Notes under the pieces: model-generated | The model's input: only the letters and a program-made list of their open reading frames with translations | What the model was told of the DNA's origin: nothing | Database searches by the model: none | Position numbers and translations under genes: made by a program | Source: a virus | DNA length: 64,000 nucleotides | IMG/VR virus record: IMGVR_UViG_3300047121_000347 | Span: 1 to 64,000 of that record | Reading direction: 5' to 3' (one strand) | Shown: in pieces, positions 1 to 64,000 of the stretch | Numbering within the stretch: position 1 is the stretch's first letter | How the letters are laid out: every line of letters begins with the position of its first letter

Positions 1-100
1 AACGGCAGCTTATAACGGCTCAAGCGTCGGCCCTGTCACGATCAATACAGGTGTTGCGGTGACTGTTGGCACAGATCAGCGTTGGTTAATTTTTGGCTAG
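1..100 (+). CDS. C-terminal end of a fibre-type protein (partial)
   Basis: An open frame enters from the left edge in frame 2 and stops at TAG 98-100, giving 32 residues that end in QRWLIFG. The residues are Thr/Val/Gly/Asn-rich beta-type sequence like the fibre proteins that follow, and the next gene starts 9 bases later. The start and most of the protein lie outside the window, so no function can be given beyond a likely tail-fibre or decoration protein. Confidence 0.6.
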   Translation, partial: TAAYNGSSVGPVTINTGVAVTVGTDQRWLIFG

Positions 101-109
101 GAAATAAAC

Positions 110-526
110 ATGAGTAACTTAAAAGTTCAAGGCAATGCGTCTGGTGCAGGCACACAAACCTTGCAAAGCGCAAATACATCAAGCAGTGTCACAGCGACAC
201 TTCCTGATTTGTCTAGCAACTTTTCACTAGGGTTCTTAAATGTCCCGGTGAGTTCGACAACGACGACGCTGGTTGTAGCTGACGTTGGCAAAGTTGTCTC
301 ACTGTCTGCTGGGATCACAATTCCTGACGCGACTTTTTCAGCCGGTGATGCCATTTCTCTTTACAACAACACCAGCGGCAACTTAACGATTACCTGCTCG
401 ATCACCACGGCTTATATCGCTGGCACTGATAGCGACAAGGCAACGATGACGTTAGCTACAAGAGGTGTGGCGACTATTTTGTTTATTAGCGGAACGGTTT
501 GTGTTGTTACCGGAAGCGTGTCATGA
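110..526 (+). CDS. Small fibre/structural protein
   Basis: A 138-residue protein rich in Ser, Thr, Ala and Val with no charged catalytic signature. Its composition and short beta-strand-like runs resemble phage fibre or fibre-base domains; a segment around residues 40-130 (VVSLSAG, ISLYNN, TRGVATILF) looks like the small beta-sandwich units often repeated in phage tail appendages. It starts 9 bases after the preceding stop and its TGA overlaps the ATG of the next glycine-rich fibre gene at 523, so the two are probably translationally coupled. I do not recognise a named family. Confidence 0.7.
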   Translation: MSNLKVQGNASGAGTQTLQSANTSSSVTATLPDLSSNFSLGFLNVPVSSTTTTLVVADVGKVVSLSAGITIPDATFSAGDAISLYNNTSGNLTITCSITTAYIAGTDSDKATMTLATRGVATILFISGTVCVVTGSVS

Positions 527-2121
527 CAGGCATTATTAATATGTTGTTGGGTGGTGCTGCTAAGAAATTCACCATCATCCAAACCTTCACAGCGACACAA
601 GACTGGACTTGCCCTGCTGGGGTGACTGAGGTTGATTATCTTGTAGTCGGTGGCGGTGGAGGAGCAGGCTTTGGTGCGGGTGGTGGAGGTGGCGCTGGCG
701 GGTATAGAACTGGTACTGCTTTAAGCGTCACTCCTACAAGCACCTACACCATCACAGTTGGTAGTGGCGGCGCTGGTGGCGCTTCTAATCCCTCGGCTGG
801 CACTAGTGGTGGAAATTCAATATTTAGCACTATTACTTCTAATGGTGGCGGCGGGGGCGGTACTAATGCAGGTAGTGGTGCTGGTATTGCTGGTGGAAGT
901 GGCGGCGGCGGAGGAAATAGTTCTGGCGCTGGGGGTGCAGGAAATACACCTTCTACATCTCCATCACAAGGTAATAATGGCGGCACAGGTGGTTCGGGTG
1001 GCACTGGAACAACGTATGCTTCTGCCGGTGGTGGAGGTGCTTCTGCTGTAGGGAGCAATGGAGCCAGCACTTCTCCTTACTCCGGTGGCAATGGGGGCAA
1101 TGGAACCCAAGGCCCATCTTATGCATCTGCATATGGTGGTGCAGGCCCAGGTGGTTCACCTTCTACGGGATATTTTTCTGGTGGTGGCGGTGGTACAGGG
1201 TATAACGCAGGAAGCACTGGCGGGGCGGGTGGTGGCGGTGCTGGCGCTTCTGCTGCTGGTTCTGGTACTGCTGGAGGAACAAATACCGGTGGTGGCGGTG
1301 GCGCAGGAGGCGCAGCAGGCGGCTCCGGCATTGTCATCCTGAAATACCAAGCACCATCACAAACCGTATTCACCTTTAAAGGGTCTGGGGCTTGGGTTTG
1401 CCCGACTGGCGTTACTTCTGTTGATTATCTTGTTGTTGCTGGTGGTGGTGGGGGCGGTACTACTTGCGGAGGAGGTGCAGGAGGTTTTCGTACTGGTACA
1501 AGTTTGTCAGTAACCGCAGGAACTAGTTATACCATCACTGTAGGGGGCGGCGGGGCTGGTTCTCAAGCAAACAATTCGCCCGGCGTAAGTGGGAGTAACT
1601 CTGTATTTAGCACCATAACGTCTACTGGCGGTGGTTATGGGGCTAAAGATGATACCGCGACACCTGGGGGAAGTGGCGGTTCTGGTGGCGGCAGTTCTAT
1701 TGGAACAACAGCAGGACAGGGAAACACCCCATCTACTACACCAAGTCAAGGCAATAACGGCGGTGTTGGCTCAAGTGGTGGCGTTTATGCAGGGGCTGGA
1801 GGGGGCGGCGCAGGGGCTGTCGGTCAAAATGCTCCTAGCACTAGCATTGCTGGGAATGGTGGGAATGGGTCTGCATCTAGCATTACTGGCGCATCCGTGA
1901 CCTATGCCGGTGGCGGTGGCGGTGCTTATAACACCAACTTAGGAAGCGGAACTATTGGAACAGGAGGTACTGGTGGCGGCGGCAGCGGTGGCGATGCTTC
2001 TACAGCAGCGACTGCTGGAACGCCCAATTCAGGAGGTGGTGGTGGTGCATCTATGAATGCAACTGGAGGCCGCGCTAAAGCAGGCGGCTCAGGAATCGTC
2101 ATCATTAAGATCAATCAATAA
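523..2121 (+). CDS. Glycine-rich tail fibre/adhesin with two tandem modules
   Basis: A 532-residue, strongly glycine-rich protein. The start is taken at ATG 523, which overlaps the previous stop as ATGA, rather than at an in-frame ATG at 499 inside the upstream gene. It holds two copies of one module, roughly residues 15-275 and 280-530. Each opens with an aromatic strand (DWTCPAGV or AWVCPTGV), then VDYLVV followed by a glycine run, a YTITVG strand, long GGxGG tracts, and a closing GGSGIVI strand. Such poly-glycine helix arrays are known in phage receptor-binding adhesins and in fibre tips of marine and freshwater phages. A surface-binding role is inferred from composition and from the fibre-gene context. 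Confidence 0.75.
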   Translation: MTGIINMLLGGAAKKFTIIQTFTATQDWTCPAGVTEVDYLVVGGGGGAGFGAGGGGGAGGYRTGTALSVTPTSTYTITVGSGGAGGASNPSAGTSGGNSIFSTITSNGGGGGGTNAGSGAGIAGGSGGGGGNSSGAGGAGNTPSTSPSQGNNGGTGGSGGTGTTYASAGGGGASAVGSNGASTSPYSGGNGGNGTQGPSYASAYGGAGPGGSPSTGYFSGGGGGTGYNAGSTGGAGGGGAGASAAGSGTAGGTNTGGGGGAGGAAGGSGIVILKYQAPSQTVFTFKGSGAWVCPTGVTSVDYLVVAGGGGGGTTCGGGAGGFRTGTSLSVTAGTSYTITVGGGGAGSQANNSPGVSGSNSVFSTITSTGGGYGAKDDTATPGGSGGSGGGSSIGTTAGQGNTPSTTPSQGNNGGVGSSGGVYAGAGGGGAGAVGQNAPSTSIAGNGGNGSASSITGASVTYAGGGGGAYNTNLGSGTIGTGGTGGGGSGGDASTAATAGTPNSGGGGGASMNATGGRAKAGGSGIVIIKINQ

Positions 2122-2129
2122 GAGGTCAC

Positions 2130-2390
2130 ATGAAAAAGATCATGAGGTTTTACGGCATTGATACGGCGATGCACATGCTTCGTCCCAATGCCAAGTGGGA
2201 GATAACCAATAACGTCATTACACGTTGGGATGATCCACGGCCTAAGCCCAGCATGGAAGAGATTTACTGGGTGATGGAAAAGATCAAAGAGTTTGAAGAG
2301 TCAATCCCCACGATCTGGCTTGATGAGGATTGGGAAAAGATTACTGGCGAAAGAAGGATGATTGAAGAGGCTATCGGTGAACCTGCATAA
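2130..2390 (+). CDS. Small conserved phage protein, unknown function
   Basis: An 86-residue acidic, soluble protein. The N-terminal half carries a WEITNNVITRWDD stretch and the C-terminal half is helical and acid-rich (MEEIYWVMEKIKEFEES). It follows the glycine-rich fibre by 8 bases with an AGAGG site before the ATG, and it overlaps the start of the oxygenase gene. Proteins of this size beside fibres are sometimes fibre chaperones or assembly factors, but nothing in the sequence proves that. I do not recognise a domain. Confidence 0.65.
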   Translation: MKKIMRFYGIDTAMHMLRPNAKWEITNNVITRWDDPRPKPSMEEIYWVMEKIKEFEESIPTIWLDEDWEKITGERRMIEEAIGEPA

Positions 2391-2979
2391 CTTATTTCCA
2401 ACGCCAGTAGGTTTTGCAGACCTTGGCCGTGAACTCACGGACGAGGAGATGTTCTTTGTGCGTGAGCTTGAGACTCGGCCTAACATGGGGAATACGACCT
2501 CCACGGATAACTTTGTGCTTCGCAATCCGGCCATGACAAGCCTGCGATCATTCATTGAGGACAGCGTGGCTGAATACTTCAAAGCCACGGTCAATCCCAA
2601 GCACAACGTATCCCTACGCATCACACAAAGCTGGTGCAATTACAGTGAGCAGGGTCAGTATCACCACAAACATGCCCACCCCAATAGCTACATTTCAGGC
2701 GTGTTTTACTTGCAGACCAATCCTGATGACAGGATTTACTTCTACAAAGACGGCTGGCAGCAGATCAAGTTTCCCACCGACAACTGGAATGCGTACAACT
2801 CAGAATCATGGTGGTTTGAGGCATTCACTGGCCGGTTGATTCTTTTCCCTTCATCCTTAACGCATATGGTGCCTACGGTTCAGGGTGAGCAGACACGCAT
2901 TTCATTGAGTTTTAATACCTTCCCTGTGGGTACAGTCGGGGAAGAGATGGATTTAACTGGTTTGAAGCTGGAGGCATAG
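2377..2979 (+). CDS. Putative 2OG-Fe(II) oxygenase
   Basis: A 200-residue protein resembling the TIGR02466/2OG-FeII_Oxy_5 family common in marine and freshwater phages. It opens with LFPTPVGF, which is typical of the family. Around residues 95-112 it has the HHKHAHPNSYISGVFYL block, which supplies the proximal iron ligand and the SGVFY strand. A distal His in LTHMVP near residue 162 and a following arginine (QTRISLSF) fit the remaining iron and 2-oxoglutarate sites. I prefer GTG 2377, preceded by AAGAGG, over TTG 2362. These enzymes hydroxylate proteins or small molecules; the target here is unknown. Its place among fibres and glycosyltransferases suggests modification of virion or surface structures. 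Confidence 0.75.
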   Translation: MNLHNLFPTPVGFADLGRELTDEEMFFVRELETRPNMGNTTSTDNFVLRNPAMTSLRSFIEDSVAEYFKATVNPKHNVSLRITQSWCNYSEQGQYHHKHAHPNSYISGVFYLQTNPDDRIYFYKDGWQQIKFPTDNWNAYNSESWWFEAFTGRLILFPSSLTHMVPTVQGEQTRISLSFNTFPVGTVGEEMDLTGLKLEA

Positions 2980-3291
2980 ATGAGTCATTTCGCAAAGTTA
3001 GACGAGAACAATGTTGTCATCCAAGTCATCGTTGTTGATAACAAAGACACCGCCGACGCAAGCGGTGTTGAGAAGGAATATATCGGCGCAGCCTTCTGCG
3101 AACGACTGCTTGGCGGCACTTGGAAGCAGACTTCGTATAACGGCAACTTCCGCAAGAATTACGCTGGGCTAGGTTATACCTACGACGCAGCGCGTGATGC
3201 CTTCATCCCGCCACGGCCAAGTGATGATGCAACGCTTGATGAAGCGACATGCCAGTGGATTGTTCCAAGCTTAGGAGCTGATTCGGTATGA
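2980..3291 (+). CDS. Fibre-associated protein of cyanophage-type family (copy 1)
   Basis: A 103-residue protein with the pattern MSHFAKLDxNNVV, LLGGTWKQTSYN, FRKNYAGLGYTYDAARDAFIPP and ATCQWIVP. This architecture is frequent next to fibre genes in aquatic phages, where it has no proven function. A paralogue at 4499-4861 shares the same blocks. The gene starts directly after the oxygenase stop, and its TGA overlaps the ATG of the next fibre gene at 3288. The repeated fibre-plus-small-protein arrangement hints at a partner or chaperone of the adjoining fibre; this is inference from order only. Confidence 0.7.
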   Translation: MSHFAKLDENNVVIQVIVVDNKDTADASGVEKEYIGAAFCERLLGGTWKQTSYNGNFRKNYAGLGYTYDAARDAFIPPRPSDDATLDEATCQWIVPSLGADSV

Positions 3292-4490
3292 CTACCAAGA
3301 TCACATCCGCAAACATCACGCAGTCAGGCACATCGGGTATTACCAGTGTGGCGTGGCAGGCCGTGCAGACCACGGGGTTTACGGCTGTGGCTGGCAGGGC
3401 TTATCCGTGTAATACGACTTCCGCAGCATTTACCGTCACGCTACCTGCTAGTCCAGCGGCAGGGAATGTCATCACGCTGACAGATTATGCGGGGACATGG
3501 GGAACTAATAACCTGACGGTAAATCCTAATGGAAATAAGATAAATGGCAGCACATCAAATGCGACATTAAGCACCAACAGAGGATCTGTTCAGCTTGTTT
3601 ATGTGGACAGTACACAGGGCTGGGTTGCTTACTCAGGCTTTGCCGTTACAAGTTTATTAATGCCAATTAATTATCTTGTTGTCGCAGGTGGTGGAGGAGG
3701 GAGTTATTCTGGTGGCGGTGGTGCTGGCGGACTGCTTGAATCTTCTACATCTCTTAATTTAGGAACTGCGTACACAGTCACTGTTGGAGGGCCAGGATCA
3801 GGGTCTCCATCCACTGGAACAAGAATTGGAACAAACGGTTCTAACTCTGTTTTTGCAAGTTTTACGGCTACCGGAGGTGGCTATGGAGGTAATGTTTCAA
3901 ATGGTAATTCCGGCGGTTCTGGAGGCGGGGGTGATGGCGGCACATCTACATCCTATAACGGCGGTCCTGGCACTTCAGGACAGGGGTCTGCTGGCGGTAA
4001 TGGGGGCAGTGGATCAGGGACGTATGGCGCTGGTGGTGGCGGCGGGGCCGGAGGAGTTGGATCAAATGGTACGTCGAGTGCTGAAGGCAACGGTGGCGCT
4101 GGCGTTAACTCTCTTATTACAGGTTCAAGTGTTGGGTATGCCGGCGGCGGCGGCGGCGGCGGCAGGGGCGCTTCTGGTGAAACTGCTGTAACGAAATCAA
4201 CGGCGAGTCATGGAGGCGGCGCAGGTTCAAACAATTCTGGGTCTGCAGGTACAGCGGGTGCTACAAATCGTGGCGGTGGCGGCGGCGGTGCTTATGGCAA
4301 TGGTGCGGCTGGAGTTGTTTCTGCTGGTGGTAACGGCGGTTCTGGTGTTGTCATTATTAAAATTCCGGACACACGCACCGCAACCTTTTCCGGCGGTGTT
4401 ACATCCAGCGTTTCTACAGCAGTTGATGGTTACAAAATATACACCGTCACCGCAACGTCAACGACCTCAGAAACGGTCACATTTAGCTGA
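3288..4490 (+). CDS. Glycine-rich tail fibre protein
   Basis: A 400-residue fibre. Residues 1-120 form a Thr/Val-rich beta domain (TLPASPAAGNVITLTDYAG), the kind that often links a fibre to its neighbour. From residue 125 it repeats the module of the gene at 523: INYLVVAGGGGG, a YTVTVGG strand, GGYGG runs and a closing GGSGVVIIK strand. The C-terminal 30 residues are a short Thr-rich strand region. Its start overlaps the previous stop as ATGA. This is the third copy of the poly-glycine module within 4 kb, pointing to module duplication. A receptor-binding role is inferred. Confidence 0.7.
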   Translation: MTTKITSANITQSGTSGITSVAWQAVQTTGFTAVAGRAYPCNTTSAAFTVTLPASPAAGNVITLTDYAGTWGTNNLTVNPNGNKINGSTSNATLSTNRGSVQLVYVDSTQGWVAYSGFAVTSLLMPINYLVVAGGGGGSYSGGGGAGGLLESSTSLNLGTAYTVTVGGPGSGSPSTGTRIGTNGSNSVFASFTATGGGYGGNVSNGNSGGSGGGGDGGTSTSYNGGPGTSGQGSAGGNGGSGSGTYGAGGGGGAGGVGSNGTSSAEGNGGAGVNSLITGSSVGYAGGGGGGGRGASGETAVTKSTASHGGGAGSNNSGSAGTAGATNRGGGGGGAYGNGAAGVVSAGGNGGSGVVIIKIPDTRTATFSGGVTSSVSTAVDGYKIYTVTATSTTSETVTFS

Positions 4491-4498
4491 GGAATGAC

Positions 4499-4861
4499 AT
4501 GGCACATTTTGCAAAAATTGATAACTTACAAACTGTCGTGTTTGTCACCGTGGGCCGCCAAGAAGATGACGGGAAAGAATTGGAACTATGCGCCAGAACG
4601 GGCGATACCTATCGTCAAACTTCGTACAACACCCGAGGTGGCGTTCACTACGATCCTGATACGGGCCTGCCGTCAGCGGATCAGTCAAAAGCATTCAGAA
4701 AAAACTACGCAGGAATTGGCTACACCTACGATCCCGTTCGTGACGCTTTTATTCCACCAAAACCAACACCAGACGCTGTACTAGATGAAGAGACTTGCCA
4801 GTGGATAGTGCCTGTGGCTGACCCCATCGGTGCTGATTCTGTAGGGGCTGACTCTCTGTGA
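4499..4861 (+). CDS. Fibre-associated protein of cyanophage-type family (copy 2)
   Basis: A 120-residue paralogue of the protein at 2980-3291: MAHFAKIDN, ARTGDTYRQTSYN, FRKNYAGIGYTYDPVRDAFIPP and ETCQWIVP align by eye. It differs by a longer middle (TRGGVHYDPDTGLP) and a C-terminal GADSVGADSL repeat. It follows a glycine-rich fibre, as copy 1 precedes one. Its TGA overlaps the GTG start of the glycosyltransferase gene at 4858. Function is unknown; a fibre partner is the most economical guess. Confidence 0.7.
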   Translation: MAHFAKIDNLQTVVFVTVGRQEDDGKELELCARTGDTYRQTSYNTRGGVHYDPDTGLPSADQSKAFRKNYAGIGYTYDPVRDAFIPPKPTPDAVLDEETCQWIVPVADPIGADSVGADSL

Positions 4862-6144
4862 AATATTCGATTGTCATCCCGACATATAACCATTGCAGTG
4901 ATCTGTTAAAGCCATGCATTGAGTCGATATTCAAATATACCGACATGGGTGAGGTTGAGTTGGTCATTTCGGCCAATGGCTGCAAGGATGAAACGTCGGA
5001 TTACCTCAAATCACTTAAGAAAACCTTTGCCAGTATTGGGTTTGAAAAGCATCTTAAAGTCATTTGGCACGATCAGCCTTTAGGCTATTCTGGGGCCACA
5101 AACGCAGGCATACGCTTTGCCACGGCAGATAAGATCGTCCTGCTCAACAACGATACGGTACTGCTGCCACAACCCAAAAGCCAGTGGTTGCAGATGTTGG
5201 ACAGCGTTTTCAAAAACGAAAGGTGCGGCATCTCATGCGTGATTAAAGGGCCATCAGAGCCAGCAGGAAAGGACTTTGCAGTCTTCTTTTGCGTGATGGT
5301 TCACCGCAAGGTTTTCGATGCTATTGGCCTTCTGAACACCGAGTACGGCGTGGGTGGCGGTGAAGACACAGAGTTCTGCATTGAAGCCGAAAAAGCAGGA
5401 TTTGAGGTCTGTGAATGCGCTCCAAAGGCATGGCAAGACAACATCTTCATCGGTGGCTTTCCCATTTACCATGCTGGCGAAGGCACGGTCCTAGACACAA
5501 ACCTCGTGCCTAATTACCACGACATTTTCCTGCGCAACTCGCTTAAGCTAGCCAAGAAATACAACCCTGAGTGGTATCGCTGGCGGCTATCCAATTATTG
5601 GGAGCGTGCCGTCTTCCTTAAAGGTGATCCGGTCTTCCCTCGTGAGACTACGCGCTATCAGTGGGCGGCTAAGCATGTCCGCGGCAATAAGATCCTTGAG
5701 ATCGGATGCTCAAGTGGTTATGGCCTTCAGTTTATGCCTGACGGCGTGGAATACACAGGCCTTGATTACGACCCCATCATTGTTGAAGTGGCCAAAGAGC
5801 AAAAGTGGGCTGACAGGGCAAACTTTATCAATGCCGACATTAATAAGATCGACCTTGAGCAATACGACACGATCATTGCCTTTGAAGTCATTGAGCACAT
5901 TGATAATGGCCTTGAGGTCCTGCAGAAACTCAAAAAACACTGCAAGAACTTGCTCTTTACCGTACCCATGAATGAGCCGCCAGGCTTTTGGGGACCGCAT
6001 CACAAACTACATGGCTTAAACGAATCGCACTTTCCTGGCTTTGAGTTCAATTACATTGACGAAGAAGGCAACATTTCTGAATGGCCAAAACCGATTGATC
6101 AGCACAACCGCCTGAACCTTCTCATCGGACGCTGGCATGCCTAG
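4858..6144 (+). CDS. GT2 glycosyltransferase fused to a class I methyltransferase
   Basis: A 428-residue two-domain enzyme starting at GTG 4858, which overlaps the upstream stop. Residues 1-240 are a GT-A, family 2 glycosyltransferase: YSIVIPTYNH at the N-terminus, the NNDT metal/nucleotide-sugar site near residue 100, and GGGEDTEFC at the acceptor side. Residues about 265-420 are a Rossmann SAM-dependent methyltransferase with ILEIGCSSGYG (motif I), YTGLDYDP and a central FEVIEHI motif. The fusion would transfer a sugar and methylate it or its acceptor. Together with the next two genes it could decorate virion proteins, host surface polymer or modified DNA bases; the substrate cannot be read from the sequence. 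Confidence 0.8.
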   Translation: MKYSIVIPTYNHCSDLLKPCIESIFKYTDMGEVELVISANGCKDETSDYLKSLKKTFASIGFEKHLKVIWHDQPLGYSGATNAGIRFATADKIVLLNNDTVLLPQPKSQWLQMLDSVFKNERCGISCVIKGPSEPAGKDFAVFFCVMVHRKVFDAIGLLNTEYGVGGGEDTEFCIEAEKAGFEVCECAPKAWQDNIFIGGFPIYHAGEGTVLDTNLVPNYHDIFLRNSLKLAKKYNPEWYRWRLSNYWERAVFLKGDPVFPRETTRYQWAAKHVRGNKILEIGCSSGYGLQFMPDGVEYTGLDYDPIIVEVAKEQKWADRANFINADINKIDLEQYDTIIAFEVIEHIDNGLEVLQKLKKHCKNLLFTVPMNEPPGFWGPHHKLHGLNESHFPGFEFNYIDEEGNISEWPKPIDQHNRLNLLIGRWHA

Positions 6145-7102
6145 CGTTCTTTGCTCAGTCTCAACCCGTGGCCGCACGCACACAACGCTGCCTATGGCGT
6201 TGCAGGCCATCATCAATCAGACCCGCAAGCCCGATAAGCTTGTGATCTTTGATGACAATGATGACCCGCAAGACCTGCGTAGCGATCCGCTTTATCAGCA
6301 ACTCTTTTACATGCTGCAAGCCAAAGAGATTGCCTGGGAGTGGCTCTATGCAGGCAAGAAAGGCCAGCATCACAATCATCAGATGGCCAATTGGATGGGC
6401 TATGACTGGGTGTGGCGAGTGGACGATGATGCACTGCCAGAACCGAATGTCTTGCAAAACCTCTTAAAGCACGCGGGACCGCAAGTCGGCGGTGTGGGTG
6501 GGTCTGTCCTCACGCCACCGCAAGCATTTGAAGGCACAGCAACCGGCAAGATTGAGCAGATCTATGCGGAGCCAAACCTTCAGTGGGGCCGCATCAAGAA
6601 AACTCAAGAAGTTGAGCACTTGCACTGCACGTTTCTCTACCGTGCAGGTGTTTATGACTACAACCTTGCCCTCTCACGCGTGGCACATCGTGAAGAGACG
6701 CTATTCACTTACGGCCTTCACAAGAAGGGCTACAAGCTGCTCGTGGTGCCCAACGCTGTAACCTGGCACTTGAAAGCACCATCAGGTGGTATTCGCATGG
6801 AAAACAGGCAAGAACTGTTTGAGCATGACGAGCAGATCTTTCGCAATACCATGGCCTTCAGAAACAACACGATCGTCGTGCTCAATAGCGGTATGGGCGA
6901 TCACATCGTCTTCTCGCATGTGCTGCCTTACATTAAAGATCCGATCGTCTTTGGTTGCTATCCTGAGATCGTGCCGTCAAAATCGATCGCTGAAGCCCAA
7001 AGTCTTTTTGGCGACATTGAGATGTTTAACATTTACGGCAAGATGCACCATTGGAAATGGCAGTCAAGCCTTGAAGACGCCTATCGGAAGATGTACTTAT
7101 GA
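6137..7102 (+). CDS. GT2 glycosyltransferase with a GT9-like N-lobe appended
   Basis: A 321-residue protein. Residues 1-225 resemble a family 2 glycosyltransferase: VLCSVSTRGR start, QTRKPDKLVIFDDN, and a WRVDDDALPEPN metal site near residue 98. The last 80 residues are different: NTIVVLNSGMGDHIVFSHVLP looks like the N-terminal Rossmann lobe of heptosyltransferase-type (GT9) enzymes, where a G-GD motif precedes the first helix. The matching C-terminal lobe is in the next gene, which starts in the ATGA of this stop. The gene overlaps the preceding stop by 8 bases. The GT9 reading is by eye and less certain than the GT2 domain. Confidence 0.7.
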   Translation: MPSVLCSVSTRGRTHTTLPMALQAIINQTRKPDKLVIFDDNDDPQDLRSDPLYQQLFYMLQAKEIAWEWLYAGKKGQHHNHQMANWMGYDWVWRVDDDALPEPNVLQNLLKHAGPQVGGVGGSVLTPPQAFEGTATGKIEQIYAEPNLQWGRIKKTQEVEHLHCTFLYRAGVYDYNLALSRVAHREETLFTYGLHKKGYKLLVVPNAVTWHLKAPSGGIRMENRQELFEHDEQIFRNTMAFRNNTIVVLNSGMGDHIVFSHVLPYIKDPIVFGCYPEIVPSKSIAEAQSLFGDIEMFNIYGKMHHWKWQSSLEDAYRKMYL

Positions 7103-7557
7103 TTCTGATCGCGCCATTTGCCAAGCAATTACGCAACGGCAAAGAGAATCCCAAGAACTATCCCTTTTGGGATGAGTTGATTCGTCTGATTGATCAACCC
7201 ATTATTCAGGTCGGGGTTGAAGGCGAAAAGCAGCTAGTAGCGGACTTTCGCAAGAATCTTCCCATCGTTGAAGTGCGTAAACTCATTCAGCAGTGTGAGA
7301 CTTGGATCTCTTGCGATTCATTCCTGCAGCATCTTGGATGGGATGAGGGCAAACAAGGTATTGTTTTGTGGTCAGTTTCTGATCCGCTAATCTTCGGGCA
7401 TCCTGAGAATATCAACCTTCTGAAGGACCGCTCTTTACTGGCTCCTAATCAGTTTTTATGGTGGGAGCATACTGAACACGACCCGAGCAAATTTGTTTCA
7501 CCCCAAACGGTAATAAACGCGCTAAAATTATTTAATCAAGAATTGGTATCAGGGTGA
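7099..7557 (+). CDS. GT9/heptosyltransferase-like C-terminal lobe protein
   Basis: A 152-residue protein with the layout of the C-terminal half of GT9-type glycosyltransferases: ILIAPFAKQLRNGKENP (phosphate-contact start), FWDELIRLI, IIQVGVEGEKQL, then a helix RKLIQQCETWISCDSF with LQHLGW and GIVLWS. The gene lacks an N-terminal acceptor lobe, which appears at the end of the preceding gene. The two genes overlap as ATGA, so they may act as a split enzyme. Whether this is a real adaptation or an old frameshift cannot be told from sequence alone. Confidence 0.65.
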   Translation: MILIAPFAKQLRNGKENPKNYPFWDELIRLIDQPIIQVGVEGEKQLVADFRKNLPIVEVRKLIQQCETWISCDSFLQHLGWDEGKQGIVLWSVSDPLIFGHPENINLLKDRSLLAPNQFLWWEHTEHDPSKFVSPQTVINALKLFNQELVSG

Positions 7558-7561
7558 CATC

Positions 7562-8788
7562 ATGGCCGCACCGAATTACACGCCAATCCAGCTTTATCGG
7601 ACCAACACAGCCTCAACCACAGCACCCGCCGCTGGCAACTTAAACGCAGGTGAGCTTGCCATCAATTACCACGACAGTGGGATGGCGCTCTATGCAAAGA
7701 ACTCATCAGGAGCCGTCAAAAAGCTCATCAACAACCCTGCGGGCCTGACTTATCCGGCTGCTGACGGCTCGGCATATCAAGCCGTTCAAACGGATGGCTC
7801 TGGAACCCTATCATTTGCGCCATCGGCATCATCAGTTTTAACGGCTCAAGGCGACTTGCTTTACGCCTCTGGGGCTAACACCTTAGCCAGGCTTGCCAAG
7901 AGCACTACAGCTACGCGTTACCTCTCTAATACGGGTACCAATAACAATCCAGCCTGGGCGCAAATTGATTTAACGAACGGCGTCACAGGCACCTTACCCA
8001 TCGGTAGTGGAGGCACAGGTGTTAGTGCCGCTGCAAGTGACGGCCAGCTACTAATCGGTAATGGCTCAGGCTTTACCCTGGCCAATATCACGGTTAGCCC
8101 ACCGCTAAGCATTTCCAATACGGCAGGAGGTATTGCACTTACTGCCTCAGGTCTTGGCACTGGTGACGTAATCGGCCCAACAAGCGCTACTGATCGTGCG
8201 ATTGCCATTTACAACGGCACGGGCGGCAAGATCATTCAAAATTCAACCGCTACAGTGACCTCGGCAGGATTTTTAACGGCTAATGGACTAACCTTCCCGG
8301 CTACGCAGGTTTCATCGGCAGATGCCAATACGCTTGATGATTATGAAGAAGGTATATGGACGCCAAGTTTTATAAGCATTGATATTCTTAATGGCGACAT
8401 AACTCCGACGTATGTCACATTAACGACAAAAGGCTCTTATCGAAAAGTTGGTTCGGTGGTTTTTGTATTATTTAGAATCTCTCTATCTGCGTTATCAGTG
8501 ACCGGATCAACTTCAAATGAACTTTATATTGAAGGGCTTCCATACGCACCAAACACATCAAATCCGGTATTTTCTCCACAGATGGCATATGGCTTTGCTA
8601 ATAATTTTTCAACAAATGCACCATCGTTTGGATATTTCAACACTATTAATTGGACTCAAGTAACTGGGTCAGTCTCTGTAAATTACAAAACCGCTCCAAA
8701 TGCTTTGACATCTGGACTAATAACTGGGGCCAACCTTACCTCTTCGATACTGCTAGTTGGCAGTGGGTTTTATTTCTCTGCAACGTGA
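7562..8788 (+). CDS. Tail fibre protein
   Basis: A 408-residue beta-rich fibre. Residues 1-60 (NYTPIQLYRTNTAS, AGELAINYHDSGMALYAKNSSG) match the N-terminal module of the S74 fibre at 61821. Residues about 140-200 ([23 protein letters not shown]) match a module in the fibre at 59397. From residue 255 the sequence becomes aromatic and strand-rich (YEEGIWTPSFIS, GSYRKVGSVVFVLFRISL), a domain often found as a receptor-facing C-terminus in phage fibres. It starts 4 bases after the upstream stop. Confidence 0.75.
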   Translation: MAAPNYTPIQLYRTNTASTTAPAAGNLNAGELAINYHDSGMALYAKNSSGAVKKLINNPAGLTYPAADGSAYQAVQTDGSGTLSFAPSASSVLTAQGDLLYASGANTLARLAKSTTATRYLSNTGTNNNPAWAQIDLTNGVTGTLPIGSGGTGVSAAASDGQLLIGNGSGFTLANITVSPPLSISNTAGGIALTASGLGTGDVIGPTSATDRAIAIYNGTGGKIIQNSTATVTSAGFLTANGLTFPATQVSSADANTLDDYEEGIWTPSFISIDILNGDITPTYVTLTTKGSYRKVGSVVFVLFRISLSALSVTGSTSNELYIEGLPYAPNTSNPVFSPQMAYGFANNFSTNAPSFGYFNTINWTQVTGSVSVNYKTAPNALTSGLITGANLTSSILLVGSGFYFSAT

Positions 8789-8795
8789 GGCTTTT

Positions 8796-9035
8796 ATGAT
8801 TAACAAAGAAGTGATTATTGACAAGATTGAAGTCATTGAAAACGGCGGTGTGTTAATCCGTGAGGTGACACGCATCGTAGAAGATGGCAATGAAATTTCA
8901 CGCTCTTATCATCGGTCGTCATTGGCCCCTGGTGTTGATATCTCCAATCAAGACCCTCGCGTTCAGGCTATCTGCAATGCAGTATGGACGCCTGAAGTAA
9001 TTGCTGCATTTAATGCCCAACGTCAGGCCGCCTAA
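8796..9035 (+). CDS. Small conserved phage protein, unknown function
   Basis: A 79-residue protein beginning MINKEVIIDKIEVIENG. I take ATG 8796, preceded by a GAGG site, rather than an upstream in-frame ATG inside the fibre gene. It contains a basic/acidic strand pair (VLIREVTRIVEDGNEISRS) and ends in a helix (VWTPEVIAAFNAQRQ). Similar short proteins occur between fibres and lysis genes in many phages, without known function. No signal peptide or membrane segment is visible. Confidence 0.6.
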   Translation: MINKEVIIDKIEVIENGGVLIREVTRIVEDGNEISRSYHRSSLAPGVDISNQDPRVQAICNAVWTPEVIAAFNAQRQAA

Positions 9036-9041
9036 TGAATT

Positions 9042-9257
9042 ATGGACTCCATTGAGACGAGACATGCCGTGCTAGAAGCCAGGATGAGCGCTCATGAAAA
9101 GGAGTGCGCTAGCCGATATGAAGCAATCACTGCACAGCTTGATAAAGGCGATAAGCGCATGACCAAGATTGAGTATTGGATCATTGCGGTGTTTGCTGCA
9201 GTGCTGCTCGGCCCTGGCGCTGCGGCTGAGTTTGTTAAAAAGCTATTTGGTATCTGA
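9042..9257 (+). CDS. Small single-membrane-span protein, lysis-region
   Basis: A 71-residue protein with a charged, coiled-coil-like N-terminal half (ETRHAVLEARMSAHEKECASRYEAI) and one hydrophobic segment at about residues 46-64 (YWIIAVFAAVLLGPGAAA). It lies directly before the two membrane proteins and the lysozyme, and shares its terminal A with the next start (TGATG). This shape is common in phage lysis cassettes, and a paralogue begins at 63858. A holin-accessory or antiholin role is possible but unproven. Confidence 0.65.
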   Translation: MDSIETRHAVLEARMSAHEKECASRYEAITAQLDKGDKRMTKIEYWIIAVFAAVLLGPGAAAEFVKKLFGI

Positions 9258-9673
9258 TGGACGACAAAACTCACGAACTAGCGGTGCTTAAAGCCCAGGC
9301 CAGAATTAGGCTTGATGAGCTTAAAGCACAAGACTCGGCCAAAGAAGTAGCAGGAAAAGCCATTGGCGAAGATGGCTTACTGTATATCTTCCTAATCGTA
9401 CTCGTGGGTGTCGGTGCATCGTTATTCCTTGAAGGTGAGAAGATCGCCGCTGTGATGGGCTTGCTTGGCGCTTCACTTACTGCGCTTATTCAGATGCTTA
9501 ACGGTATTGCGGGGACCGCAGCTAAGCAAGAGAAGCCTGAGTTTGAAGTCATTAAAGACCTTATCCATCGTCTTGACAAACTGGACCGTGCCGAGCAACC
9601 CATGCAGGTTGACGTTGAGGGCAGCAAAGTAACGGTCAAAAAAGGTCAGGACATCGTAACGGCTAAGGGGTAA
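9257..9673 (+). CDS. Membrane protein of the lysis cassette, holin candidate
   Basis: A 138-residue protein with two hydrophobic segments at about residues 40-60 (LLYIFLIVLVGVGASLFL) and 65-85 (AAVMGLLGASLTALIQML), flanked by charged termini. The start ATG shares a base with the preceding stop. It sits between a one-span protein and a likely three-span holin just before the lysozyme, so a holin or holin-partner role is reasonable. No family was recognised with certainty. Confidence 0.6.
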   Translation: MDDKTHELAVLKAQARIRLDELKAQDSAKEVAGKAIGEDGLLYIFLIVLVGVGASLFLEGEKIAAVMGLLGASLTALIQMLNGIAGTAAKQEKPEFEVIKDLIHRLDKLDRAEQPMQVDVEGSKVTVKKGQDIVTAKG

Positions 9674-9675
9674 AA

Positions 9676-10173
9676 ATGCTTGATATTATTGGCGGTGGTC
9701 TGTTTGGCACGATCTTCGGCGGTTTGTTTCGACTTGCGCCGGAGGTCTTAAAGTTCTTGGACCGCAAGAACGAGCGCCAGCATGAACTGTCCATGTTCAA
9801 CCGTCAATGTGAACTTGAGCAATTACGCGGCCAACAGAAACTAGCCGAAATCGGAGCCGAGCGTGACAAAGCAATTGATACTGGTGTCATGGCTGCATTT
9901 GAAGCAGCCATCAACTCACAGACCGAGATGGCTAAGGCTGCCGGTGGCTGGGTGGCGTCGCTTTCGGCTTCAGTCCGGCCGGTAGTTACGTATTGGATTC
10001 TGGCCATCTGGTCTGCTTCGCATATTTGGTTCGCGATTCTTGCTTCGCATGAGGGGCTCCCTGTGCAGGATATGTTCAAGATGATCATGTCGCCTGACTT
10101 TGCTGCTCTTGTTTCGGGCACGTTTAATTATTGGTTTCTTGACCGCACCTTGAAGACTCGAGGCCTTGCATGA
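9676..10173 (+). CDS. Putative 3TM holin (gene-transfer-agent type)
   Basis: A 165-residue protein resembling the GTA_holin_3TM family. The N-terminus is glycine-rich and amphipathic (IIGGGLFGTIFGGLF), followed by a coiled coil (KNERQHELSMFNRQCELEQLRGQ approx. residues 30-75). The centre has AKAAGGWVASLSASVRPVVTYW, a signature I associate with this family, and two further hydrophobic spans (residues 105-125 and 140-160, ending FNYWFLDRTLK). Its stop overlaps the lysozyme start as ATGA, so the pair would be made together. Role: inner-membrane hole formation for lysozyme release. Confidence 0.7.
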   Translation: MLDIIGGGLFGTIFGGLFRLAPEVLKFLDRKNERQHELSMFNRQCELEQLRGQQKLAEIGAERDKAIDTGVMAAFEAAINSQTEMAKAAGGWVASLSASVRPVVTYWILAIWSASHIWFAILASHEGLPVQDMFKMIMSPDFAALVSGTFNYWFLDRTLKTRGLA

Positions 10174-10631
10174 AACTTGACCTTGCGGCTGAGCTTTGCC
10201 GACGCTTTGAGGGGTTTTCCGCCCGGCCTTATCTCTGCCCGGCAGGGGTGTGGACCATTGGATACGGGTCAACGTATTATCAAAGCGGCGACCGTGTTAC
10301 AAAAGATGATCCGCCGATAACTCGCGAGTATGCCGAGCAACTCCTCATGCATGAGCTGGTGAATACCTACGCACCGGGGGTGGTAAGGCTCTGCCCGATA
10401 CTGTTAACTTTAGCGATTGAGAAAAAAGATTGGAAAAAACTAAACGCTGTCGTAGATTTCTGCTATAATCTAGGGGTAGGGCGCTTACAGACCTCCACTT
10501 TGAGGCGTAAAATAAACGCTCAAGACTGGGAAGGTGCAAAAGAGCAGCTCATGCTCTGGGTGCGCGGAGGGGGTAAGGTCCTGCGCGGTCTCGTTATCAG
10601 GCGTCAGGCCGAATGCAACTTGATGGGGTGA
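10170..10631 (+). CDS. Endolysin, T4-type lysozyme (glycoside hydrolase 24)
   Basis: A 153-residue muramidase that cleaves the glycan strands of peptidoglycan at lysis. The active-site pattern is visible at the N-terminus: E14 (RRFEGF), C23 and T29, with the same spacing as E11-D20-T26 of T4 lysozyme; Cys in place of Asp is a known variant in this family. TIGYG follows at 29-33. Later blocks are FCYNLGVGRLQTSTL and the C-terminal RGLVIRRQAE, which matches the usual G-L-x-x-R-R ending. No signal peptide is seen, so export should depend on the adjacent holin. Length is normal for the family. Confidence 0.92.
   Translation: MKLDLAAELCRRFEGFSARPYLCPAGVWTIGYGSTYYQSGDRVTKDDPPITREYAEQLLMHELVNTYAPGVVRLCPILLTLAIEKKDWKKLNAVVDFCYNLGVGRLQTSTLRRKINAQDWEGAKEQLMLWVRGGGKVLRGLVIRRQAECNLMG
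10464..10469 (+). promoter_or_regulatory. Possible extended -10 promoter inside the lysozyme gene
   Basis: TGCTATAAT gives a perfect -10 with an extended TGn element. The -35 position 17 bases upstream is poor. It would drive the small basic gene at 10638 and the adaptor-to-ejection run. The match could be chance within coding sequence. Confidence 0.3.
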
Positions 10632-10637
10632 TGAGTT

Positions 10638-10802
10638 ATGAAAGAGGTATGGGAAAAACCACGGCCTAAATCACTCGGCAAATCTAAATCTTTAAGCCCG
10701 AATCAGAAACGAGCAGCCAAAGCTTTTGCCAAACGCACCGGAACCACGTACCCTTCGTTGGTAGCCAATATGGCCGGTGCTAAGGCTAAAAGGAGCTGGT
10801 GA
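10638..10802 (+). CDS. Small basic protein, unknown function
   Basis: A 54-residue, Lys/Arg/Ala-rich protein beginning MKEVWEKPRPKSLGK and ending AKAKRSW. The region 20-50 (SPNQKRAAKAFAKRTGTTYP) looks like a basic helix. It fills the gap between the lysozyme and the adaptor, and its TGA shares one base with the adaptor ATG (TGATG), which supports it being translated. Similar short basic proteins are common upstream of head-tail connector genes. Function unknown; nucleic-acid contact is possible from charge alone. Confidence 0.6.
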   Translation: MKEVWEKPRPKSLGKSKSLSPNQKRAAKAFAKRTGTTYPSLVANMAGAKAKRSW

Positions 10803-11437
10803 TGACCGTTGCCTATGCAATGACCTATGATAGTCTGGTGCTTGATATCCAGCAATATCTGGAGCGCACAGACGATGCCACCCTTGAGCGCATTCCGACG
10901 TTTATCGGTTTGGCTGAGCAGGTCATCGCGAGTCAGACTAAGTTTCTTGGAAACCTCACCGTTCAGTCTAACACGCTGACGGCCGCCAACCCCATTATTG
11001 ACAAACCGGCTCGCTGGCACAAGACCGTTTCTATGAACATTACCGTAGCGGGCAAACGTTATCCGGTTCTGTTGAGAAAGTATGAGTACCTGCGTGAGTA
11101 CTGGCCTGACCCCACTCAAACCGGCGTTCCTAAGTTCTATTGTGATTACGATTACACGCACTGGTTTATCGCTCCAACACCGGCACTTGCGTATAACTTT
11201 GAAGTGCTTTACTACGAACGGGTGCAACCGCTGAGTTCAGCTAATCAGACTAATTGGTTCACTGTGTACGCCCCGCAAGCGCTCTTGTACGGCTCGTTGT
11301 TACAAGCCATGCCGTTTTTGAAAAACGACGAGCGCACCCCGCTATGGCAGGCCCAATACGATGCCATTATTCAAACCCTCATGGCCGAAGATAAGCTACG
11401 TATCGCTGATCGTCAGGCCGTTGCTGCGGACAGTTAA
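10802..11437 (+). CDS. Head-tail adaptor protein, SU10/phiEco32-type
   Basis: A 211-residue protein resembling the SU10_adaptor family, which forms the ring between portal and tail nozzle in podoviruses. Visible family features are YDSLVLDIQQYLER near the start, FIGLAEQVIAS, RWHKTVSM, an LRKYEYLREYWPD block, PKFYCDYDYTHWFIAPTP, FEVLYYERV and the helical C-terminus around YGSLLQAMPFL. ATG 10802 is preferred over GTG 10799 because AGGAG lies at normal distance and the ATG overlaps the preceding stop. The nozzle-like gene follows after one fibre gene, as expected. Confidence 0.8.
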   Translation: MTVAYAMTYDSLVLDIQQYLERTDDATLERIPTFIGLAEQVIASQTKFLGNLTVQSNTLTAANPIIDKPARWHKTVSMNITVAGKRYPVLLRKYEYLREYWPDPTQTGVPKFYCDYDYTHWFIAPTPALAYNFEVLYYERVQPLSSANQTNWFTVYAPQALLYGSLLQAMPFLKNDERTPLWQAQYDAIIQTLMAEDKLRIADRQAVAADS

Positions 11438-11439
11438 TC

Positions 11440-12678
11440 ATGAGCTACACAAGCCCCTTCACAGGCGACGTTGTACAGCCGACCGACGTTTCTTATGAAT
11501 CCATAAGCCTGACAGGTAACTTACAACTTGTCTGGCCTATCAATGGCAACTTAAGCACTGAAACGCCGGCAGCACGCATCATGGACGTAACGTCCTCAGG
11601 TGCTTATGAATTGCGTATGCCACCTGCCAATCAGGTCTCAGTAGGCCAGGATGCGCTTATTCGCAATACAGGTGCTAATACCATCACGGTTAAGACCTAT
11701 GACGGCAACTCAACCATCATTACAGTTGCCTCGGGTGTTGCTAAGTACATTTACCTGACTGATAACAGTGACGTTTATGGTACTTGGGCCAATGTGCAAT
11801 TTGGCGCAGGCACCTCATCAGCCGATGCTGCAACGCTTGCCGGTGCTGGTTTATTAGCGGTTGGAGCCACGCTCAATCAAAGTCATCCAACAGCCTCAGT
11901 GGTTGCCAATCAGGTGTTTGTTGATGGCGATCGCGCAAAGGCTTACATCTGGACGGGTGGCACTACAACGACGACGCTGCCGCTTGCAACCACAGTGGGC
12001 AGTAACTGGTTCTTCCTTGTGAAGAACAGCGGCTCAGGAACCTTAACGATTAGCGGTAACTCAGGTGAATTGATTGATGGTGCATCCACCAAAGACTTCA
12101 ATCCAAACGAGTCAGCATTTATTGTCTCTACAGGCACAACCTTTGTCACGGTTGGGTTTGGTGTCAGTACGCAGTTTGAATTCTCAGCACTTACCAAGAC
12201 TGTCACAACGGGCACTTACACGCTAACTGCCAATGAGGCCTCTAATACGATCCAGATTTACAACGGCACCTTGACAGGTAATGTAACAATCATTGTCCCG
12301 CCGATTGTTAATCTGTATGTGATTAGTAACCAGTGCTCTGCAGGTATCTTTACCTTAACGGTGTCTACAGGTATCTCTGGCGGGGCTACAGCAACCGTTC
12401 CAGCCTCAGGACAGGCAACCCTAATCTGTGATGGTACGAACCTCTTAAACGCCAATACAGCGATTGCTGGCGGCACGGCTATCAGTTTGGTCAATGGCTC
12501 TGCTGCAAGTCCCTCACTGAACTTTGCAAGCGAAACGAATACAGGCATTTATCGGCCTGGCTCAAGTCGATTTGGCATTTCAGTGGGTGGCAGTCTTATT
12601 GCCGAGGTCAACACCACAGGACTTGAAGTCACTGGTACAGGCAACTTTACAGGTGGCGTTTCTGGGGGCACGTTTTGA
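11440..12678 (+). CDS. Fibre-like/virion appendage protein
   Basis: A 412-residue, Thr/Ala/Gly-rich beta protein. Repeated sandwich-like units are visible (VWPINGNLSTETPAARIMDV, PANQVSVGQDALIRNTGANTITV, and two later NNTITV-like blocks). The C-terminus (NTGIYRPGSSRFGISVGG, then TGNFTGGVSGGTF) is typical of fibre subunits that end before a trimerising tip encoded separately. It lies between the adaptor and nozzle genes and its stop overlaps the TTG start of the nozzle gene. It could be a short tail fibre bound to the nozzle. Confidence 0.65.
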   Translation: MSYTSPFTGDVVQPTDVSYESISLTGNLQLVWPINGNLSTETPAARIMDVTSSGAYELRMPPANQVSVGQDALIRNTGANTITVKTYDGNSTIITVASGVAKYIYLTDNSDVYGTWANVQFGAGTSSADAATLAGAGLLAVGATLNQSHPTASVVANQVFVDGDRAKAYIWTGGTTTTTLPLATTVGSNWFFLVKNSGSGTLTISGNSGELIDGASTKDFNPNESAFIVSTGTTFVTVGFGVSTQFEFSALTKTVTTGTYTLTANEASNTIQIYNGTLTGNVTIIVPPIVNLYVISNQCSAGIFTLTVSTGISGGATATVPASGQATLICDGTNLLNANTAIAGGTAISLVNGSAASPSLNFASETNTGIYRPGSSRFGISVGGSLIAEVNTTGLEVTGTGNFTGGVSGGTF

Positions 12679-14963
12679 CAAAAAAGGTCTTTACCCTCGA
12701 CACCCGTCCTGGCATTCAGCGGGATGGGACGCTCTTTGATAAAGAGTATTACACCGATGGACGCTGGGTGCGATTCCAGAAGTTTGGTGGTGAACTGGCT
12801 CGGCCAAGAAAGATGGGCGGTTATCGAGAAATTGCCAACAACCTTGCCGGCCCCTCTCGAGGGGTTTTTGTTGTTGTACGAAGCCTTTATAACAACGTCT
12901 ACAGCGGCTATTCAGACGGCTTACAGGTCGTACCTATTAACAATAATGGTGTCGGCGCTGGCGTTACGGATTTCAGCTTTGCAGGCCCAGTCACAACGGT
13001 AAGCATTACCACGGCAGGTAGCGGTTATACCAATGGCTCATATACCAATGTGCCCTTAGCTTACAGCACTTCAGGAACTGGCAGTGGCGCAAGAGCTAGC
13101 GTGACAGTTTCAGGTGGTGCAGTAACTGCCGTTACCCTGACAGGTGGCGGTGTACGTTATGTGCCCGGTGAGTTCTTAACGATTGCCAACACTTATCTCG
13201 GTGGCGCTGGCTCTGGTGTCTTGTTACAGATCTCGGCGATTGATTCGCCATTTACCGCCTCAGATAACAACTCATGGCAGTTTGATACGTTTACTGATTC
13301 AGTTGATCAAAACACGAATCTGTTGCTTGCACATCCTTCGCAAGACCTGCAAGACATCGATAATGAAACCAACACACGCTTGCTGTGTGGGCCATTGTCA
13401 GGCTCAGTCTTATGGGCTGCCGGCTTATTCGCGGTGGATAGTTGTGTGCTTAACAGTACAACAACAGTCACTTTGGCTGCTATCAGCACCAAGATTGCTG
13501 CAGGTCAAGTCGTTAAAGGTCCTGGCATTCCTGCTGGCACAACCGTTGTATCTGTCGTCTCAACGACAGTAACCCTCAGCCAGGCGGCAACGATCTCAGC
13601 CACAACAACACTGACCTTTGACAATGAAGTCTCTATTTCAGGCGGGGTCGTTGCATTACATCCTTATGTGTTTGTTTACGGCAATGACGGCCTGATCTGG
13701 AACTGCTCAGCAGGTGACATAGATGATTGGGTCTCGGCTGATGCCAATCGCGTCAATGCTGCCACTGGAAAGATCTTACAAGGGCTTCCCGTTCGAGGTG
13801 GTTCCAACTCACCATCAGGTCTGTTTTGGTCGCTTGATAGCCTTATTAGGGTGTCTTACGCACCTCAGTCATTAGGTGTGGCAGGAACGGCAAACTTTGC
13901 CGCGCCAACCTTCTGGCGGTATGACATCATCACATCGCAATCATCCTTCTTATCGTCCTCAGCCGTTATTGAATATGACGGCATTTACTTCTGGACGGGC
14001 GTTGATCGCTTCTTGCTTTACAACGGCGTAACCAAAGAGATTCCTAATTCCTTTAACCAGAACTACTTCTTTGACAACCTGAACTACGCGCAGCGTCAGA
14101 AGGTCTGGGCCACGAAGGTTCCAAGGTTTGGTGAGATCTGGTGGTTTTATCCCAAGGGTGACGCCTCTGAATGCACAGATGCTGTGATTTACAACGTCAG
14201 GGATAACACCTGGTATGACACTGGAGAGGCTTTGGGAGCACAACGCTCGGCAGGCTACTTCTCGCAAGTCTTCCGATTTCCCGTGCAGGCAGGCTTTGAT
14301 GTCAACACGGCTGACAGCATCAACGCAGTAACCATTACTAATGCTGGCTCGGCTTATACGGATGCCACTTACAGCTACAAAACGCTCTCAGGAGGCACAG
14401 GAACCGGTGCTACGGCCACCATGGTCGTCATTGGAGGTAAGGTCGTCTCAGTAACGATTAACGATCGTGGCTCAGGCTATACCGTCGGTGACGTACTGAC
14501 GGCCACACTTACTGGTGGCTCGGGTTTCCAAATCACTGTGCAGACATTGATGCAGCAAGTATCACTCTGGCAGCATGAGTACGGTAAAGATGTCATTCAA
14601 GGCACTTCAGTATTGGCCATTGAGAGCTACTTCACGACATCTGATTTAGGTGTGATTGCCGGCGGTCCGGCAACCTTCTCACCGGTTGGTGTGAACAGTT
14701 GGACACGCATTGAGCGTGTTGAGCCTAACTTCATTCAAACCGGTGATTTAGACCTGTATATCATCGGCAGACCCTATCCTGACCAGCCCGATAAAATCAC
14801 GGGACCGTATACGTTTGCGCCAGGAACAAGCAAAATTGACATGAAAGAACAGCGTCGATTGCTGCGCTTAAAATTTGTCAGTAATGTGGCTGGTGGCGAC
14901 TACCAGACCGGCAAGATTATTGTCGATGCGGACACGGGCGACGTGAGGGGTTATACGGTATGA
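12675..14963 (+). CDS. Tail nozzle/stabilisation protein with two GSGYT inserts
   Basis: A 762-residue protein starting at TTG 12675, overlapping the previous stop and preceded by a GGGGG tract. The core (FTLDTRPGIQRDGTLFDKEYYTDGRWVRFQ; SVLWAAGLFAVDSC; FFWS-type strands; VYNVRDNTWYDTGE) has the beta-propeller character of podovirus nozzle proteins. Two insert modules, about residues 105-185 and 545-625, share VSITTAGSGYT or VTITNAGSAYT, then GGAVTAVTL or GGKVVSVTI, and a GxGYTVGDVL-type end. Such modules recur in phage virion proteins. Position after the adaptor supports a nozzle function: DNA exit channel below the adaptor. Confidence 0.75.
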   Translation: MTKKVFTLDTRPGIQRDGTLFDKEYYTDGRWVRFQKFGGELARPRKMGGYREIANNLAGPSRGVFVVVRSLYNNVYSGYSDGLQVVPINNNGVGAGVTDFSFAGPVTTVSITTAGSGYTNGSYTNVPLAYSTSGTGSGARASVTVSGGAVTAVTLTGGGVRYVPGEFLTIANTYLGGAGSGVLLQISAIDSPFTASDNNSWQFDTFTDSVDQNTNLLLAHPSQDLQDIDNETNTRLLCGPLSGSVLWAAGLFAVDSCVLNSTTTVTLAAISTKIAAGQVVKGPGIPAGTTVVSVVSTTVTLSQAATISATTTLTFDNEVSISGGVVALHPYVFVYGNDGLIWNCSAGDIDDWVSADANRVNAATGKILQGLPVRGGSNSPSGLFWSLDSLIRVSYAPQSLGVAGTANFAAPTFWRYDIITSQSSFLSSSAVIEYDGIYFWTGVDRFLLYNGVTKEIPNSFNQNYFFDNLNYAQRQKVWATKVPRFGEIWWFYPKGDASECTDAVIYNVRDNTWYDTGEALGAQRSAGYFSQVFRFPVQAGFDVNTADSINAVTITNAGSAYTDATYSYKTLSGGTGTGATATMVVIGGKVVSVTINDRGSGYTVGDVLTATLTGGSGFQITVQTLMQQVSLWQHEYGKDVIQGTSVLAIESYFTTSDLGVIAGGPATFSPVGVNSWTRIERVEPNFIQTGDLDLYIIGRPYPDQPDKITGPYTFAPGTSKIDMKEQRRLLRLKFVSNVAGGDYQTGKIIVDADTGDVRGYTV

Positions 14964-15208
14964 GCGTAGCGCTTATCTATGATCCGAGGTTTCATACCTT
15001 TGAGTCTTGGGCTTGCCTCATGTGTGAGTTATACGCCTCCAACCAGCTGCAAGTACCCATACTTAGCACTGACTGGAAGTCATGGGCTGCAGGCTTAAAG
15101 GCTATTGATGTTTTTGCCAACGAAGCCATTCCTGAGCCTTACGGCTTTGAGGACTGGCAGGATTGGGCATCGGCCGTGGTCGGCGCCGTTAATCCGAGGA
15201 CGAACTGA
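14960..15208 (+). CDS. Small conserved protein, unknown function
   Basis: An 82-residue Trp-rich protein (SWACLMCELYA, DWKSWAAGLKAIDVF, FEDWQDWASAVVG). Its ATG overlaps the stop of the nozzle gene and its stop lies one base before the next start, so it belongs to the tail operon. Repeated helix-plus-Trp spacing suggests a compact helical protein. No known motif was recognised; a virion assembly role is inferred only from context. Confidence 0.65.
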   Translation: MSVALIYDPRFHTFESWACLMCELYASNQLQVPILSTDWKSWAAGLKAIDVFANEAIPEPYGFEDWQDWASAVVGAVNPRTN

Positions 15209-15209
15209 A

Positions 15210-18200
15210 ATGGCGCTCGAACAAGCACGTATGTTTATGGAGCCAGAAGAAACTGATGACCTGCGGGTTTTAGCAGCGCCGGGTGCTTTGCAATCTGCTG
15301 CTCCTGCAAGTTCCGCAGCCTCATCTCAAGCGGCGGCTGGGCCAAGACTAGGTTCTGATTTAACAGACTTGTCTAATGAAACTGAAGCAGTGACCGGAGT
15401 CAAGCCTGGCGTTGACTTTAGGGCGCCAACGACATTTGCAGAGAACTATCTGATGGGCGTTGATCCGACGTTCCAGCAAAAGTTTTTCAAGCCAGGTTCA
15501 TCAGATCGTTACACAGGAACCTTCGTCAATACTTATCGTGTCGCTGACGGCAAGATGGTGCCCATTGAGGCGACCCCGGCTGACATTGCCAAGGGTGACG
15601 TTATCTTTTATGTGGGCGGCGCACCAGGTTCTGAATATGCAGGCGAAAGTCGTGTTGGCCAGGCTTATACGATCAAGGATGGAGCGCTCACGCCAGTAGG
15701 CGGAGCATCGTCATATAAAGCTCCCGAGAAAACGCCCTTCTTTAAGGAATTCCTGCTTGAAGGCGTATTACCCATGGTGCTTGCCGCTGCGGGTCCCGCA
15801 GGCCTTTTTGAGGGTCTTGGCGGGGCATTATCTGGCGGTGCTTTAACCGGGTCTGCTGCCTCATCCCTTGGCAGTGGCGCATTCAACCTTGGCTCTCAAA
15901 TACTGGCCGGAAAAGATCCAATTGATGCATTAAAGAGCACGGCTTTAAGTTATGGCGCTGGGCAAATTGCCAACCAACTTAACTCAATGCTTCCTCAAGA
16001 GCTTGGCTCTGTCGGCAGGCAGGCAGTCTCTCAGCTTATTACAACAGGAAAGATAAACCCTTTATCACTTGCAACGACCGCAGGTGTTGATTTTGCTGCT
16101 GATACGCTAGCCCAAGAAACAGGCATCAGCAAAGCAAGCGCAGGGCAGCTGATCCGCAGCGGTTTGCAACTTGCGCAGGGTAACCAAACCGGCGCATTGT
16201 CTTCATTAATATCTTCGGGTGCATTGTCTGGCACAGGAACCAAACCAACCGGCGGCCTAGCAGACTACGGCGACATCAATACGCAGGGTCAAGAACGCGG
16301 TGTTAATGAGCGCACATATAGCGAGGGCGTATACGACGCGCTGCTTGGCGCTTTATCAGGCGCTCAGGGAGAGCAATCGTTGGCCGACAAAGAACAAGTC
16401 GCCGGTCTTCCGTTGCTTGGCGGCGTAATTGCCGGTCATTTGGGCGCCGGGCTCAAGCTTAACGAATTACTCAAGGCTCGCGGTGTAACCAAAGAACTTA
16501 ACGACCCAACACTAACTTCCGAATTAAAAACGCCCGAGGAAAAGGCGCTTTATAACGAATGGTATAAATCGACGATCGGAAAATGGGACCCCGCAACCGG
16601 TTCGACGCAGATCACGCTTAACAAGCCAGCCGATCAGTCTTTGACGGTTCAGTCCAGTCGTGTTCCTTCTGGTTTTACATACAACGACTTTACGCAAAGT
16701 TTTCCTTACGTCGATGAGTTTGGCGACGTACATTATGTTGACAAAAAAGACCTCAACATCGATCCAGAACTCAAGTGGCTTAAAGAGATTTATTTCCCCG
16801 AGCCCATTACGATTGATACTGAGTTTGATATCGCCGACCCTATAAAAGTTAAAACAAAACTTAGCACTTCAAGCAGTTCTCAGTCGGATAGCTCTCAATC
16901 AGATAGTTCTCAGCTGACTGACTCTCAACTTACGAACCTTACGAGCGGTTTAGACGCTTCTCAACTCAAGTCTAGCTCAACCAGCAGTGGTCTGAGCGGT
17001 CTGACTGCTGATAGCGGCGGCACTCCTTCAGGCGGTACTCCTGGTGGCGAGACTCCTGGCGGAGGAACAACTGGCGGAGAAACCGCCGGAGGTGACCTGC
17101 AGCCAACCCAAGCCGAAGTCATGAAGAAACTTGGCGACGAATTGCTCGCCCAAGGAAAATCACAGGAAGAGGTCGCCAATGAGTTAAATCGTCAGCTTGA
17201 AGGCACCAATCTTCGGGCTGGTTTTAAGGTGGTTAACGGTCAGCCAAGCACGAATATCTACGAGAGCAAAGTTGTAGACCGCACAAGAAGTGGCGAAGAC
17301 TACGCGGCGATCAGAAGCGGTCTATCTCAGAAGTTCAGTGATGGCAAAACGGCGGCTCAAGACCTTGCCGCTGACATCAACACAAGAATGCGCACGGCTA
17401 ACGGCATCGTTTACGACACGATGGAAGAGGCAATCAGGGCGCGTAATCCCGGCGAAGCTACAGGACCCTCCGGAGATCGGCCCAAGGCTTCTGACTACGC
17501 ATATCAATACGTTTTCAACAAGGTCTACGGTCGTCCTGGTACCGAAGACGAGCTTAAGTATGCAAGAACCCGATCCATATCAGAGCTTGAAAGCGACCTT
17601 AGTGGTTTTTTGAGCGATTGGAAAAGCTCTCAACCTGCTGGGGGAGGCACCACGGGTGAGAACACCGCAGACACGGGAACACCGGTTAATGTAGAAACAG
17701 GGACGTCAGGGGTTTCAGGCGAATCAGGTGTATCCGGAACCTCAGGGGTTTCGGGTTTTAGCGGAGTTTCTGGCCAATCGGGAACCTCAGGAATTTCAGG
17801 GTTCTCAGGTAGTTCGGGAGCTTCTGGGTTTTCTGGGGTATCTGGGCTTTCAGGGGCTTCTGGGTTTTCTGGGGTTTCAGGTCAATCGGGAGTCTCGGGC
17901 TTTAGCGGTTTTTCAGGCGAGTCTGGAACTTCTGGATTTTCAGGATTCTCTGGCGAATCTGGTGCTTCGGGGTGGTCGGGTGTCTCTGGCGAATCGGGAG
18001 TATCTGGATTCTCAGGTATGTCTGGCGAATCGGGCACCTCAGGCTTTAGCGGCTTTTCTGGTGAATCTGGGGTATCTGGGTTTTCTGGTTTTAGCGGATT
18101 GTCAGGCGACTCTGGTTTCAGTGGCGCGTCAGGGGTTTCTGGTACGTCTGGCTTTAGCGGCTTTTCTGGTGAGTCGGGCATTTCGGGCTACTCGGGAGCC

Positions 18201-19139
18201 TCAGGGGTTTCTGGCATATCAGGGTTTAGCGGGTTCTCTGGGGTGTCAGGCGAGTCGGGATCTTCCGGCTACAGCGGCGCTTCTGGTGTGTCGGGTTTTA
18301 GCGGAACCTCCGGCATTTCGGGCGAATCAGGGTTTTCAGGGTTTTCCGGAGTATCTGGAGTTTCGGGTTTCTCCGGAACGTCAGGGGTGTCAGGTAAGTC
18401 AGGCTTTAGCGGATTTTCCGGAGTGTCTGGGGTCAGCGGAGTTTCTGGATTTTCAGGGTTCTCCGGGGCTGCCGGCCGAGATGGTAAAGCGGTTTATGCG
18501 CCCGCAGCAGTGGTTAGCTCAATCGCTGCCGCTCCAGCTGCTATTGACTGGCTCGGGCAGCGCATGTTGGAATCCAAAACCCGAGGCGGCTATCAAGACC
18601 CCTTGGCGGAGTTTCGAGCCCTGCAGCAAGATATCGAAAAAGAATCTTTACTGAAACAATTACAGCCCGAGTTGGCTAATGTACTTGCGGAGCGTAACGC
18701 CATGCCTTATTACTCCTACGGCCAGGAGCCGCCTATTGAAGACGTGTTGGGCTTGCCCGGCGGGGAATCTTCAAGCTATAATGAGTCGGATTACGTTCCG
18801 ATGTTCAAAGCTGGCGGAAAAGTATCCCCTCTGAACATTCAAATGATGTATGCCAAAGGTGGGCACGCTCGTGAAGATTTCCGCGACGGTAAGCATGTGG
18901 CTGGACCCGGTGACGGGCAGTCGGATGATATTCCGGCGTGGTTGGCGGACGGAGAGTTTGTGTTCCCAGCCGACGTGGTCAGCGCGTTGGGTAATGGGTC
19001 AACCAAGGCCGGAACCGAAAAGCTCTACGATATGATGCACGAAATTCGAGCACGGGCACGGTCCTCGAAGGAAAAAGACCTACCCCCTCCGGCACATAAG
19101 TCGCCGCTCGATTACCTTAAAACTAAGAAAGGTAAATAA
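15210..19139 (+). CDS. Large virion protein with Gly-X-Ser collagen-like region
   Basis: A 1309-residue protein. I place the start at ATG 15210, one base after the previous stop. Residues 1-190 are mixed; residues about 195-420 are Ala/Gly/Leu-rich and could form hydrophobic helices (GLFEGLGGALSGGALTGSAAS). Residues about 550-620 are Ser/Gln-rich low complexity. Residues about 750-790 (VFNKVYGRPGTEDEL) recall DUF4214-like segments. Residues 831-1092 are uninterrupted Gly-X-Ser triplets. The C-terminal 100 residues carry the phage motif SDDIPAWLADGEFVFPADVV and KAGTEKLYDMMHEIRARAR. It is probably an internal virion or tail-associated protein ejected or displayed with the tail; the collagen-like part suggests an extended trimeric stalk. 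Confidence 0.7.
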   Translation: MALEQARMFMEPEETDDLRVLAAPGALQSAAPASSAASSQAAAGPRLGSDLTDLSNETEAVTGVKPGVDFRAPTTFAENYLMGVDPTFQQKFFKPGSSDRYTGTFVNTYRVADGKMVPIEATPADIAKGDVIFYVGGAPGSEYAGESRVGQAYTIKDGALTPVGGASSYKAPEKTPFFKEFLLEGVLPMVLAAAGPAGLFEGLGGALSGGALTGSAASSLGSGAFNLGSQILAGKDPIDALKSTALSYGAGQIANQLNSMLPQELGSVGRQAVSQLITTGKINPLSLATTAGVDFAADTLAQETGISKASAGQLIRSGLQLAQGNQTGALSSLISSGALSGTGTKPTGGLADYGDINTQGQERGVNERTYSEGVYDALLGALSGAQGEQSLADKEQVAGLPLLGGVIAGHLGAGLKLNELLKARGVTKELNDPTLTSELKTPEEKALYNEWYKSTIGKWDPATGSTQITLNKPADQSLTVQSSRVPSGFTYNDFTQSFPYVDEFGDVHYVDKKDLNIDPELKWLKEIYFPEPITIDTEFDIADPIKVKTKLSTSSSSQSDSSQSDSSQLTDSQLTNLTSGLDASQLKSSSTSSGLSGLTADSGGTPSGGTPGGETPGGGTTGGETAGGDLQPTQAEVMKKLGDELLAQGKSQEEVANELNRQLEGTNLRAGFKVVNGQPSTNIYESKVVDRTRSGEDYAAIRSGLSQKFSDGKTAAQDLAADINTRMRTANGIVYDTMEEAIRARNPGEATGPSGDRPKASDYAYQYVFNKVYGRPGTEDELKYARTRSISELESDLSGFLSDWKSSQPAGGGTTGENTADTGTPVNVETGTSGVSGESGVSGTSGVSGFSGVSGQSGTSGISGFSGSSGASGFSGVSGLSGASGFSGVSGQSGVSGFSGFSGESGTSGFSGFSGESGASGWSGVSGESGVSGFSGMSGESGTSGFSGFSGESGVSGFSGFSGLSGDSGFSGASGVSGTSGFSGFSGESGISGYSGASGVSGISGFSGFSGVSGESGSSGYSGASGVSGFSGTSGISGESGFSGFSGVSGVSGFSGTSGVSGKSGFSGFSGVSGVSGVSGFSGFSGAAGRDGKAVYAPAAVVSSIAAAPAAIDWLGQRMLESKTRGGYQDPLAEFRALQQDIEKESLLKQLQPELANVLAERNAMPYYSYGQEPPIEDVLGLPGGESSSYNESDYVPMFKAGGKVSPLNIQMMYAKGGHAREDFRDGKHVAGPGDGQSDDIPAWLADGEFVFPADVVSALGNGSTKAGTEKLYDMMHEIRARARSSKEKDLPPPAHKSPLDYLKTKKGK
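17700..18487 (+). repeat. Tandem 9-bp coding repeat (Gly-X-Ser triplets)
   Basis: About 87 consecutive Gly-X-Ser codon triplets, with X most often Phe, Val, Glu, Thr, Ala or Ile and no proline. The DNA repeats are degenerate (GGN TCN and AGC used for Ser), so the protein pattern is kept while the bases drift. The order of X shows a higher level of repetition such as GFSGFSGESG. Confidence 0.9.
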
Positions 19140-19141
19140 TC

Positions 19142-20188
19142 ATGGCCGGATTGTTTGAAGGCTCCGCCCCGGATCCCGTAGCTCTAACTAAGACCTCGGC
19201 CGCGAAAGCGCCGGAGTATCTCACCAATTACCTTACTTCGCTGTCACAGGCTGGTATGGGTGCGTTGGGCACAGTAACTCCCGGAACACCGGCCACTGAC
19301 ACGACTCCGGGCACCGCACCCACGGTCACTCCGTTTACTGGTCAGCAGTTGGTATCCGAGCTGCCTGATTTTTACAAGACCCTAATGACCCCCGCCGCAG
19401 GCGCAAACCTGCCAGGGCTGGCTAATCTGACCCGTTATCAAGACCCCATGACGCAAGCCTTAACGGCCGGAAAATCTGCAATGGAGGTCGGGGGTACAGA
19501 TATTTCAAAGTTCTATGACCCTTATCAAAAGCAAGTCATAGATGAAATGCAGAAGCAGTCTGACATCAACGTGCAGCGTAACGTGCTACCTGCGCTCAAA
19601 GCGTTGGGTGTGATGGGTGGTGCGGGAGGCTTTGGAAGCAGCCGCACTGGCGCGATAGGCGGCCAAGCACTGGCTGATATTGCATCTAATTTGCAGGCTC
19701 AGCAGACCGCTGCCCGTTCGAAAGGATTTCAAACCGCACTGGACGCTGCGCTCAAAGAACAAGGCCAGCAGGCCTCCGCCGCGAGCGCGTTGTCCGGCCT
19801 AGGTGCGCAGGAGCAAACCGCCGCCACTTCCGGAATAAAAACACTCGCTGACGTAGGCGCATCCAAGCTGGCTTATGATCAATCTCAACTTGAAGCACCG
19901 CTCAAACGAGCCTTAAATGTAGCTGAGATCATGCGCGGTTATACCTACCCAACCAGTTCGACCGAGACCGCAGAGACCTTACCCACCAATTTTAGTCCTT
20001 CGGTGCTTCAACAGATCGCCGGACTTGGCACATTGGTCGGGGCAGCGTTCCCGGCAGGTGGTCAAGGCGTGGGTAACAAAATTATCGGTGCTTTGGAAAA
20101 GATCTTTGGCGGAGTTAACAGTAGCGGGACTTACACCCCTTCGGAAGGTGACAACATGCTGAGCGACCTTGCAGATTTCGGCGGTTAA
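19142..20188 (+). CDS. Ejection/internal virion-type protein
   Basis: A 348-residue Ala/Gln/Gly-rich protein. After a Pro/Thr-rich linker (residues 45-65) it has YDPYQKQVIDEMQKQSDINVQRNVLPALKA at about 125-160, a glycine hinge (GVMGGAGGFGSSRTG), and a long helix with many Ala/Gln (LADIASNLQAQQTAARSKGFQTALDAALKEQGQQ). Such helices plus hinges are usual in podovirus proteins ejected into the cell ahead of DNA. It starts 2 bases after the previous stop and is followed 2 bases later by the next gene. The family is widespread in uncultured phages but not functionally named. Confidence 0.65.
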   Translation: MAGLFEGSAPDPVALTKTSAAKAPEYLTNYLTSLSQAGMGALGTVTPGTPATDTTPGTAPTVTPFTGQQLVSELPDFYKTLMTPAAGANLPGLANLTRYQDPMTQALTAGKSAMEVGGTDISKFYDPYQKQVIDEMQKQSDINVQRNVLPALKALGVMGGAGGFGSSRTGAIGGQALADIASNLQAQQTAARSKGFQTALDAALKEQGQQASAASALSGLGAQEQTAATSGIKTLADVGASKLAYDQSQLEAPLKRALNVAEIMRGYTYPTSSTETAETLPTNFSPSVLQQIAGLGTLVGAAFPAGGQGVGNKIIGALEKIFGGVNSSGTYTPSEGDNMLSDLADFGG

Positions 20189-20190
20189 TC

Positions 20191-21801
20191 ATGACTACTT
20201 CCAAAGGTGCTTTGCAAGCCCCCTCGCTCTACGCTGAAACACCGACTGAAAAGAAAAGTTTAGAAGACTTTTTACGTATTCAGGAAGAACTCGAAACAGC
20301 GCTAACCAACCGGCAGCAGATGTTCGACCCGGTGCTGCTCGCGATGGCGCAGGGGTTTCTCGCCCCAACCAAGACGGGCAAATTCGGCGAGGCGCTCGGA
20401 AACGTAGCCGCGCAGGTCGCTCCCGCTCAGCAGGCCGAAGAAAAGCGCATTCTAGAAAACATCGCGATGCGTAAAGACCTCGCAGCGGCTAAGCTCGGCG
20501 CTCAGCAGGCTTCCCGCGATGAGGCTATGTTGCGCGGAATGCTCAAACCGCCCACGGCTGCCCCGGCGGCCGAAGGCGCGGCAACCCCCGCAGCCCCGGT
20601 TGAAGGAGCCCCTGCGGCCGAGCCGGTTGCGGGTGCGCCGTTAGCGCCCAGACCCGCTGAGGCTCAGGCGACCGCTGCTCCCGTACGAGGCCTTCAGGAA
20701 GGCTCTACGCTTGATCAACTCACTGGCCCTCAGCTGAGTGCGATGGCTATAAGTAACAACCCACGGGTTCAGGCGTTGGCGAAGTTTGTTTTAAACCTGC
20801 GCGAAGATGAGCGTAAAAACCTCATGGTAGTGGGTGGTAACCTTGTCGACGCTCGCACAAGAGAAGTGGTGTTCACGGGTGCGGAAGAGCAGAAACCTTA
20901 CAGCTTCCCCGGCATAGAAGGCCGGTTTCCAATGACACCTTCTGAGTACAAGAAAATTGTTGCTCAAGTGGGTAATTTGACCGGCGAAGCACAAGCGCAG
21001 AAGATCAAAGACATACTCAAAGGGCGGCAGACTCTGGAAGACCAAGAGGCTGCTAGCGAGCGGTCTAGAGAACGCGCTAAAGGTGACGTCAGACTTGAAG
21101 AGTCGATTCTCGCAGACGCTAAGGTTGCGCCCGATCTCATCCGCAGCGCTGATACGCTCATTCAGCTGGCTAGTAACCCGAACACTAAACGCACATTCGG
21201 CATTCTGGCTCAGTCGGGGTTCCTCGGTGCGTTGGGGCAGCTGGGTGAAAATACGCTGCGTGTCGGTTCTTACAACATCGGCATTCCCTCGATCGAGCAG
21301 GCCATCCGCACCGCCACCCGCACACCGGCTGAAATACGCGCCGCTGAGATAGCCTCCGCCGCTTCGACCACATTGGAGTTGAACTTCCGCCAGTTGTTCT
21401 ACAAAGGGCAGGGTAATGTTTCAAACATGGAGGCTGAGACGATTCGGCAACTGGGCGGGTCTGTAAAAGACACCCCAGAGGGTATAGTCGCCAAGGCGCA
21501 GCTGATCAAGCTGCGTTCTGAGTTTGACCGCAAGGCGGCCGACATCTTCCGCGCTGCGCAAAAACGTGGCGTCAGCGTACGTGACTTCAAAGACACCGAT
21601 GAGTATAAAACGGCGGTCAAGGAGTACGATGACGCTATTCAGACCGTTCGCGACTCGATTATGAACTTTCAACCTCCGGCCGGTGGGGCGCCTGCGGGTG
21701 GTCGTCCGGCACCGGCCGCTGCTCGACCCGCTGAACGCACAATGCCTGACGGTAGCGTTTGGGCGTTGCAGCCCGACGGGTCGTATCGTAAAAAGAAGTA
21801 A
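20191..21801 (+). CDS. Ejection-type coiled-coil virion protein
   Basis: A 536-residue protein with helical, charged N-terminal third (EKKSLEDFLRIQEELETALTNRQQM; QAEEKRILENIAMRKDLAAAKL), an Ala/Pro linker at about residues 120-165, and a long alpha-helical C-terminal half (RRTATRTPAEIRAAEIAS-like, ELNFRQLFYKGQGNVSNME, IVAKAQLIKLRSEFDRKAADI). It ends with MPDGSVWALQPDGSYRKKK, a short strand motif often found at the ends of phage virion proteins. Placement between another ejection-type gene and a cell-wall enzyme supports a role in genome ejection, like T7 gp15; no sequence homology to it is claimed. Confidence 0.6.
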   Translation: MTTSKGALQAPSLYAETPTEKKSLEDFLRIQEELETALTNRQQMFDPVLLAMAQGFLAPTKTGKFGEALGNVAAQVAPAQQAEEKRILENIAMRKDLAAAKLGAQQASRDEAMLRGMLKPPTAAPAAEGAATPAAPVEGAPAAEPVAGAPLAPRPAEAQATAAPVRGLQEGSTLDQLTGPQLSAMAISNNPRVQALAKFVLNLREDERKNLMVVGGNLVDARTREVVFTGAEEQKPYSFPGIEGRFPMTPSEYKKIVAQVGNLTGEAQAQKIKDILKGRQTLEDQEAASERSRERAKGDVRLEESILADAKVAPDLIRSADTLIQLASNPNTKRTFGILAQSGFLGALGQLGENTLRVGSYNIGIPSIEQAIRTATRTPAEIRAAEIASAASTTLELNFRQLFYKGQGNVSNMEAETIRQLGGSVKDTPEGIVAKAQLIKLRSEFDRKAADIFRAAQKRGVSVRDFKDTDEYKTAVKEYDDAIQTVRDSIMNFQPPAGGAPAGGRPAPAAARPAERTMPDGSVWALQPDGSYRKKK

Positions 21802-21813
21802 GGAGCCCCATCG

Positions 21814-23154
21814 ATGAGTACGTTGGCTGAGTACAATAACAATCCGGGCAACTTACGCCCGCCGCAAGGGGTCAAATACGAAGGGCAAATAGGCGTTGAT
21901 GAGAACGGATTCGCTATCTTTGAAAATAAAGATTACGGACGCCGGGCACTCATCAACGACATCGAGATCAAGCTCAAGCGCGGTCTGAATAGTCCTGATA
22001 AATTTATCGATCGCTACGCCCCGCGTGGTAACGAGAACCCGCAGGAAGCCCAAGACAACTACAAGCTTTGGCTTGCGGGGTCGCTTGGTTTAGAAAGCAC
22101 TAATGATCCGTTCCCCAAAGACTCAGCCGAAAAGATAGCCGACGCCGTAGCGCAGTTTGAGAGCGGCACTTGGGGTAAACCCCCAGCGGCCGCACCCTCA
22201 ACGGAAGAAACCGGCAGCGGCCCGCCCACCGAGCAACAACGACGTGATAAACTCGTTGAAGAAGTTAAAGAGCTTCCCGGAAAAGTTGCTGAAGAATTTC
22301 CTACCGCCACTCGAGCTGCGTTTGACGTTGCGGGAATCAGCTTAGGCACGCAGGCGGGCAGGGAACTTGAAGCCGCCAGGCAACGTGCCGCCCAAGCCTC
22401 AGCTGACCTGCTACGGGGTTCGGCCCAGCCCGCCGCCCCAGCGACCGCCGCTCCTCCGCCGCCTATACCTACCGACCCCATGCACACCCGGCAGATGCAA
22501 GGCACTACGGAAGCAGGGACCACCGGCCGCGCCAGGCAGCAGACCTATAACGTCGGAACCTCTCAGCAGTCCGCCGCCGCTAAGCAGCAGGCCGAAGTCA
22601 TCGAACAGCTCAAACGCCAAGGTGTCGTGTCGGGCGACGCAAAGTCCCTGCTCGCAAAAGCACCCGGCCTGACCTCGACACCTTCAGGGGTGCTGTTGCC
22701 TTCAAGCCAGGTTTACGCTGATGTTCCGCCTACGCAGGGTACAACCTCCACGCCCCCGCCACCCCAGCAACGCCCTTCACCGTTGTCACGCGGTGCGCAG
22801 GCGCTCTCACGCGGAGTAAATATTGGGTACAGAGCGTTTCCCGGAGCAGCTGGTGCGCTAGCAGGCTTAGGAACCGCCGAGCTCGGGCAGCAGGCGTACA
22901 GCCGATTCTCAGAAGGTGACGTTCTGGGCGGCATTCTCGCGAGCGTTGGGGCCGGGAGCTCAGCGTTTTCGTTGTTTCCGTTTCCAGTAACCCGTGTGCC
23001 TTCGACGCTGTTAGCGGTTGCGTCGCCGTTGGCGCTGTTAGCTTACGATAAAATGAAAGAACGCGCAGTTTCTCAAGCCCAAGGGTATGGTGCGCTAGCC
23101 GCCGGGCGGCAACTCCCCGCACCGTCAATATACTCCGGCTTTACCAGTCCCTAA
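21814..23154 (+). CDS. Virion-associated peptidoglycan-processing protein
   Basis: A 446-residue protein whose N-terminal 120 residues match a phage family with the opening YNNNPGNLRPP, GFAIFENKDYGRRA, IDRYAPRGNENPQEAQDNY and an amphipathic end. This family is a lysozyme/transglycosylase-like domain found in virion proteins that open the wall during DNA entry. The rest is Ala/Pro/Gln-rich linker (125-330), then two hydrophobic stretches (about 345-375 and 385-420) that might insert in membrane. AAGGAG precedes ATG 21814. It is the last gene before a strong terminator. The catalytic Glu is not assigned with confidence. Confidence 0.75.
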   Translation: MSTLAEYNNNPGNLRPPQGVKYEGQIGVDENGFAIFENKDYGRRALINDIEIKLKRGLNSPDKFIDRYAPRGNENPQEAQDNYKLWLAGSLGLESTNDPFPKDSAEKIADAVAQFESGTWGKPPAAAPSTEETGSGPPTEQQRRDKLVEEVKELPGKVAEEFPTATRAAFDVAGISLGTQAGRELEAARQRAAQASADLLRGSAQPAAPATAAPPPPIPTDPMHTRQMQGTTEAGTTGRARQQTYNVGTSQQSAAAKQQAEVIEQLKRQGVVSGDAKSLLAKAPGLTSTPSGVLLPSSQVYADVPPTQGTTSTPPPPQQRPSPLSRGAQALSRGVNIGYRAFPGAAGALAGLGTAELGQQAYSRFSEGDVLGGILASVGAGSSAFSLFPFPVTRVPSTLLAVASPLALLAYDKMKERAVSQAQGYGALAAGRQLPAPSIYSGFTSP

Positions 23155-23197
23155 ACGCGGGGACTCCTCGTCGCCCTTACGTCCATGGGGGCGGCTT

Positions 23198-23233
23198 CCC
23201 CCGAACTGTTTCAGGTTCGGGGGTTTTTCTTTT
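23198..23233 (+). terminator. Rho-independent terminator after the rightward tail operon
   Basis: A 9-bp perfect stem CCCCCGAAC (23198-23206) and GTTCGGGGG (23215-23223) with an 8-base loop is followed by TTTTTCTTTTT. It sits 43 bases after the stop at 23154 and just before the convergent stop of the leftward RuvC gene at 23233. Very strong on the + strand; the - strand has no matching U-run. Confidence 0.93.
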
Positions 23234-23709
23234 TATTTGAACTGCTTCTCATAGAGCCACCGCGCCATGAGGAGCGCCTCGGCTCGGTCGGCGTACTTCT
23301 TAAGGTTGAGCGGCGCTTCGGGGTAGAGCCTGATTGCAAACGCTCGGCAGAGCTCTTTGTCAGAGCTCAGCCCGAAGTGCTTCTTCCAAGTCACGGGGGT
23401 TGTGTGCGTGAGGTCTAGGCGAACGGCGGCAACCGCTGCCCGAGCCACACCGAACGAGTCCCCCAGGCTGAAAACCGAACTCACCCCCTGGCCGGGCATA
23501 GCGTTTACGCGCTCAAGTGCAACCGCCACGTGATCGTCTGGCGCGGCGTACCGCCTGAGCATAGCGAGAAGCCCCGCTGCGTCAACTTCGCTCTTAACGC
23601 TGCCCGAACCCTTAGCGACGGTGGGCATGTCCTCTACGGCGACGAATCGTCCGTCTCTGAGCACCCCCACCGCCCCGCTCAAGCCGGGATCAATACCGAT
23701 AGTGATCAT
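23233..23709 (-). CDS. RuvC-like Holliday junction resolvase
   Basis: A 158-residue RNase H-fold endonuclease. The first strand IGIDPGLSGAVG carries the catalytic Asp; ALERVNAM supplies the Glu; the C-terminal helix YADRAEALLMARW gives the last acidic residues. These match the RuvC family, which cuts four-way junctions made in recombination and replication and can trim DNA before packaging. Start ATG 23709 overlaps the stop of the Cas4-like gene as ATGA. It is the last gene of the leftward unit and works with the neighbouring RecA-like ATPase, DUF669 and nuclease proteins. Confidence 0.9.
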   Translation of the reverse strand: MITIGIDPGLSGAVGVLRDGRFVAVEDMPTVAKGSGSVKSEVDAAGLLAMLRRYAAPDDHVAVALERVNAMPGQGVSSVFSLGDSFGVARAAVAAVRLDLTHTTPVTWKKHFGLSSDKELCRAFAIRLYPEAPLNLKKYADRAEALLMARWLYEKQFK

Positions 23710-24542
23710 AACGCCTCGTAGTGTTCGCACCCGGCCCGCTGCTCGTCGAGGGTGAGGGTGTGATTGTTAAGTTCGCACACCCAGCGGCCTTCCGGCCCTG
23801 GGGTGCACATACGGCACGTGCGGCAGTGGCGCAAAGGCTCAACCTCACGAGTGCATACGGCCCGCATGCTGCAGAACCTGCAACCGAAGCTCGTGCCGTC
23901 ATCGCTGATTCCGGCCGGGCGTAGTCGAGCCTCCGTGAGTTTGATGATTCGCGCTTTTAGCCGGCCCTGCTCGGCGGGGTCTTCCCGAATACGCTCGACG
24001 TAGAACTGCTCGTCGTCTTTGCAGACCGCCACATACAGCGCCCGCGTAAACCCGCCGAGCGCCATACTGATCTGAACCTGAGCGTAATGAGAAGGTTTTG
24101 AGCCGGCTACGCCTTTCTTCAACAGCGAACTGAAGCTGTTTTTGTTGTGCGTCTTCACCTCGAGCAGGTGCGGTTTATCGCTCTCAGGGACGTCCCTGAC
24201 CACACCGTCCACTTTCGTAATGAAGTGTCCGGTGGGGTCGCCGAACTCATACTGACGTCCGTCGGGTTGTTTGTCCCAGACCGCGAACCCCGCACGGCGC
24301 AAATCCGCTACGATTCGCGCCTCCTGAAGGTGCCCCGTCTCAAAAAGGCGATGAAGGCGTCCGTCAAACTGCTCACGGGCGAAACCTCGCCAGTTGAGCC
24401 ACACCTGACGAACGCACTCCTCGCCTATCCCCGACGAGCCAAGCCGCCCCAAGTACAGTTCAGAGTCTGCTTTCTCTTTTTGAATAGCGTCATAGATACG
24501 GCTAATGACTTGCTGCTCGGGTTTGGGCGGAATGGCTACCAC
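23706..24542 (-). CDS. Cas4-like PD-(D/E)XK exonuclease with Fe-S and extra Cys tail
   Basis: A 278-residue nuclease starting at GTG 24542. It has an early Cys (GEECVRQ, about residue 43), then the catalytic core with KVDGVVRDV and LLEVKTHNKNSF (D, E and K of PD-(D/E)XK), a QxxxY-like AQVQISMAL helix, and FGCRFCSMRAVC near residues 224-235. The N-terminal Cys plus this C-terminal triad fits the 4Fe-4S cluster of Cas4/AddB-type enzymes. A further Cys-rich tail (HCRTCRMC and later Cys/His) looks like an extra zinc-binding knuckle. It probably resects DNA ends for recombination. Confidence 0.83.
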   Translation of the reverse strand: MVAIPPKPEQQVISRIYDAIQKEKADSELYLGRLGSSGIGEECVRQVWLNWRGFAREQFDGRLHRLFETGHLQEARIVADLRRAGFAVWDKQPDGRQYEFGDPTGHFITKVDGVVRDVPESDKPHLLEVKTHNKNSFSSLLKKGVAGSKPSHYAQVQISMALGGFTRALYVAVCKDDEQFYVERIREDPAEQGRLKARIIKLTEARLRPAGISDDGTSFGCRFCSMRAVCTREVEPLRHCRTCRMCTPGPEGRWVCELNNHTLTLDEQRAGCEHYEAL

Positions 24543-24547
24543 GGCGC

Positions 24548-25051
24548 TCAGTCCCAGGGGTTCGCTGAAGCCGCCGGTGCCCGACTCGGCGCGGAGGCTT
24601 TCGGGGCGGCGGCCTTGGGCGCAGCGGTCTTGGGGGCTGCGGCGGGGGCTTCATCGCTGAACAAGAACGCTTTGATCTTGTTGCTCGCTTTGTAGCCGTT
24701 GCTAGCGGGCTCGATCGAAACCGCTGCCCGGAACGGTTTTTCTAGCAGCTTGTCGGTGTCGTCGGCTTCGGGCTTACCGCACGCCGTGGCCCAGGCGACG
24801 AGCTGCTGACGGCCGATGCGCTGCGCCTTCTCGCTCGGGTTGTTGATGTTGAAGTTCTGCCACAAGAGGCGGCCGGCGTGTTCACCCTTGACGACTTCAA
24901 ACTTCGCCTTGATGTACGAGCCGGTTCCGGCGCTGGTGGACTTCTCCTCGGCGTCGAGCGCTTTCAAAATGTACTCACCCTCGGGAATAGGGTCATACTC
25001 GGCGGGGGCGGAAACATCAACTTCTGAACTATCAAATCCAAACTTTGCCAT
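24548..25051 (-). CDS. DUF669 family protein, single-strand-binding candidate
   Basis: A 167-residue protein resembling DUF669: DPIPEGEYILKALDAEEKST, GSYIKAKFEVVKGEHAGRLLWQNFNINNPSEKA and IGRQQLVAWATACG. These proteins accompany phage RecA-like recombinases and are thought to bind single-stranded DNA. The tail after residue 125 is an Ala/Pro/Lys linker ending in NPWD, an acidic, aromatic tip like those used by SSB proteins to dock partners. It lies between the ATPase and the Cas4-like nuclease. A palindrome over its Shine-Dalgarno site is annotated separately. Confidence 0.8.
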   Translation of the reverse strand: MAKFGFDSSEVDVSAPAEYDPIPEGEYILKALDAEEKSTSAGTGSYIKAKFEVVKGEHAGRLLWQNFNINNPSEKAQRIGRQQLVAWATACGKPEADDTDKLLEKPFRAAVSIEPASNGYKASNKIKAFLFSDEAPAAAPKTAAPKAAAPKASAPSRAPAASANPWD

Positions 25052-25054
25052 GAT

Positions 25055-25066
25055 AAGGAGCTCCTT
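25055..25066 (-). promoter_or_regulatory. Palindrome AAGGAGCTCCTT over the DUF669 ribosome-binding site
   Basis: A perfect 12-base palindrome contains the GGAG of the start at 25051. Because it has no loop it would form a duplex between two mRNAs or a protein-binding site more readily than a hairpin. It lies in the 18-base gap after the ATPase gene. Confidence 0.45.
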
Positions 25067-25069
25067 TAA

Positions 25070-25834
25070 TTAAGCGGCAATGGGGATGAGTTTTTCGAGA
25101 TTCTCAATCTTCATCTCAATCTCTTCGGGGCAACCGTAACGGTTCTTTGCGGCGTAGGCGGGGTTCTCAACAAAGTGCAGCAGTCGCTCGCCGGTCGTCA
25201 CGCCTCGGGTCTTTTGATTGTTGAACCCGGTGTCAGACTTGCGGATGATGACTTTGAACGCCGCGAACGCTATGACGTCTGCCCACTCCTGAAGCAGCGC
25301 GTTGCAGCGGTTGGGCAGTTTGGGCTGATAACGGTCATACGGCTCGGTGCGGGGGTCTTCGAATTTCACGACCGCCGCATGCGCAATCAACACCACGTTC
25401 ATCCCGCGCTTGAGCCGTAGCACGTCCAACCCCTGCAGGATCTCACGAAACTCCTCCGCTACAAGCATCTGCCCCTTGCCGTAGGCGAGGTCTTTAGCCT
25501 CATGCGAGGACTCCACATTGCTCACGATGAGCGGCTCGATCAGCCAGTCAACCGAATCAACAACCACAGTTTTGAACTGATGGTCTTCTTTGATGAGCGT
25601 CTTAATGCTGTCGACCACGTCGCTGATTTTCATCGCTCGGGGAAAGCTCGTCACGTCTAGCGAGTCGAGACCGTCCTCGGTGCTGATAAAAATCGGACTC
25701 GGGAACTGGCTAGCGAGTGTCGACTTACCTATCCCGTGACCGCCGTAGATGACAAAACGCGGGGGAACGGCTTGCTTACCCCGGCGCAGCGTATCCTGCC
25801 AGCTGCTAGGGGTGGGTTGCTTCTCTTTTGACAT
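25070..25834 (-). CDS. RecA-like AAA ATPase (AAA_24/Sak4-type recombinase)
   Basis: A 254-residue P-loop ATPase of the AAA_24 type used by phages for single-strand annealing or strand exchange. Walker A is YGGHGIGKST at residues 30-39; Walker B follows a strand in KTVVVDSVDW near 90. Later blocks LRLKRGMNVVLIAHAAV and a QPKLPNRCNALLQEWAD helix are usual for these proteins. ATG 25834 is chosen because AAAGGAG lies just upstream; the in-frame region further out overlaps the preceding gene. It forms a set with the DUF669 protein, the Cas4-like nuclease and RuvC. Confidence 0.85.
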   Translation of the reverse strand: MSKEKQPTPSSWQDTLRRGKQAVPPRFVIYGGHGIGKSTLASQFPSPIFISTEDGLDSLDVTSFPRAMKISDVVDSIKTLIKEDHQFKTVVVDSVDWLIEPLIVSNVESSHEAKDLAYGKGQMLVAEEFREILQGLDVLRLKRGMNVVLIAHAAVVKFEDPRTEPYDRYQPKLPNRCNALLQEWADVIAFAAFKVIIRKSDTGFNNQKTRGVTTGERLLHFVENPAYAAKNRYGCPEEIEMKIENLEKLIPIAA

Positions 25835-25862
25835 TTTGTTTCTCCTTTCTGAGTAGAGGCGG

Positions 25863-26234
25863 TTAGTCGTCCGCCGTTGGGAAATCGTCGTGGTCCTCGG
25901 CACCCTGCCCAAAGTCCCACTGATGTGTGATGTACTGGAACAGTTCGCGGTCCCAGCTCAAGAGGTTCAGCTTGTAGTCCTGCTCGGTGGCCAGCGCGGC
26001 ACATATGGCGCACAGCGACGGATCCCCAACCATCAGCAGGTAGTCCCCCGGCTCCCATTCGCTCAGCACTCGCCGGGCCTTGGCGATCATCATGCGAGTG
26101 TTGTACGGTTTTCGAGGCCGGCTGAACACTGCCCGCAGCTGACCGAAGCGCCGGGCGTCGCTGAGGTCTTTGCTGTTATCAACCTGCACGACGAATACGG
26201 TGCGGGTGTTACCGGGTTGTTGTGATGTTGTCAT
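25863..26234 (-). CDS. Conserved phage protein next to DNA polymerase, unknown function
   Basis: A 123-residue protein starting at ATG 26234 inside the end of the polymerase gene, with AGGAAA upstream. It has alternating strands and helices: RTVFVVQVDNSKDLSDARRFGQLRAVF, MMIAKARRVLSEWEPGDYLLMVGDPSLCAICAALA, LLSWDRELFQYITHQWDFG, and an acidic tail. Alternation of VGDP and Rossmann-like strands suggests an alpha/beta fold. Similar proteins accompany phage polymerases in uncultured phages. No catalytic motif was recognised. Confidence 0.65.
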   Translation of the reverse strand: MTTSQQPGNTRTVFVVQVDNSKDLSDARRFGQLRAVFSRPRKPYNTRMMIAKARRVLSEWEPGDYLLMVGDPSLCAICAALATEQDYKLNLLSWDRELFQYITHQWDFGQGAEDHDDFPTADD

Positions 26235-28059
26235 TTTTGCGTTTCCTAGGTTGTTTAGGCGGCGGAGCGATGAGCGCGAGCTCTTCGGGAGTGAGATAGC
26301 TTTCGCAACCCACCGCCACTGCGATCTTGAGAGCTTCCTTTTGATACCACGTGTAGTCGAGATCAGCCGGGTGTTTAACAAAGTCCTCAACGGTCATGCA
26401 GGCTCGAGCACCGTCGGTCTTAGGCACTTTATTATTGTTCTTGAGGTAACGTATCGGCTCGAGCGCCGGGTCGTTTGATTGATACCACCGCACCACGCGA
26501 CCCAGGTACTGCCCCGCCTGAGCGCCGCCACCCGTGACGTTACGCGCTGAGATGAAATCGCGAAACGGCGCAGCGTATATTGTGTCGAGCAGCGGGGTGC
26601 CTCGGGCTAACCACTGCCCCACGGCATCGGCGCAGACCTGCGCGGTGGGGTTTTTCTTGAGCGACAACGGCGCGTAAATGCCTTTAACTTTTAGCGAGCG
26701 ATCAGGTTTGACGGCGATGTAATTGTTGACGTCCTTTAGCGCAAGAACGCGGTACGGCGTAAACTCGAACACAAACCGCGAAACCTCGCTAAAGCGACCA
26801 ATGACTTTCTGAATCGTAGTCTCAAGCGACGCGTGATACCGAATAGCGATTCCGTCGGTGTTGGCTGAGAGCGTTACAGCCCCCGCGAGTTCCAACCACT
26901 CGATGAGCATCAGCAACGTAAACTGACCCGTAAGGGTAACGGCCAACATCAGGTCCGGCGAGTACAACACCGAGTATCGGCTAGCGAGTTTGCCGAACGT
27001 GCCGTTTAGGGAAATCTTGAGCGTCTCGCCCGTGGTCTTATCACCAGAACGCTTTGCTTCTAGCCGCCGTTCGTAGATTTTACGATACTCGCGGACGAAG
27101 TCCTCACCCAGTCCGGCAGGCACGAAACCGCACTCTAGAATGATACTGGGGTAGAAGCTAGCGGCGTCAATATCACAGATGACGTCGGCCCCCGCAACGT
27201 GACAAACTTTTCGGTCATGAACACTGTGTATGCCCCCCACGCCGAGTTGATACTCCCCGTGGCCGAACGGGATAGTGGCGTGCCCTAGGAACTCAGGCAG
27301 CACAACGTGCCCGGTGCTGGGGTTCATCTCGAACGTGTGCGCCGCGACGCGCTCCAAAAGCTGTTGAAGCGCCAGGTCACGGAAGCTTAAGAATTTAGGC
27401 GGAACGTAGCGCACGCTCTTCGGCACTTCGTTTTCCCGGCGCTTCAGCCCCATGCTAGTGATGTACGCCTGCTCGGCCATCTGCGAATCGGACTTACTGC
27501 GCATATCAACGCCGTAACGCCGGCTCATCTCGACGCGCAGCAGGACTTCTTTCTCAAGGTGCCGTAACAGCTCCGCCGTTGTCTCGACGTCATTGTGGCA
27601 ATACTCAAGAAGGGTCGCCTCCTGCTCGGGACGTATCAGTTCAGCGTGATGAATTGGAAGGTCTTGAAGTCGCGGCATATGCATCCGCGCTCCGTAGGCC
27701 TTTAGGCTCACGAACGACGGCGCAACCTCAATCAGGTCAATCCAGTCGAATCGAACCTCGGGCAACATGAACTTACGCATCGCGGCCCAAGGCGCAAGGC
27801 GGTTGTTGATGACGTCGTCGGCGATGCGTTTGATTTCGGCCTCTGTGCGGGCGCTGCAAAACGCCGCCACAATGACGTTGTCGAACTCCCGCGAGTTGAA
27901 CCCTACAAAAGTCGCCCCCGAGCTCAAGAACGCCTTGAGCTTGGCGGGGCTGTCGGGCTGGTGCCGCCACAAGTCAAACCACTCGCCGGTGTCTGGGTTT
28001 TTGGCACAGAACAACGTGCGGTTGCGGTAAGTTTCGGTATCAAACACCCAGGTGCTCAT
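26209..28059 (-). CDS. Family B-type DNA polymerase
   Basis: A 616-residue replicative polymerase with proofreading. Exonuclease motifs are WVFDTETY (D7, E9), GFNSREFDN and YCHNDVETT. Polymerase motif A is CDIDAASFYPSI, motif B KISLNGTFGKLASR, motif C SANTDGIAI, where the first Asp of the usual DTDS is Asn while the catalytic second Asp is kept. Length is short for the family, similar to small phage enzymes, though no terminal-protein gene is visible. It would copy the phage genome and is the enzyme expected to accept any hydroxymethyl-dUTP made by the nearby pathway. Its start overlaps the DUF3310 stop as ATGA. Confidence 0.9.
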   Translation of the reverse strand: MSTWVFDTETYRNRTLFCAKNPDTGEWFDLWRHQPDSPAKLKAFLSSGATFVGFNSREFDNVIVAAFCSARTEAEIKRIADDVINNRLAPWAAMRKFMLPEVRFDWIDLIEVAPSFVSLKAYGARMHMPRLQDLPIHHAELIRPEQEATLLEYCHNDVETTAELLRHLEKEVLLRVEMSRRYGVDMRSKSDSQMAEQAYITSMGLKRRENEVPKSVRYVPPKFLSFRDLALQQLLERVAAHTFEMNPSTGHVVLPEFLGHATIPFGHGEYQLGVGGIHSVHDRKVCHVAGADVICDIDAASFYPSIILECGFVPAGLGEDFVREYRKIYERRLEAKRSGDKTTGETLKISLNGTFGKLASRYSVLYSPDLMLAVTLTGQFTLLMLIEWLELAGAVTLSANTDGIAIRYHASLETTIQKVIGRFSEVSRFVFEFTPYRVLALKDVNNYIAVKPDRSLKVKGIYAPLSLKKNPTAQVCADAVGQWLARGTPLLDTIYAAPFRDFISARNVTGGGAQAGQYLGRVVRWYQSNDPALEPIRYLKNNNKVPKTDGARACMTVEDFVKHPADLDYTWYQKEALKIAVAVGCESYLTPEELALIAPPPKQPRKRKNDNITTTR

Positions 28060-28316
28060 CGATCTTGATTTGTGTAACCTGCGGTGGGTTCAGAGCCGTC
28101 AGTAAAGGCAACGCTCTCGAGTTCGATGAGCTTCTCAAGGAAGTGCTGAGCTTTCTGCAAGTCCTGCAAGCCGTTCTTTTCGTGATAACGCTCGACGTAC
28201 TTAGTGATGCAACCGATGAAGTAACCGCGACCGTAAAGCCGCCACTGGCGGTCCCAATGTTCTTCGCCGCCTTTTTTGTAGTGATTTCCGCCGACTTGTT
28301 TTTCGTTAGCCTTCAT
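28056..28316 (-). CDS. DUF3310 family protein
   Basis: An 86-residue protein starting at ATG 28316. The pattern VGGNHYKKGGEEHWDRQW, YGRGYFIGCITKYVERYHEKNGLQDLQKAQHFLEKLIEL matches the DUF3310 family, found in many phage replication regions. The family was once linked to nucleotide kinases by its gene neighbourhood, but no activity is established. It overlaps both neighbours (HD gene stop at 28306, polymerase start at 28059), so it is part of one translation block. Confidence 0.85.
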   Translation of the reverse strand: MKANEKQVGGNHYKKGGEEHWDRQWRLYGRGYFIGCITKYVERYHEKNGLQDLQKAQHFLEKLIELESVAFTDGSEPTAGYTNQDR

Positions 28317-28800
28317 AACGCAACCCCTTGATGATGTTGAAAAGATCGAGCTCCCGGCCTGACAGAATAAGCTCATGCGCGTAAGCCACGTAACGGTCAT
28401 GCACCTCGAGCATGCGCCGGTTGCCGAGCTGCACCTCACGTAGGCAAAATACCGCCCCGTGGGCTATGTCGGCGAGTTTGAGCGTGCGTTGGTCGCAGGC
28501 GTTGAGTTCGGGGTACATGATGCCCGCGTCAAGCATCAACCGGCGCTCAAGCTCATCAACCTGATCGCCGATGCCGTATTCGCGTTTCGCGGGCGAGGGG
28601 ATATCGCCCGTGTACTGCTCGGCGAGGTCATGAAACAGCGCAGCCAAAATCAACTGCCGACTGGCGTCCGGGTTTAGCAGCAGCGCAAAACACGCTACAC
28701 CGTGCGAATGATGACCCACGGTTTCATTTTGAAGGGTTGTGAGGGTGTGAAAGCGTTTGACTTCGCTTCCGTTGATGATGAACTGAAGGGTTTTTCTCAT
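28306..28800 (-). CDS. HD-domain 5'-deoxynucleotidase, YfbR-like
   Basis: A 164-residue HD-domain phosphohydrolase. Metal ligands are visible as His31 (VGHHSHGVA), H57-D58 in FHDLAEQYTGDIPSPAK, and a later Asp (LKLADIAHG, near residue 109). The HD-x-x-E-x-x-T-G-D-x-P pattern is characteristic of YfbR-type enzymes that dephosphorylate deoxynucleoside monophosphates. In this place, directly downstream of a thymidylate-synthase homologue, it could remove dTMP or other dNMPs and so favour a modified nucleotide; that is inference. It follows a 72-base gap holding a possible promoter. Confidence 0.85.
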   Translation of the reverse strand: MRKTLQFIINGSEVKRFHTLTTLQNETVGHHSHGVACFALLLNPDASRQLILAALFHDLAEQYTGDIPSPAKREYGIGDQVDELERRLMLDAGIMYPELNACDQRTLKLADIAHGAVFCLREVQLGNRRMLEVHDRYVAYAHELILSGRELDLFNIIKGLRYEG

Positions 28801-28842
28801 ATCGAAGTTCTCAAGTTAAAAGTTATAAAGCTAGAACGGTTA

Positions 28843-28871
28843 AGTATAGGTCGCATTTTTCGAAACGCAAA
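28843..28871 (-). promoter_or_regulatory. Possible sigma70-type promoter before the HD/DUF3310/polymerase block
   Basis: On the - strand TTTGCG (28871-28866) is followed after 17 bases by TATACT (28848-28843). The -10 is good, the -35 weak. It lies in the 72-base gap between the thymidylate-synthase homologue and the HD gene, so it could boost the polymerase block. Confidence 0.35.
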
Positions 28872-28872
28872 A

Positions 28873-29862
28873 TCAGCGCTGACGAGCTGCTTCTCGCCGC
28901 TCAACCCAGCTCATCGCAGCGTAGCGCCAGTCTTCCGCACCCACCGAGGCGGCCTCTTTTCGGCCCGTTTCGCCGGCCCGGCGAGCCGCGCTCACCATAG
29001 CCATAGGTCGCGCCACGTCGCTCAGGAACGTGTTGCGGTACGGGTTAGGAGCCAACGGGTCAACGCAGAACCACTCGCACTCGTACAAGAACAGCTGCGG
29101 GTCTGGATCGATCATCAGCGGTCGGGGTTTCACGAGTCCCCGCCAGTAACGGTCGTAATCGCTCGACTGGGGCGGGAGGGTGATGTACTGGTCGGCTTTG
29201 TAGAGATTGCGGTAAAGGTGAAGATTCGCGCTCACTTGCCGATAGACGCCTAACGGAACCCCCAGCGCCGTGGCCACAAACTCCTGCAACACGCTAAAGT
29301 GCACGACGTTTGCGCCGAGTGCGCCCCACCAGATATCGTTGCTACGGTTCAGGACCGTCATATCGAGCTGACCGGCTTGGGTTTCGAAGATCACCTGCGT
29401 GTTGCACGCCTTGTCTTTAGTGGCTTTTGAGAGGTCGGCGGGGTCCCAGATCTGAATCACGGCTTGACGGGTTTGCGGGTCGCGGCGCAAGAGGTCAATC
29501 ACCGCCAGCAGCTGATCGAACCCAAAGTGCCGCCGCCAGCGGTAACCGTACGCGGCGTTAAAGGTCACGCCGTCGTCGCTGTACTGCCCGATGCGGCTGT
29601 TGAAACGCTCGAGGAACGCCACGTCATTGCGCCCCGCGAGCATCCAGATCGACTCCAGCAGGTGAAAAATCGGATTAGCGTCTCGCCCCTCATGAAACAG
29701 CACCCGCTCCTGAGGCCGCAGATACGTGATGATGAACGTGTCTGTGAACGTAATCGCCGGACCATTGCGGGTGTTACGCTCATGGGTAGGATACGTTCGG
29801 AGCTTCCAGAATACCTCCGCGAAGGCTTCGTTGACGTTACTTGCGGTGATTGTGTAGGCCAT
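28873..29862 (-). CDS. Thymidylate synthase homologue, candidate dUMP hydroxymethylase
   Basis: A 329-residue ThyA-fold enzyme starting at ATG 29862 with AAGGAG upstream. Active-site features are E70 (LLESIWML), YGYRWR at 105-110, the nucleophile C153 (KACNT), R173-S174-N175-D176, N185 and the QVSANLHLYRN block. N185 aligns by eye with the Asn that selects uracil over cytosine in the family, so the substrate should be dUMP, not dCMP. The usual P-C-H of cellular ThyA is A-C-N here, and the protein is longer than ThyA. With hypermodification genes directly upstream, dUMP hydroxymethylase is more likely than ordinary dTMP synthesis, but sequence alone cannot decide. Confidence 0.85.
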   Translation of the reverse strand: MAYTITASNVNEAFAEVFWKLRTYPTHERNTRNGPAITFTDTFIITYLRPQERVLFHEGRDANPIFHLLESIWMLAGRNDVAFLERFNSRIGQYSDDGVTFNAAYGYRWRRHFGFDQLLAVIDLLRRDPQTRQAVIQIWDPADLSKATKDKACNTQVIFETQAGQLDMTVLNRSNDIWWGALGANVVHFSVLQEFVATALGVPLGVYRQVSANLHLYRNLYKADQYITLPPQSSDYDRYWRGLVKPRPLMIDPDPQLFLYECEWFCVDPLAPNPYRNTFLSDVARPMAMVSAARRAGETGRKEAASVGAEDWRYAAMSWVERREAARQR

Positions 29863-29866
29863 GACT

Positions 29867-30784
29867 CTAGAACTCCTTCTCGGGCTTGTAGCGGGTCTTC
29901 GGCACACCGTCCCCAACCACTGTGCGGGCGTACTTGCTGTACTCGCACATTACGTTCTGAACGTCATGCAACGTAAGGTCCGTAATATCAAGCTGGGTTT
30001 CGATTGCGTTTTTGATCTCGATCAGTTTCTTGTTGAACTGCGTCTGGTTCCAAGGCATCGTTGACTTGCGCCCCGTGAGGTAATTGAGCCCTTTGGTGCT
30101 GCCGGGGCCGATGGGGGCGTAAGTGTAAAGGTCCTCGGCGACGCCCAGCTGTTTGTCGGTGTAGGTGAGGTCGGCGGCAACTTGCCCGGCCATAAACGTA
30201 TTGAGCCCAAACGACGTAGCAAGCAAGTACACGAAGTTCTCGATCCGGGGGCGCTCGTAATTGAGCTCTTCGATGAGTTTCGCGTTGAGCTCAATGGCGG
30301 GCTCAATGATGTGCCGCGCTAATGCAAGACTTTTTATTCCCGCAGGTTCTTTGTTGGTAGGGTAGACCATATATGCCCCACCGTAAATCTTATCAACCTT
30401 ACGGCGATACGCTTCGATAAGAGAACTAAACGCCTCGGGTGAAAACTTCTCAGGTGAAACGGGCAGAATTTTCTCATAAATCAATACGCGCAAAGTAGGC
30501 GGCCAGTTGATTAACCGCGCTATCAAAAGCGTAAACCACAAATCTGGCCGGTCAGCGTCAGGCTCTATGAGGTGTTTGATGATCCATTTAGACACTCGGT
30601 CATCACGGCGGCGGATGTTCGTAAACTTGTAATCGCGCAAGGTGGGGTCCTCGGTCCACGGGGGCGGCAGTTTGTTTTCACGTGAGATGCGGATTACTTC
30701 TCGTTCCCAAACAAAATACAGCAACCCTTCGATTGATGCAATTTTATTAGCGGTAGGCGGCTTGTAGGGGCAATCTTCGATCAT
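29867..30784 (-). CDS. DNA base hypermodification protein, HMUDK-helical-type
   Basis: A 305-residue, mostly helical protein. It resembles a phage family annotated as putative DNA base hypermodification protein (HMUDK_hel; earlier alpha-glutamyl/putrescinyl thymine pyrophosphorylase). Key blocks are FVWEREVIRISRENKLPPPWTEDP, LRDYKFTNIRRRDDRVSKWI (50-68), LWFTLLIARLINWPPTLR, and VYGGAYMVYP-like KIYGGAYMV. The family fold recalls DNA glycosylases. In characterised thymidine-hypermodifying phages this domain accompanies a P-loop kinase acting on 5-hydroxymethyl-dU in DNA. Here the P-loop is a separate protein directly upstream, with start and stop overlapping as ATGA, so the two probably form one kinase. 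Confidence 0.82.
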   Translation of the reverse strand: MIEDCPYKPPTANKIASIEGLLYFVWEREVIRISRENKLPPPWTEDPTLRDYKFTNIRRRDDRVSKWIIKHLIEPDADRPDLWFTLLIARLINWPPTLRVLIYEKILPVSPEKFSPEAFSSLIEAYRRKVDKIYGGAYMVYPTNKEPAGIKSLALARHIIEPAIELNAKLIEELNYERPRIENFVYLLATSFGLNTFMAGQVAADLTYTDKQLGVAEDLYTYAPIGPGSTKGLNYLTGRKSTMPWNQTQFNKKLIEIKNAIETQLDITDLTLHDVQNVMCEYSKYARTVVGDGVPKTRYKPEKEF

Positions 30785-31347
30785 GCTTCGAACTCCTCGA
30801 AAATAGTCATCAGCTGAGGGTGAGGGTCAGCGTGGTCGATGAGTCGCACGTTGTAACCCGCATTGCGTAAATTTTTGTAACAGTTCACCACCGAATGGAA
30901 CTTTTCGACAAGGTTTTTAGGGTCGAACGGTTTTTCATTACCGGCAGTCAAGCGACGCTGTTTGACGCGCTCGATACAAAGCTCGAGCGGTGTGTTCATG
31001 AACGCATACACCGCGCAGCCTGTGGGCTGCACGGCTTGGGTGACTTGTCCACCTAGTCCGCTGTTAGAGACTAACGCCCCTTCGTAAAGTACATGCCCTA
31101 ACGGGTGAGCTTTCAACACGCGTTGAGCTATCTCAGCTTGAGTTTTGATCGCGTCGGTGCCACCGCAAACATTGTCATATTTGCCGATGACGTAAATCGG
31201 GGTGCGTAAAGCAGGAACACCTACTCGATAACCGGCTATCTTATCTTTGCTCATTAACGCCTCAGCACTGTAGTCGAGAAACTGCCTAACGGCTGTGGTT
31301 TTACCTGAACCGAACGTACCTGATATGCGCAAGATGACATTTCGCAT
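30781..31347 (-). CDS. P-loop kinase, candidate 5-hmdU DNA kinase subunit
   Basis: A 188-residue P-loop kinase. Walker A is SGTFGSGKTT (residues 9-18). Strand and lid features follow: YVIGKYDNVCGGTDAI, HVLYEGALVSNSGLG, and CAVYAFMNTPLELCIERVKQRR with a basic lid. The GGTD and EGALVS blocks fit kinases linked to thymidine hypermodification. Two roles are open: phosphorylating 5-hydroxymethyl-dU in DNA together with the neighbouring helical protein, or phosphorylating hydroxymethyl-dUMP as free nucleotide. Overlap with the helical-domain gene favours the first. Confidence 0.8.
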   Translation of the reverse strand: MRNVILRISGTFGSGKTTAVRQFLDYSAEALMSKDKIAGYRVGVPALRTPIYVIGKYDNVCGGTDAIKTQAEIAQRVLKAHPLGHVLYEGALVSNSGLGGQVTQAVQPTGCAVYAFMNTPLELCIERVKQRRLTAGNEKPFDPKNLVEKFHSVVNCYKNLRNAGYNVRLIDHADPHPQLMTIFEEFEA

Positions 31348-31368
31348 GTTAGTTTTCCAGTTGTTTCG

Positions 31369-32373
31369 TTATAAAAAATGCTCGGCTCGATAGGGCCGAC
31401 CTGTAGCGGGAAATATACGCGCTTTTTCTTTCAAAGACAACCGCTGCGTCTCACATTCAGCCCTCAGCCATTCGGGGAGTTCCAAGCTGCGTATGTCTTT
31501 GAACACCGCCGTAACTTCGCTCAGCCCCCGAGCGTCGGCCCACTCGATACGCTCCCAAGCCATGTCGGCATAAACGCCGGGATACCTTCGCCCAAAGAAA
31601 TGATTTTTAAATGTGCACAAGTTGCTCTCGAGTGTAAAGTTATTTACATTCGGAATGTCGTGGTTCTGCTCAGAAAAATCAAAGAGAAGGTTGTCGGCCT
31701 CCCGACTCAGCCACGTGCACATCCCTTCAAAATTGAAATAACTGCCGTCAAAGCCGTTGCCCGCCCGTTTGTCCCAAACTAATTGGTCGTTGCCGGTTAA
31801 GAACAACATACCGTTACGGTGGGAGCGGCTACCCGACTTGTCGTTAAAAAGCAAGTCGTCGCAGTCAGCTCCGAACCCGTTGAGGTAAACGTACTCGAGG
31901 TAAGAAAACGATGACAGTCGCCCAAACGAGTGATACCGCCCTCGCACTAACGCCCATAGTTCAGCATATGTTTTTTCGCTGAGCATGGTAACTTGCGAGC
32001 CGCCGTGTTCAGCAACAAGATTGGCATAAGTGCGGATAGCTTCGGGGGTGTGTGTTTTCTGATATCGCCGGTCTGTATCGAACTGTAACCGGTCCCACTC
32101 TGAATTAAACCAGTCGCTGAACTGCGTCAGCTTTGCATCAGGGGGTGGGACTGACGGGAGACGTTTCGCAAGACTTATTGAAGTTATAGGGTTTTGCGTA
32201 AGACCATTTAAAAACGCAAACCAAAGACGCTGCTCGGCATCCCAATCGTAACGTCGCGCCAGCTCCGGCATGTACAGGTATACCAACCCCGGCATCACAC
32301 CGTAAGTCAAGTTCAGACCGTAGAGTTTGTCGAAATATTCGCGGCGGTTTTCCCGCAGCCGGTAATCGTTCAC
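31369..32373 (-). CDS. Amino acid:DNA transferase-like protein (ADDT)
   Basis: A 334-residue protein. GTG 32373 is taken as the start because it overlaps the TGA of the small membrane gene as GTGA. The N-terminal block EQRLWFAFLNGLTQNPITS (48-66) is the strongest mark of the amino acid:DNA transferase family (ADDT; aGPT-PPlase2 in older usage). Other conserved-looking blocks are FGRLSSFSYLEYVY, SRSHRNGMLFLTG and FGRRYPGVYADMAWERI. In known phages such proteins displace pyrophosphate from activated 5-hydroxymethyl-dU in DNA and attach an amino acid. The amino acid used here cannot be read. It is followed directly by the kinase gene. Confidence 0.8.
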   Translation of the reverse strand: MNDYRLRENRREYFDKLYGLNLTYGVMPGLVYLYMPELARRYDWDAEQRLWFAFLNGLTQNPITSISLAKRLPSVPPPDAKLTQFSDWFNSEWDRLQFDTDRRYQKTHTPEAIRTYANLVAEHGGSQVTMLSEKTYAELWALVRGRYHSFGRLSSFSYLEYVYLNGFGADCDDLLFNDKSGSRSHRNGMLFLTGNDQLVWDKRAGNGFDGSYFNFEGMCTWLSREADNLLFDFSEQNHDIPNVNNFTLESNLCTFKNHFFGRRYPGVYADMAWERIEWADARGLSEVTAVFKDIRSLELPEWLRAECETQRLSLKEKARIFPATGRPYRAEHFL

Positions 32374-32525
32374 AGCAGCCCCCACCCAAAGTTAAACAAC
32401 GCCGAAATGACGCGGCAAAACGCTCCGGCCAGAACTGTACCCGCCGCGATAAGCGCCACCCAACTCAACAACCAGAGGGCGAAAAACCCTCCGCTGTCAA
32501 AAACGCTTCGACTACGACGGTTCAT
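32370..32525 (-). CDS. Small membrane protein, unknown function
   Basis: A 51-residue protein (MNRRSRSVFDSGGFFALW start). A basic N-terminus precedes one long hydrophobic stretch (residues 14-38, LLSWVALIAAGTVLAGAF) and an aromatic end (NFGWGLL). Start ATG 32525 overlaps the upstream stop as ATGA, and its own stop overlaps the ADDT start as GTGA, so it lies in the hypermodification operon. The overlaps and RBS (AGGA) support translation. Function unknown. Confidence 0.65.
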   Translation of the reverse strand: MNRRSRSVFDSGGFFALWLLSWVALIAAGTVLAGAFCRVISALFNFGWGLL

Positions 32526-33001
32526 TTTGGAGTTCCTGATAAGCTGACGAGCTCAAACGAACGTCCGTTAATTTGAACCGTAGCCGGCTCGTTGGCTTTA
32601 GCTGCGGTATAAAGCTGTCGCGTTAAACGGTTTAACTGACCGCTACTCATCCAATCGGGATGAGCGCGGCGCATCCTCAAAGCGTTTTCCCAGATTTCGT
32701 TGGTTTCGATACAACGCACTCTTCGATCGGGTAATCGTAATGAGTCACTCATTGCAGGGCGCTTTTTGCTGCTTAAGAGAGGGGGCTCTTTGGTTTTTAC
32801 GACTTTGCTTGCAACTGACGTTTGAAGTTTGTCCCACAACTCGCGGCAGCGGTCGACGGCTTGCTGACGGTCTGAAAATGCCCGTACACGGCGGTTGGCA
32901 TATTTATTGTGAAACTCAATGAGCTGCTTCATCGAAGCAGTCTCGAGCCACGCGTAAAGTGATTCGCTAGTTTCAGTTTGATGGGGTTCGGTGTTAAACA
33001 T
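32522..33001 (-). CDS. Conserved phage protein, possible DNA-binding
   Basis: A 159-residue basic protein starting at ATG 33001, with AGGAG nine bases upstream; a TTG at 33025 is an alternative. The N-terminal part (TASMKQLIEFHNKYANRRVRAFSDRQQAVDRCRELWDKL) matches a helical pattern common to phage and plasmid proteins of unknown function that carry the form N-x-x-x-x-x-VKxFxxRxxAxxR. The C-terminal half (LRLPDRRVRCIETNEIWENALRMRRAHPDW, LTRQLYTAAKANEPATV) is helical and could be winged. Regulatory DNA binding is a guess. Confidence 0.6.
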   Translation of the reverse strand: MFNTEPHQTETSESLYAWLETASMKQLIEFHNKYANRRVRAFSDRQQAVDRCRELWDKLQTSVASKVVKTKEPPLLSSKKRPAMSDSLRLPDRRVRCIETNEIWENALRMRRAHPDWMSSGQLNRLTRQLYTAAKANEPATVQINGRSFELVSLSGTPK

Positions 33002-33021
33002 TTCAGTAATCTCCTGTGGTT

Positions 33022-33240
33022 TCAAAATAGTGCTTCTTCAAAATCTTCAACGCTCGGTGGTTGCTTCGGGGCGCGGACGGCTTTGACCTGCGAGATGTGC
33101 AGGATGACCCACTGCGGGAACGGCCAGTTGGTCTCCTGATTGATGAGCCGCACCGAGCAGCCGCCGTCTGCATGAATCGCCTCCAGCACCCCCAGGCCTG
33201 AAGGCGTCATGACACGGTCGCCTTGTTGGTGATAACGCAT
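33022..33240 (-). CDS. Small SH3-like/KOW-like protein
   Basis: A 72-residue protein starting at ATG 33240 with GAGGGGG upstream. The run GDRVMTPSGLGVLEAIHADGGCSVRLI resembles a KOW/SH3-like barrel segment (G-D-x-V...G-x-G-x-V), followed by a strand PQWVILHISQVKAV. Such small barrels bind nucleic acid or protein. Function unknown. Confidence 0.6.
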   Translation of the reverse strand: MRYHQQGDRVMTPSGLGVLEAIHADGGCSVRLINQETNWPFPQWVILHISQVKAVRAPKQPPSVEDFEEALF

Positions 33241-33244
33241 AAGC

Positions 33245-33436
33245 TCAGACCCCCTCAACGATGTATTCGGCGTCAAGGGGTGCGTCAATAGCTGCTAAGT
33301 ACTCTTCGACGGCTTCCTGTTGCGTGGCGCCGTGTCCCACCGGGTCGCCGGGCTCGTAGTCGGGGCCAAAGGCGGTCCAGTCAAAGCAACGCAGCGGCAC
33401 TGGCGGCGTAACGTGTAGGGTTAAAATTTTAATCAC
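33245..33436 (-). CDS. Small conserved phage protein, unknown function
   Basis: A 63-residue protein (MIKILTLHVTPPVPLRCFDWTA). The pattern PP-x-P-x-R-x-FDW, YEPGDPVGHGATQQEAVEEYL is a widespread small phage family with no known function. It overlaps the upstream gene by 8 bases. Confidence 0.7.
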   Translation of the reverse strand: MIKILTLHVTPPVPLRCFDWTAFGPDYEPGDPVGHGATQQEAVEEYLAAIDAPLDAEYIVEGV

Positions 33437-33704
33437 GGCGGAACTCCTTACTCAAGAGGTCTTGGACTTTTTCGCGGATGGCTTGATCTTCGGCCCAGGT
33501 GGCTTTTTCGGCCAGCTCGGGAGACAGCTGACCGTCCTCATCAAGCACATGCCACTCGCAGTCAAACCAGCCGTTGTAATCAAGATCGCTAGCGGCGCTG
33601 TATGAGTACGAGCCGCGCACGCTCTCGTAGGACAACACGCCGATTACGCAAGGCACACCGCCAATGACGTGCTCAAAGGTGAGGCGAAAAGGTTGCTTGG
33701 TCAT
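33429..33704 (-). CDS. Small phage protein, unknown function
   Basis: A 91-residue protein starting at ATG 33704 (RBS GAGGAG upstream). It has a beta-rich core (FRLTFEHVIGGVPCVIGVLSYESVRGSYSY, DYNGWFDCEWHVLDEDG) and a charged helical end. No motif recognised. It lies in the small-gene run between the wHTH and hypermodification genes. Confidence 0.6.
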   Translation of the reverse strand: MTKQPFRLTFEHVIGGVPCVIGVLSYESVRGSYSYSAASDLDYNGWFDCEWHVLDEDGQLSPELAEKATWAEDQAIREKVQDLLSKEFRRD

Positions 33705-33709
33705 TTGAG

Positions 33710-33895
33710 TTACTCCTCGACGGTGACTTTGAGCTGGGCTTCTTCGAGGGCGTGCTTCAGAGGCCACATAGCTAACCACGCTTCGGCTTGCAGCTTACCG
33801 ACGAAACAAGGGTCTTTGAACGCAGTCATTGACGATTTTTCAATGCTGCTGAGCACTTCGATGGCTTTGACGATTTGACTAACAGTGACTTGCAT
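33710..33895 (-). CDS. Small helical protein, unknown function
   Basis: A 61-residue, mostly helical protein (VSQIVKAIEVLSSIEKSSM, AEAWLAMWPLKHALEEAQ). A GGAACTC leader precedes ATG 33895. No domain recognised; no membrane segment is clear. Confidence 0.6.
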   Translation of the reverse strand: MQVTVSQIVKAIEVLSSIEKSSMTAFKDPCFVGKLQAEAWLAMWPLKHALEEAQLKVTVEE

Positions 33896-33951
33896 TTTGA
33901 GTTCCTTTGAGTTGTTGAGTTATGAGGGGCCGAAGCCCCATGGAATGAATT

Positions 33952-34284
33952 CTAACGTGAAGTTACTTTTACGGCAAATACGGCGGAAACCTTGGTGTTT
34001 TCGGCGACCATATTGCTGATTACGTTTTTGATGTCGACCTGAGGATTCTGCTGCAAGATGAGGTCGGCGAGCAACATCACGATAGCTTTGTAGTCAACGG
34101 TTGCGCGGTTGCTCTCGCTGTACGTTGCCTTGAACAACACACCTTCAATCACGCGAGGACCGCCGGCACTGGCGGCCTCTTTGATTTGAGTTTTGATCGC
34201 ATCGGCGCGAGCTTCGAGAGTTTTGATCTCGGCGAGCAGCGAACCGAGTTGATCAGCGGCGGTGAGTTTGAGGTCGTTTAGCAT
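33952..34284 (-). CDS. Coiled-coil small protein, unknown function
   Basis: A 110-residue protein: an N-terminal coiled coil (LGSLLAEIKTLEARADAIKTQIKEAA), a strand region GGPRVIEGVLFKATYSESNRATVDYKAIV, then a helical end and VSAVFAVKVTSR. The leader GGAGAACTGAAATG is one of the recurring start signals of this strand. Preceded by an 83-base gap with a promoter candidate. Confidence 0.65.
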   Translation of the reverse strand: MLNDLKLTAADQLGSLLAEIKTLEARADAIKTQIKEAASAGGPRVIEGVLFKATYSESNRATVDYKAIVMLLADLILQQNPQVDIKNVISNMVAENTKVSAVFAVKVTSR

Positions 34285-34325
34285 TTCAGTTCTCCAGTTA
34301 ATTAGTTATGAGGTACAACGGTTTA

Positions 34326-34355
34326 TATTAAACCTCATTCCACCATTGATTGGCA
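34326..34355 (-). promoter_or_regulatory. Possible promoter before the coiled-coil gene
   Basis: In the gap 34285-34367 the - strand reads TTGCCA, 18 bases, then TTTAAT. The -35 keeps the TTGCC seen at 38664 and 43515. It would drive the run from 34284 leftward, which contains the hypermodification genes. Confidence 0.35.
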
Positions 34356-34367
34356 AGTAATAACCCT

Positions 34368-34721
34368 TCATTTTGGTTGGGTATCGACGCGCTCTCGCCC
34401 TAAGCCTAAGTTGAACGGGTCGTTGAACATGGGCGGTGAAGTACTGGGGCGCTTGGTCTTTGACGGGATAGGCTTTGTGGCTTTGTAGTAGCCGAGCCGC
34501 GAAAACTTTCCTGCTACGGAGGTCTGCTCCAACTTGAAATGGCGCTCAACTTCACCCGCCATCAGCAGTGGGCGTAGGTTACCCGTTATGCTCGCTGTAG
34601 TGACTCTGAACCGCTGGGCCAGCGCGGCGGTTGAAATAGGGGTGCTGCGATTCTTCAGGTAGTTCAGCAGCTCGCGTTGCCGGGCGTTAAGAACCAGCGG
34701 GGGTAGCTCCTGCTCGCTCAT
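34368..34721 (-). CDS. Winged helix-turn-helix protein
   Basis: A 117-residue protein starting at ATG 34721, overlapping the upstream stop as ATGA. Residues 10-65 (LNARQRELLNYLKNRSTPISTAALAQRFRVTTASITGNLRPLLMAGEVERH) have the layout of a wHTH: helix, turn, recognition helix and wing. The C-terminal 50 residues are basic and Pro/Ser-rich. It could regulate the phage early genes or act in replication next to the primase-helicase. No effector domain is visible. Confidence 0.7.
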   Translation of the reverse strand: MSEQELPPLVLNARQRELLNYLKNRSTPISTAALAQRFRVTTASITGNLRPLLMAGEVERHFKLEQTSVAGKFSRLGYYKATKPIPSKTKRPSTSPPMFNDPFNLGLGRERVDTQPK

Positions 34722-34930
34722 GATTGGGGCTCCTCGACGAGTTGCCACCGGCGGTAGGTTTCGTGTTTGCGCATCGTCACGGGGCACTCCCTTGACGGCG
34801 GCACCCAGCCGTGCTTGCGCCAGACGTCCTCAACGGGCAAGCACCAGTTGCCCGGCTTGATCTGCCGGCTAAATTCCTCGAGCCACGCGGGCGGCGCGGG
34901 TTGATCGGGGGTGGGGGTTGCGTTTTCCAT
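34718..34930 (-). CDS. Small protein, unknown function
   Basis: A 70-residue protein beginning MENATPTPDQPAPPAWLEEF; a Pro-rich head and a WRKHGWVPPSRECP core. ATG 34930 follows the primase stop by one base, with GGAG in the end of that gene. The body looks like a small basic domain with two Cys. Function unknown. Confidence 0.6.
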   Translation of the reverse strand: MENATPTPDQPAPPAWLEEFSRQIKPGNWCLPVEDVWRKHGWVPPSRECPVTMRKHETYRRWQLVEEPQS

Positions 34931-34931
34931 T

Positions 34932-37094
34932 CTAAAGTTCTCCATCTTCAGGGTTAAAAACACGTAACGAGCCGGGCTCGGTAGGGTAATGTTGCGCGAT
35001 GAGCGCTTCGTTCAACCGCACGTAGTGATTGGCGCGGCCCTGGGGTTTCTCAAGCTCAACGCGCTCGACTAACCCGTCCGCCAGCAGGGAGTTCATCAGG
35101 CGCTCGCGCCGTTCTTGCGAGCACTTCAGGCCGCCGTCCGCCGTCGTAAGGCGCTCAAAGTAGCTGCGGGCACGGTTGGGGTTGGCGCGTATGAGTTGGA
35201 TCATCTGCAGGGTGAGGGCGTTCCAGTTGCTGCGTTCGCGTTCCTCTTTTACTTGCGTTTTTAGGGCGGTGCGCTCGCCGGCTTTCAGCGGGCGGGCCAC
35301 GGCGTGCGCGAACCAGATATCACGCGGGGTGCCGAGTACGTCCGGGTGGCGCTCGCGGTTGCTGACGAGCTCGAACACGAGTTCGGGGTAAGCGGCCGGG
35401 AACCGCACTTTTATCGTCTTCAGCACTCGGGGGGCGTCGGCGTCTTCGCCGTCTTTAAACACCGCGTACACGCCCTGCGCGTCGCCGGTCCAAGCCGAAG
35501 CGCCTCGGGGTCCGAGATTGGAAGCCTCCTGCGAGCCCAGGATTTTTGAAGTGTGGCTGACGATGATCACCGGAAACGCTGAAAATGACTGCTTGATGGC
35601 GGCCATTGCGCGACCTACTTCGGCGTTATCATTTTCGTTTTCGAGGTCAAATACGGCGTTAGCCGTATCGAACACCACCAGGGGCAGCGCCTCAAAGACG
35701 GTGTCGGAGTTGTCGGTGCGGGGGTTCTGGACAGTCCACGTGCGGTACTCGGCCGCAACCGCCCCCACCACTTTGGGGTCAAGACGTTGGGCCGCCAACA
35801 CCCGCACCCGAGCCTCAAAGTCGGCGGTGCTTGCGCCCGTGAATCCCCAGCTGTACAGCGAGTAAATGGTGCGTTGAACCTGCTCGACAGACTCGGTGAT
35901 GATGATGACGTTGCGGCGCACCGTGGGGCGCATCATGTAGTCGGCCGGACACAAGTGCGCCACCGCCAACGCCAAAGGTATGACGAGGGTGGTTTTGCCG
36001 ACGCCGGGCGCTCCCGCCACCACGTTGACGCCGGTGCTCATGAAGTCGTCGAAAATGTATTCAAAAATCGCTACGCGGTCAGCCCCAGTAAATACCGCCC
36101 GGCTCAACGCAAAAGGGTGCGCAGCCTTTTCAGCTGAGCCGGCTGCGGGGACGGTGTTATTGTTGCCCGGCCAACCGGCGTCAATCGCTAGGCGGAAAAT
36201 CGAACGATACGTAATGCTATGCGGGTTGGTCAGGTCGCGTTCCCATTTCTTGCGTTGCGCGGCGGCGTTGAACTTTTCGCTCTGCGCCGACCATTCGGTC
36301 CAGATTTTGTAACCGTTCTCGCCGTACGGACGCAGCGCCATCCCCACGTTGACCCACGTTGTGTAGTCGTCGGCGTCGACGTGTTTCAGCGCCGAGCGCA
36401 AGTCGTCAAAGGTTTGCGCCGTCGCCACCGGCACGCCGCCCCGCTCCGTCAAGGCGTAAGTGACCGGGCTCCGCGCTCGGGAGCGTATCATATCAGGCAG
36501 CGGCGAAGGTTCGGCGGGTGAGGTGCGGCTCAGGGGCGACCGCCCTTCGGCCCAACGGTACTCGCCCGACGGCCCCAACGTGGGCGCGACGCAAATGTAA
36601 CCATTGTGTTTCAGGTCAAGCCCTTTACCGAGCGAGCCGGGGTAGCTCATTTCGGGGTCGGCGCGGAAGATACGATGCTCCCCGCCGCCCTGCGTAACCG
36701 CCGTGAGGTCTGAGTGCAGCACGCCGTGCTCGGCCTCCAGAGCCGAAAGACTTTCAGCGCCGCCGTTTTGCGGGTCGATATCAAGGGCAAGCAGCCCCGA
36801 ATCCGCCAAGCTCACGCCCACCCCGGCGGCGGGATCCGTCGACCACCATTGCCTGATGCGCTCCTCGTCGGTTGTGGCGTCCTGGTGACCGTGGGGTACG
36901 AGTTGCGCTTGGGGGTGTTTGCCGGGCTTGTGGCCGGTTTCGGCGTTGGGCCGCCCGCAACGGCACTGCCCATGCGCATCGACGGACCACACCGGCAACA
37001 CCGCCCACCCGAGCCGCGCATAAGCCAGCGCGTAATCAAGGGTGGTGGGGGCGCGGTCCACGGCCCACAGCTGTTTATCAGTTTTCCTACGCAC
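34932..37094 (-). CDS. Primase-polymerase fused to RepA-like (AAA_25) helicase
   Basis: A 720-residue replication protein starting at GTG 37094 preceded by GGAGGAGAGG. The N-terminal prim-pol domain (residues ~15-190) has LALDIDPQNGG (D105, D107), GGEHRIFRAD and LDLKHNGYICVAPT. A Cys pair at about 44-46 (QCRCGRP) precedes the fold. The centre (240-300) resembles a PriCT-type domain (DDYTTWVNVGMALR). The C-terminal helicase has Walker A GAPGVGKTT (361-369) and a Walker B LVVFDTANAVF, then SHTSK. It would prime and unwind for the phage polymerase. It overlaps the helicase gene end by 8 bases. Confidence 0.9.
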   Translation of the reverse strand: MRRKTDKQLWAVDRAPTTLDYALAYARLGWAVLPVWSVDAHGQCRCGRPNAETGHKPGKHPQAQLVPHGHQDATTDEERIRQWWSTDPAAGVGVSLADSGLLALDIDPQNGGAESLSALEAEHGVLHSDLTAVTQGGGEHRIFRADPEMSYPGSLGKGLDLKHNGYICVAPTLGPSGEYRWAEGRSPLSRTSPAEPSPLPDMIRSRARSPVTYALTERGGVPVATAQTFDDLRSALKHVDADDYTTWVNVGMALRPYGENGYKIWTEWSAQSEKFNAAAQRKKWERDLTNPHSITYRSIFRLAIDAGWPGNNNTVPAAGSAEKAAHPFALSRAVFTGADRVAIFEYIFDDFMSTGVNVVAGAPGVGKTTLVIPLALAVAHLCPADYMMRPTVRRNVIIITESVEQVQRTIYSLYSWGFTGASTADFEARVRVLAAQRLDPKVVGAVAAEYRTWTVQNPRTDNSDTVFEALPLVVFDTANAVFDLENENDNAEVGRAMAAIKQSFSAFPVIIVSHTSKILGSQEASNLGPRGASAWTGDAQGVYAVFKDGEDADAPRVLKTIKVRFPAAYPELVFELVSNRERHPDVLGTPRDIWFAHAVARPLKAGERTALKTQVKEERERSNWNALTLQMIQLIRANPNRARSYFERLTTADGGLKCSQERRERLMNSLLADGLVERVELEKPQGRANHYVRLNEALIAQHYPTEPGSLRVFNPEDGEL

Positions 37095-38622
37095 CGAACC
37101 TCTCCTCCAAAACATTCCAGTACCGCCCACGTTTTATAACGCGAATCTCCCTGGGCTGGCGCGGCGCATTACGCAACGCCCACAAGACATTTTTCGCCGG
37201 CGAGGGCAACCGCACCGCCAACGCCCGCTCGTTGAAAAACCGCACCGCCCGCTGATCGGGCCGGGCAGGATTGATGAACTGCGACGCCTGAAGCCGAGCG
37301 CCCTCGGGGGTGGTGCAGTTGTAATTGACCATCAGCACCGGGGTGGCGGGGTCGCGCCGCGTTGTAATCGCCACACTGTTGACCGTTTGAACCTGCGCCG
37401 TAAGCACTGCGCCGTCTTGCGCCTCTCGGCCCGTCATCGGGTCAATGGGGGTAAGCGTTATCAAGCCCGGCCGCAGTTCCCTCTCGCCGCGTTCTCGGGG
37501 CGTGGCGGGGACCTGCTGAAGTTGATCGGCGTCGCCTTTCTCGCGGTAATACGTCTCCATCATATCAACGCCGCCTAGCCGGATGAGGTTGCCGACGTAA
37601 TCCAAGATGAGGCAGTTGCGCTTGCTTTCGTGAAGCCGAGTGCCGCGCCCTTGCATCTGCACCCACAACGATGAGGACAGCGTAGGGCGCAGGCACACGA
37701 TGCAGTCCAGCGCCGGGTGGTCGAACCCGGTCGTGAGCATATCAACCGAACACAACACCCGCGTCTCCCCGCTCATGAACCGGCCCAGCACGGCCTGGCG
37801 TTGCTCCTCGTCGAGGGCGCTCGTCAGCACCTCGGTCGACCAACCCGTCATGGCCCCGATGATCAGCGCCGCCCGGTCGGCCGCCGCCACCGTGGGGCAG
37901 TAAACGGCAACGTGCCGGCGGCGCGACGCCAACTCCCCAATCGACCGCGCCACGCTAATGAGCCACTCCTGAGTCTCGAGCGACGCCACCTCCGACTGAA
38001 CGTAGTCGCTGTCGATTCGAACCCCACCCACGTCAAGCTGAACGGCGGTCTCAACCCCCACCAAGGGGCAAAGGTAGCCTTCCTTCACGGCGCGGGGCAC
38101 GTTGTAAGAGTACGCCAAGCGGTCGAACCAGAACTGCTCCCCTTCGCCGTGAATCACTCCGTTGTCCATGCGCCACGGGGTGGCGGTCATGGCGATGCGG
38201 CGGGCTTGCGGTTGCCCGCTTAAGACGCGCTCATACTGCGTGGGTTTGCCGTGATTGTGCGGGACGCGATGCGCCTCGTCAATGATGATGAGCTCCGGCG
38301 GGGGCATGCGCCCCGTGGCGCTGATGACGGTCTGAATGGTTCCGTAGATGACCGGCGCGTCGTAGTCGCGGCGCTTCAACCCGGTGCAAACCACGCCCGG
38401 CTCCGAGCCGGTGTGCCGAGCGTAAGTCGCGGCATTTTGCCTGACGAGCTGCTGAACGTGCGTGAGTACCCACGTTCGACCGGGCAGCCGGCGGCGAGCC
38501 AGCTCCGCTATGATGAGGGACTTGCCGGTGCCGGTGGCGAGCTGCAACGCCGGGTTGCCTCCCGCGTTGAGCGCGTCGAGCCCGGCCTCGACCGCCTCAA
38601 GCTGATAGGGTCTCAGGTTCAT
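37087..38622 (-). CDS. SF2 DEAH-box helicase
   Basis: A 511-residue superfamily 2 helicase with motifs in order: RPYQLEAV (Q-like), LATGTGKS (29-35), DEAH (115-118), MTATPWRM, then in the second RecA domain LTTGFDHP and WVQMQGRGTRL (motif VI). The last 110 residues are a separate beta/alpha part with no known motif. It resembles helicases used by phages for replication restart or fork remodelling. It is headed by a promoter candidate at 38664. Confidence 0.9.
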   Translation of the reverse strand: MNLRPYQLEAVEAGLDALNAGGNPALQLATGTGKSLIIAELARRRLPGRTWVLTHVQQLVRQNAATYARHTGSEPGVVCTGLKRRDYDAPVIYGTIQTVISATGRMPPPELIIIDEAHRVPHNHGKPTQYERVLSGQPQARRIAMTATPWRMDNGVIHGEGEQFWFDRLAYSYNVPRAVKEGYLCPLVGVETAVQLDVGGVRIDSDYVQSEVASLETQEWLISVARSIGELASRRRHVAVYCPTVAAADRAALIIGAMTGWSTEVLTSALDEEQRQAVLGRFMSGETRVLCSVDMLTTGFDHPALDCIVCLRPTLSSSLWVQMQGRGTRLHESKRNCLILDYVGNLIRLGGVDMMETYYREKGDADQLQQVPATPRERGERELRPGLITLTPIDPMTGREAQDGAVLTAQVQTVNSVAITTRRDPATPVLMVNYNCTTPEGARLQASQFINPARPDQRAVRFFNERALAVRLPSPAKNVLWALRNAPRQPREIRVIKRGRYWNVLEERFGA

Positions 38623-38663
38623 ATCGTAAAGTTATCGGTTATTGCGAGGTTGAACGATTTTTA

Positions 38664-38692
38664 ATTATGCGCAAACCCCGCCAAGAAGGCAA
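38664..38692 (-). promoter_or_regulatory. Promoter candidate before the SF2 helicase
   Basis: On the - strand TTGCCT (38692-38687) and CATAAT (38669-38664) are 17 bases apart, upstream of ATG 38622. It lies in the 100-base gap after the small gene at 38723. Confidence 0.5.
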
Positions 38693-38722
38693 GCTATACC
38701 CAACCACCGTGCGGGGTCTTTT

Positions 38723-38950
38723 TCAATGGATTGCGCCGGGACCGTCGAACATACGCTGCCGCACCGCAGCGGCTATCGCCAGCGTGCCGTAGCCATCAGT
38801 ACCCATGCGTTCAATCAGCCGGGCGCACTGCTCGTTCTCGGCCGCCGCAGCGGCAAACATCAACATGTTCACGTTAGCGCGGAGTGCTGCTAAGGTGCGT
38901 TTGATGTCCTCAAGATCCTGCAAGGCGCGTTCGTAGTCGGCGGTGTTCAT
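38723..38950 (-). CDS. Small phage accessory protein
   Basis: A 75-residue helical protein. The C-terminal part (NEQCARLIERMGTDGYGTLAIAAAVRQR) belongs to a pattern recurrent in short proteins of the accessory run. Function unknown. It is the last gene before the helicase promoter gap. Confidence 0.6.
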   Translation of the reverse strand: MNTADYERALQDLEDIKRTLAALRANVNMLMFAAAAAENEQCARLIERMGTDGYGTLAIAAAVRQRMFDGPGAIH

Positions 38951-38953
38951 CGC

Positions 38954-39163
38954 TCATCCTTTCGTTGGGTAAAAAGTTACGAAGTCGCTGGCGACGTGAA
39001 TCGTGGCCGTGCAGCCGAGGTTGCGGCATACCTGCTCGGCCCAGTCTTGAATCGCTCTCAAGGCTGGCACTTCGGGCGGGTACGCTTGCTCAAGCAACGC
39101 AAGACTAATGGTTGCGTCTTTGCCACACAGTACTTGGCTGGCGATCCAGGCTTCGTAGTTCAT
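38954..39163 (-). CDS. Small phage accessory protein
   Basis: A 69-residue protein (MNYEAWIASQVLCGKDATISLALLEQAYPPEVPALRAIQDWAEQV in parts). Mostly helical with a beta end (TIHVASDFVTFYP). Three bases separate its stop from the next gene start. No motif recognised. Confidence 0.6.
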   Translation of the reverse strand: MNYEAWIASQVLCGKDATISLALLEQAYPPEVPALRAIQDWAEQVCRNLGCTATIHVASDFVTFYPTKG

Positions 39164-39165
39164 GC

Positions 39166-39399
39166 CTACCCCCTTGCTCGAATCAACTCAAACAAATGCT
39201 TCAACAAAGATTCATCAGAATCGGACAGATCGTCGCGCTCAGCATAATCAAACAGAACCTTTGCACACGCCTCACGCTCGGCAGCGGCAACAAGAGCGGC
39301 GAAGCGTTCAAGCTCATGCACCATCAGTAAATGGGGTGTTTCAATGGCTTGCTTAATGTTAGCCTCCCGCGCCATGCGGATTATTTCATCTTGGGTCAT
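39166..39399 (-). CDS. Small phage accessory protein (AAAEREACAKV family, copy 1)
   Basis: A 77-residue protein starting at ATG 39399. It begins MTQDEIIRMAREAN and carries LERFAALVAAAEREACAKVL, a short helical signature often seen in phage accessory regions. A paralogue lies at 39787-40056. GGGGG seven bases upstream serves as RBS. Function unknown. Confidence 0.7.
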   Translation of the reverse strand: MTQDEIIRMAREANIKQAIETPHLLMVHELERFAALVAAAEREACAKVLFDYAERDDLSDSDESLLKHLFELIRARG

Positions 39400-39400
39400 T

Positions 39401-39538
39401 TCAATACCCCCATCGAATACGGAAGCACACCAGATACAGGTGCAGTACAAATTCGCTGCCACTGCTCATGAACCCCACGGCGAAGCAGGGCCACTTGCGC
39501 GGCAAGAATTCAGTAGTTAGATGTAAACTTTTTCGCAT
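39401..39538 (-). CDS. Small hidden gene, possible membrane-associated peptide
   Basis: A 45-residue frame starting at ATG 39538 with AGAGG six bases upstream, ending one base before the next start. It contains a hydrophobic/aromatic stretch (CFAVGFMSS, FVLHLYLVCFRI). It fills an otherwise unexplained 140-base gap and has normal spacing with its neighbours, but no homology support is available. Confidence 0.45.
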   Translation of the reverse strand: MRKSLHLTTEFLPRKWPCFAVGFMSSGSEFVLHLYLVCFRIRWGY

Positions 39539-39541
39539 ACA

Positions 39542-39784
39542 TTACCTCTGTGGGTTAAAGCCAAGCCGACGCATACCCAACTCAATGAGCATTGCGGCGT
39601 CCTCAAGGCGGTTCTGACTACTGCTCATGCCGGTCTGCCATTCGCCGCCTACGCGTTTGCCGACAATAGCCACCGTGACGACCTCCCCAGATTTGGCGTC
39701 TTCCAGCCACTGCTCCAACATTTCTATGGCATCAGAGTTGTCAGGGGTTGTAGCCTTGATGAACGGTTTGATGTTGCCTGTCAT
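39542..39784 (-). CDS. Small phage accessory protein
   Basis: An 80-residue protein starting at ATG 39784, 2 bases after the stop of the preceding gene. It has a central helix (SDAIEMLEQWLEDAKSGEVV), a strand VTVAIVGKRVGGEWQTG and a C-terminal helix RLEDAAMLIELGMRRLG. This alpha-beta-alpha pattern is frequent in phage small proteins; function unknown. Confidence 0.6.
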   Translation of the reverse strand: MTGNIKPFIKATTPDNSDAIEMLEQWLEDAKSGEVVTVAIVGKRVGGEWQTGMSSSQNRLEDAAMLIELGMRRLGFNPQR

Positions 39785-39786
39785 GT

Positions 39787-40056
39787 TTAACTCCTTGCTC
39801 GTATAGCGCCTGCGCTGTAGTCGGGACGAACCCACTTGCTTTTTGCCACGGCGATGCAGTCGTTCGAATCCAGCATGTAATCGCCTTCGGTGACGCAGTA
39901 ATCGTCTTCCTCTTTGATCGCCTTGCAGATGCGCTCACGCTCGGCGGCAGCAACAAGGGCGGCGAAGCGTTCAAATAATTCGAGGTTTGCGCCCGTGTAT
40001 GAGACTGGGTTAAAACCAGCCTCTCGCGCCATGCGGATGATGTCTTCTCTGTTCAT
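39787..40056 (-). CDS. Small phage accessory protein (AAAEREACAKV family, copy 2)
   Basis: An 89-residue paralogue of the gene at 39166: MNREDIIRMAREAGF and LFERFAALVAAAERERICKAI. After the shared part it has an extra region (SNDCIAVAKSKWVRPDY). ATG 40056 overlaps the stop of the upstream small gene as ATGA. Function unknown. Confidence 0.7.
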   Translation of the reverse strand: MNREDIIRMAREAGFNPVSYTGANLELFERFAALVAAAERERICKAIKEEDDYCVTEGDYMLDSNDCIAVAKSKWVRPDYSAGAIRARS

Positions 40057-40232
40057 AGGTTTACATTCCAATAATGTAGTTTGGTCATTTCAAGTACACC
40101 GATCACGGTTGCAACGGTCATGTGGTCGTACTTAGGAGAGTTAACCAAAGCTCTTATGTCGTTCATCAAATCAATCCCCATAGCTTTTTGATCGGACGAT
40201 GGGATGACTGTTAACTTTTTTTCTCTATCCAT
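40053..40232 (-). CDS. Small accessory protein, unknown function
   Basis: A 59-residue protein (MDREKKLTVIPSSDQKAM start; MNDIRALVNSPKYDHMTVATVIGVLEM body). AAGGAG precedes ATG 40232 at normal spacing and its stop overlaps the next start as ATGA, so it is very probably translated. No motif was recognised. Confidence 0.7.
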   Translation of the reverse strand: MDREKKLTVIPSSDQKAMGIDLMNDIRALVNSPKYDHMTVATVIGVLEMTKLHYWNVNL

Positions 40233-40683
40233 GATTCTTCTCCTTTAGCTTGGCTTCGATGAGGTCACGTAGTTTCAACAGAGAATCGTCACAAACCTCT
40301 CCGTCTGCTGACCACCAGTGCATCGCCTCTGGGTCATCGTCGTTGTCGTAATCCTCATGAATATCAAATCCTGCTTTCCAAGCCGCGACCATGACCTCCT
40401 CATCTGTCAGCCCAACCCATTCAGCAGCCTTTGGTGGTGCGGTGTACAGGGGTGATCGACCTTCGCCAGCAGATTTGTAAATCGTGCCGCATCCGACCGA
40501 ATCAAAATGCTCACGCACCTCATCAATCTTTACCCAGCCCTCTACTGCGTTCCAGTATTCAAACGGCTCTGTCTCCAGTGCTTGGCGTAGAGCTTTGACG
40601 GCTTCGTCAAACCTTTGAACGCTCATCCTGCTTTGATATAACTCCAGCGCCCCAAGCGCCAACTGCATAGCTTCTCTGCTCAT
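40225..40683 (-). CDS. Conserved phage accessory protein
   Basis: A 152-residue acidic protein. The start MSREAMQLALGALELYQSRM and the helix FDEAVKALRQALETE recall helical pairs common in phage early proteins. A middle strand GCGTIYKSAGEGRSPLYTAPP matches a very common phage small-protein tail. The region EEVMVAAWKAGFDIHEDYDNDDDPEAMHWW is acidic. Overlaps neighbours on both sides. Function unknown. Confidence 0.65.
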   Translation of the reverse strand: MSREAMQLALGALELYQSRMSVQRFDEAVKALRQALETEPFEYWNAVEGWVKIDEVREHFDSVGCGTIYKSAGEGRSPLYTAPPKAAEWVGLTDEEVMVAAWKAGFDIHEDYDNDDDPEAMHWWSADGEVCDDSLLKLRDLIEAKLKEKNHG

Positions 40684-40895
40684 GTTTTCTCTCCTGTTGC
40701 TTTAGCGATAGCAGCACGGGCTTTTGCGGCCGACTGCTGCATGTGTTCTTCCATGTGCTCAACAGCATGAAAGCTAGTGACCATGCCCCAAAGCGCCTCT
40801 AGCAGGTCTTGGTTCACCGCATGCAGGCGGCGCAGTTCTTCATGCGCTCGGCGAAGTGCTTCAGCCAAGTGCATTTCTTCAGGTTGCGGGTTCAT
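40680..40895 (-). CDS. Small coiled-coil accessory protein
   Basis: A 71-residue protein starting at ATG 40895, overlapping the NinX-like stop as ATGA. Nearly all of it is helical and heptad-like (LAEALRRAHEELRRLHAVNQDLLEALWG, EEHMQQSAAKARAAIAK). It could dimerise. Function unknown. Confidence 0.65.
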   Translation of the reverse strand: MNPQPEEMHLAEALRRAHEELRRLHAVNQDLLEALWGMVTSFHAVEHMEEHMQQSAAKARAAIAKATGEKT

Positions 40896-41236
40896 GCGAG
40901 TTCCTCCGGAATGTGAACGGTGTCGCCGAGTTTCGACGCCACATAGCAGCGCATGGCTGAAATGAGGGGGGTGGGGCCGTACTGGGAATTGCAAATGCCG
41001 TTGCTGAACGGGTCACGCTGATAAGAGCGCCAGCCTTTGTTGATGGTGGGCTTGCAGAAAATCCCCTCGCGCTCAATAATCGGCCCGCCTTGTGCCCAGT
41101 CGGTTGAGTAGTGAAACTCAGCATCGCCATCACCCTCCGCGTCGCGGTAGAACAGGCGGAACGCTTCTTCGTCCACTCCTTCGCACTTCGCGACCGCCCA
41201 GTCGAGGGCGGGGCCGGATAGTTCATTGGTTTTCAT
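40892..41236 (-). CDS. DUF2591 (NinX-like) protein
   Basis: A 114-residue protein of the DUF2591 family, which includes lambdoid NinX. Visible blocks: LSGPALDWAVAKCEG, YSTDWAQGGPIIEREGI, SQYGPTPLISAMRCYVASKLGD and VHIPEEL. Members are small cytoplasmic proteins of lambdoid, beta- and gammaproteobacterial phages, without a known activity. ATG 41236 overlaps the upstream stop as ATGA. Confidence 0.85.
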   Translation of the reverse strand: MKTNELSGPALDWAVAKCEGVDEEAFRLFYRDAEGDGDAEFHYSTDWAQGGPIIEREGIFCKPTINKGWRSYQRDPFSNGICNSQYGPTPLISAMRCYVASKLGDTVHIPEELA

Positions 41237-41487
41237 GCGCGGTCTCCTGCGTGTAGTTGCCAATCCTCAACGGGTTCGGGCTGCCGGGCATACCCCGCCG
41301 GGAGCATCTCCGCTTTTATGTGCTCGGGGATGAGCGGCAACGGTGCCCAAGCCAACGCCCACGCACCCCAGGTTCCGATGACGCACACGCCCCCTCGGTT
41401 CAGGAGGAGCATTTTCACGCCCAGCGGCGGGGGTTCCTCGGCGGGCAGTCGCCACGTGGACTGACCCGCGACGTAGTTCTTCACCAT
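41233..41487 (-). CDS. DUF551-like small protein
   Basis: An 84-residue protein with WRLPAEEPPPLGVKMLLLNRGGVCVIGTWG and AWAPLPLIPEHIK, a pattern of the DUF551 group common in phage early regions. It starts 6 bases inside the preceding gene. Function unknown. Confidence 0.7.
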   Translation of the reverse strand: MVKNYVAGQSTWRLPAEEPPPLGVKMLLLNRGGVCVIGTWGAWALAWAPLPLIPEHIKAEMLPAGYARQPEPVEDWQLHAGDRA

Positions 41488-41795
41488 CTTTGTTTCTCCT
41501 CTTTATACGTGAGTGCGGTCACCCGATCGCGCAGCTCGTCCAGCTGAGCGAGCAGCTCTTGTAGCTCCGTGGCGTGCACCATGACGTAGTCGTTGCGTTG
41601 CGCCAGCTCGCGCACCACCGCCAACGAGCCGTCGTCCGCAGTGGCGTCCAGGAACCCTTCGCAAAGGCACACGTAGCGTCCGGCGCTGTGACTGGCGTTG
41701 CGGTCAAAACCGTGCGGGTGTGCGGGGTCTTGTGAGCAGCTCAGCTCGTCATCGAGGCTGCCGGGGTCGCCGCGCATATTGCGTTTCTTTTGCAT
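41481..41795 (-). CDS. Small Cys-containing accessory protein
   Basis: A 104-residue protein with Cys/His spread (SCSQDPAHPHGFDRNASH, YVCLCEGF), which may bind metal, and a C-terminal coiled coil (ELQELLAQLDELRDRVTAL). Leader GGAGAACTGAAAATG at 41795. Function unknown. Confidence 0.6.
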   Translation of the reverse strand: MQKKRNMRGDPGSLDDELSCSQDPAHPHGFDRNASHSAGRYVCLCEGFLDATADDGSLAVVRELAQRNDYVMVHATELQELLAQLDELRDRVTALTYKEEKQRW

Positions 41796-41811
41796 TTTCA
41801 GTTCTCCATAG

Positions 41812-42723
41812 TTATCGTAAATCTCTTTTATCGTTCCAATCGCGTTGGCTATCGACGGGTATATCTTTCACGGCATCGTGTTGAGCTTGGATGATAGCGT
41901 CAGAACCAACGTTGATGAATATAGCACCGGGTGCTGCATACTGTTCGAAACTCTTCCAACACTTAGCATCATAGTTTACGGTGGAGTCGAACGGCGGGCG
42001 CAGCTCTTCGGCTACCGGTTTCAGGAACGGTAACGTAGATCCAATGATCTTTGCGTGGCCGATTTCGCCGGGTTGCATGTTTCGCGCAACCGCAATACCT
42101 TTGCATTTAGTGTTCGGCCAAGCGATCTGAAACGCTCGGATAGCGGTGCCCGTCGAAACGCTCATCCAAACTTCGGTCGGTTCGCCACCAATTTGCTCGC
42201 TGATCCGAGCAGCCAGCTTCACGAGTCCCGCAGTCACCAACGGCGCTTTCGACAACCCCGGTGGTAAATATTCAGCACCATGCTTTTCAGCCCAAGCCTT
42301 TGCCCAACCGTTCAGGTTCGGCATGCGGACGATCTTAGCGAACCGTAGCTCAGCACCATGGTAAAGCAGAGCGCGTTGATGCACTGAGAGCTCTTTGGCT
42401 GCAGGGCAAAAGAAAACACACTTTTTACCATACAGTTTGCCGAGCGTCGCAATCGCGTTGGGGGCCATGCCGGCCCGAGGTGCTACGTAAACGAGTTTGT
42501 CGCTCTGGGTTTGTGCGATGAGCTGCTCGGCTCCGTAACCCTTGAGGCTGATCTGGCTCAAGTCACCTCGAAAAACCCATCGATTGCCATGCGAGATAAC
42601 GACTGGCGGAGTTAATTTAGATACGAATTTACTGCTCATCGACAAATAATGTTCGCGTGCTCGGTGCACGTCCATTCCGGTCGGGATGTCGCGGTTAGTG
42701 CGGTCTTCGGTTACGGTGAACAT
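41812..42723 (-). CDS. Fold-type II PLP enzyme, candidate base-modification step
   Basis: A 303-residue protein with the layout of fold-type II PLP enzymes (tryptophan synthase beta/ACC-deaminase type). The likely Schiff-base lysine is K61 in QISLKGYGAEQL; strand DKLVYVAPRAGMAPNAIATLGKLYGKKCVFF follows, as in the Asn-binding loop; and the phosphate loop is VSTGTAIRAF near 189-198. ATG 42723 is preferred over the overlapping TTG 42732. In characterised phages PLP enzymes act on amino-acid-conjugated thymidine during hypermodification. The gene is the second of the leftward unit whose later genes encode that pathway, so the same job is inferred here; a metabolic role remains possible. Confidence 0.75.
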   Translation of the reverse strand: MFTVTEDRTNRDIPTGMDVHRAREHYLSMSSKFVSKLTPPVVISHGNRWVFRGDLSQISLKGYGAEQLIAQTQSDKLVYVAPRAGMAPNAIATLGKLYGKKCVFFCPAAKELSVHQRALLYHGAELRFAKIVRMPNLNGWAKAWAEKHGAEYLPPGLSKAPLVTAGLVKLAARISEQIGGEPTEVWMSVSTGTAIRAFQIAWPNTKCKGIAVARNMQPGEIGHAKIIGSTLPFLKPVAEELRPPFDSTVNYDAKCWKSFEQYAAPGAIFINVGSDAIIQAQHDAVKDIPVDSQRDWNDKRDLR

Positions 42724-42728
42724 TAGAC

Positions 42729-42911
42729 TCAATGCTCCTCGGTGGCTTTGATTGACTCGACCTCGACGTCGTGGTCGTTGACGTTAGGGTAGTCGCTTTC
42801 GTAAAGCTCTTCGATGGCGAGCTCGGCAGCTGCTTCAGCGTTCTCGGCTTCGACTTGAATACGCACAAAACTAGTCAGGCGTAATTCGACTTCAAAGGTT
42901 TTCTTTTCCAT
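42729..42911 (-). CDS. Small acidic phage protein
   Basis: A 60-residue acidic protein starting at ATG 42911 with GGAG upstream. It has an EKKTFEVELRLTSFVRIQVEAENAEAAAELAIEEL pattern, a beta-alpha fold common in small phage proteins, and ends EVESIKATEEH. It is the first gene after the leftward promoter; first genes are often host-takeover factors. Function unknown. Confidence 0.65.
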   Translation of the reverse strand: MEKKTFEVELRLTSFVRIQVEAENAEAAAELAIEELYESDYPNVNDHDVEVESIKATEEH

Positions 42912-42961
42912 GTTTAGTTCTCCAATTAAGTTATTGAGTTGTTTCATTTACCACTGACCGA

Positions 42962-42990
42962 ACTATAGTGCACTTTTTTGCTGCTGAAAA
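42962..42990 (-). promoter_or_regulatory. Leftward promoter for the early region
   Basis: - strand TTTTCA (42990-42985) and TATAGT (42967-42962) are 17 bases apart, about 50 bases before ATG 42911. It is the only promoter candidate seen at the head of the whole leftward unit. Confidence 0.6.
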
Positions 42991-43062
42991 GAAAATCATT
43001 CAAGCAGCCGCTGAGCGGTTCAATGAGGTAGTTGAACGGCATTGAATTAGCCTTAACAAGCC

Positions 43063-43506
43063 ATCGTTTGGGCGATCGTTCGGGGTGATCGTTCGACCAA
43101 ACGATCGACCAAACGATCGGTTTCAGAGCGGCTAAAACGTTCGACGGTCAGTGGTTGCCATTAGGGGTGTAGCATGTTGCCGTTAGGGACTTAAAAAAGA
43201 CCGTTCGAGGAACCTTAAAAGTGATCGTTCGTTTGGTTTGATCGTTCTTAAAGAAACCGACCGAACGAACGATCGATTTTGGGGTTCTTGAGGGAGAGCT
43301 GAGCGGTCGTATTTGGGGTGTGAACGGTAGGGGTTGAATCTGTGCGTAAACGCTCCCTTGTCGCTCTGATCGGCTGCGGTGTGGGGAGGCCAAAGGCACT
43401 CCCCCACACTCCGCCCAATCCGAGCTCCTGAGCTTGCGTTGGCTGCGATCGTTCGGTCGGCTAATCGTTCGAACGATCGACCAAACGATCAAAACCGAAC
43501 GATCGA
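43063..43506. repeat. Iteron-like repeats of the CGAACGATCG/CGATCGTTCG family
   Basis: About 13 copies of a 9-10-base motif (core AACGATCG or its complement CGATCGTT, some with one change) lie in two groups. The first has sites near 43063, 43074, 43087, 43099, 43111, 43137, 43200, 43223, 43240 and 43263. The second has 43447, 43464 and 43484-43506. The copy at 43464-43477 is the perfect 14-base palindrome ATCGTTCGAACGAT. Both orientations occur and spacing is irregular. The motif contains GATC. Such clustering suggests binding sites for a replication initiator or regulator. Confidence 0.85.
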
Positions 43507-43514
43507 AAATATGG

Positions 43515-43543
43515 TTGCCGACTGCGAAAAACGTGGGTATAAT
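43515..43543 (+). promoter_or_regulatory. Strong rightward promoter for the terminase/virion unit
   Basis: TTGCCG (43515-43520), a 17-base spacer and a perfect TATAAT (43538-43543). Transcription should start near 43550, only a few bases before ATG 43553, so the message would have almost no leader. Confidence 0.7.
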
Positions 43544-43552
43544 CCGGCGAAT

Positions 43553-44026
43553 ATGAAAGTAGAAAAACCCTTGCAAGAAAAAGCTCCGGGCGAAAAGCGC
43601 CGCTCTGGAGGTGCGCAGCCCGGTGCGGGCCGACCGGCGTTTGTGCCCACGAAGACCGAGCGGGAGCTGGTCGCGACGCTCTCGGGGTATGGGTTGCCGC
43701 AGGATCAGATTGCGATTTTGGTCCGCGAGGGCATCGACCTCAGCACCCTGCGTAAGCACTTTGAGCGGGAGCTGCTGCTCGGCAAGGCGCACGCCAACAG
43801 CAAAGTCGGCAAGACGCTTTTTACCAAAGCCGTCGAGGGCGACACGGCCTCGGCCATATGGTGGTCGAAGACGCAGCTGCGTTGGGCCGAAACGCATCGC
43901 ATCCAGCACGCCGGAGCGGACGATGGGCCGCTGCGGGTTGAGGTAAACGTATTTGACGAGATTCTGAAAAACATCGAGCTCAAACGGCGCACGTCCGATG
44001 AGGGCGGCGGTAGTGGGCGCGGCTGA
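43553..44026 (+). CDS. Terminase small subunit
   Basis: A 157-residue protein. After a basic head it has the known TerS-type pattern GGAQPGAGRPAFVPTKTERELVATLSGYGLPQDQIAILV, LSTLRKHFEREL, and AIWWSKTQLRW. The helix-turn-helix part would bind packaging sites and the C-terminus would contact TerL, whose gene overlaps it by 29 bases. The start at ATG 43553 lies within about 10 bases of the promoter -10 box. In-frame upstream ATG 43511 would add 14 residues but overlaps the promoter. Confidence 0.85.
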   Translation: MKVEKPLQEKAPGEKRRSGGAQPGAGRPAFVPTKTERELVATLSGYGLPQDQIAILVREGIDLSTLRKHFERELLLGKAHANSKVGKTLFTKAVEGDTASAIWWSKTQLRWAETHRIQHAGADDGPLRVEVNVFDEILKNIELKRRTSDEGGGSGRG

Positions 44027-45470
44027 TTCGGCGCTCCGGGACCTGCTGCAAGACGCAAAGCTGCGCGAAGAGTTCGGCCGGCTACCGCTCGAGCGGCAAG
44101 CCGCTTGGGCGTGGCGGGCGCTGTGGCTTTCGAAGGCGCACCTGCATCAGCTGCTGCCCCAGGGCGAATGGTGGAGCATATGGTTGATGTTGGCGGGCCG
44201 GGGCGCGGGCAAGACCCGCACCGCCGCCGAGCAGGTGGGGTGGTGGGCGTGGAGCTACCCCCGGACGCGATGGCTAGTGGCGGCGCCAACCTCCTCGGAC
44301 GTGCGTGGCACCTGCTTTGAGGGCGACTCGGGACTGCTCACCGTGATTCCGCAGGTGCTCATCAGCGAGTACAACAAAGCACTGCACGAGTTGAAGCTGA
44401 CCAACGGCTCGCTGATAAAAGGCATTCCGGCCTCGGAGCCCGAGCGGTTCCGGGGGCCGCAGTTTCACGGTGGATGGTGCGACGAGCTAGCGGCGTGGGA
44501 GTACCTGCAGGAGGCGTGGGACCAGATTCAGTTCGGTGTGCGCCTCAAGCTGCCCGACATGAAGTCCCGCCTGCTCATCACCACGACCCCCAAACCCCGC
44601 GACCTGATTGTTGACCTCATCAGCCGGGAAGGCACCGACGTCACCCTAACCACGGCGAGCACGTACGCGAACGTGGATAACCTGAGTGACAACTTCAAAG
44701 CGCAGATCCTGGCGTATGAGGGTACCAACCTCGGCCGGCAAGAGATCCACGCCGAAGTGATTGACCCGGAAGAAGGGGGTATAGTCAAGCGGGATTGGTT
44801 CAAGCTCTGGCCAGCGGAGAGAGAGCTCCCGAAGCTGGAGTTCATCGTTCAGTCGTACGACTGCGCGTATACGGAGAAGACGCACAACGACCCCACGGCG
44901 TCGATCACCTTCGGAGTGTTCAAGCCGCAAGACGGCCCGATGGGCGTGTTGGTCATCGACGCGTGGCAGGATCACCTGCAGTACCCCGACTTGAAACCCA
45001 AAGTCATCGACGAGTACGACATTGTCTTCGGCGAGGGGCGCAATCTGAAGAAGGTCGACCTCGTGCTCGTTGAGGACAAAGCGGCGGGCATCGTGCTCAT
45101 TCAAGACCTGCAGCGTGCGCATGTGCCGGTGCGGGCGTACAACCCCGGCAAGGCCGATAAGATCCAGCGCCTGAGCATAGTTGCCAACATCGTCCGCGCT
45201 GGCCGGGTCTACATCCCGGAGTCTAGCGCTCGGACGGGCTACGTCCGTGACTGGGCCGAGGGCATGATCACGCAGATCTGTAGCTTCCCCAACGCCACGC
45301 ACGATGACTTTGTGGATGCTTTCAGCCAGGCGCTGCGGTACATGCGCGATGCGGGTTGGCTCAACATTGACCCCGCGCCGCGTGATGACTACGACCCCGA
45401 GGATTACATTGACGCCCTCAATGACTCGGACGACTACACCGGACCCAAGGTGAACCCCTATGCCGCCTAG
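43998..45470 (+). CDS. Terminase large subunit
   Basis: A 490-residue packaging motor. The ATPase has Walker A AGRGAGKTRT (66-75), a Walker B-like GGWCDELAAW near 160, and a coupling TTTPKP motif. The nuclease half has the acidic residues in QSYDCAYTEKTHND, LVEDKAAG and HDDFVDAF. It cuts concatemers and drives DNA into proheads with TerS and the portal. Overlaps TerS by 29 bases; normal length. Confidence 0.95.
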   Translation: MRAAVVGAADSALRDLLQDAKLREEFGRLPLERQAAWAWRALWLSKAHLHQLLPQGEWWSIWLMLAGRGAGKTRTAAEQVGWWAWSYPRTRWLVAAPTSSDVRGTCFEGDSGLLTVIPQVLISEYNKALHELKLTNGSLIKGIPASEPERFRGPQFHGGWCDELAAWEYLQEAWDQIQFGVRLKLPDMKSRLLITTTPKPRDLIVDLISREGTDVTLTTASTYANVDNLSDNFKAQILAYEGTNLGRQEIHAEVIDPEEGGIVKRDWFKLWPAERELPKLEFIVQSYDCAYTEKTHNDPTASITFGVFKPQDGPMGVLVIDAWQDHLQYPDLKPKVIDEYDIVFGEGRNLKKVDLVLVEDKAAGIVLIQDLQRAHVPVRAYNPGKADKIQRLSIVANIVRAGRVYIPESSARTGYVRDWAEGMITQICSFPNATHDDFVDAFSQALRYMRDAGWLNIDPAPRDDYDPEDYIDALNDSDDYTGPKVNPYAA

Positions 45471-48396
45471 CCTAATGCCCCCCAGCCCCGAGGAACTCGA
45501 AGAGCTCCGCGCTCAACGCCGCTTAAAGCTACCTCCGGGGGTTCAACGCGCTACTGCGGCCGCCCCAACTCGGGGTAGCGTGGCCCCTGTGCCCGGAATC
45601 CGCTACCCGGCTGAGTTCATCGGCGGGTTTGCGGGCGCTAACCAGCGCCGCAGCGTCATGGAGCCCGACGCCGAAGGTCTTGAAAGCGCCTACCGCGCCG
45701 GGGAGGCCACCAGCGTGCTCGGTGATTTGTTTGGCTCGTTGACCCCGTTCGCGACCGCCTCAACGCTGTCCCGTGTGGGGGCGCTACCCGGCGCGGCGGT
45801 CATCAAACCCAAAGGCGGCAACTGGCTTGCCGGGTCGTTCTCGGCTGAGCGGGCGCTCGAGCCGTTGAGGAAACCCATGCCTTCCCGCGCCACTGACGCC
45901 TTCGGCAATGAGGTTCCTAACCCGCTGGCCAACTCGCCGATGTACACGGAAAACGCCGCCCTCAACAAGTGGATTGATACCAAGCTCACCAAGTACGTCA
46001 AGAACGAAATGGCTACCCCCGAGGACCCCGTCCGGGCACTCGCTGAGCGGGGCACGCTGCACTTTGAGCCGCAAGATGCCCCAAGGCCTATGGGGTTTGA
46101 GAGGGAGGGCCGGACGCTACGTGAAAACCGAGAGGCCAGCGGCTATCCTATTGAGGGTCTAGGTAAATCCAACCTCGCCAAGGACTGGGAGGCTCTCGCT
46201 GATATAAACATACAGCCCGATAAAGCTGAGGTGTTTCAGTCGATGCAGTTGGTTGAAGCAAACCCTTGGCTAGCGAAAGTGTCGCCTGATACGCCGGTGT
46301 ACGGTATGAATCTGAGCACCGATATGTCTAAGCTCGGCTTCCCGCACATCATCGACGAGCTAACCAACGCCATGAACCCCAACTCGGGGCTGCCGGCGTC
46401 GTTGCGGCTGACCCCGCAGCAGCTTGAGAAGATCACGGTGCCGCAGGCCGTCGAGCGGGTCGCAAAGATCAACGAGTGGCGGGCGGCGCAAAAGGTCGAG
46501 GCCGACGCCCTCAAGGCGCGCAACCCCGCCACGTTCGAGCACCGCGCCTATGAGACCGTTCCGGGCACCACCGAGCCCAACGAGAAAGGCCTGCGTTGGG
46601 TAGAGTTGAAAGCCTCCACAGAGCCCGTCGACGTGAGTAGCATGCTGATTCAAAACGCCGGCAAGTACTCAATCCTTGAGCCGGGGCAGAAACTATCCTG
46701 GAAAGACCCTAAGACCGGGCGCGTGCTGTTTGACACACCCGAGAAAGCCGCCAAGGCTTACACCGAGCACAAGCATTACGCCTCACTCGAGGACGCCCTC
46801 AAGTACGAGGGCGACGTCATGGGGCACTGCGTCGGGGGCTACTGTCCGGACGTCATCGAGGGGCGCAGCCGCATTTACAGCCTGCGCGACAAGAAGGGCG
46901 AACCCCACGTAACGATTGAGGTCGCGCCTCACAATCCGAATCTTGAGTCTGTTTACGCGAAACAGAACCTCCCTGAGCTTTACGCAAAGTACAGCGCAGA
47001 TCGAAATAAGTATTCTAACAGTTGGCCTGAATTTCTTAAAACAGAAGCGCCAGAACTTTTAAACGCAACGGAAAACAAAATCATCCAAATCAAAGGCAAG
47101 GCCAACCGAGCCCCCAAGGACGAGTATCTGCCCTTTGTGCAGGACTTCGTGCGTTCGGGGCGGTGGTCGAGTGTCGGGGACTTAGGTAACACCGGGCTGA
47201 TCCGTATCAACCCCGACAGCGACCTAGGTATGAACCTTCGAGCCGCGAATGTAACCGCGCCCGAGTTCGTCACGCAACGCCAACTCAGCGATCTCTTAGA
47301 CAAATACGGCAGGACAAACCTACCGCCTAGTAGCCCAGAAGGCTACGCCGCCGGTGGCGCGGTGCGCATGAACGAGGGCGGCAAACCCCCTAAGCGTCGG
47401 GCGTCAGACCTGCCCGGTTACGGCGAGGGCTCCGCCGGAGCGTTGAGCGACGTGGTGCGCGGGTTCATGGGCGAGAAACCCGCCGAACCCACCAACCCCA
47501 GCGAGCTGTTCCGACTGGCGCAAGCCCTCGGGGCGTTTCCGCCGGTGGCGGGCGCAGTCGGGGCCGTGAAGCGTCCCGCCGGGGCAGCGGCTGCGTTGCG
47601 CGAGCTGTTGAAAACCGAAGCCCCCGCGCAGTCCGCCGCCGCTCGGGAGGCGCTCCGTCGTGCATACCGCACCGGCCACGAGCACTCCGTCGTGGGGCTG
47701 ACCGAAGCCGGCGTCCCAGGCGAAGTTGTTACCTCGGGCAACCGCACGCGAGTCATCCCCAGTGCGGCGGACGTCAGCCGAGCGGTCAGCGACCCGCAGC
47801 GTCGCGCGATTGTAGACTTCCACACTCACCCGAGCGACGTCAGCGGGCTGCGGGTTTCGCCCAGCGCGGATGACGTGGCGTTTTACGCCGACTACGAGCG
47901 GGGTGCGTGGCCCCGGACGTTGAAGACTTTCATCGCCTCGCCCCCCTCAACCGGAGGTGGCCGAGCCTCCACGGCGTACAGCTTCTTTGAGACCGACGTG
48001 CCGCGTCGCGTTTACGACAAAGATCTTTTTGAAAAAGCCGAACTGGAGCTGCAAAACGCGGGCCGACTCGGCCGGTTTGACCGCGTGCGGCGCGACCCGG
48101 CGTTTGCGGCGGCGTTTGAGTCCGGTGCGGTGGACCTGCAAGACCTGCTCGGTGAGGCGGCCCCGTTGTTGCTGCTCGAACGGCGAGCCGCTCAGGGCGC
48201 GGGTCGGCAGCGGTTGGACCTGGGCGCTAACGCCGTAGCCCCCAACGCTGAGCTGCGTGACTTTTACGAGATGATTCGCGAGCCCGCTCAAGAGTTCCTG
48301 AAAAAGAACAAGCTCAAAAAGGGCGGTGCGGTTAAAATTGAAACTAATCCCACGCTCATGGCCGATGAGCTGTTGTTCAAGGGCTACAGGCGCTGA
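45460..48396 (+). CDS. Polyvalent-type protein with PcfJ-like and JAMM peptidase domains
   Basis: A 978-residue protein between TerL and portal. A PcfJ-like region lies at about residues 445-560 (GDVMGHCVGGYCPDVIEG, YSLRDKKGEPHVTIEV). A JAMM/MPN metallopeptidase lies at about 727-840, with IVDFHTHPSDVSGL giving the two His ligands and SPSADD the S-x-x-D end; an upstream Glu is in GHEHSVV or GVPGEVV. Two short glycine-lysine stretches (AAGGAVRMNEGGK; KKGGAVKI) are like those of other virion proteins here. Such multi-domain proteins are called polyvalent proteins and may be injected or packaged with DNA to act on host defences. It overlaps TerL by 11 bases. Confidence 0.75.
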   Translation: MPPSLMPPSPEELEELRAQRRLKLPPGVQRATAAAPTRGSVAPVPGIRYPAEFIGGFAGANQRRSVMEPDAEGLESAYRAGEATSVLGDLFGSLTPFATASTLSRVGALPGAAVIKPKGGNWLAGSFSAERALEPLRKPMPSRATDAFGNEVPNPLANSPMYTENAALNKWIDTKLTKYVKNEMATPEDPVRALAERGTLHFEPQDAPRPMGFEREGRTLRENREASGYPIEGLGKSNLAKDWEALADINIQPDKAEVFQSMQLVEANPWLAKVSPDTPVYGMNLSTDMSKLGFPHIIDELTNAMNPNSGLPASLRLTPQQLEKITVPQAVERVAKINEWRAAQKVEADALKARNPATFEHRAYETVPGTTEPNEKGLRWVELKASTEPVDVSSMLIQNAGKYSILEPGQKLSWKDPKTGRVLFDTPEKAAKAYTEHKHYASLEDALKYEGDVMGHCVGGYCPDVIEGRSRIYSLRDKKGEPHVTIEVAPHNPNLESVYAKQNLPELYAKYSADRNKYSNSWPEFLKTEAPELLNATENKIIQIKGKANRAPKDEYLPFVQDFVRSGRWSSVGDLGNTGLIRINPDSDLGMNLRAANVTAPEFVTQRQLSDLLDKYGRTNLPPSSPEGYAAGGAVRMNEGGKPPKRRASDLPGYGEGSAGALSDVVRGFMGEKPAEPTNPSELFRLAQALGAFPPVAGAVGAVKRPAGAAAALRELLKTEAPAQSAAAREALRRAYRTGHEHSVVGLTEAGVPGEVVTSGNRTRVIPSAADVSRAVSDPQRRAIVDFHTHPSDVSGLRVSPSADDVAFYADYERGAWPRTLKTFIASPPSTGGGRASTAYSFFETDVPRRVYDKDLFEKAELELQNAGRLGRFDRVRRDPAFAAAFESGAVDLQDLLGEAAPLLLLERRAAQGAGRQRLDLGANAVAPNAELRDFYEMIREPAQEFLKKNKLKKGGAVKIETNPTLMADELLFKGYRR

Positions 48397-48410
48397 GAGG
48401 AACCCGAGCT

Positions 48411-50972
48411 ATGGCTATCGAATTTCCACAACCCCAACTTGAAGACGAACTGCCCGCTGGGCCGATGACCGTCGAGTACGAAGAGGAAGAACTCGAGCTG
48501 GGTGACGCCGAGCTTGAGGAGCTGCCCGATGGGTCGGTGCTCGTCAATCTTGAGCCGGATAGCGGCCCGGAGGAGAACCCCGAGTTCTACGCCAACCTGG
48601 CGGAGGTGTTTGATCCGCTCGACCTTGACACGCTCGCTAGTCGGTACTTGGAACTCATCAAGAAAGACAAAACGGCGCGGGAAGATCGCGACAAACAGTA
48701 CGAAGAAGGCCTCAAGCGCACCGGGATGGGCAAGGACGCCCCCGGCGGTGCGACGTTCATGGGCGCGAGCAAGGTCGTACACCCCGCGATGGCGGAGGCC
48801 TGCGTCGACTTTGCCTCCCGAGCCATAAAAGAGCTATTCCCGCCCGACGGCCCCGTCAAAACTAAGATCCTCGGCCAAAACGATGAGGAGAAAACCCAGC
48901 GTGCGGAGCGTAAGCGCGACTGGATGAACTGGCAACTCACTGAGCAGATTGAAGAGTTCCGCGACGAGCAGGAGCAACTCCTCACTCAGCTGCCCCTGGG
49001 CGGGTCGCAGTACCTGAAGCTCTGGTACGATGACCGGCAAAAGCGCCCTTGCGCCGAGTTCCTGCCCATCGACAAGGTGTTGATACCCTTTTCGGCCACG
49101 AACTTCTACACCGCGCAGCGGGCCACCGAGATTCACGACATCAGCGAGTGGGAGTTCAAGCGTCGAATCAGCTCCGGTATGTATCGCGACATCAGTTTGA
49201 TCCGCGCCACCATGGAGCCCGAGGAAACTAAGGCCGAAAAGGCCAACAACAAGATCGAAGGCCGCAAGTGGGATGAGAACACCGACGGCGAACGCCGTGT
49301 TTTTCACATCTACACCTGGCTCGAGTTTGAAGATGACCGCGAAAGCGGGGGCGAAATGGCCCCGTATATCCTGATGATTGACGAACTTGAGTCGGAAGTG
49401 GTGGGGTTGTACCGGAACTGGGAAGACGGCGACGAATCGATGACCAAACTGGACTGGGTCATTGAGTACAAGTTCATTCCGTGGCGTGGAGCGTACGCAA
49501 TCGGGCTGCCGCACCTCATTGGGGGGCTCTCGGCGGCGTTGACGGGGGCGCTGCGTGCCCTGCTCGACTCGGCGCACATCAACAACGCGCCGGCGATGCT
49601 CAAACTGAAGGGCGCAAAGGTGAGCGGGCAGAGCCAACAGGTCGACATCACGCAGGTTGTTGAGATCGAAGGCGCACCGGGCGTGGACGATATCAAGAAA
49701 ATCGCAATGCCTATGCCTTTTAACCCCCCGAGCGCTGTGCTTTTTGAGCTTTTGGGGTGGCTTGACAAGGCCACTAAGGGCGTAGTCACGACGGCGGAGG
49801 AAAAGATCGCCGACGTGAGCGCGCAAACCCCCGTCGGCACTACGCAGGCGCTCATCGAGCAAGGCGCGGCGGTTTTCAGCGCCATTCACGCCCGGCTGCA
49901 CGATGCGCAAGGCCGACTTTTGAAGGTTCTGGGGCGGTTGAACCGCTGGTACCTGAGCGACATGCGTAAAGGCGAGGTCGTGGCGGACCTCGAGATTGAG
50001 GAAGCTGATTTTCAACGCAATACGGACGTGGTGCCGGTTTCGGACCCGCATATCTTTAGCGAAACCCAACGCATGGCGCAGATTCAGGCGGTGCTGGCCC
50101 GTGCGGACGCCGCGCCGGACCTCTACGACCGGCGGGCGGTGGAAGAACGGCTGCTGAAACAGCTGAAAATACCCGGCTACAACGAACTGCTCAAGAATAC
50201 GCCTTCGCCGGACGAACTCAGCGCGGTTGATGAGAACGTTGCCATGGCGTTGGGGCAGAACGGCTACGCCTATATGCATCAAGATCACTTGGCGCATATT
50301 CAGACGCACTTGGACTTTGCCCTGAACCCGGCGTTCGGTGGTAACCCCATCATGGCGTCGATTTACCTGCCTCGGGCGCTGGAGCACGTGAAGCAGCACA
50401 TGATTCTGTGGTACCTGAACCGCTCGCAAGGGTACGTCACCAAGCTCCGCAACGGTCGCCCCGTGACCGAGGCCGAGTACGAGGACAAAACCCTCACGGC
50501 GCAGATCGACAAAGTGTACGCCCTCGTGTCGCAACACGTCAAGTCCGACGCCGAGCAGGCGTTCGGTAAGATTCTTCCCCTCGTCGGACAGCTGCTTCAG
50601 GCGATGCAACAAATGACCCCGCAACCTCAGTTGCCACCCGAGGCGCAAGTGCTCAAGGAAACCAGCCTGGCGGAAACCCAGCGCCGTGCCCAGCGCGACG
50701 CAGCGGAGATGCAGCTCAAAGGAGCCGACATGCAACAGCGGGGGCAGATTGACGTGGCGCGGCTTCAAGCCGAGCAACAACGCGCCGCCGAGCGTGATCA
50801 GATTGACGTGGCGCTGAACGCCTCGGATAACCTGACCCGCGAGCGCATAGAAACCGCACGCCTGACTCAAGAAGACGACAGGCTGCGCACCGAGCAGTAC
50901 GAGACTGCAATCCGGCTTCAAAACGAAGCCCAACGTAACCTAGGAGCTGAACGTGGCCCAACCATCCAATAA
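48411..50972 (+). CDS. Portal protein
   Basis: An 853-residue protein, long enough for a podovirus-type portal. After an acidic head (EYEEEELELGDAELEELPDG) the core has SRYLELIKKDKTARE, PAMAEACVDFASRAIKELFP, LPLGGSQYLKLWYDD, FLPIDKVLIPF, and a long helical stem (LIGGLSAALTGALRALLDSA). The C-terminal 200 residues form a coiled coil rich in Gln, Glu and Ala (QRRAQRDAAEMQLKGADMQQ), like an internal barrel. It would form the dodecameric vertex for packaging and adaptor attachment. AGAGGAAC lies before ATG 48411. Confidence 0.88.
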   Translation: MAIEFPQPQLEDELPAGPMTVEYEEEELELGDAELEELPDGSVLVNLEPDSGPEENPEFYANLAEVFDPLDLDTLASRYLELIKKDKTAREDRDKQYEEGLKRTGMGKDAPGGATFMGASKVVHPAMAEACVDFASRAIKELFPPDGPVKTKILGQNDEEKTQRAERKRDWMNWQLTEQIEEFRDEQEQLLTQLPLGGSQYLKLWYDDRQKRPCAEFLPIDKVLIPFSATNFYTAQRATEIHDISEWEFKRRISSGMYRDISLIRATMEPEETKAEKANNKIEGRKWDENTDGERRVFHIYTWLEFEDDRESGGEMAPYILMIDELESEVVGLYRNWEDGDESMTKLDWVIEYKFIPWRGAYAIGLPHLIGGLSAALTGALRALLDSAHINNAPAMLKLKGAKVSGQSQQVDITQVVEIEGAPGVDDIKKIAMPMPFNPPSAVLFELLGWLDKATKGVVTTAEEKIADVSAQTPVGTTQALIEQGAAVFSAIHARLHDAQGRLLKVLGRLNRWYLSDMRKGEVVADLEIEEADFQRNTDVVPVSDPHIFSETQRMAQIQAVLARADAAPDLYDRRAVEERLLKQLKIPGYNELLKNTPSPDELSAVDENVAMALGQNGYAYMHQDHLAHIQTHLDFALNPAFGGNPIMASIYLPRALEHVKQHMILWYLNRSQGYVTKLRNGRPVTEAEYEDKTLTAQIDKVYALVSQHVKSDAEQAFGKILPLVGQLLQAMQQMTPQPQLPPEAQVLKETSLAETQRRAQRDAAEMQLKGADMQQRGQIDVARLQAEQQRAAERDQIDVALNASDNLTRERIETARLTQEDDRLRTEQYETAIRLQNEAQRNLGAERGPTIQ

Positions 50973-51120
50973 CCTCAAAGACAACGAAGCCGTCCCCTAT
51001 CACAAGCGCATCGCCATGGGCGCGGCGCTCGACGGCACTAGTCTGAAGTCCAAAGGTAGCACCACCCCTCAACCCGCACAAAAAGGAGCCCCCGCCCCGC
51101 TAGCACGCAAAAACAAATGA
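50953..51120 (+). CDS. Small protein overlapping portal end, unknown function
   Basis: A 55-residue protein starting at GTG 50953 with AGGAG at good distance, within the last 20 bases of the portal gene. It is Lys/Pro/Ala-rich (MAQPSNNLKDNEAVPYHKRI start; LARKNK end). Its stop overlaps the next ATG as ATGA, supporting translation. Possibly a structural or packaging cofactor; unknown. Confidence 0.6.
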   Translation: MAQPSNNLKDNEAVPYHKRIAMGAALDGTSLKSKGSTTPQPAQKGAPAPLARKNK

Positions 51121-51308
51121 CCCTAACCCTGAGCCAACTGATTGGCGCATTCAAGGCACGTCAGGCTGAAATAGGCCATTCCCTAGCGGCGGGCAACGCT
51201 GCGACCTGGGAGGCGTACCAGCGCATGGTTGGCGAACACATGGGGCTGCAAAAAGCCCTTGACATTATTGAGAACTTTATAGAGGAAGAAGATGAACATG
51301 ATGACTGA
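51117..51308 (+). CDS. Small helical protein, unknown function
   Basis: A 63-residue protein (LSQLIGAFKARQAEIGHSL, WEAYQRMVGEHMGLQKALDIIENFIEEEDEHDD). Almost entirely helical with an acidic end. It overlaps both neighbours, so it is part of the head operon. No motif was recognised. Confidence 0.65.
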   Translation: MTLTLSQLIGAFKARQAEIGHSLAAGNAATWEAYQRMVGEHMGLQKALDIIENFIEEEDEHDD

Positions 51309-51732
51309 ACCAGTAGCGTCGCAAGACGCTGAGATGGCTTGGGCTTTCCCGAGCGTGGATCCTGGTGCGCAGCCGTTAGGTGGACGTATACTGGTGCAAC
51401 TGCGCCGTAGCCGTAAAAAGACCACCAAAGCAGGAATCGTACTTGTTGAGGAAACCAAAGAGACCGAAAAGTGGAACACCCAGGTCGCCAAGGTCATCGC
51501 CGTGGGGCCGCTCGCCTTTCGGCATCGCGACTCGATGAACCCCTGGCCCGAGGGGTCGTGGTGTGGGGTGGGTGACTTTATTCGTGTGCCCAAGTGGGGC
51601 GGCGACCGCTGGGAGGTCAAAGTGCCCGGTGAGGACCACCTTGAGGACCCCGCACTGTTCATGATCGTTAATGATCACGAGGTCATTGCCCGAATCACCA
51701 CTAACCCCCTCGAGACTAAGGCATTCCTATGA
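51292..51732 (+). CDS. GroES-like cochaperonin
   Basis: A 146-residue protein whose first half fits the GroES fold: PLGGRILVQLRRSRKKTTKAGIVLVEETKETEKWNTQVAKVIAVGP. A further 55 residues (FRHRDSMNPWPEGSWCGVGDFIRVPKW) extend it. T4 gp31-like cochaperonins replace host GroES so that GroEL can fold the capsid protein; the gene stands directly before scaffold and capsid. No GroEL gene is seen, so the host GroEL would be used. The mobile-loop residues cannot be placed with certainty. Confidence 0.75.
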   Translation: MNMMTEPVASQDAEMAWAFPSVDPGAQPLGGRILVQLRRSRKKTTKAGIVLVEETKETEKWNTQVAKVIAVGPLAFRHRDSMNPWPEGSWCGVGDFIRVPKWGGDRWEVKVPGEDHLEDPALFMIVNDHEVIARITTNPLETKAFL

Positions 51733-52721
51733 GCACGAGCACCGAAGTAAAAGAACCCGATATCGAGATCACCGAGCAGCCCGACGGTTCAGTCGCGGTG
51801 GCGCTGCCGGAAGGTCTCGCTCCACCCTCGGTTCAAGATGACGATGAGGACGACTCACCGCAAAACAAAGCCGAAGGCGGCCCCGCCGACGACCCGGCTG
51901 ACGCCGATGCCGACGACGACACCGAGGCGCTACGCAACGCCAAACGCGAGCGCCGCCGCGCCAAGCGCGAACTAGCCCGCAAAACCAGCGCCGAGAAAGA
52001 CCAGCGGTTGCAACTGCTGCAGCGACAAAACCAAGAGCTAATGGAGCGGCTGAGCGTGGTTGAGCGTAAAACGCACGCCGGCGAAATCGCCAAGCTCGAC
52101 AAGGCGGTCGAAGACCAAGAGCTGCGGCTCGAGTACGCCAAGCGCAAGATCGCCGAAGCCACCCGTGCTCAAGACGGCGACGCCCTGGCGCAGGCCCAGG
52201 AGCTCTGGTACGAGTCGAGGCAACAGCTCGAAGCCTTGAAAAACCTCAAAAAGGCCAGCACCACCCCCCGGCAGCAGAACAACCTGCCCGATGCGAGGGT
52301 GCAGAAAATGGCCGCCGACTGGATTCGACGCAACGACTGGTACGACCCCCAGCACCGCAACACCGACTCCCGAATCGTCAAGCAGATAGACGAGGAACTC
52401 ACCGCCGAGGGCGGTTGGGACCCGGCAACCGAGGAGTATTGGGAAGAGCTCGACGAGCGGGCAAAAAAGTACTTGCCTCATCGGTATGAATTGAGCTATA
52501 ATGCTCCGAATCAGCGTTCAAGGCCTCGGAATATGCAAACTAGCACCGGTCGCGAATCATCCAACAGTGGCGGCTCCCCCAAGGGGCAGTTCATGCTCGA
52601 ACCGGATCAGGTACGCGCCATGAAGGATGCCGGCTTTTGGGACGACCCCGTCAAGCGCAACAGTATGATCAAGCGCTACGCGGCGGAAGCTCGCAAACGT
52701 GCTGCTGCAAACCCACGCTAA
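51729..52721 (+). CDS. Scaffold-type protein
   Basis: A 330-residue acidic, helical protein. The N-terminal 60 residues are very acidic, then a coiled coil (RRAKRELARKTSAEKDQRLQLLQRQNQELMERL) and a C-terminal tail with YDPQHRN and KRYAAEARKRAAANPR. Composition and place between the portal operon and capsid fit a prohead scaffold. A promoter candidate lies in it at 52473-52502. Its start overlaps the GroES-like stop as ATGA. Confidence 0.75.
   Translation: MSTSTEVKEPDIEITEQPDGSVAVALPEGLAPPSVQDDDEDDSPQNKAEGGPADDPADADADDDTEALRNAKRERRRAKRELARKTSAEKDQRLQLLQRQNQELMERLSVVERKTHAGEIAKLDKAVEDQELRLEYAKRKIAEATRAQDGDALAQAQELWYESRQQLEALKNLKKASTTPRQQNNLPDARVQKMAADWIRRNDWYDPQHRNTDSRIVKQIDEELTAEGGWDPATEEYWEELDERAKKYLPHRYELSYNAPNQRSRPRNMQTSTGRESSNSGGSPKGQFMLEPDQVRAMKDAGFWDDPVKRNSMIKRYAAEARKRAAANPR
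52473..52502 (+). promoter_or_regulatory. Possible internal promoter before the capsid operon
   Basis: TTGCCT (52473-52478), 18 bases, TATAAT (52497-52502), inside the scaffold gene and 238 bases before ATG 52740. It shares the TTGCC form with other candidates. Capsid genes often need extra transcription. Confidence 0.45.
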
Positions 52722-52739
52722 TTCAAAGGACGCACACAA

Positions 52740-53288
52740 ATGGATTCAAGACTTAAGAAATCTCTCTCCGCCGGTGGACGCGAAAGCCGCGCAAGCGAAG
52801 ACCTCGACCGCCTTCCGCCGGAGACTATGTTCGCCGCCTCACAGGACATCGACAAGATGTGGAGTGACGAGTGGACGCAAACCGCCCTGCCGAACGTGCC
52901 CGCCCTGCCGGGTTGGCACATGTGCTGGCTTTCCACCACCAACAGCTACGACACGATTGACAAGCGAATCCGACTGGGGTACGTTCCGGTGACAGCCGAT
53001 GAGTTACCTGGGTTTGAGAATTATCGCGTAAAAGCGGGCGAGCATGTGGGTCACATTTCGTGCAACGAAATGTTGCTGTTCAAGATTCCGACTGAACTCT
53101 ACCAGCGGGTCATGGCGCATTTCCATTATCAAAAACCAATGGAAGCAACTCAAGCGATCATGGAACGTATGGAGGAACTTCAGCAGGGCGCTGACAGCTC
53201 AGGACACAAACTCCTGAAAACGGAAGGCGAAGGCTTCGGACGAGTGGCACAATCATCCGTCAACCGACCCCCGGTCTTCGAGGGTTAA
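52740..53288 (+). CDS. Virion-region protein, unknown function
   Basis: A 182-residue protein (ESRASEDLDRLPPETMFAASQDIDKMW, LPGWHMCWLSTTNSYDTIDKRIRLGYVPV, VMAHFHYQKPMEATQAIMERMEEL). This form occurs upstream of capsid genes in many uncultured phages and may be a head-assembly or minor head protein. It follows scaffold by 18 bases. Confidence 0.65.
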   Translation: MDSRLKKSLSAGGRESRASEDLDRLPPETMFAASQDIDKMWSDEWTQTALPNVPALPGWHMCWLSTTNSYDTIDKRIRLGYVPVTADELPGFENYRVKAGEHVGHISCNEMLLFKIPTELYQRVMAHFHYQKPMEATQAIMERMEELQQGADSSGHKLLKTEGEGFGRVAQSSVNRPPVFEG

Positions 53289-53306
53289 ATTGGAGTTTAC
53301 AATATC

Positions 53307-53921
53307 ATGTCTGCAACCTTAGCACCCTTTGGTTTGCGGCCTGCGTATCACCCCTCGGGGCTCGATCGTGCGCAGGGGCTAGCCAATGTGATTCAGTCGG
53401 GGTATGCTCAGAACATCTTGAAGGGTCAGGCCGTTAAGCTCGACCCCACAACTGGGTATATCGTTCGTGCCGCGAGTGGCGATCCAATCTACGGCGTCTT
53501 TGATGGCGTCGAGTGGACCGACACCACGGGGCGTCGTCGTGTGTCGAACTGCTGGCCCGCCAACACGGGCTATCAGACCGGCTCGCTCATTGCGTATGTG
53601 TGGACTGACCCCAAAGTGGTTTACGAAATCCAAGCCGAAGGCTCGATTGCGCAAACCGCCCTGGGCCAAGAGTACGACATCACCAACCCGTATAACCCGA
53701 CTTCGGGCGACCCGACGCTGGTGGGTCTGTCTCAGGCCACTATGGGCACTACGGCGGCCGCCTCCAACGCCACCAAGACCCTGCGCGTGGTCGATCTGGC
53801 TCCGTATCCGGGCAATGCATGGGGTGATTCGTACACGATCGTTCGTGTGCAGATTGCCGAGTTCCAGTACGCTGGTATTTACGAAGGTGCGGCGGTGGCT
53901 TACCCCGTTACCGTAGCTTAA
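53307..53921 (+). CDS. Structural/head decoration protein
   Basis: A 204-residue beta-rich protein (LAPFGLRPAYHPSGLDRAQG; GYIVRAASGDPIYGVFDGVEWTDTTGRRR). The PFGLRPxxHPSG start is common in phage structural proteins placed just before the capsid gene. It may be a head-stabilising or scaffolding-core protein. GGAG precedes ATG 53307; the capsid RBS follows its stop. Confidence 0.7.
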   Translation: MSATLAPFGLRPAYHPSGLDRAQGLANVIQSGYAQNILKGQAVKLDPTTGYIVRAASGDPIYGVFDGVEWTDTTGRRRVSNCWPANTGYQTGSLIAYVWTDPKVVYEIQAEGSIAQTALGQEYDITNPYNPTSGDPTLVGLSQATMGTTAAASNATKTLRVVDLAPYPGNAWGDSYTIVRVQIAEFQYAGIYEGAAVAYPVTVA

Positions 53922-53935
53922 AGGAGGGCTAACAA

Positions 53936-54853
53936 ATGGCAGCCCCAATGCGCAGTACGGACTTTCGGAGCATCGTTGAGCCTATCCTGAACGAGTGCTT
54001 CGACGGAGTCTATGATCAGCGTGCCGATGAGTGGTCGCGAGTCTTCCGCGAGCAGAACGGCATCCCCCGTAATTACCATGAGGAACCCGTCCTGTACGGT
54101 TTTGGCTTGGCACCGTTGCTCCCCGACGGCAGCCCCGTAACCTATCAGCAAGGTGGCGTGTTGTTCCTGAAGCGTTATGTCTACTCGGTGTACGGTCTAG
54201 CCTTCGCGTTGACGAAAGTCCTCGTCGAAGACGGCGACCACATCCGCATCGGGTCGGTGTACGCTCGTCACCTGGCACAGTCTTTGGTCGAGACCAAAGA
54301 AACCCTGTGCGCCAACGTGCTGAACAACGCCTTCACGGGCGGGCAGTATGCCGGTGGTGACGGTGTAGCGCTTAACAGTGCCTCACACCCCATCGTGAAC
54401 GGTACGGTGAGCAACCTCCTCACCACAGCGGCCAACCTCAGCCAGACCTCCCTTGAGCAGATGCTCATTCAGGTGCGTCAGGCGGTTGACAACAACGGCA
54501 AAAAGATTCGCCTCGTGCCACGACAGCTCGTCGTCGCCCCAGGCAACATCTTCCAAGCCGAAGTGTTGCTCAAGAGTGTGCTGCGTGCCGGTCAAGCCAA
54601 CAACGACATCAACCCAGTCAAATCTATCGGTTTGCTCGATGAAGGTGCTGCGGTTCTGTCGCGTTTGACCAGCTCGACCGCATGGTGGGTGCAGACCGAC
54701 ACGCCCGAAGGTATGAAGCTCATGATGCGTCGCGGCCTTGAAAAGACCATGGAAGGTGATTTCGAAACCGACTCCATGCGCTACAAGGCCACCGAGCGTT
54801 ACGATGTGGGCTTTACCGATTGGCGCGCAATGTACGGCACGCCCGGAGTCTAA
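53936..54853 (+). CDS. Major capsid protein (gpT/HK97 type)
   Basis: A 305-residue protein with the features of the Mu gpT-like HK97-fold capsid family: ALTKVLVEDGDHIRIGSVYARHLAQSLVETKETLCANVLNNAF, a glycine G-loop QYAGGDGVALNSASHPI, LRAGQANNDINPVKS, STAWWVQTDTPEGMKLMMRRG and a C-terminal VGFTDWRAMYG. The very strong RBS AAAGGAGGG and the terminator-like hairpin afterward fit high expression. Confidence 0.85.
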   Translation: MAAPMRSTDFRSIVEPILNECFDGVYDQRADEWSRVFREQNGIPRNYHEEPVLYGFGLAPLLPDGSPVTYQQGGVLFLKRYVYSVYGLAFALTKVLVEDGDHIRIGSVYARHLAQSLVETKETLCANVLNNAFTGGQYAGGDGVALNSASHPIVNGTVSNLLTTAANLSQTSLEQMLIQVRQAVDNNGKKIRLVPRQLVVAPGNIFQAEVLLKSVLRAGQANNDINPVKSIGLLDEGAAVLSRLTSSTAWWVQTDTPEGMKLMMRRGLEKTMEGDFETDSMRYKATERYDVGFTDWRAMYGTPGV

Positions 54854-54861
54854 GGAAACCA

Positions 54862-54877
54862 GGGGGCTGCGGCCCCC
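54862..54877 (+). terminator. Hairpin after the capsid gene, weak terminator or mRNA stabiliser
   Basis: GGGGGC-TGCG-GCCCCC, a perfect 6-bp stem, is followed by GCTTTATA, so only a weak U-run. It lies between the capsid stop and the next RBS. It may cap the capsid message or give partial termination. Confidence 0.5.
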
Positions 54878-54896
54878 GCTTTATAGGAGTTAAAGT

Positions 54897-55580
54897 ATGA
54901 CTACGACTCGGTTTCCTAATGGGGTCACCAACGTGGGTGAGCAGTCGCTGTTTGCTGAGCTAGGCCAGCCCGCAGCCACGCTGTATCACACCTACTTTGA
55001 GGACTTCGACTACTACACGGCGGCCGACTGGACGGTGACCGAAACCGACGCAGGGGCAACCCAGGCGTTGGCTGATGGTGATGGGGGTTTGTTGCTCATC
55101 ACTAACACCGCTGCTGACAATGACCTTGTGTCGTTGCAGAAGAAAGGTGAGTCGTTCCGGTTCGCTAGCGGTAAACCACTGTTCTTTGAGGCTCGCTTCA
55201 AAGTCAGCGACGCCACGCAGTCGGACGTTGTCATTGGTCTGCAGATCACCGACACGACCCCGCTTGATGTGTCTGACGGCGTCTTCTTCATCAAAGCTGA
55301 TGGTGCTGCGACGGTCAATTTCCTTGTTGAGAAAAACAACACGGCAACCACCGCGAGCGCTGTGGCCACGATGGCAGATGACACCTACATCCGTCTTGGG
55401 TTTTACTATGACGGGATTTCGGCGGTGCAGTACTTTGTGAATGGCTCAATCGCTGGCAGTTCGGTAACTACCAACCTGCCCGACGATGAGGACATGACCA
55501 TCACCATCGCAATCCAGAACGGTGAAGCCGTCGCCAAGACCATGACCGTGGACTATGTCTATGTAGCCAAGGAGCGCTAA
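54897..55580 (+). CDS. Jelly-roll/decoration-type virion protein
   Basis: A 227-residue beta-sandwich protein (HTYFEDFDYYTAADWTVTETDAG, LFFEARFKVSDATQSDVVIGLQITD, TYIRLGFYYDGISAVQYFVNG). The pattern looks like a lectin/concanavalin-like sandwich, usual for head decoration in aquatic phages. AGGAG precedes ATG 54897. Confidence 0.7.
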   Translation: MTTTRFPNGVTNVGEQSLFAELGQPAATLYHTYFEDFDYYTAADWTVTETDAGATQALADGDGGLLLITNTAADNDLVSLQKKGESFRFASGKPLFFEARFKVSDATQSDVVIGLQITDTTPLDVSDGVFFIKADGAATVNFLVEKNNTATTASAVATMADDTYIRLGFYYDGISAVQYFVNGSIAGSSVTTNLPDDEDMTITIAIQNGEAVAKTMTVDYVYVAKER

Positions 55581-55582
55581 TC

Positions 55583-56407
55583 ATGGGCCAATTTAAACCG
55601 ATGGTTAAAATGATGACCACCGAGCCTTCAGTGATTCTGAAACTGAAGAAAGGCGGTTCGGTCAAAGCGCCCAAAAAGATGATGGACGGTGGGGTGATGC
55701 GTGGTCTTGCGGCCGCGCCTGCACCCGGTGCCCGAGGCGGGATGCCTCCGGCGGTTGCTCCGGCACGTCCCTCGATGGCTATGCGTCGCAAAGCGATGAT
55801 GGCTCGCCCGATGATGAAAGAGGGCGGCGAAAGCAAAGCTGAGCACGCCGCTGAGATGAAGAAGATGATGGGCACCGAGGCTAAGCTCAAAAAGCACGCC
55901 TCTATGCCTGCTTCTAAAGCTCACAAAGGTCTTGCAACCGGCGGTGTGGCAATGGGTCAGGCAGGGTTCAAAAAGGGTGGAGTAATTGGCGTAGCGGCCT
56001 CTGAAAAGGGAGCTAAGGGTTATGTCAAGACCAAGATGGACACTGCTTCAGGCGAGCATCACACTCCGAAGAAGACTGGCGACGTGGCAATGGGCAAACC
56101 CGGCGGTTACAAGCACGGCGGGAGCCCCAAGTACGCTAAAGGTGGCGGAGTCGAAGGTAATGTTTCGACGTCCAAACCCGGCCCAACCAACACCACCACT
56201 GGCGAAGTGAAGAAAGGCAACGCCGGGGGCTTTAAGAAAGGCGGTGCGTTGGGAAAGCGTTATGCTACGGGGGGTCTAGTCGATAGCGGACGTCCCGTAG
56301 CGATGCCTCGGCACCCGGTGTCGAAACCCGTGGCTAATGACCTGCAGTCCGGAACCTTCAAAAAGGGTGGCGGAGTACAGAAAAAGGCCTACGGCGGCGC
56401 GTGCTAA
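55583..56407 (+). CDS. Basic Lys/Gly/Met-rich virion protein with repeated GG motifs
   Basis: A 274-residue protein, very basic and low in complexity. Short units recur: FKKGG, YKHGG, YAKGG, FKKGG, YATGG, FKKGG, KAYGG. The N-terminal third is Met/Pro/Ala/Lys-rich (KKMMDGGVMRG, AMRRKAMMARPMMKEGG). This composition would bind DNA or pack inside the head. The same motif form appears at the ends of other virion proteins here. I do not recognise a named family. Confidence 0.65.
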   Translation: MGQFKPMVKMMTTEPSVILKLKKGGSVKAPKKMMDGGVMRGLAAAPAPGARGGMPPAVAPARPSMAMRRKAMMARPMMKEGGESKAEHAAEMKKMMGTEAKLKKHASMPASKAHKGLATGGVAMGQAGFKKGGVIGVAASEKGAKGYVKTKMDTASGEHHTPKKTGDVAMGKPGGYKHGGSPKYAKGGGVEGNVSTSKPGPTNTTTGEVKKGNAGGFKKGGALGKRYATGGLVDSGRPVAMPRHPVSKPVANDLQSGTFKKGGGVQKKAYGGAC

Positions 56408-56410
56408 ATA

Positions 56411-56437
56411 GCGGGGGCTTCGGCCCTCGCTTATTTT
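56411..56437 (+). terminator. Rho-independent terminator with UUCG loop
   Basis: GCGGGGGC (56411-56418), TTCG loop, GCCCTCGC (56423-56430), with one G-U pair, followed by TTATTTT. It lies 3 bases after the stop at 56407. Confidence 0.8.
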
Positions 56438-56448
56438 AAGGACTTGTG

Positions 56449-56751
56449 ATGAGAGTTCAATCGGTTTCAAAGACTGGTGTCGGTTCAAGTAGCGCCGTGA
56501 TCATGAATACTAATATCAGTCCGTTTAATGTGGGCTTTGGTGTGACGGTGTCAGGTACGGTTGATTACACCGTCCAGCACTCATTTGACGACCCCAGCGG
56601 TACGATTTCTACTTGGTTCAGTCATCCCACAGTAGCGGGTGAAGTTGCGGCGGCTGATGGTAATTACGCATTTCCGGTGACGGCTATCAAACTGCTTGTT
56701 AATTCAGGCTCCGGTACGGCAACGCTTAAAATCGTTCAAGCGGGTATTTAA
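56449..56751 (+). CDS. Small beta-rich structural protein
   Basis: A 100-residue protein starting at ATG 56449 (AAGGA upstream). Sequence of strands: MRVQSVSKTGVGSSSAVIMNTNISPFNVGFGVTVSGTVDYTVQH in part, and AIKLLVNSGSGTATLKIVQ. Similar short proteins are frequent after capsid genes in aquatic phages and may be decoration proteins. Its stop shares a base with the next ATG. Confidence 0.65.
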   Translation: MRVQSVSKTGVGSSSAVIMNTNISPFNVGFGVTVSGTVDYTVQHSFDDPSGTISTWFSHPTVAGEVAAADGNYAFPVTAIKLLVNSGSGTATLKIVQAGI

Positions 56752-56990
56752 TGGCTCCTGTCGGCTACTCCAGCGTTGCCGATCAAGCCAACACCTCAGA
56801 CGGCTTTGCGTTAGGTGTCGGTGCCCAGAATGTCATCGGAGGCACCGACTACGGCCTTGATGTTGGCGATGATGGTGTGGTTGACACTTATGGCACCATT
56901 CCGCCAACCACGTTTTATATTCTGGATGAAGCAACGCCAGGATATGTGCTGCAAGAAGACGACAGCAAAATTGTTTTGGAGCAATCATAA
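56751..56990 (+). CDS. Small structural protein, unknown function
   Basis: A 79-residue acidic beta-type protein (YSSVADQANTSDGFALGVGAQNVIGGTDYG) with TAATG overlaps on both sides. No family was recognised. Confidence 0.6.
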   Translation: MAPVGYSSVADQANTSDGFALGVGAQNVIGGTDYGLDVGDDGVVDTYGTIPPTTFYILDEATPGYVLQEDDSKIVLEQS

Positions 56991-57574
56991 TGGCCGACCA
57001 GAAAATTAGCGCAATGCCAGCAGCCGCAACGCTGACGGGCGCAGAGCTTGTGCCGTTAGTGCAAAGTGGCGCGAATGTGCAAGCAACCATCGGTGATTTG
57101 CGGGCGTTTGGTGCGGCTTATGGCGGCTTTAGCAGCACCCAAGATCAGACGGGAAGCACCACTGCTGGCACGGCCATGACTTGCAACACTACGGATATTG
57201 CCGATGGCATTACCCTGGTTAGCAATAGCCGTTTTACGGTACCCAGTGACGGCATTTATAACTTTCAGTTCAGCGCCCAGTTCAAGAACGTCGCTAACGA
57301 GCAGCATATCGTTACGATTTGGATCAAGGTCAACGGTTCGGATCTTGCCAACTCATCGACGCAAGTTACGGTGCCAGCGCGTAAGAATGCAGGCATTTTT
57401 GGTTTTGCGGTAGCTGCTTGGAACTTCTATTTAGATTTGAACGCTACCAACTATGTGCAATTGTTTTGGCTGCCTGAATCAACGGATGTAACGCTTGAGG
57501 CGCTGCCATCAAGTGTGACGCCTGCGTACCCGGCCATCCCTTCGTTGATTGTTACTATGGGGCAGATAGCTTAA
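56990..57574 (+). CDS. Fibre-like protein with C1q/TNF-like jelly-roll end
   Basis: A 194-residue protein. Residues 1-40 (DQKISAMPAAATLTGAELVPLVQSG) match the start of the fibre at 59397, forming a shared anchoring module. The rest is a jelly-roll pattern like C1q or TNF (FTVPSDGIYNFQFSAQF, HIVTIWIKVNGSDLANSST, LDLNATNYVQLFWLPESTDV), which in phages forms trimeric fibre tips. Receptor or surface binding is inferred. Confidence 0.72.
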   Translation: MADQKISAMPAAATLTGAELVPLVQSGANVQATIGDLRAFGAAYGGFSSTQDQTGSTTAGTAMTCNTTDIADGITLVSNSRFTVPSDGIYNFQFSAQFKNVANEQHIVTIWIKVNGSDLANSSTQVTVPARKNAGIFGFAVAAWNFYLDLNATNYVQLFWLPESTDVTLEALPSSVTPAYPAIPSLIVTMGQIA

Positions 57575-57979
57575 ATGCCTGCCAAGACTAAAGCACAGTT
57601 CCGGCTGATGAAAGCGGCTGAGAATAATCCAAAGTTTGCCAAGAAAGTAGGCATTCGACCTGATGTGGCTGCAGAGTTTACGCAGTCCAACGTGAAAGGG
57701 AAATCGTATGCAAAACTTCCTGAACGGCTTAAGAACGGTGGTCCGAGCCTTGCGATCGGTCGCGGTGAAAAGTTACCGGCGTCTCAGGGTGCGGGTCTCA
57801 CGGCGAAAGGCCGCGCCAAGTACAACCGAGCCACCGGCTCAAACTTGAAGGCTCCTCAGCCCGAGGGCGGCCCACGGCGCGACTCGTTTTGTGCCCGAAT
57901 GGGTCCCGTAGCACGTAAGTCTGAGCGCGGTTCGCGTGCTCGGGCCTCAATGAAGCGCTGGAACTGCCCAGGGTGGTAA
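57575..57979 (+). CDS. DUF6321-like basic protein
   Basis: A 134-residue basic protein. The N-terminal KTKAQFRLMKAAENNPKFAKKVGI is a common phage helical motif. The C-terminal TAKGRAKYNRATGSNLKAPQPEGG, SFCARMGPVARKS and RWNCPGW match the DUF6321 pattern. Basic charge and the virion operon suggest DNA or head contact. No activity is known. Confidence 0.7.
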   Translation: MPAKTKAQFRLMKAAENNPKFAKKVGIRPDVAAEFTQSNVKGKSYAKLPERLKNGGPSLAIGRGEKLPASQGAGLTAKGRAKYNRATGSNLKAPQPEGGPRRDSFCARMGPVARKSERGSRARASMKRWNCPGW

Positions 57980-57983
57980 AGAT

Positions 57984-59054
57984 ATGGCGTACTCAGACAC
58001 TTACGGTCAGGTTTACAACGTTCAAACGCTAATTGATCACGCCGCTCGCCGGTGTGGTAAGTTGGCCGAAGAGCTCACCAGCGAGCAGCTGCTCACCGCG
58101 AGGGAGTCGCTCGGCTTCGTGCTGACTAACCTCATCAATATCGGTATTCAGTATTGGGCTATAAAGAAAGAGGTCATCGGCCTGACGCCCGATAAGTATA
58201 TTTACACGTTGCCCGTTGGGGCTAATGACGTGCTCAACGCGCTGTATCGAACCATGAACCGCCCCACGGGTAGCTATAGCACCTCGGCGGGCGGAACGGT
58301 CAGCAATGTAGCCGACAATGATGTTGATACGTATTGTCAGCAGAGCTCCGCAAACGGCAACATTACGGTCGATTTCGGCACCGACAACCCCGTTTATGCG
58401 GGGTCTATTGGTGTGCTACCTTATGTTTCTGGGGGCGGAAGCGCCACTTGGACCTTCACCCTCAAGTATTCAACCGATGGGTCGACTTGGAACACGCTTG
58501 AGAATGTCGGCACAACGGTTGTGACTGACAATCAGTGGTTGTGGTATGACATCGACCCCGGTCAAACGGTTCGTTACTACCGAATTGAGGCTTCGGGCGG
58601 CACTACATTGGCGCTGCGCGAGTGGTATGTGGGTAATAACAGTCGCGAGATTACGATGTCACGTCTGAATCGTGATGATTACACCAACCTGCCTAACAAA
58701 AACTTTACGGCCAACCAGCCTTATCAGTTTTGGTTCAATCGCACCATCCCGCAACCTGAAATTTACCTCTGGCCGACGCCCTCAGACCCATTTGTGCAGA
58801 TGACCGTGTGGTATTCGAAGCAAATCATGGACGTGGGTGAGTTGACCGATGAGTTGCAGATCCCTCAAAGGTGGTACCTCGCCACGCTCGCTATGTTGAG
58901 CCACCAGTTGTCGCTCGAACTGCCCGCAGTCCCTCTCGACCGCGTTCAGTACCTCGAAACGCAGGCCGAAAAATACCTGAACCTGGCCGAGCAGGAAGAG
59001 CGCGACCGTTCTCCCATTTACTTCGCGCCGAACATTAGCGTTTACACGGCCTGA
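57984..59054 (+). CDS. Adaptor/tail-tube-like protein with inserted discoidin-like domain
   Basis: A 356-residue protein. Residues 1-92 (DTYGQVYNVQTLIDHAARRCG, INIGIQYWAIKKEVIGLTPDKYIYTLPVGANDVL) and 219-356 (REITMSRLNRDDYTNLPN, PYQFWFNRTIPQPEIYLWP, LELPAVPLDRVQYLETQAEKYLNLAEQEERDRSP) form one phage adaptor-like fold. Between them residues about 93-218 are a separate beta domain with the F5/8 type C (discoidin) form: VADNDVDTYCQQSSANGNITVDFG, TFTLKYSTDGSTWNTL, VRYYRIEASG. The insert would face out from the head-tail joint and may bind sugars. Confidence 0.75.
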   Translation: MAYSDTYGQVYNVQTLIDHAARRCGKLAEELTSEQLLTARESLGFVLTNLINIGIQYWAIKKEVIGLTPDKYIYTLPVGANDVLNALYRTMNRPTGSYSTSAGGTVSNVADNDVDTYCQQSSANGNITVDFGTDNPVYAGSIGVLPYVSGGGSATWTFTLKYSTDGSTWNTLENVGTTVVTDNQWLWYDIDPGQTVRYYRIEASGGTTLALREWYVGNNSREITMSRLNRDDYTNLPNKNFTANQPYQFWFNRTIPQPEIYLWPTPSDPFVQMTVWYSKQIMDVGELTDELQIPQRWYLATLAMLSHQLSLELPAVPLDRVQYLETQAEKYLNLAEQEERDRSPIYFAPNISVYTA

Positions 59055-59055
59055 C

Positions 59056-59397
59056 ATGCCTATTTTTCTTGATACCACGGGTTATTCATCGCTGGCGATT
59101 GCGATCTGCGACCGCTGCCGGATGAAACGCCCGTATTCGGTATTGATGAATGACCCGAACTTTGCGGGTCTGAGGGTTTGCAATGAAGGTTGCGCGGACC
59201 AGAAAGACCCGTATCGCCTGCCGGCGCGGCAGACCGAGCGCATCAACCTGCGTTTTCCCCGGCCTGACGTTTCCGTAGCGGCGATTCAAGACAACATCGT
59301 AACCAATAACCAGCAGAGCGTTATACTTTCAACCGAAGGCAATACCCAGACGCCGGAGAACAATGGGAATCTTGACGGAATAGCGATTTCACCATAA
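59056..59397 (+). CDS. Small Cys-containing structural protein
   Basis: A 113-residue protein with [21 protein letters not shown] and [23 protein letters not shown]. The four Cys suggest a small zinc site. This form is conserved next to adaptor genes in many uncultured podophages, without known function. One base separates it from the adaptor stop; it shares a base with the next ATG. Confidence 0.72.
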
Positions 59398-61820
59398 TGG
59401 CTAATCAGACTATCACGCAGTTGCCCACCGCGAATGCGCTCACCGGAACTGAGCTAGTACCGATTGTTCAAAACGGCGGTACAGTTAAGACTACCGTAGC
59501 GGACATCGCTAACGCGCCGACGTTGACGTTCAGCTTTTTGACTGCGACCTCAGAGGCCGGGCTGCCTGATTCACGGTTGCTTTCAGCACCGGGTGGTGGT
59601 CTCACGCTGACTGACAACGGCGCGGGTTCTACGTTAGCTTTAGCCCTGTCGGGTGCGCCGGCGAGTTTGGTGTCTTCGGGCAACGGTATTCAGGTCAAAA
59701 CCAGCTCCACAACGCTCGCGGCTCGCTCACTAGCTTATAGCGGAAACGGTCTGAGCATTGCCGATCCGGACGGTGTGGCGGCTAACCCAACCATTTCGCT
59801 GTCTGGGTTCATTGGGCAGATCTCAAATATAACCTCCGGTACCGGACTTTTAGCTCGTACGGTGGGTCCGGGGGCGGGTCTGGTGTCAATCCTAGGCACT
59901 GCCGATCAGATCAATGTAGCTAACGGTAGCGGTGGTTCAGGCGACCCGACCATTAGTCTAGCGTCCAACGCGGTGCTGCCCGGCACAGCTGCCATGACCC
60001 CGCCGATTGGGACAACCGCCCAACGGCCGGGATTACCGACTGACGGCCAGTTTCGCTTCAACGCAGATCTTGCTCAGTTTGAGGGCTATACCTCGGGGTC
60101 TTGGCAGCAGTTCTCTTTAGCAGGTGGTGTACTGTCATTCAGCGCCGGGACTACCGGTTTAACACCAGGAGTCGCAACTTCAGGAAACGTTACGCTTGCT
60201 GGAACCCTGAATGTTGCCAGCGGCGGAACCGGAGCTAATACACTCACGGGTTATGTGAAGGGCACTGGCACCACTGCAATGACCGCCAGTGCGACGATTC
60301 CCAATACGGACATCACCGGCTTGGGGACGATGTCCACGCAGAACTCGGGTGCGGTTACGATCACTGGCGGTACGATTGCGGCTGCTATTTCGGGCGCGAC
60401 GGTGAACAATACAATCATCGGTGGATCGACCCCTGCTGCTGGTACGTTCACCTCGATCACGACCACGACGGGCACGATCAGTACAACGCCTACGAACGCG
60501 ACCGACATCGTCAATAAGTCTTATGTCGATACGATCGCAGCCTCGGGCATCACCTACCACACGCCGGTTAAGTATGAAGCGCCAACCGCACTGACTGCGA
60601 CCTACAACAACGGCACAGCAGGCGTCGGAGCTACGCTGACGAATGCGGGAACCTTGGCTGCTTTCGCGCCTGACGGACCCACAGCATCCCCAGGCGATCG
60701 CATCCTGGTTTATAACCAAGCAGCACCGGCTCAAAACGGCGTTTACACGGTCACGACGGTTGGCGATGGGTCTACTGCCTGGGTGCTTACTCGTGCGACG
60801 GATTGCGACTCTTACGGCCTCAAGGACCCCAATGCACTAGGCGAAGGCGATGCGTTCTTCGTCACCTCGGGCCTTACCGGCGCTGGCGAGACTTACGTCT
60901 GCAATACCTCGGGCACGATTACCTTCGGGACGACGGCGATCACGTTCGTTCAGGTATCGTCCGCGCAGATCTACAGCGCAGGTACGGGTCTGACGCTCAC
61001 GGGTACGCAATTCTCGATCACCAATACCGGGGTTACTGCGAACTCTTACGGCGGCGCGGCCACGGTCCCCACCTTCACGGTTAACGCTCAGGGACAGCTA
61101 ACCCTTGCGACTGACGTTTCGATTGCAATCACTTCCGGGCAGGTTTCTGGCCTTGCTGCATCGGCTACAACGGACACGACTAACGCCTCGAACATCTCCT
61201 CAGGCACGCTCAATACGGCTCGTCTGACGGGCTCCTATACCGGTATAACAGGCGTCGGAACGCTGACGGCAGGAACCTGGAACGCCACGACGATCGGCAT
61301 CGGTTACGGTGGTACCGGGGTTACTGGAACACCTACGAATGGCCAGTTACTGATCGGTAACGGCTCGGGCTACACGCTCAATACGCTAACCGCCGGAACT
61401 AACGTCAGCATCAGCAATACGGCAGGCGGCATTACGATTTCTGCCACCCCGTCTTTTGGCGGTACGGTTACTTCGGTCTCTGCCGATGGCGGCACGACGG
61501 GTCTTACGTTCTCTGGAAGCCCGATCACTACGAGCGGAACCCTAACACTAGGTGGTACGCTTGTGGTCTCCAATGGCGGCACCGGAGCCACGACCTTAAC
61601 GGGTTACGTTAAAGGTAACGGCACTTCAGCCTTCACAGCCTCGGCCAGTATTCCCAACACGGACATCTCGGGTTTGGGTACCATGTCGACGCAAAGCGCA
61701 AGCAGTGTGGCGATTACGGGCGGGACGATTGACGGCACCACGATCGGCGCAACAACGGCTGCTGCCGGAACCTTTACAACGGTAACAGCAACCACAGGCA
61801 TCTACGGAGGTGCATTCTAA
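59397..61820 (+). CDS. Large modular tail fibre protein
   Basis: An 807-residue fibre. The anchoring part ([26 protein letters not shown]) is shared with the gene at 56990. Two long repeats, about residues 265-345 and 715-800, share [30 protein letters not shown] and ITGGTI; between them are [26 protein letters not shown] and a region [20 protein letters not shown]. Modules recombine among fibres here. It ends in TGIYGGAF right before the next fibre start. Low-complexity Thr/Gly/Ala repeats indicate a long shaft. Confidence 0.8.
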
Positions 61821-63644
61821 ATGGCACAGTCAGGCTACACACCCATCCTCATTTACGCGAGTGGTACGGCTTCCGCGTTGCCTTCGGCGGCGAACCTTAC
61901 CTCCTCCGCTAATGGCGCCGAGCTTGCACTGAACTACGCAGACGGCAAGCTCTATTACAAGAACTCCTCCGGCGTAGTTACGCTCCTTGCAAGTGCAGCC
62001 GCAGCAAGCGGCACTTCTCCCGGTGGCTCCACCACGCAAGTCCAGTACAACAATGCTGGTGCGTTTGGTGGGTCTGCGAACTTCGTTTGGGATAACAGCA
62101 ACGTAAGACTTGGTATTGGGACGAGTTCTCCGGCAACAAAGTTAGACGTGCGGGGTACACCCGGAGCGGACTACGGGATAGCAAACATTTTTGATACGAC
62201 GTCTGCCGCTTCGGGTGTCGGCGGCGTTCTGGCTTTAAGCGGTTATAAAACAACTACGTCTGGCGCTGCAATTTTTGCAAAAATAAAAGGCATAAAAGAA
62301 AACGCAACGGCCGGAAACGAGGCGGGCGCATTAACGTTTGAAACAAATAGTGGTAGTGCTTACACCGAGCGGATGCGTATCACCTCCGCAGGCAACGTGG
62401 GGATTGGGACTACATCACCATCAACTAAACTGGATATTGTCGGCCCTGGCACCGGCTCTGCTCTTGCTGATGGAGTGAGGGTTTCATCTTCAATCGGTTT
62501 TGGTGCTAGTTATGGTGATGGACTATCTTTTTATAACAGCAACCCTTCTTATTTGGCACAGCTTGCAGGCATCTACCCTTATACAAGCGGTTTTTCCCAG
62601 AAAGCCGGTAATCTGATATTCGCTACCAATAACAGTACGACATATGCCGAGCGGATGCGTATCGACTACTCCGGCGCAGTATGTATCAACACATCATCAT
62701 CCACATTGAATGGGCTAACCAGTCAGTTAGCCATAAGTATTAACAATTCAACCAGTAGTCCAAACGCAGCGTTGAACATTCGCCGTTCTTACGATGAACA
62801 TCCGGGCCGAACATCAAACTACTACGGCGTTTACTCCAATGTTGTAGGCTCCACACAAGCTAGTACCTTCACTACCGCCGGTGTGTATGGGGAGGCAAGC
62901 ATTGATAATGGAAACGGCGTAATTGGTAAAAGTGGTACTGTTACCAGTAACGCATATGGCGTGACGGGTTGGGCCAGTGTAGATAGCAACGGGTACGGAA
63001 ACGCATTTGCTTTGCGTGCTTATCTGTCTCAAACAGGTCCGAATCCGGGCAATGGTAATTTGTATGGTCTTTTCATTGATTTGCCGAATTACGAAGGCAA
63101 CGGTTCTGTTAGAACGATTGGTGTGTACTATAAGTCTGATTACACTGGAAGTCAGACAACGTATGCGATGTATTTCGTAAGAAACTCGAATAACATTGGC
63201 AGCATAAGCACCAGCACCACTGCAACTGCCTACAATACTTCGTCCGACTATCGACTGAAAGAAAATGTGCAACCAATGACGAACGCATTGGCGACCGTTG
63301 CACAGCTCAATCCTGTCACCTACACCTGGAAATCGACTGGTGAAGCAGGTCAAGGCTTCATCGCGCATGAGCTTCAGGCTGTCGTTCCTCATGCGGTAAC
63401 AGGTGAGAAGGACGCAATAAAAACTGAGCGTGTTGAAGTCAGTCCGGCAGTGTCTGCAACGTACGATGAAGAAGGCAACGAACTCACGCCAGCGGTTGAG
63501 GCAGTCTTTGAAGATCGTGAGGTTCCAGATTATCAGGGGGTTGATACATCGTTCTTGGTTGCAGCGCTCACAGCAGCTATTCAAGAACTCAAAGCAATCG
63601 TTGACGCGCAAGCGGCGCGTATTGCCGCCCTCGAGGGTAACTGA
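61821..63644 (+). CDS. Tail fibre/spike with C-terminal S74 intramolecular chaperone
   Basis: A 607-residue fibre. The N-terminal 60 residues (YTPILIYASGTASALPSAANL, ELALNYADGKLYYKNSSG) match the fibre at 7562. The middle has two GNVGIGTTSPSTKLDI-type repeats, which are common fibre modules. The C-terminal S74 chaperone domain starts at SDYRLKENVQPM near residue 473 and includes LNPVTYTWKSTGEAGQGFIAHELQAVVP, with the Ser-Asp cleavage site. The last 40 residues form a coiled coil. S74 domains aid trimer folding and then cut themselves off. Confidence 0.88.
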   Translation: MAQSGYTPILIYASGTASALPSAANLTSSANGAELALNYADGKLYYKNSSGVVTLLASAAAASGTSPGGSTTQVQYNNAGAFGGSANFVWDNSNVRLGIGTSSPATKLDVRGTPGADYGIANIFDTTSAASGVGGVLALSGYKTTTSGAAIFAKIKGIKENATAGNEAGALTFETNSGSAYTERMRITSAGNVGIGTTSPSTKLDIVGPGTGSALADGVRVSSSIGFGASYGDGLSFYNSNPSYLAQLAGIYPYTSGFSQKAGNLIFATNNSTTYAERMRIDYSGAVCINTSSSTLNGLTSQLAISINNSTSSPNAALNIRRSYDEHPGRTSNYYGVYSNVVGSTQASTFTTAGVYGEASIDNGNGVIGKSGTVTSNAYGVTGWASVDSNGYGNAFALRAYLSQTGPNPGNGNLYGLFIDLPNYEGNGSVRTIGVYYKSDYTGSQTTYAMYFVRNSNNIGSISTSTTATAYNTSSDYRLKENVQPMTNALATVAQLNPVTYTWKSTGEAGQGFIAHELQAVVPHAVTGEKDAIKTERVEVSPAVSATYDEEGNELTPAVEAVFEDREVPDYQGVDTSFLVAALTAAIQELKAIVDAQAARIAALEGN

Positions 63645-63692
63645 GCCATAATTAAATTGTTGTACCTTGATCAACCAACCTAAGAGGTTTGC

Positions 63693-63857
63693 ATGAAACT
63701 TCATATTCCAATCGAACTCGCGAATCAAATCATTGGCTACCTGGGCACCCGCCCGTACCAGGAGGTCTACCAACTGATTGAGGGCATGAAGGAGGCTGCA
63801 AAGCCACCGATGACCCCCTTGCAGGAAGTGCCAACCGAGGAACAAGAGGCTGCTTAA
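63693..63857 (+). CDS. Small conserved protein, unknown function
   Basis: A 54-residue protein (MKLHIPIELANQIIGYLG; RPYQEVYQLIEGMKEA). A recurrent short phage gene between fibre and lysis genes. AGAGG precedes ATG 63693. Function unknown. Confidence 0.65.
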   Translation: MKLHIPIELANQIIGYLGTRPYQEVYQLIEGMKEAAKPPMTPLQEVPTEEQEAA

Positions 63858-64000
63858 ATGAGCGACGACCTGGACAAGCGCTTGTCGGTGCATGAAGCGA
63901 TTTGCGCCCAACGCTACGAGAACATCGAGAAACGCCTCGGTGACGGTAGCCGACGCATGCGCCATATCGAGTGGCTGCTTTACATCACGATCGCTGCTGT
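63858..64000 (+). CDS. Small membrane protein (partial), paralogue of the gene at 9042
   Basis: Starts at ATG 63858, one base after the previous stop, and runs off the right edge after 47 residues. The charged N-terminal helix (RLSVHEAICAQRYENI), the basic turn GDGSRRMRHIEW and start of a hydrophobic segment match the 71-residue protein at 9042-9257. It suggests a second lysis-type cassette to the right of the window. Confidence 0.65.
   Translation, partial: MSDDLDKRLSVHEAICAQRYENIEKRLGDGSRRMRHIEWLLYITIAA

What the first reader, a model, noticed from the sequence alone, without database searches (positions are those of the whole stretch)
28873..32373. Four-gene thymidine hypermodification block
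A thymidylate-synthase homologue, an HMUDK-helical-type protein, a P-loop kinase and an amino acid:DNA transferase-like protein lie in one leftward block with start-stop overlaps. Seen: the motifs listed for each gene. Known: in phages such as ViI, M6 and W-14, dUMP hydroxymethylase, 5-hmdU DNA kinase and amino acid:DNA transferase make modified thymines in DNA. Inferred: this phage replaces part or all of its thymine with a hypermodified base. The split of kinase into a P-loop protein and a separate helical protein, and a small membrane gene within the block, are unusual.
Basis: partly seen in the sequence, partly recalled or inferred. Interest (0 to 1): 0.92.

Follow-up and report, generated by a model that had tools for sequence, protein, structure and literature searches.

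The report
Phage amino-acid thymine modification genes, reshuffled
This uncultured phage carries apparently working genes for attaching an amino acid to the thymines of its DNA, a known phage trick against host defences, but it combines parts from two separately known pathways and has lost one usual finishing enzyme, perhaps using a different one instead.

Summary
On the minus strand lie a thymidylate-synthase/hydroxymethylase homologue (28873-29862), HMUDK_hel (29867-30784), a P-loop 5-hmdU kinase (30781-31347) and an amino acid:DNA transferase, ADDT (31369-32373). All four match the expected Pfam models and are under strong purifying selection. Thymine hypermodification via 5-hmdU is well supported. 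The "unusual" points are not unusual: kinase and helical protein are also separate genes in M6, ViI and PaMx11, and the 51-aa membrane ORF is conserved in relatives. The hydroxymethylase/helical/kinase/polymerase backbone is M6-like, but the ADDT is ViI-like. Most of 79 relatives keep a ViI-type PLP enzyme (PLP1) near ADDT; the window's clade has lost it (one derived loss). The window phage instead encodes an unlinked PLP enzyme of the M6-gp52 family at 41812-42732 (PLP2), absent from every PLP1+ relative searched. A sister genome has neither. I predict a serine-type thymine adduct, probably processed by PLP2; the final base is unknown. The 101.8-kb source record joins two related phages, but the block lies in the part that is 100% identical to an independent contig. 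New variant of a known kind.

The parts
28873..29862 (-). TS homologue, predicted dUMP hydroxymethylase
   Evidence: Pfam Thymidylat_synt 4.5e-22; phrog_5131 3e-104; nearest solved structure is MilA CMP 5-hydroxymethylase 9.6e-24, ahead of every true TS; Asn at the dUMP-selecting position, Cys present, TS WDEWA motif absent; 44% to M6 gp58. Full ORF runs to 29916 with a TTG start.
29867..30784 (-). HMUDK_hel, helical DNA-glycosylase-like protein (HEL)
   Evidence: Pfam HMUDK_hel 1.4e-42; 32% to M6 gp55; AF2 pLDDT 91.7; viral fold hits are the HMUDK_hel family, incl. the 637-aa SP10 5-hmdU DNA kinase; weak OGG1/AlkA-like fold
30781..31347 (-). P-loop 5-hmdU DNA kinase (KIN), Walker A GTFGSGKT
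   Evidence: Pfam HMUDK_HMUD1 1.1e-6; 26% to M6 gp54, 2e-11; 27.5% to ViI Vi01_061c, 2.5e-8
31369..32373 (-). Amino acid:DNA transferase (ADDT), ViI type
   Evidence: Pfam ADDT 9.4e-17; phrog_3271 2.7e-62, the PHROG of ViI Vi01_199 and Zemanar gp3, whereas M6/PaMx11 ADDT are phrog_6364; AF2 pLDDT 90.6, best PDB match 8z2m PaMx11 gp46 prob 1.00
32370..32525 (-). 51-aa hydrophobic (membrane) ORF whose stop overlaps the ADDT start
   Evidence: Conserved in the window clade and, at ~53%, in PLP1+ relatives such as L012/L013; no Pfam or PHROG family; overlap read from sequence
41812..42732 (-). PLP2: fold-type II PLP-dependent enzyme, unlinked, M6-gp52 family; probable later step of the pathway
   Evidence: PALP 5.6e-9; phrog_7093 2e-40, the PHROG of M6 gp52; SLKG lysine motif and YDxKxW C-terminal motif; dN/dS 0.046; among 32 related records found only in the PLP1-less lineage
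28306..28800 (-). HD-domain nucleotidase (YfbR-like), M6 gp59 position; possible nucleotide-pool control
   Evidence: Pfam YfbR-like 1.8e-10; M6 gp59 in the same position
28056..28439 (-). DUF3310 protein
   Evidence: Pfam DUF3310 4.5e-8
26209..28059 (-). Family-B-like phage DNA polymerase next to the block
   Evidence: phrog_1252 1.4e-157; same order in M6

Best explanation
The block is a thymidine hypermodification cassette. (1) The TS homologue makes 5-hydroxymethyl-dUMP, which enters DNA as 5-hmdU (inferred from family and active site). (2) The P-loop kinase phosphorylates the hydroxymethyl group in DNA; the glycosylase-like helical protein probably binds DNA and presents the flipped base (inferred). 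(3) The ADDT displaces the phosphate with an amino acid; its ViI-type family points to serine linked through oxygen (inferred, about 65%). (4) In most relatives the ViI-type PLP enzyme, PLP1, would then decarboxylate it to 5-(2-aminoethoxy)methyl-dU. In the window's lineage PLP1 was lost, and the unlinked M6-gp52-family enzyme PLP2 most likely acts on the adduct instead (about 50-55%), giving the same base by non-orthologous replacement or a different one. A related closed genome (G005) lacks both and would keep the undecarboxylated amino-acid thymine. The presumed benefit is resistance to host nucleases.
For: Family matches. M6-like order with KIN-HEL-TS-HD-DUF3310-POL. Hydroxymethylase-like, dUMP-type active site: nearest PDB is MilA, with Asn where MilA has Asp; Asn versus Asp at E. 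coli position 177 sets dUMP versus dCMP (PMC8670742). ADDT fold match to the 5-PmdU glycinyltransferase; ViI-type PHROG. PLP1 near ADDT in most relatives, 34% identical to ViI Vi01_182, E 2e-60. PLP1 absent in the window phage, G001, G005 and G006. Tree: one derived PLP1-less clade of 9 rows, SH-aLRT 100, nested among PLP1+ rows. Small ORF or nothing in the PLP1 slot. PLP2 in window/G001/G006/L009 and in none of the PLP1+ records searched. PLP2 relatives sit in a conserved cluster with a TS homologue near DNA polymerase in other phages. Purifying selection on all five genes.
Against: No chemistry is shown; no virion DNA of this phage is at hand. The ADDT-M6 relation is weak by direct profile comparison, and the fold E-value is modest (0.04) despite probability 1.00. 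Serine is inferred from family only. PLP2 is unlinked, apparently gained once, and its reaction is unassigned; it could act elsewhere. The published ViI/M6 chemistry is from memory because those papers are not held.
Confidence: 0.72

Rival explanations
1. PLP2 is unrelated to the block. The window phage has simply lost decarboxylation, and its final base is the amino-acid (seryl) thymine itself.
For: PLP2 is 9.3 kb away from the block. Sister genome G005, circularly closed at 57.5 kb, has no PLP1, PLP2 or other PALP detected yet keeps the block under selection. L025 also lost PLP1, leaving a C-terminal scar. Mycobacterium B4 phages have 27 records with ADDT matches and do not appear among the organisms listed for PLP1 matches.
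Against: PLP2 shares the PHROG of M6 gp52, which sits in a hypermodification cluster. It is found only in the lineage that lost PLP1, and its relatives sit in TS-containing clusters. The generic PALP model missed PLP1 in G000, so absence in G005 rests mainly on the two PHROG searches.
Confidence: 0.3
2. M6-type pathway: glycine added, isomerised by a radical SAM enzyme, decarboxylated to 5-(2-aminoethyl)-dU (5-NedU).
For: M6-like backbone and an M6-gp52-family PLP enzyme.
Against: No radical SAM domain in any of 11 records, incl. window, G001, G005; no M6 gp53 homologue; ADDT is phrog_3271, not M6's phrog_6364.
Confidence: 0.08
3. The block stops at 5-hmdU or its phosphate, or is decaying.
For: The HMUDK_HMUD1 match is only just above its cut-off.
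Against: All genes intact with dN/dS 0.025-0.08 in the PLP1-less clade; ADDT core residues kept.
Confidence: 0.05

Closest known systems
Pseudomonas phage M6 hypermodification cluster gp51-gp58 (Yuavirus, Mesyanzhinovviridae)
   Same: Separate P-loop kinase and helical protein, TS homologue, HD protein, DNA polymerase in the same order; PLP enzyme of the same PHROG as PLP2
   Different: M6 has radical SAM gp53, Nmad5 gp56 and a different ADDT family; its PLP gene lies inside the cluster
Salmonella phage ViI (Ackermannviridae) Vi01_199 ADDT and Vi01_182 PLP enzyme
   Same: ADDT of the same PHROG (phrog_3271; 27% identity); relatives of the window phage share its PLP enzyme type (34%)
   Different: ViI genes are scattered over 157 kb; the window lineage has lost PLP1
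Pseudomonas phage PaMx11 gp46-gp51
   Same: Related core with a solved 5-PmdU glycinyltransferase (8z2m/8z2n); kinase/helical/TS layout by position
   Different: PaMx11 has an FAD oxidoreductase and an acetyltransferase, homologues of which were not found here
Mycobacterium B4 phages (Zemanar gp3, gp4)
   Same: 36% identical ADDT of the same PHROG; gp4 in the kinase PHROG
   Different: No TS or HEL homologue detected in the 9 kb examined; different genome type

Membership tests
5-hmdU-based thymidine hypermodification systems (M6/ViI/PaMx11/SP10 kind) | dUMP hydroxymethylase (TS homologue with Asn, hydroxymethylase-like site) | tested here: met
   (sequence level only)
5-hmdU-based thymidine hypermodification systems (M6/ViI/PaMx11/SP10 kind) | 5-hmdU DNA kinase (HMUDK_HMUD1) with HMUDK_hel partner | tested here: met
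   both over the curated cut-offs
5-hmdU-based thymidine hypermodification systems (M6/ViI/PaMx11/SP10 kind) | Amino acid:DNA transferase | tested here: met
   Pfam ADDT over cut-off; fold match 8z2m
5-hmdU-based thymidine hypermodification systems (M6/ViI/PaMx11/SP10 kind) | Modified nucleoside in virion DNA | not testable with these tools
   needs an isolate and mass spectrometry
ViI-type (5-NeOmdU) pathway | ViI-type ADDT (phrog_3271) | tested here: met
ViI-type (5-NeOmdU) pathway | ViI-type PLP enzyme (phrog_3650) | tested here: not met
   absent from the window phage, G001, G005, G006; present in phage B on the same record
M6-type (5-NedU) pathway | Radical SAM enzyme | tested here: not met
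M6-type (5-NedU) pathway | M6-type PLP enzyme (phrog_7093) | tested here: met
   PLP2
M6-type (5-NedU) pathway | M6-type ADDT (phrog_6364) | tested here: not met

The most novel reading that the evidence does not exclude
Close relatives in one phage lineage make different thymine adducts: phage B and most relatives a decarboxylated serine adduct via PLP1, the window phage a PLP2 product, and G005 the undecarboxylated, zwitterionic amino-acid thymine. At least one of these would be a terminal phage DNA base not yet described.
Probability: 0.35. Interest if true: 0.72.

Novelty: new variant of a known kind. Interest (0 to 1): 0.5.

Why it matters
Combinatorial assembly of thymine-modifying enzymes is already known (from memory: Lee et al. 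2021), so the cassette itself is expected. This lineage gives a natural series (PLP1, PLP2, neither) on nearly the same backbone. That makes it directly testable whether the decarboxylation step is needed, whether PLP2 replaces PLP1, and whether the charge of the appended group matters for escaping host nucleases. It also offers new enzymes for DNA labelling.

Tried and rejected
I first read the window clade as lacking any PLP enzyme. Annotation of the early region then found PLP2, and the claim was withdrawn. The 'split kinase is unusual' idea was rejected. A host or prophage was sought in 84,980 species genomes with single and profile queries: nothing. No DNA-level relative in the phage collection. 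Sequence searches of ADDT and HEL against the PDB gave nothing useful; the ADDT fold search did. hhalign of the ViI-type against the M6-type ADDT was inconclusive. Most 'PLP1-minus' rows outside the window clade are contig-end truncations. PF00291 missed PLP1 in G000, so it was not relied on alone for absence. The key chemistry papers (Lee 2018, Lee 2021, Wen 2024) are not in the library. The kinase-helical complex could not be modelled (single chains only).

Full report
Observation. The four genes are real and lie at the stated place. ORF listing and Pfam give a thymidylate-synthase homologue (4.5e-22), HMUDK_hel (1.4e-42), HMUDK_HMUD1 (1.1e-6, 28.7 bits against a cut-off of 27) and ADDT (9.4e-17). 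PHROGs agree. The likely ADDT start is the GTG at 32373, which overlaps the TGA of a 51-aa hydrophobic ORF. Three other contigs carry the block at 99-100% protein identity, and selection is strongly purifying, with dN/dS 0.025-0.08 for ADDT, KIN, HEL and TS.

The record. The window is bases 1-64000 of a 101,830-base virus record. Bases 9.2-44 kb and 64-101.8 kb are homologous at 72-94% in the same order. An independent contig, G001 (60,781 bases), matches the window at 100% from 1 to 39.4 kb and, circularly permuted, from about 39.5 to 53.9 kb; beyond that identity falls to 96%, then 82%, then no match. The simplest reading is that two related phages, A (window 1 to about 53.9 kb) and B (the rest), were joined in assembly. 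A natural recombinant or tandem is not excluded. The block belongs to A. B carries its own diverged block (L004 4259-8727).

The enzymes. The TS homologue is nearest in the PDB to the CMP hydroxymethylase MilA, ahead of all true TS. It has Asn where MilA has Asp, the position that decides dUMP versus dCMP (PMC8670742), and it lacks the TS WDEWA segment. A dUMP hydroxymethylase is therefore the best reading (inference). HEL and ADDT models are confident (pLDDT 91.7 and 90.6). The best PDB match of ADDT is 8z2m/8z2n, the PaMx11 gp46 5-phosphomethyl-dU glycinyltransferase, probability 1.00, TM 0.51/0.58, E 0.04. HEL matches the viral HMUDK_hel family, including the 637-aa SP10 5-hmdU DNA kinase, and weakly resembles OGG1/AlkA. 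This suggests a base-flipping subunit for the kinase (inference).

What is not unusual. M6 (gp54, gp55), PaMx11 (gp49, gp50 by position) and ViI (Vi01_061c, Vi01_130c) all have kinase and helical protein as separate genes. The 51-aa ORF is conserved in PLP1+ relatives.

What is distinctive. The backbone from KIN to the DNA polymerase follows M6, but the ADDT belongs to the ViI/mycobacteriophage PHROG 3271, while M6 and PaMx11 ADDT are PHROG 6364. Among 79 relatives from IMG/VR, most carry a PLP enzyme near ADDT (24 of 32 records, counting G000, whose copy is in phage B). It is 34% identical to ViI Vi01_182 and belongs to PHROG 3650. Phage B has it; the window phage, G001, G005 and G006 do not. 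A tree of HEL+TS+ADDT puts the nine PLP1-less rows in one clade (SH-aLRT 100) nested among PLP1+ rows, so one derived loss is the simplest account. In L009/L010/L011/L014 an ORF of about 66 aa fills the slot; in the window the slot is gone and the 51-aa ORF runs directly into ADDT. L025 lost PLP1 independently and keeps its last ~26 residues.

PLP2. The window phage has a different PLP enzyme at 41812-42732, in PHROG 7093 with M6 gp52, with the lysine motif and the YDxKxW end shared with the other modification PLP enzymes. Its dN/dS is 0.046. Within this lineage it was found only in the window phage and its nearest relatives (G001, G006, L009 and further fragments at 96-100% identity), not in the PLP1+ genomes and not in G005. 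G005 is 57.5 kb with adjoining ends and shows no PALP with any of three models. In another phage group, PLP2 relatives sit in a conserved cluster with a nucleotide pyrophosphohydrolase, a TS homologue, an SGNH-like protein, an unknown 387-aa protein and, downstream, the DNA polymerase. PLP2 is thus tied to DNA modification by context in two settings; its reaction is inferred. No radical SAM gene was found in these genomes, which argues against the M6 product.

Reading. Shown: families, folds, gene content, loss and gain pattern, selection. Inferred: 5-hmdU made by the TS homologue, phosphorylated by KIN with HEL, an amino acid (probably serine, as recalled for ViI) attached by ADDT, and PLP2 acting afterwards. 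Known chemistry of ViI and M6 is from memory plus PMC6449724, because the primary papers are not held.

Noticed in passing
window ~53900-64000 and G000 64001-101830: The 101.8-kb source record joins two related phages head to tail; identity to the independent contig G001 drops from 100% at ~53.9 kb to none by ~59.5 kb. Probably a chimeric assembly.
   Followed up: partly
L117 7164-15446; also L118, L120-L131, L134-L138: Conserved cluster in other uncultured phages: MazG/dGTP-diphosphohydrolase, TS homologue, SGNH-like protein, PLP2, a 387-aa protein with no Pfam/PHROG match, with DNA polymerase downstream. The TS homologue may have Asp at the pyrimidine-selecting position. A possible uncharacterised base-modification pathway.
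   Followed up: partly
L025 ~8199-8279: C-terminal remnant (~26 residues) of PLP1 just upstream of an intact ADDT: an independent loss with a scar.
   Followed up: yes
L009, L010, L011, L014 between the 51-aa ORF and ADDT: A conserved ORF of about 66 aa with no family match (L010 copy tested) occupies the slot of the lost PLP enzyme.
   Followed up: partly
L076 1787-5208: Contig with an M6-gp51-like ORF (24% identity), a PLP1 and a ViI-type ADDT together, i.e. possibly two amino-acid transferases in one phage.
   Followed up: no
window 30781-31347; M6 gp54; ViI Vi01_061c; Zemanar gp4: 5-hmdU kinases of this family are widely labelled 'terminase small subunit' (phrog_800 and GenBank records), probably a propagated misannotation.
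   Followed up: partly
window 15105-19139: 1344-aa tail-fibre gene with collagen-like matches and internal DNA repeats at about 17.7-18.5 kb.
   Followed up: no
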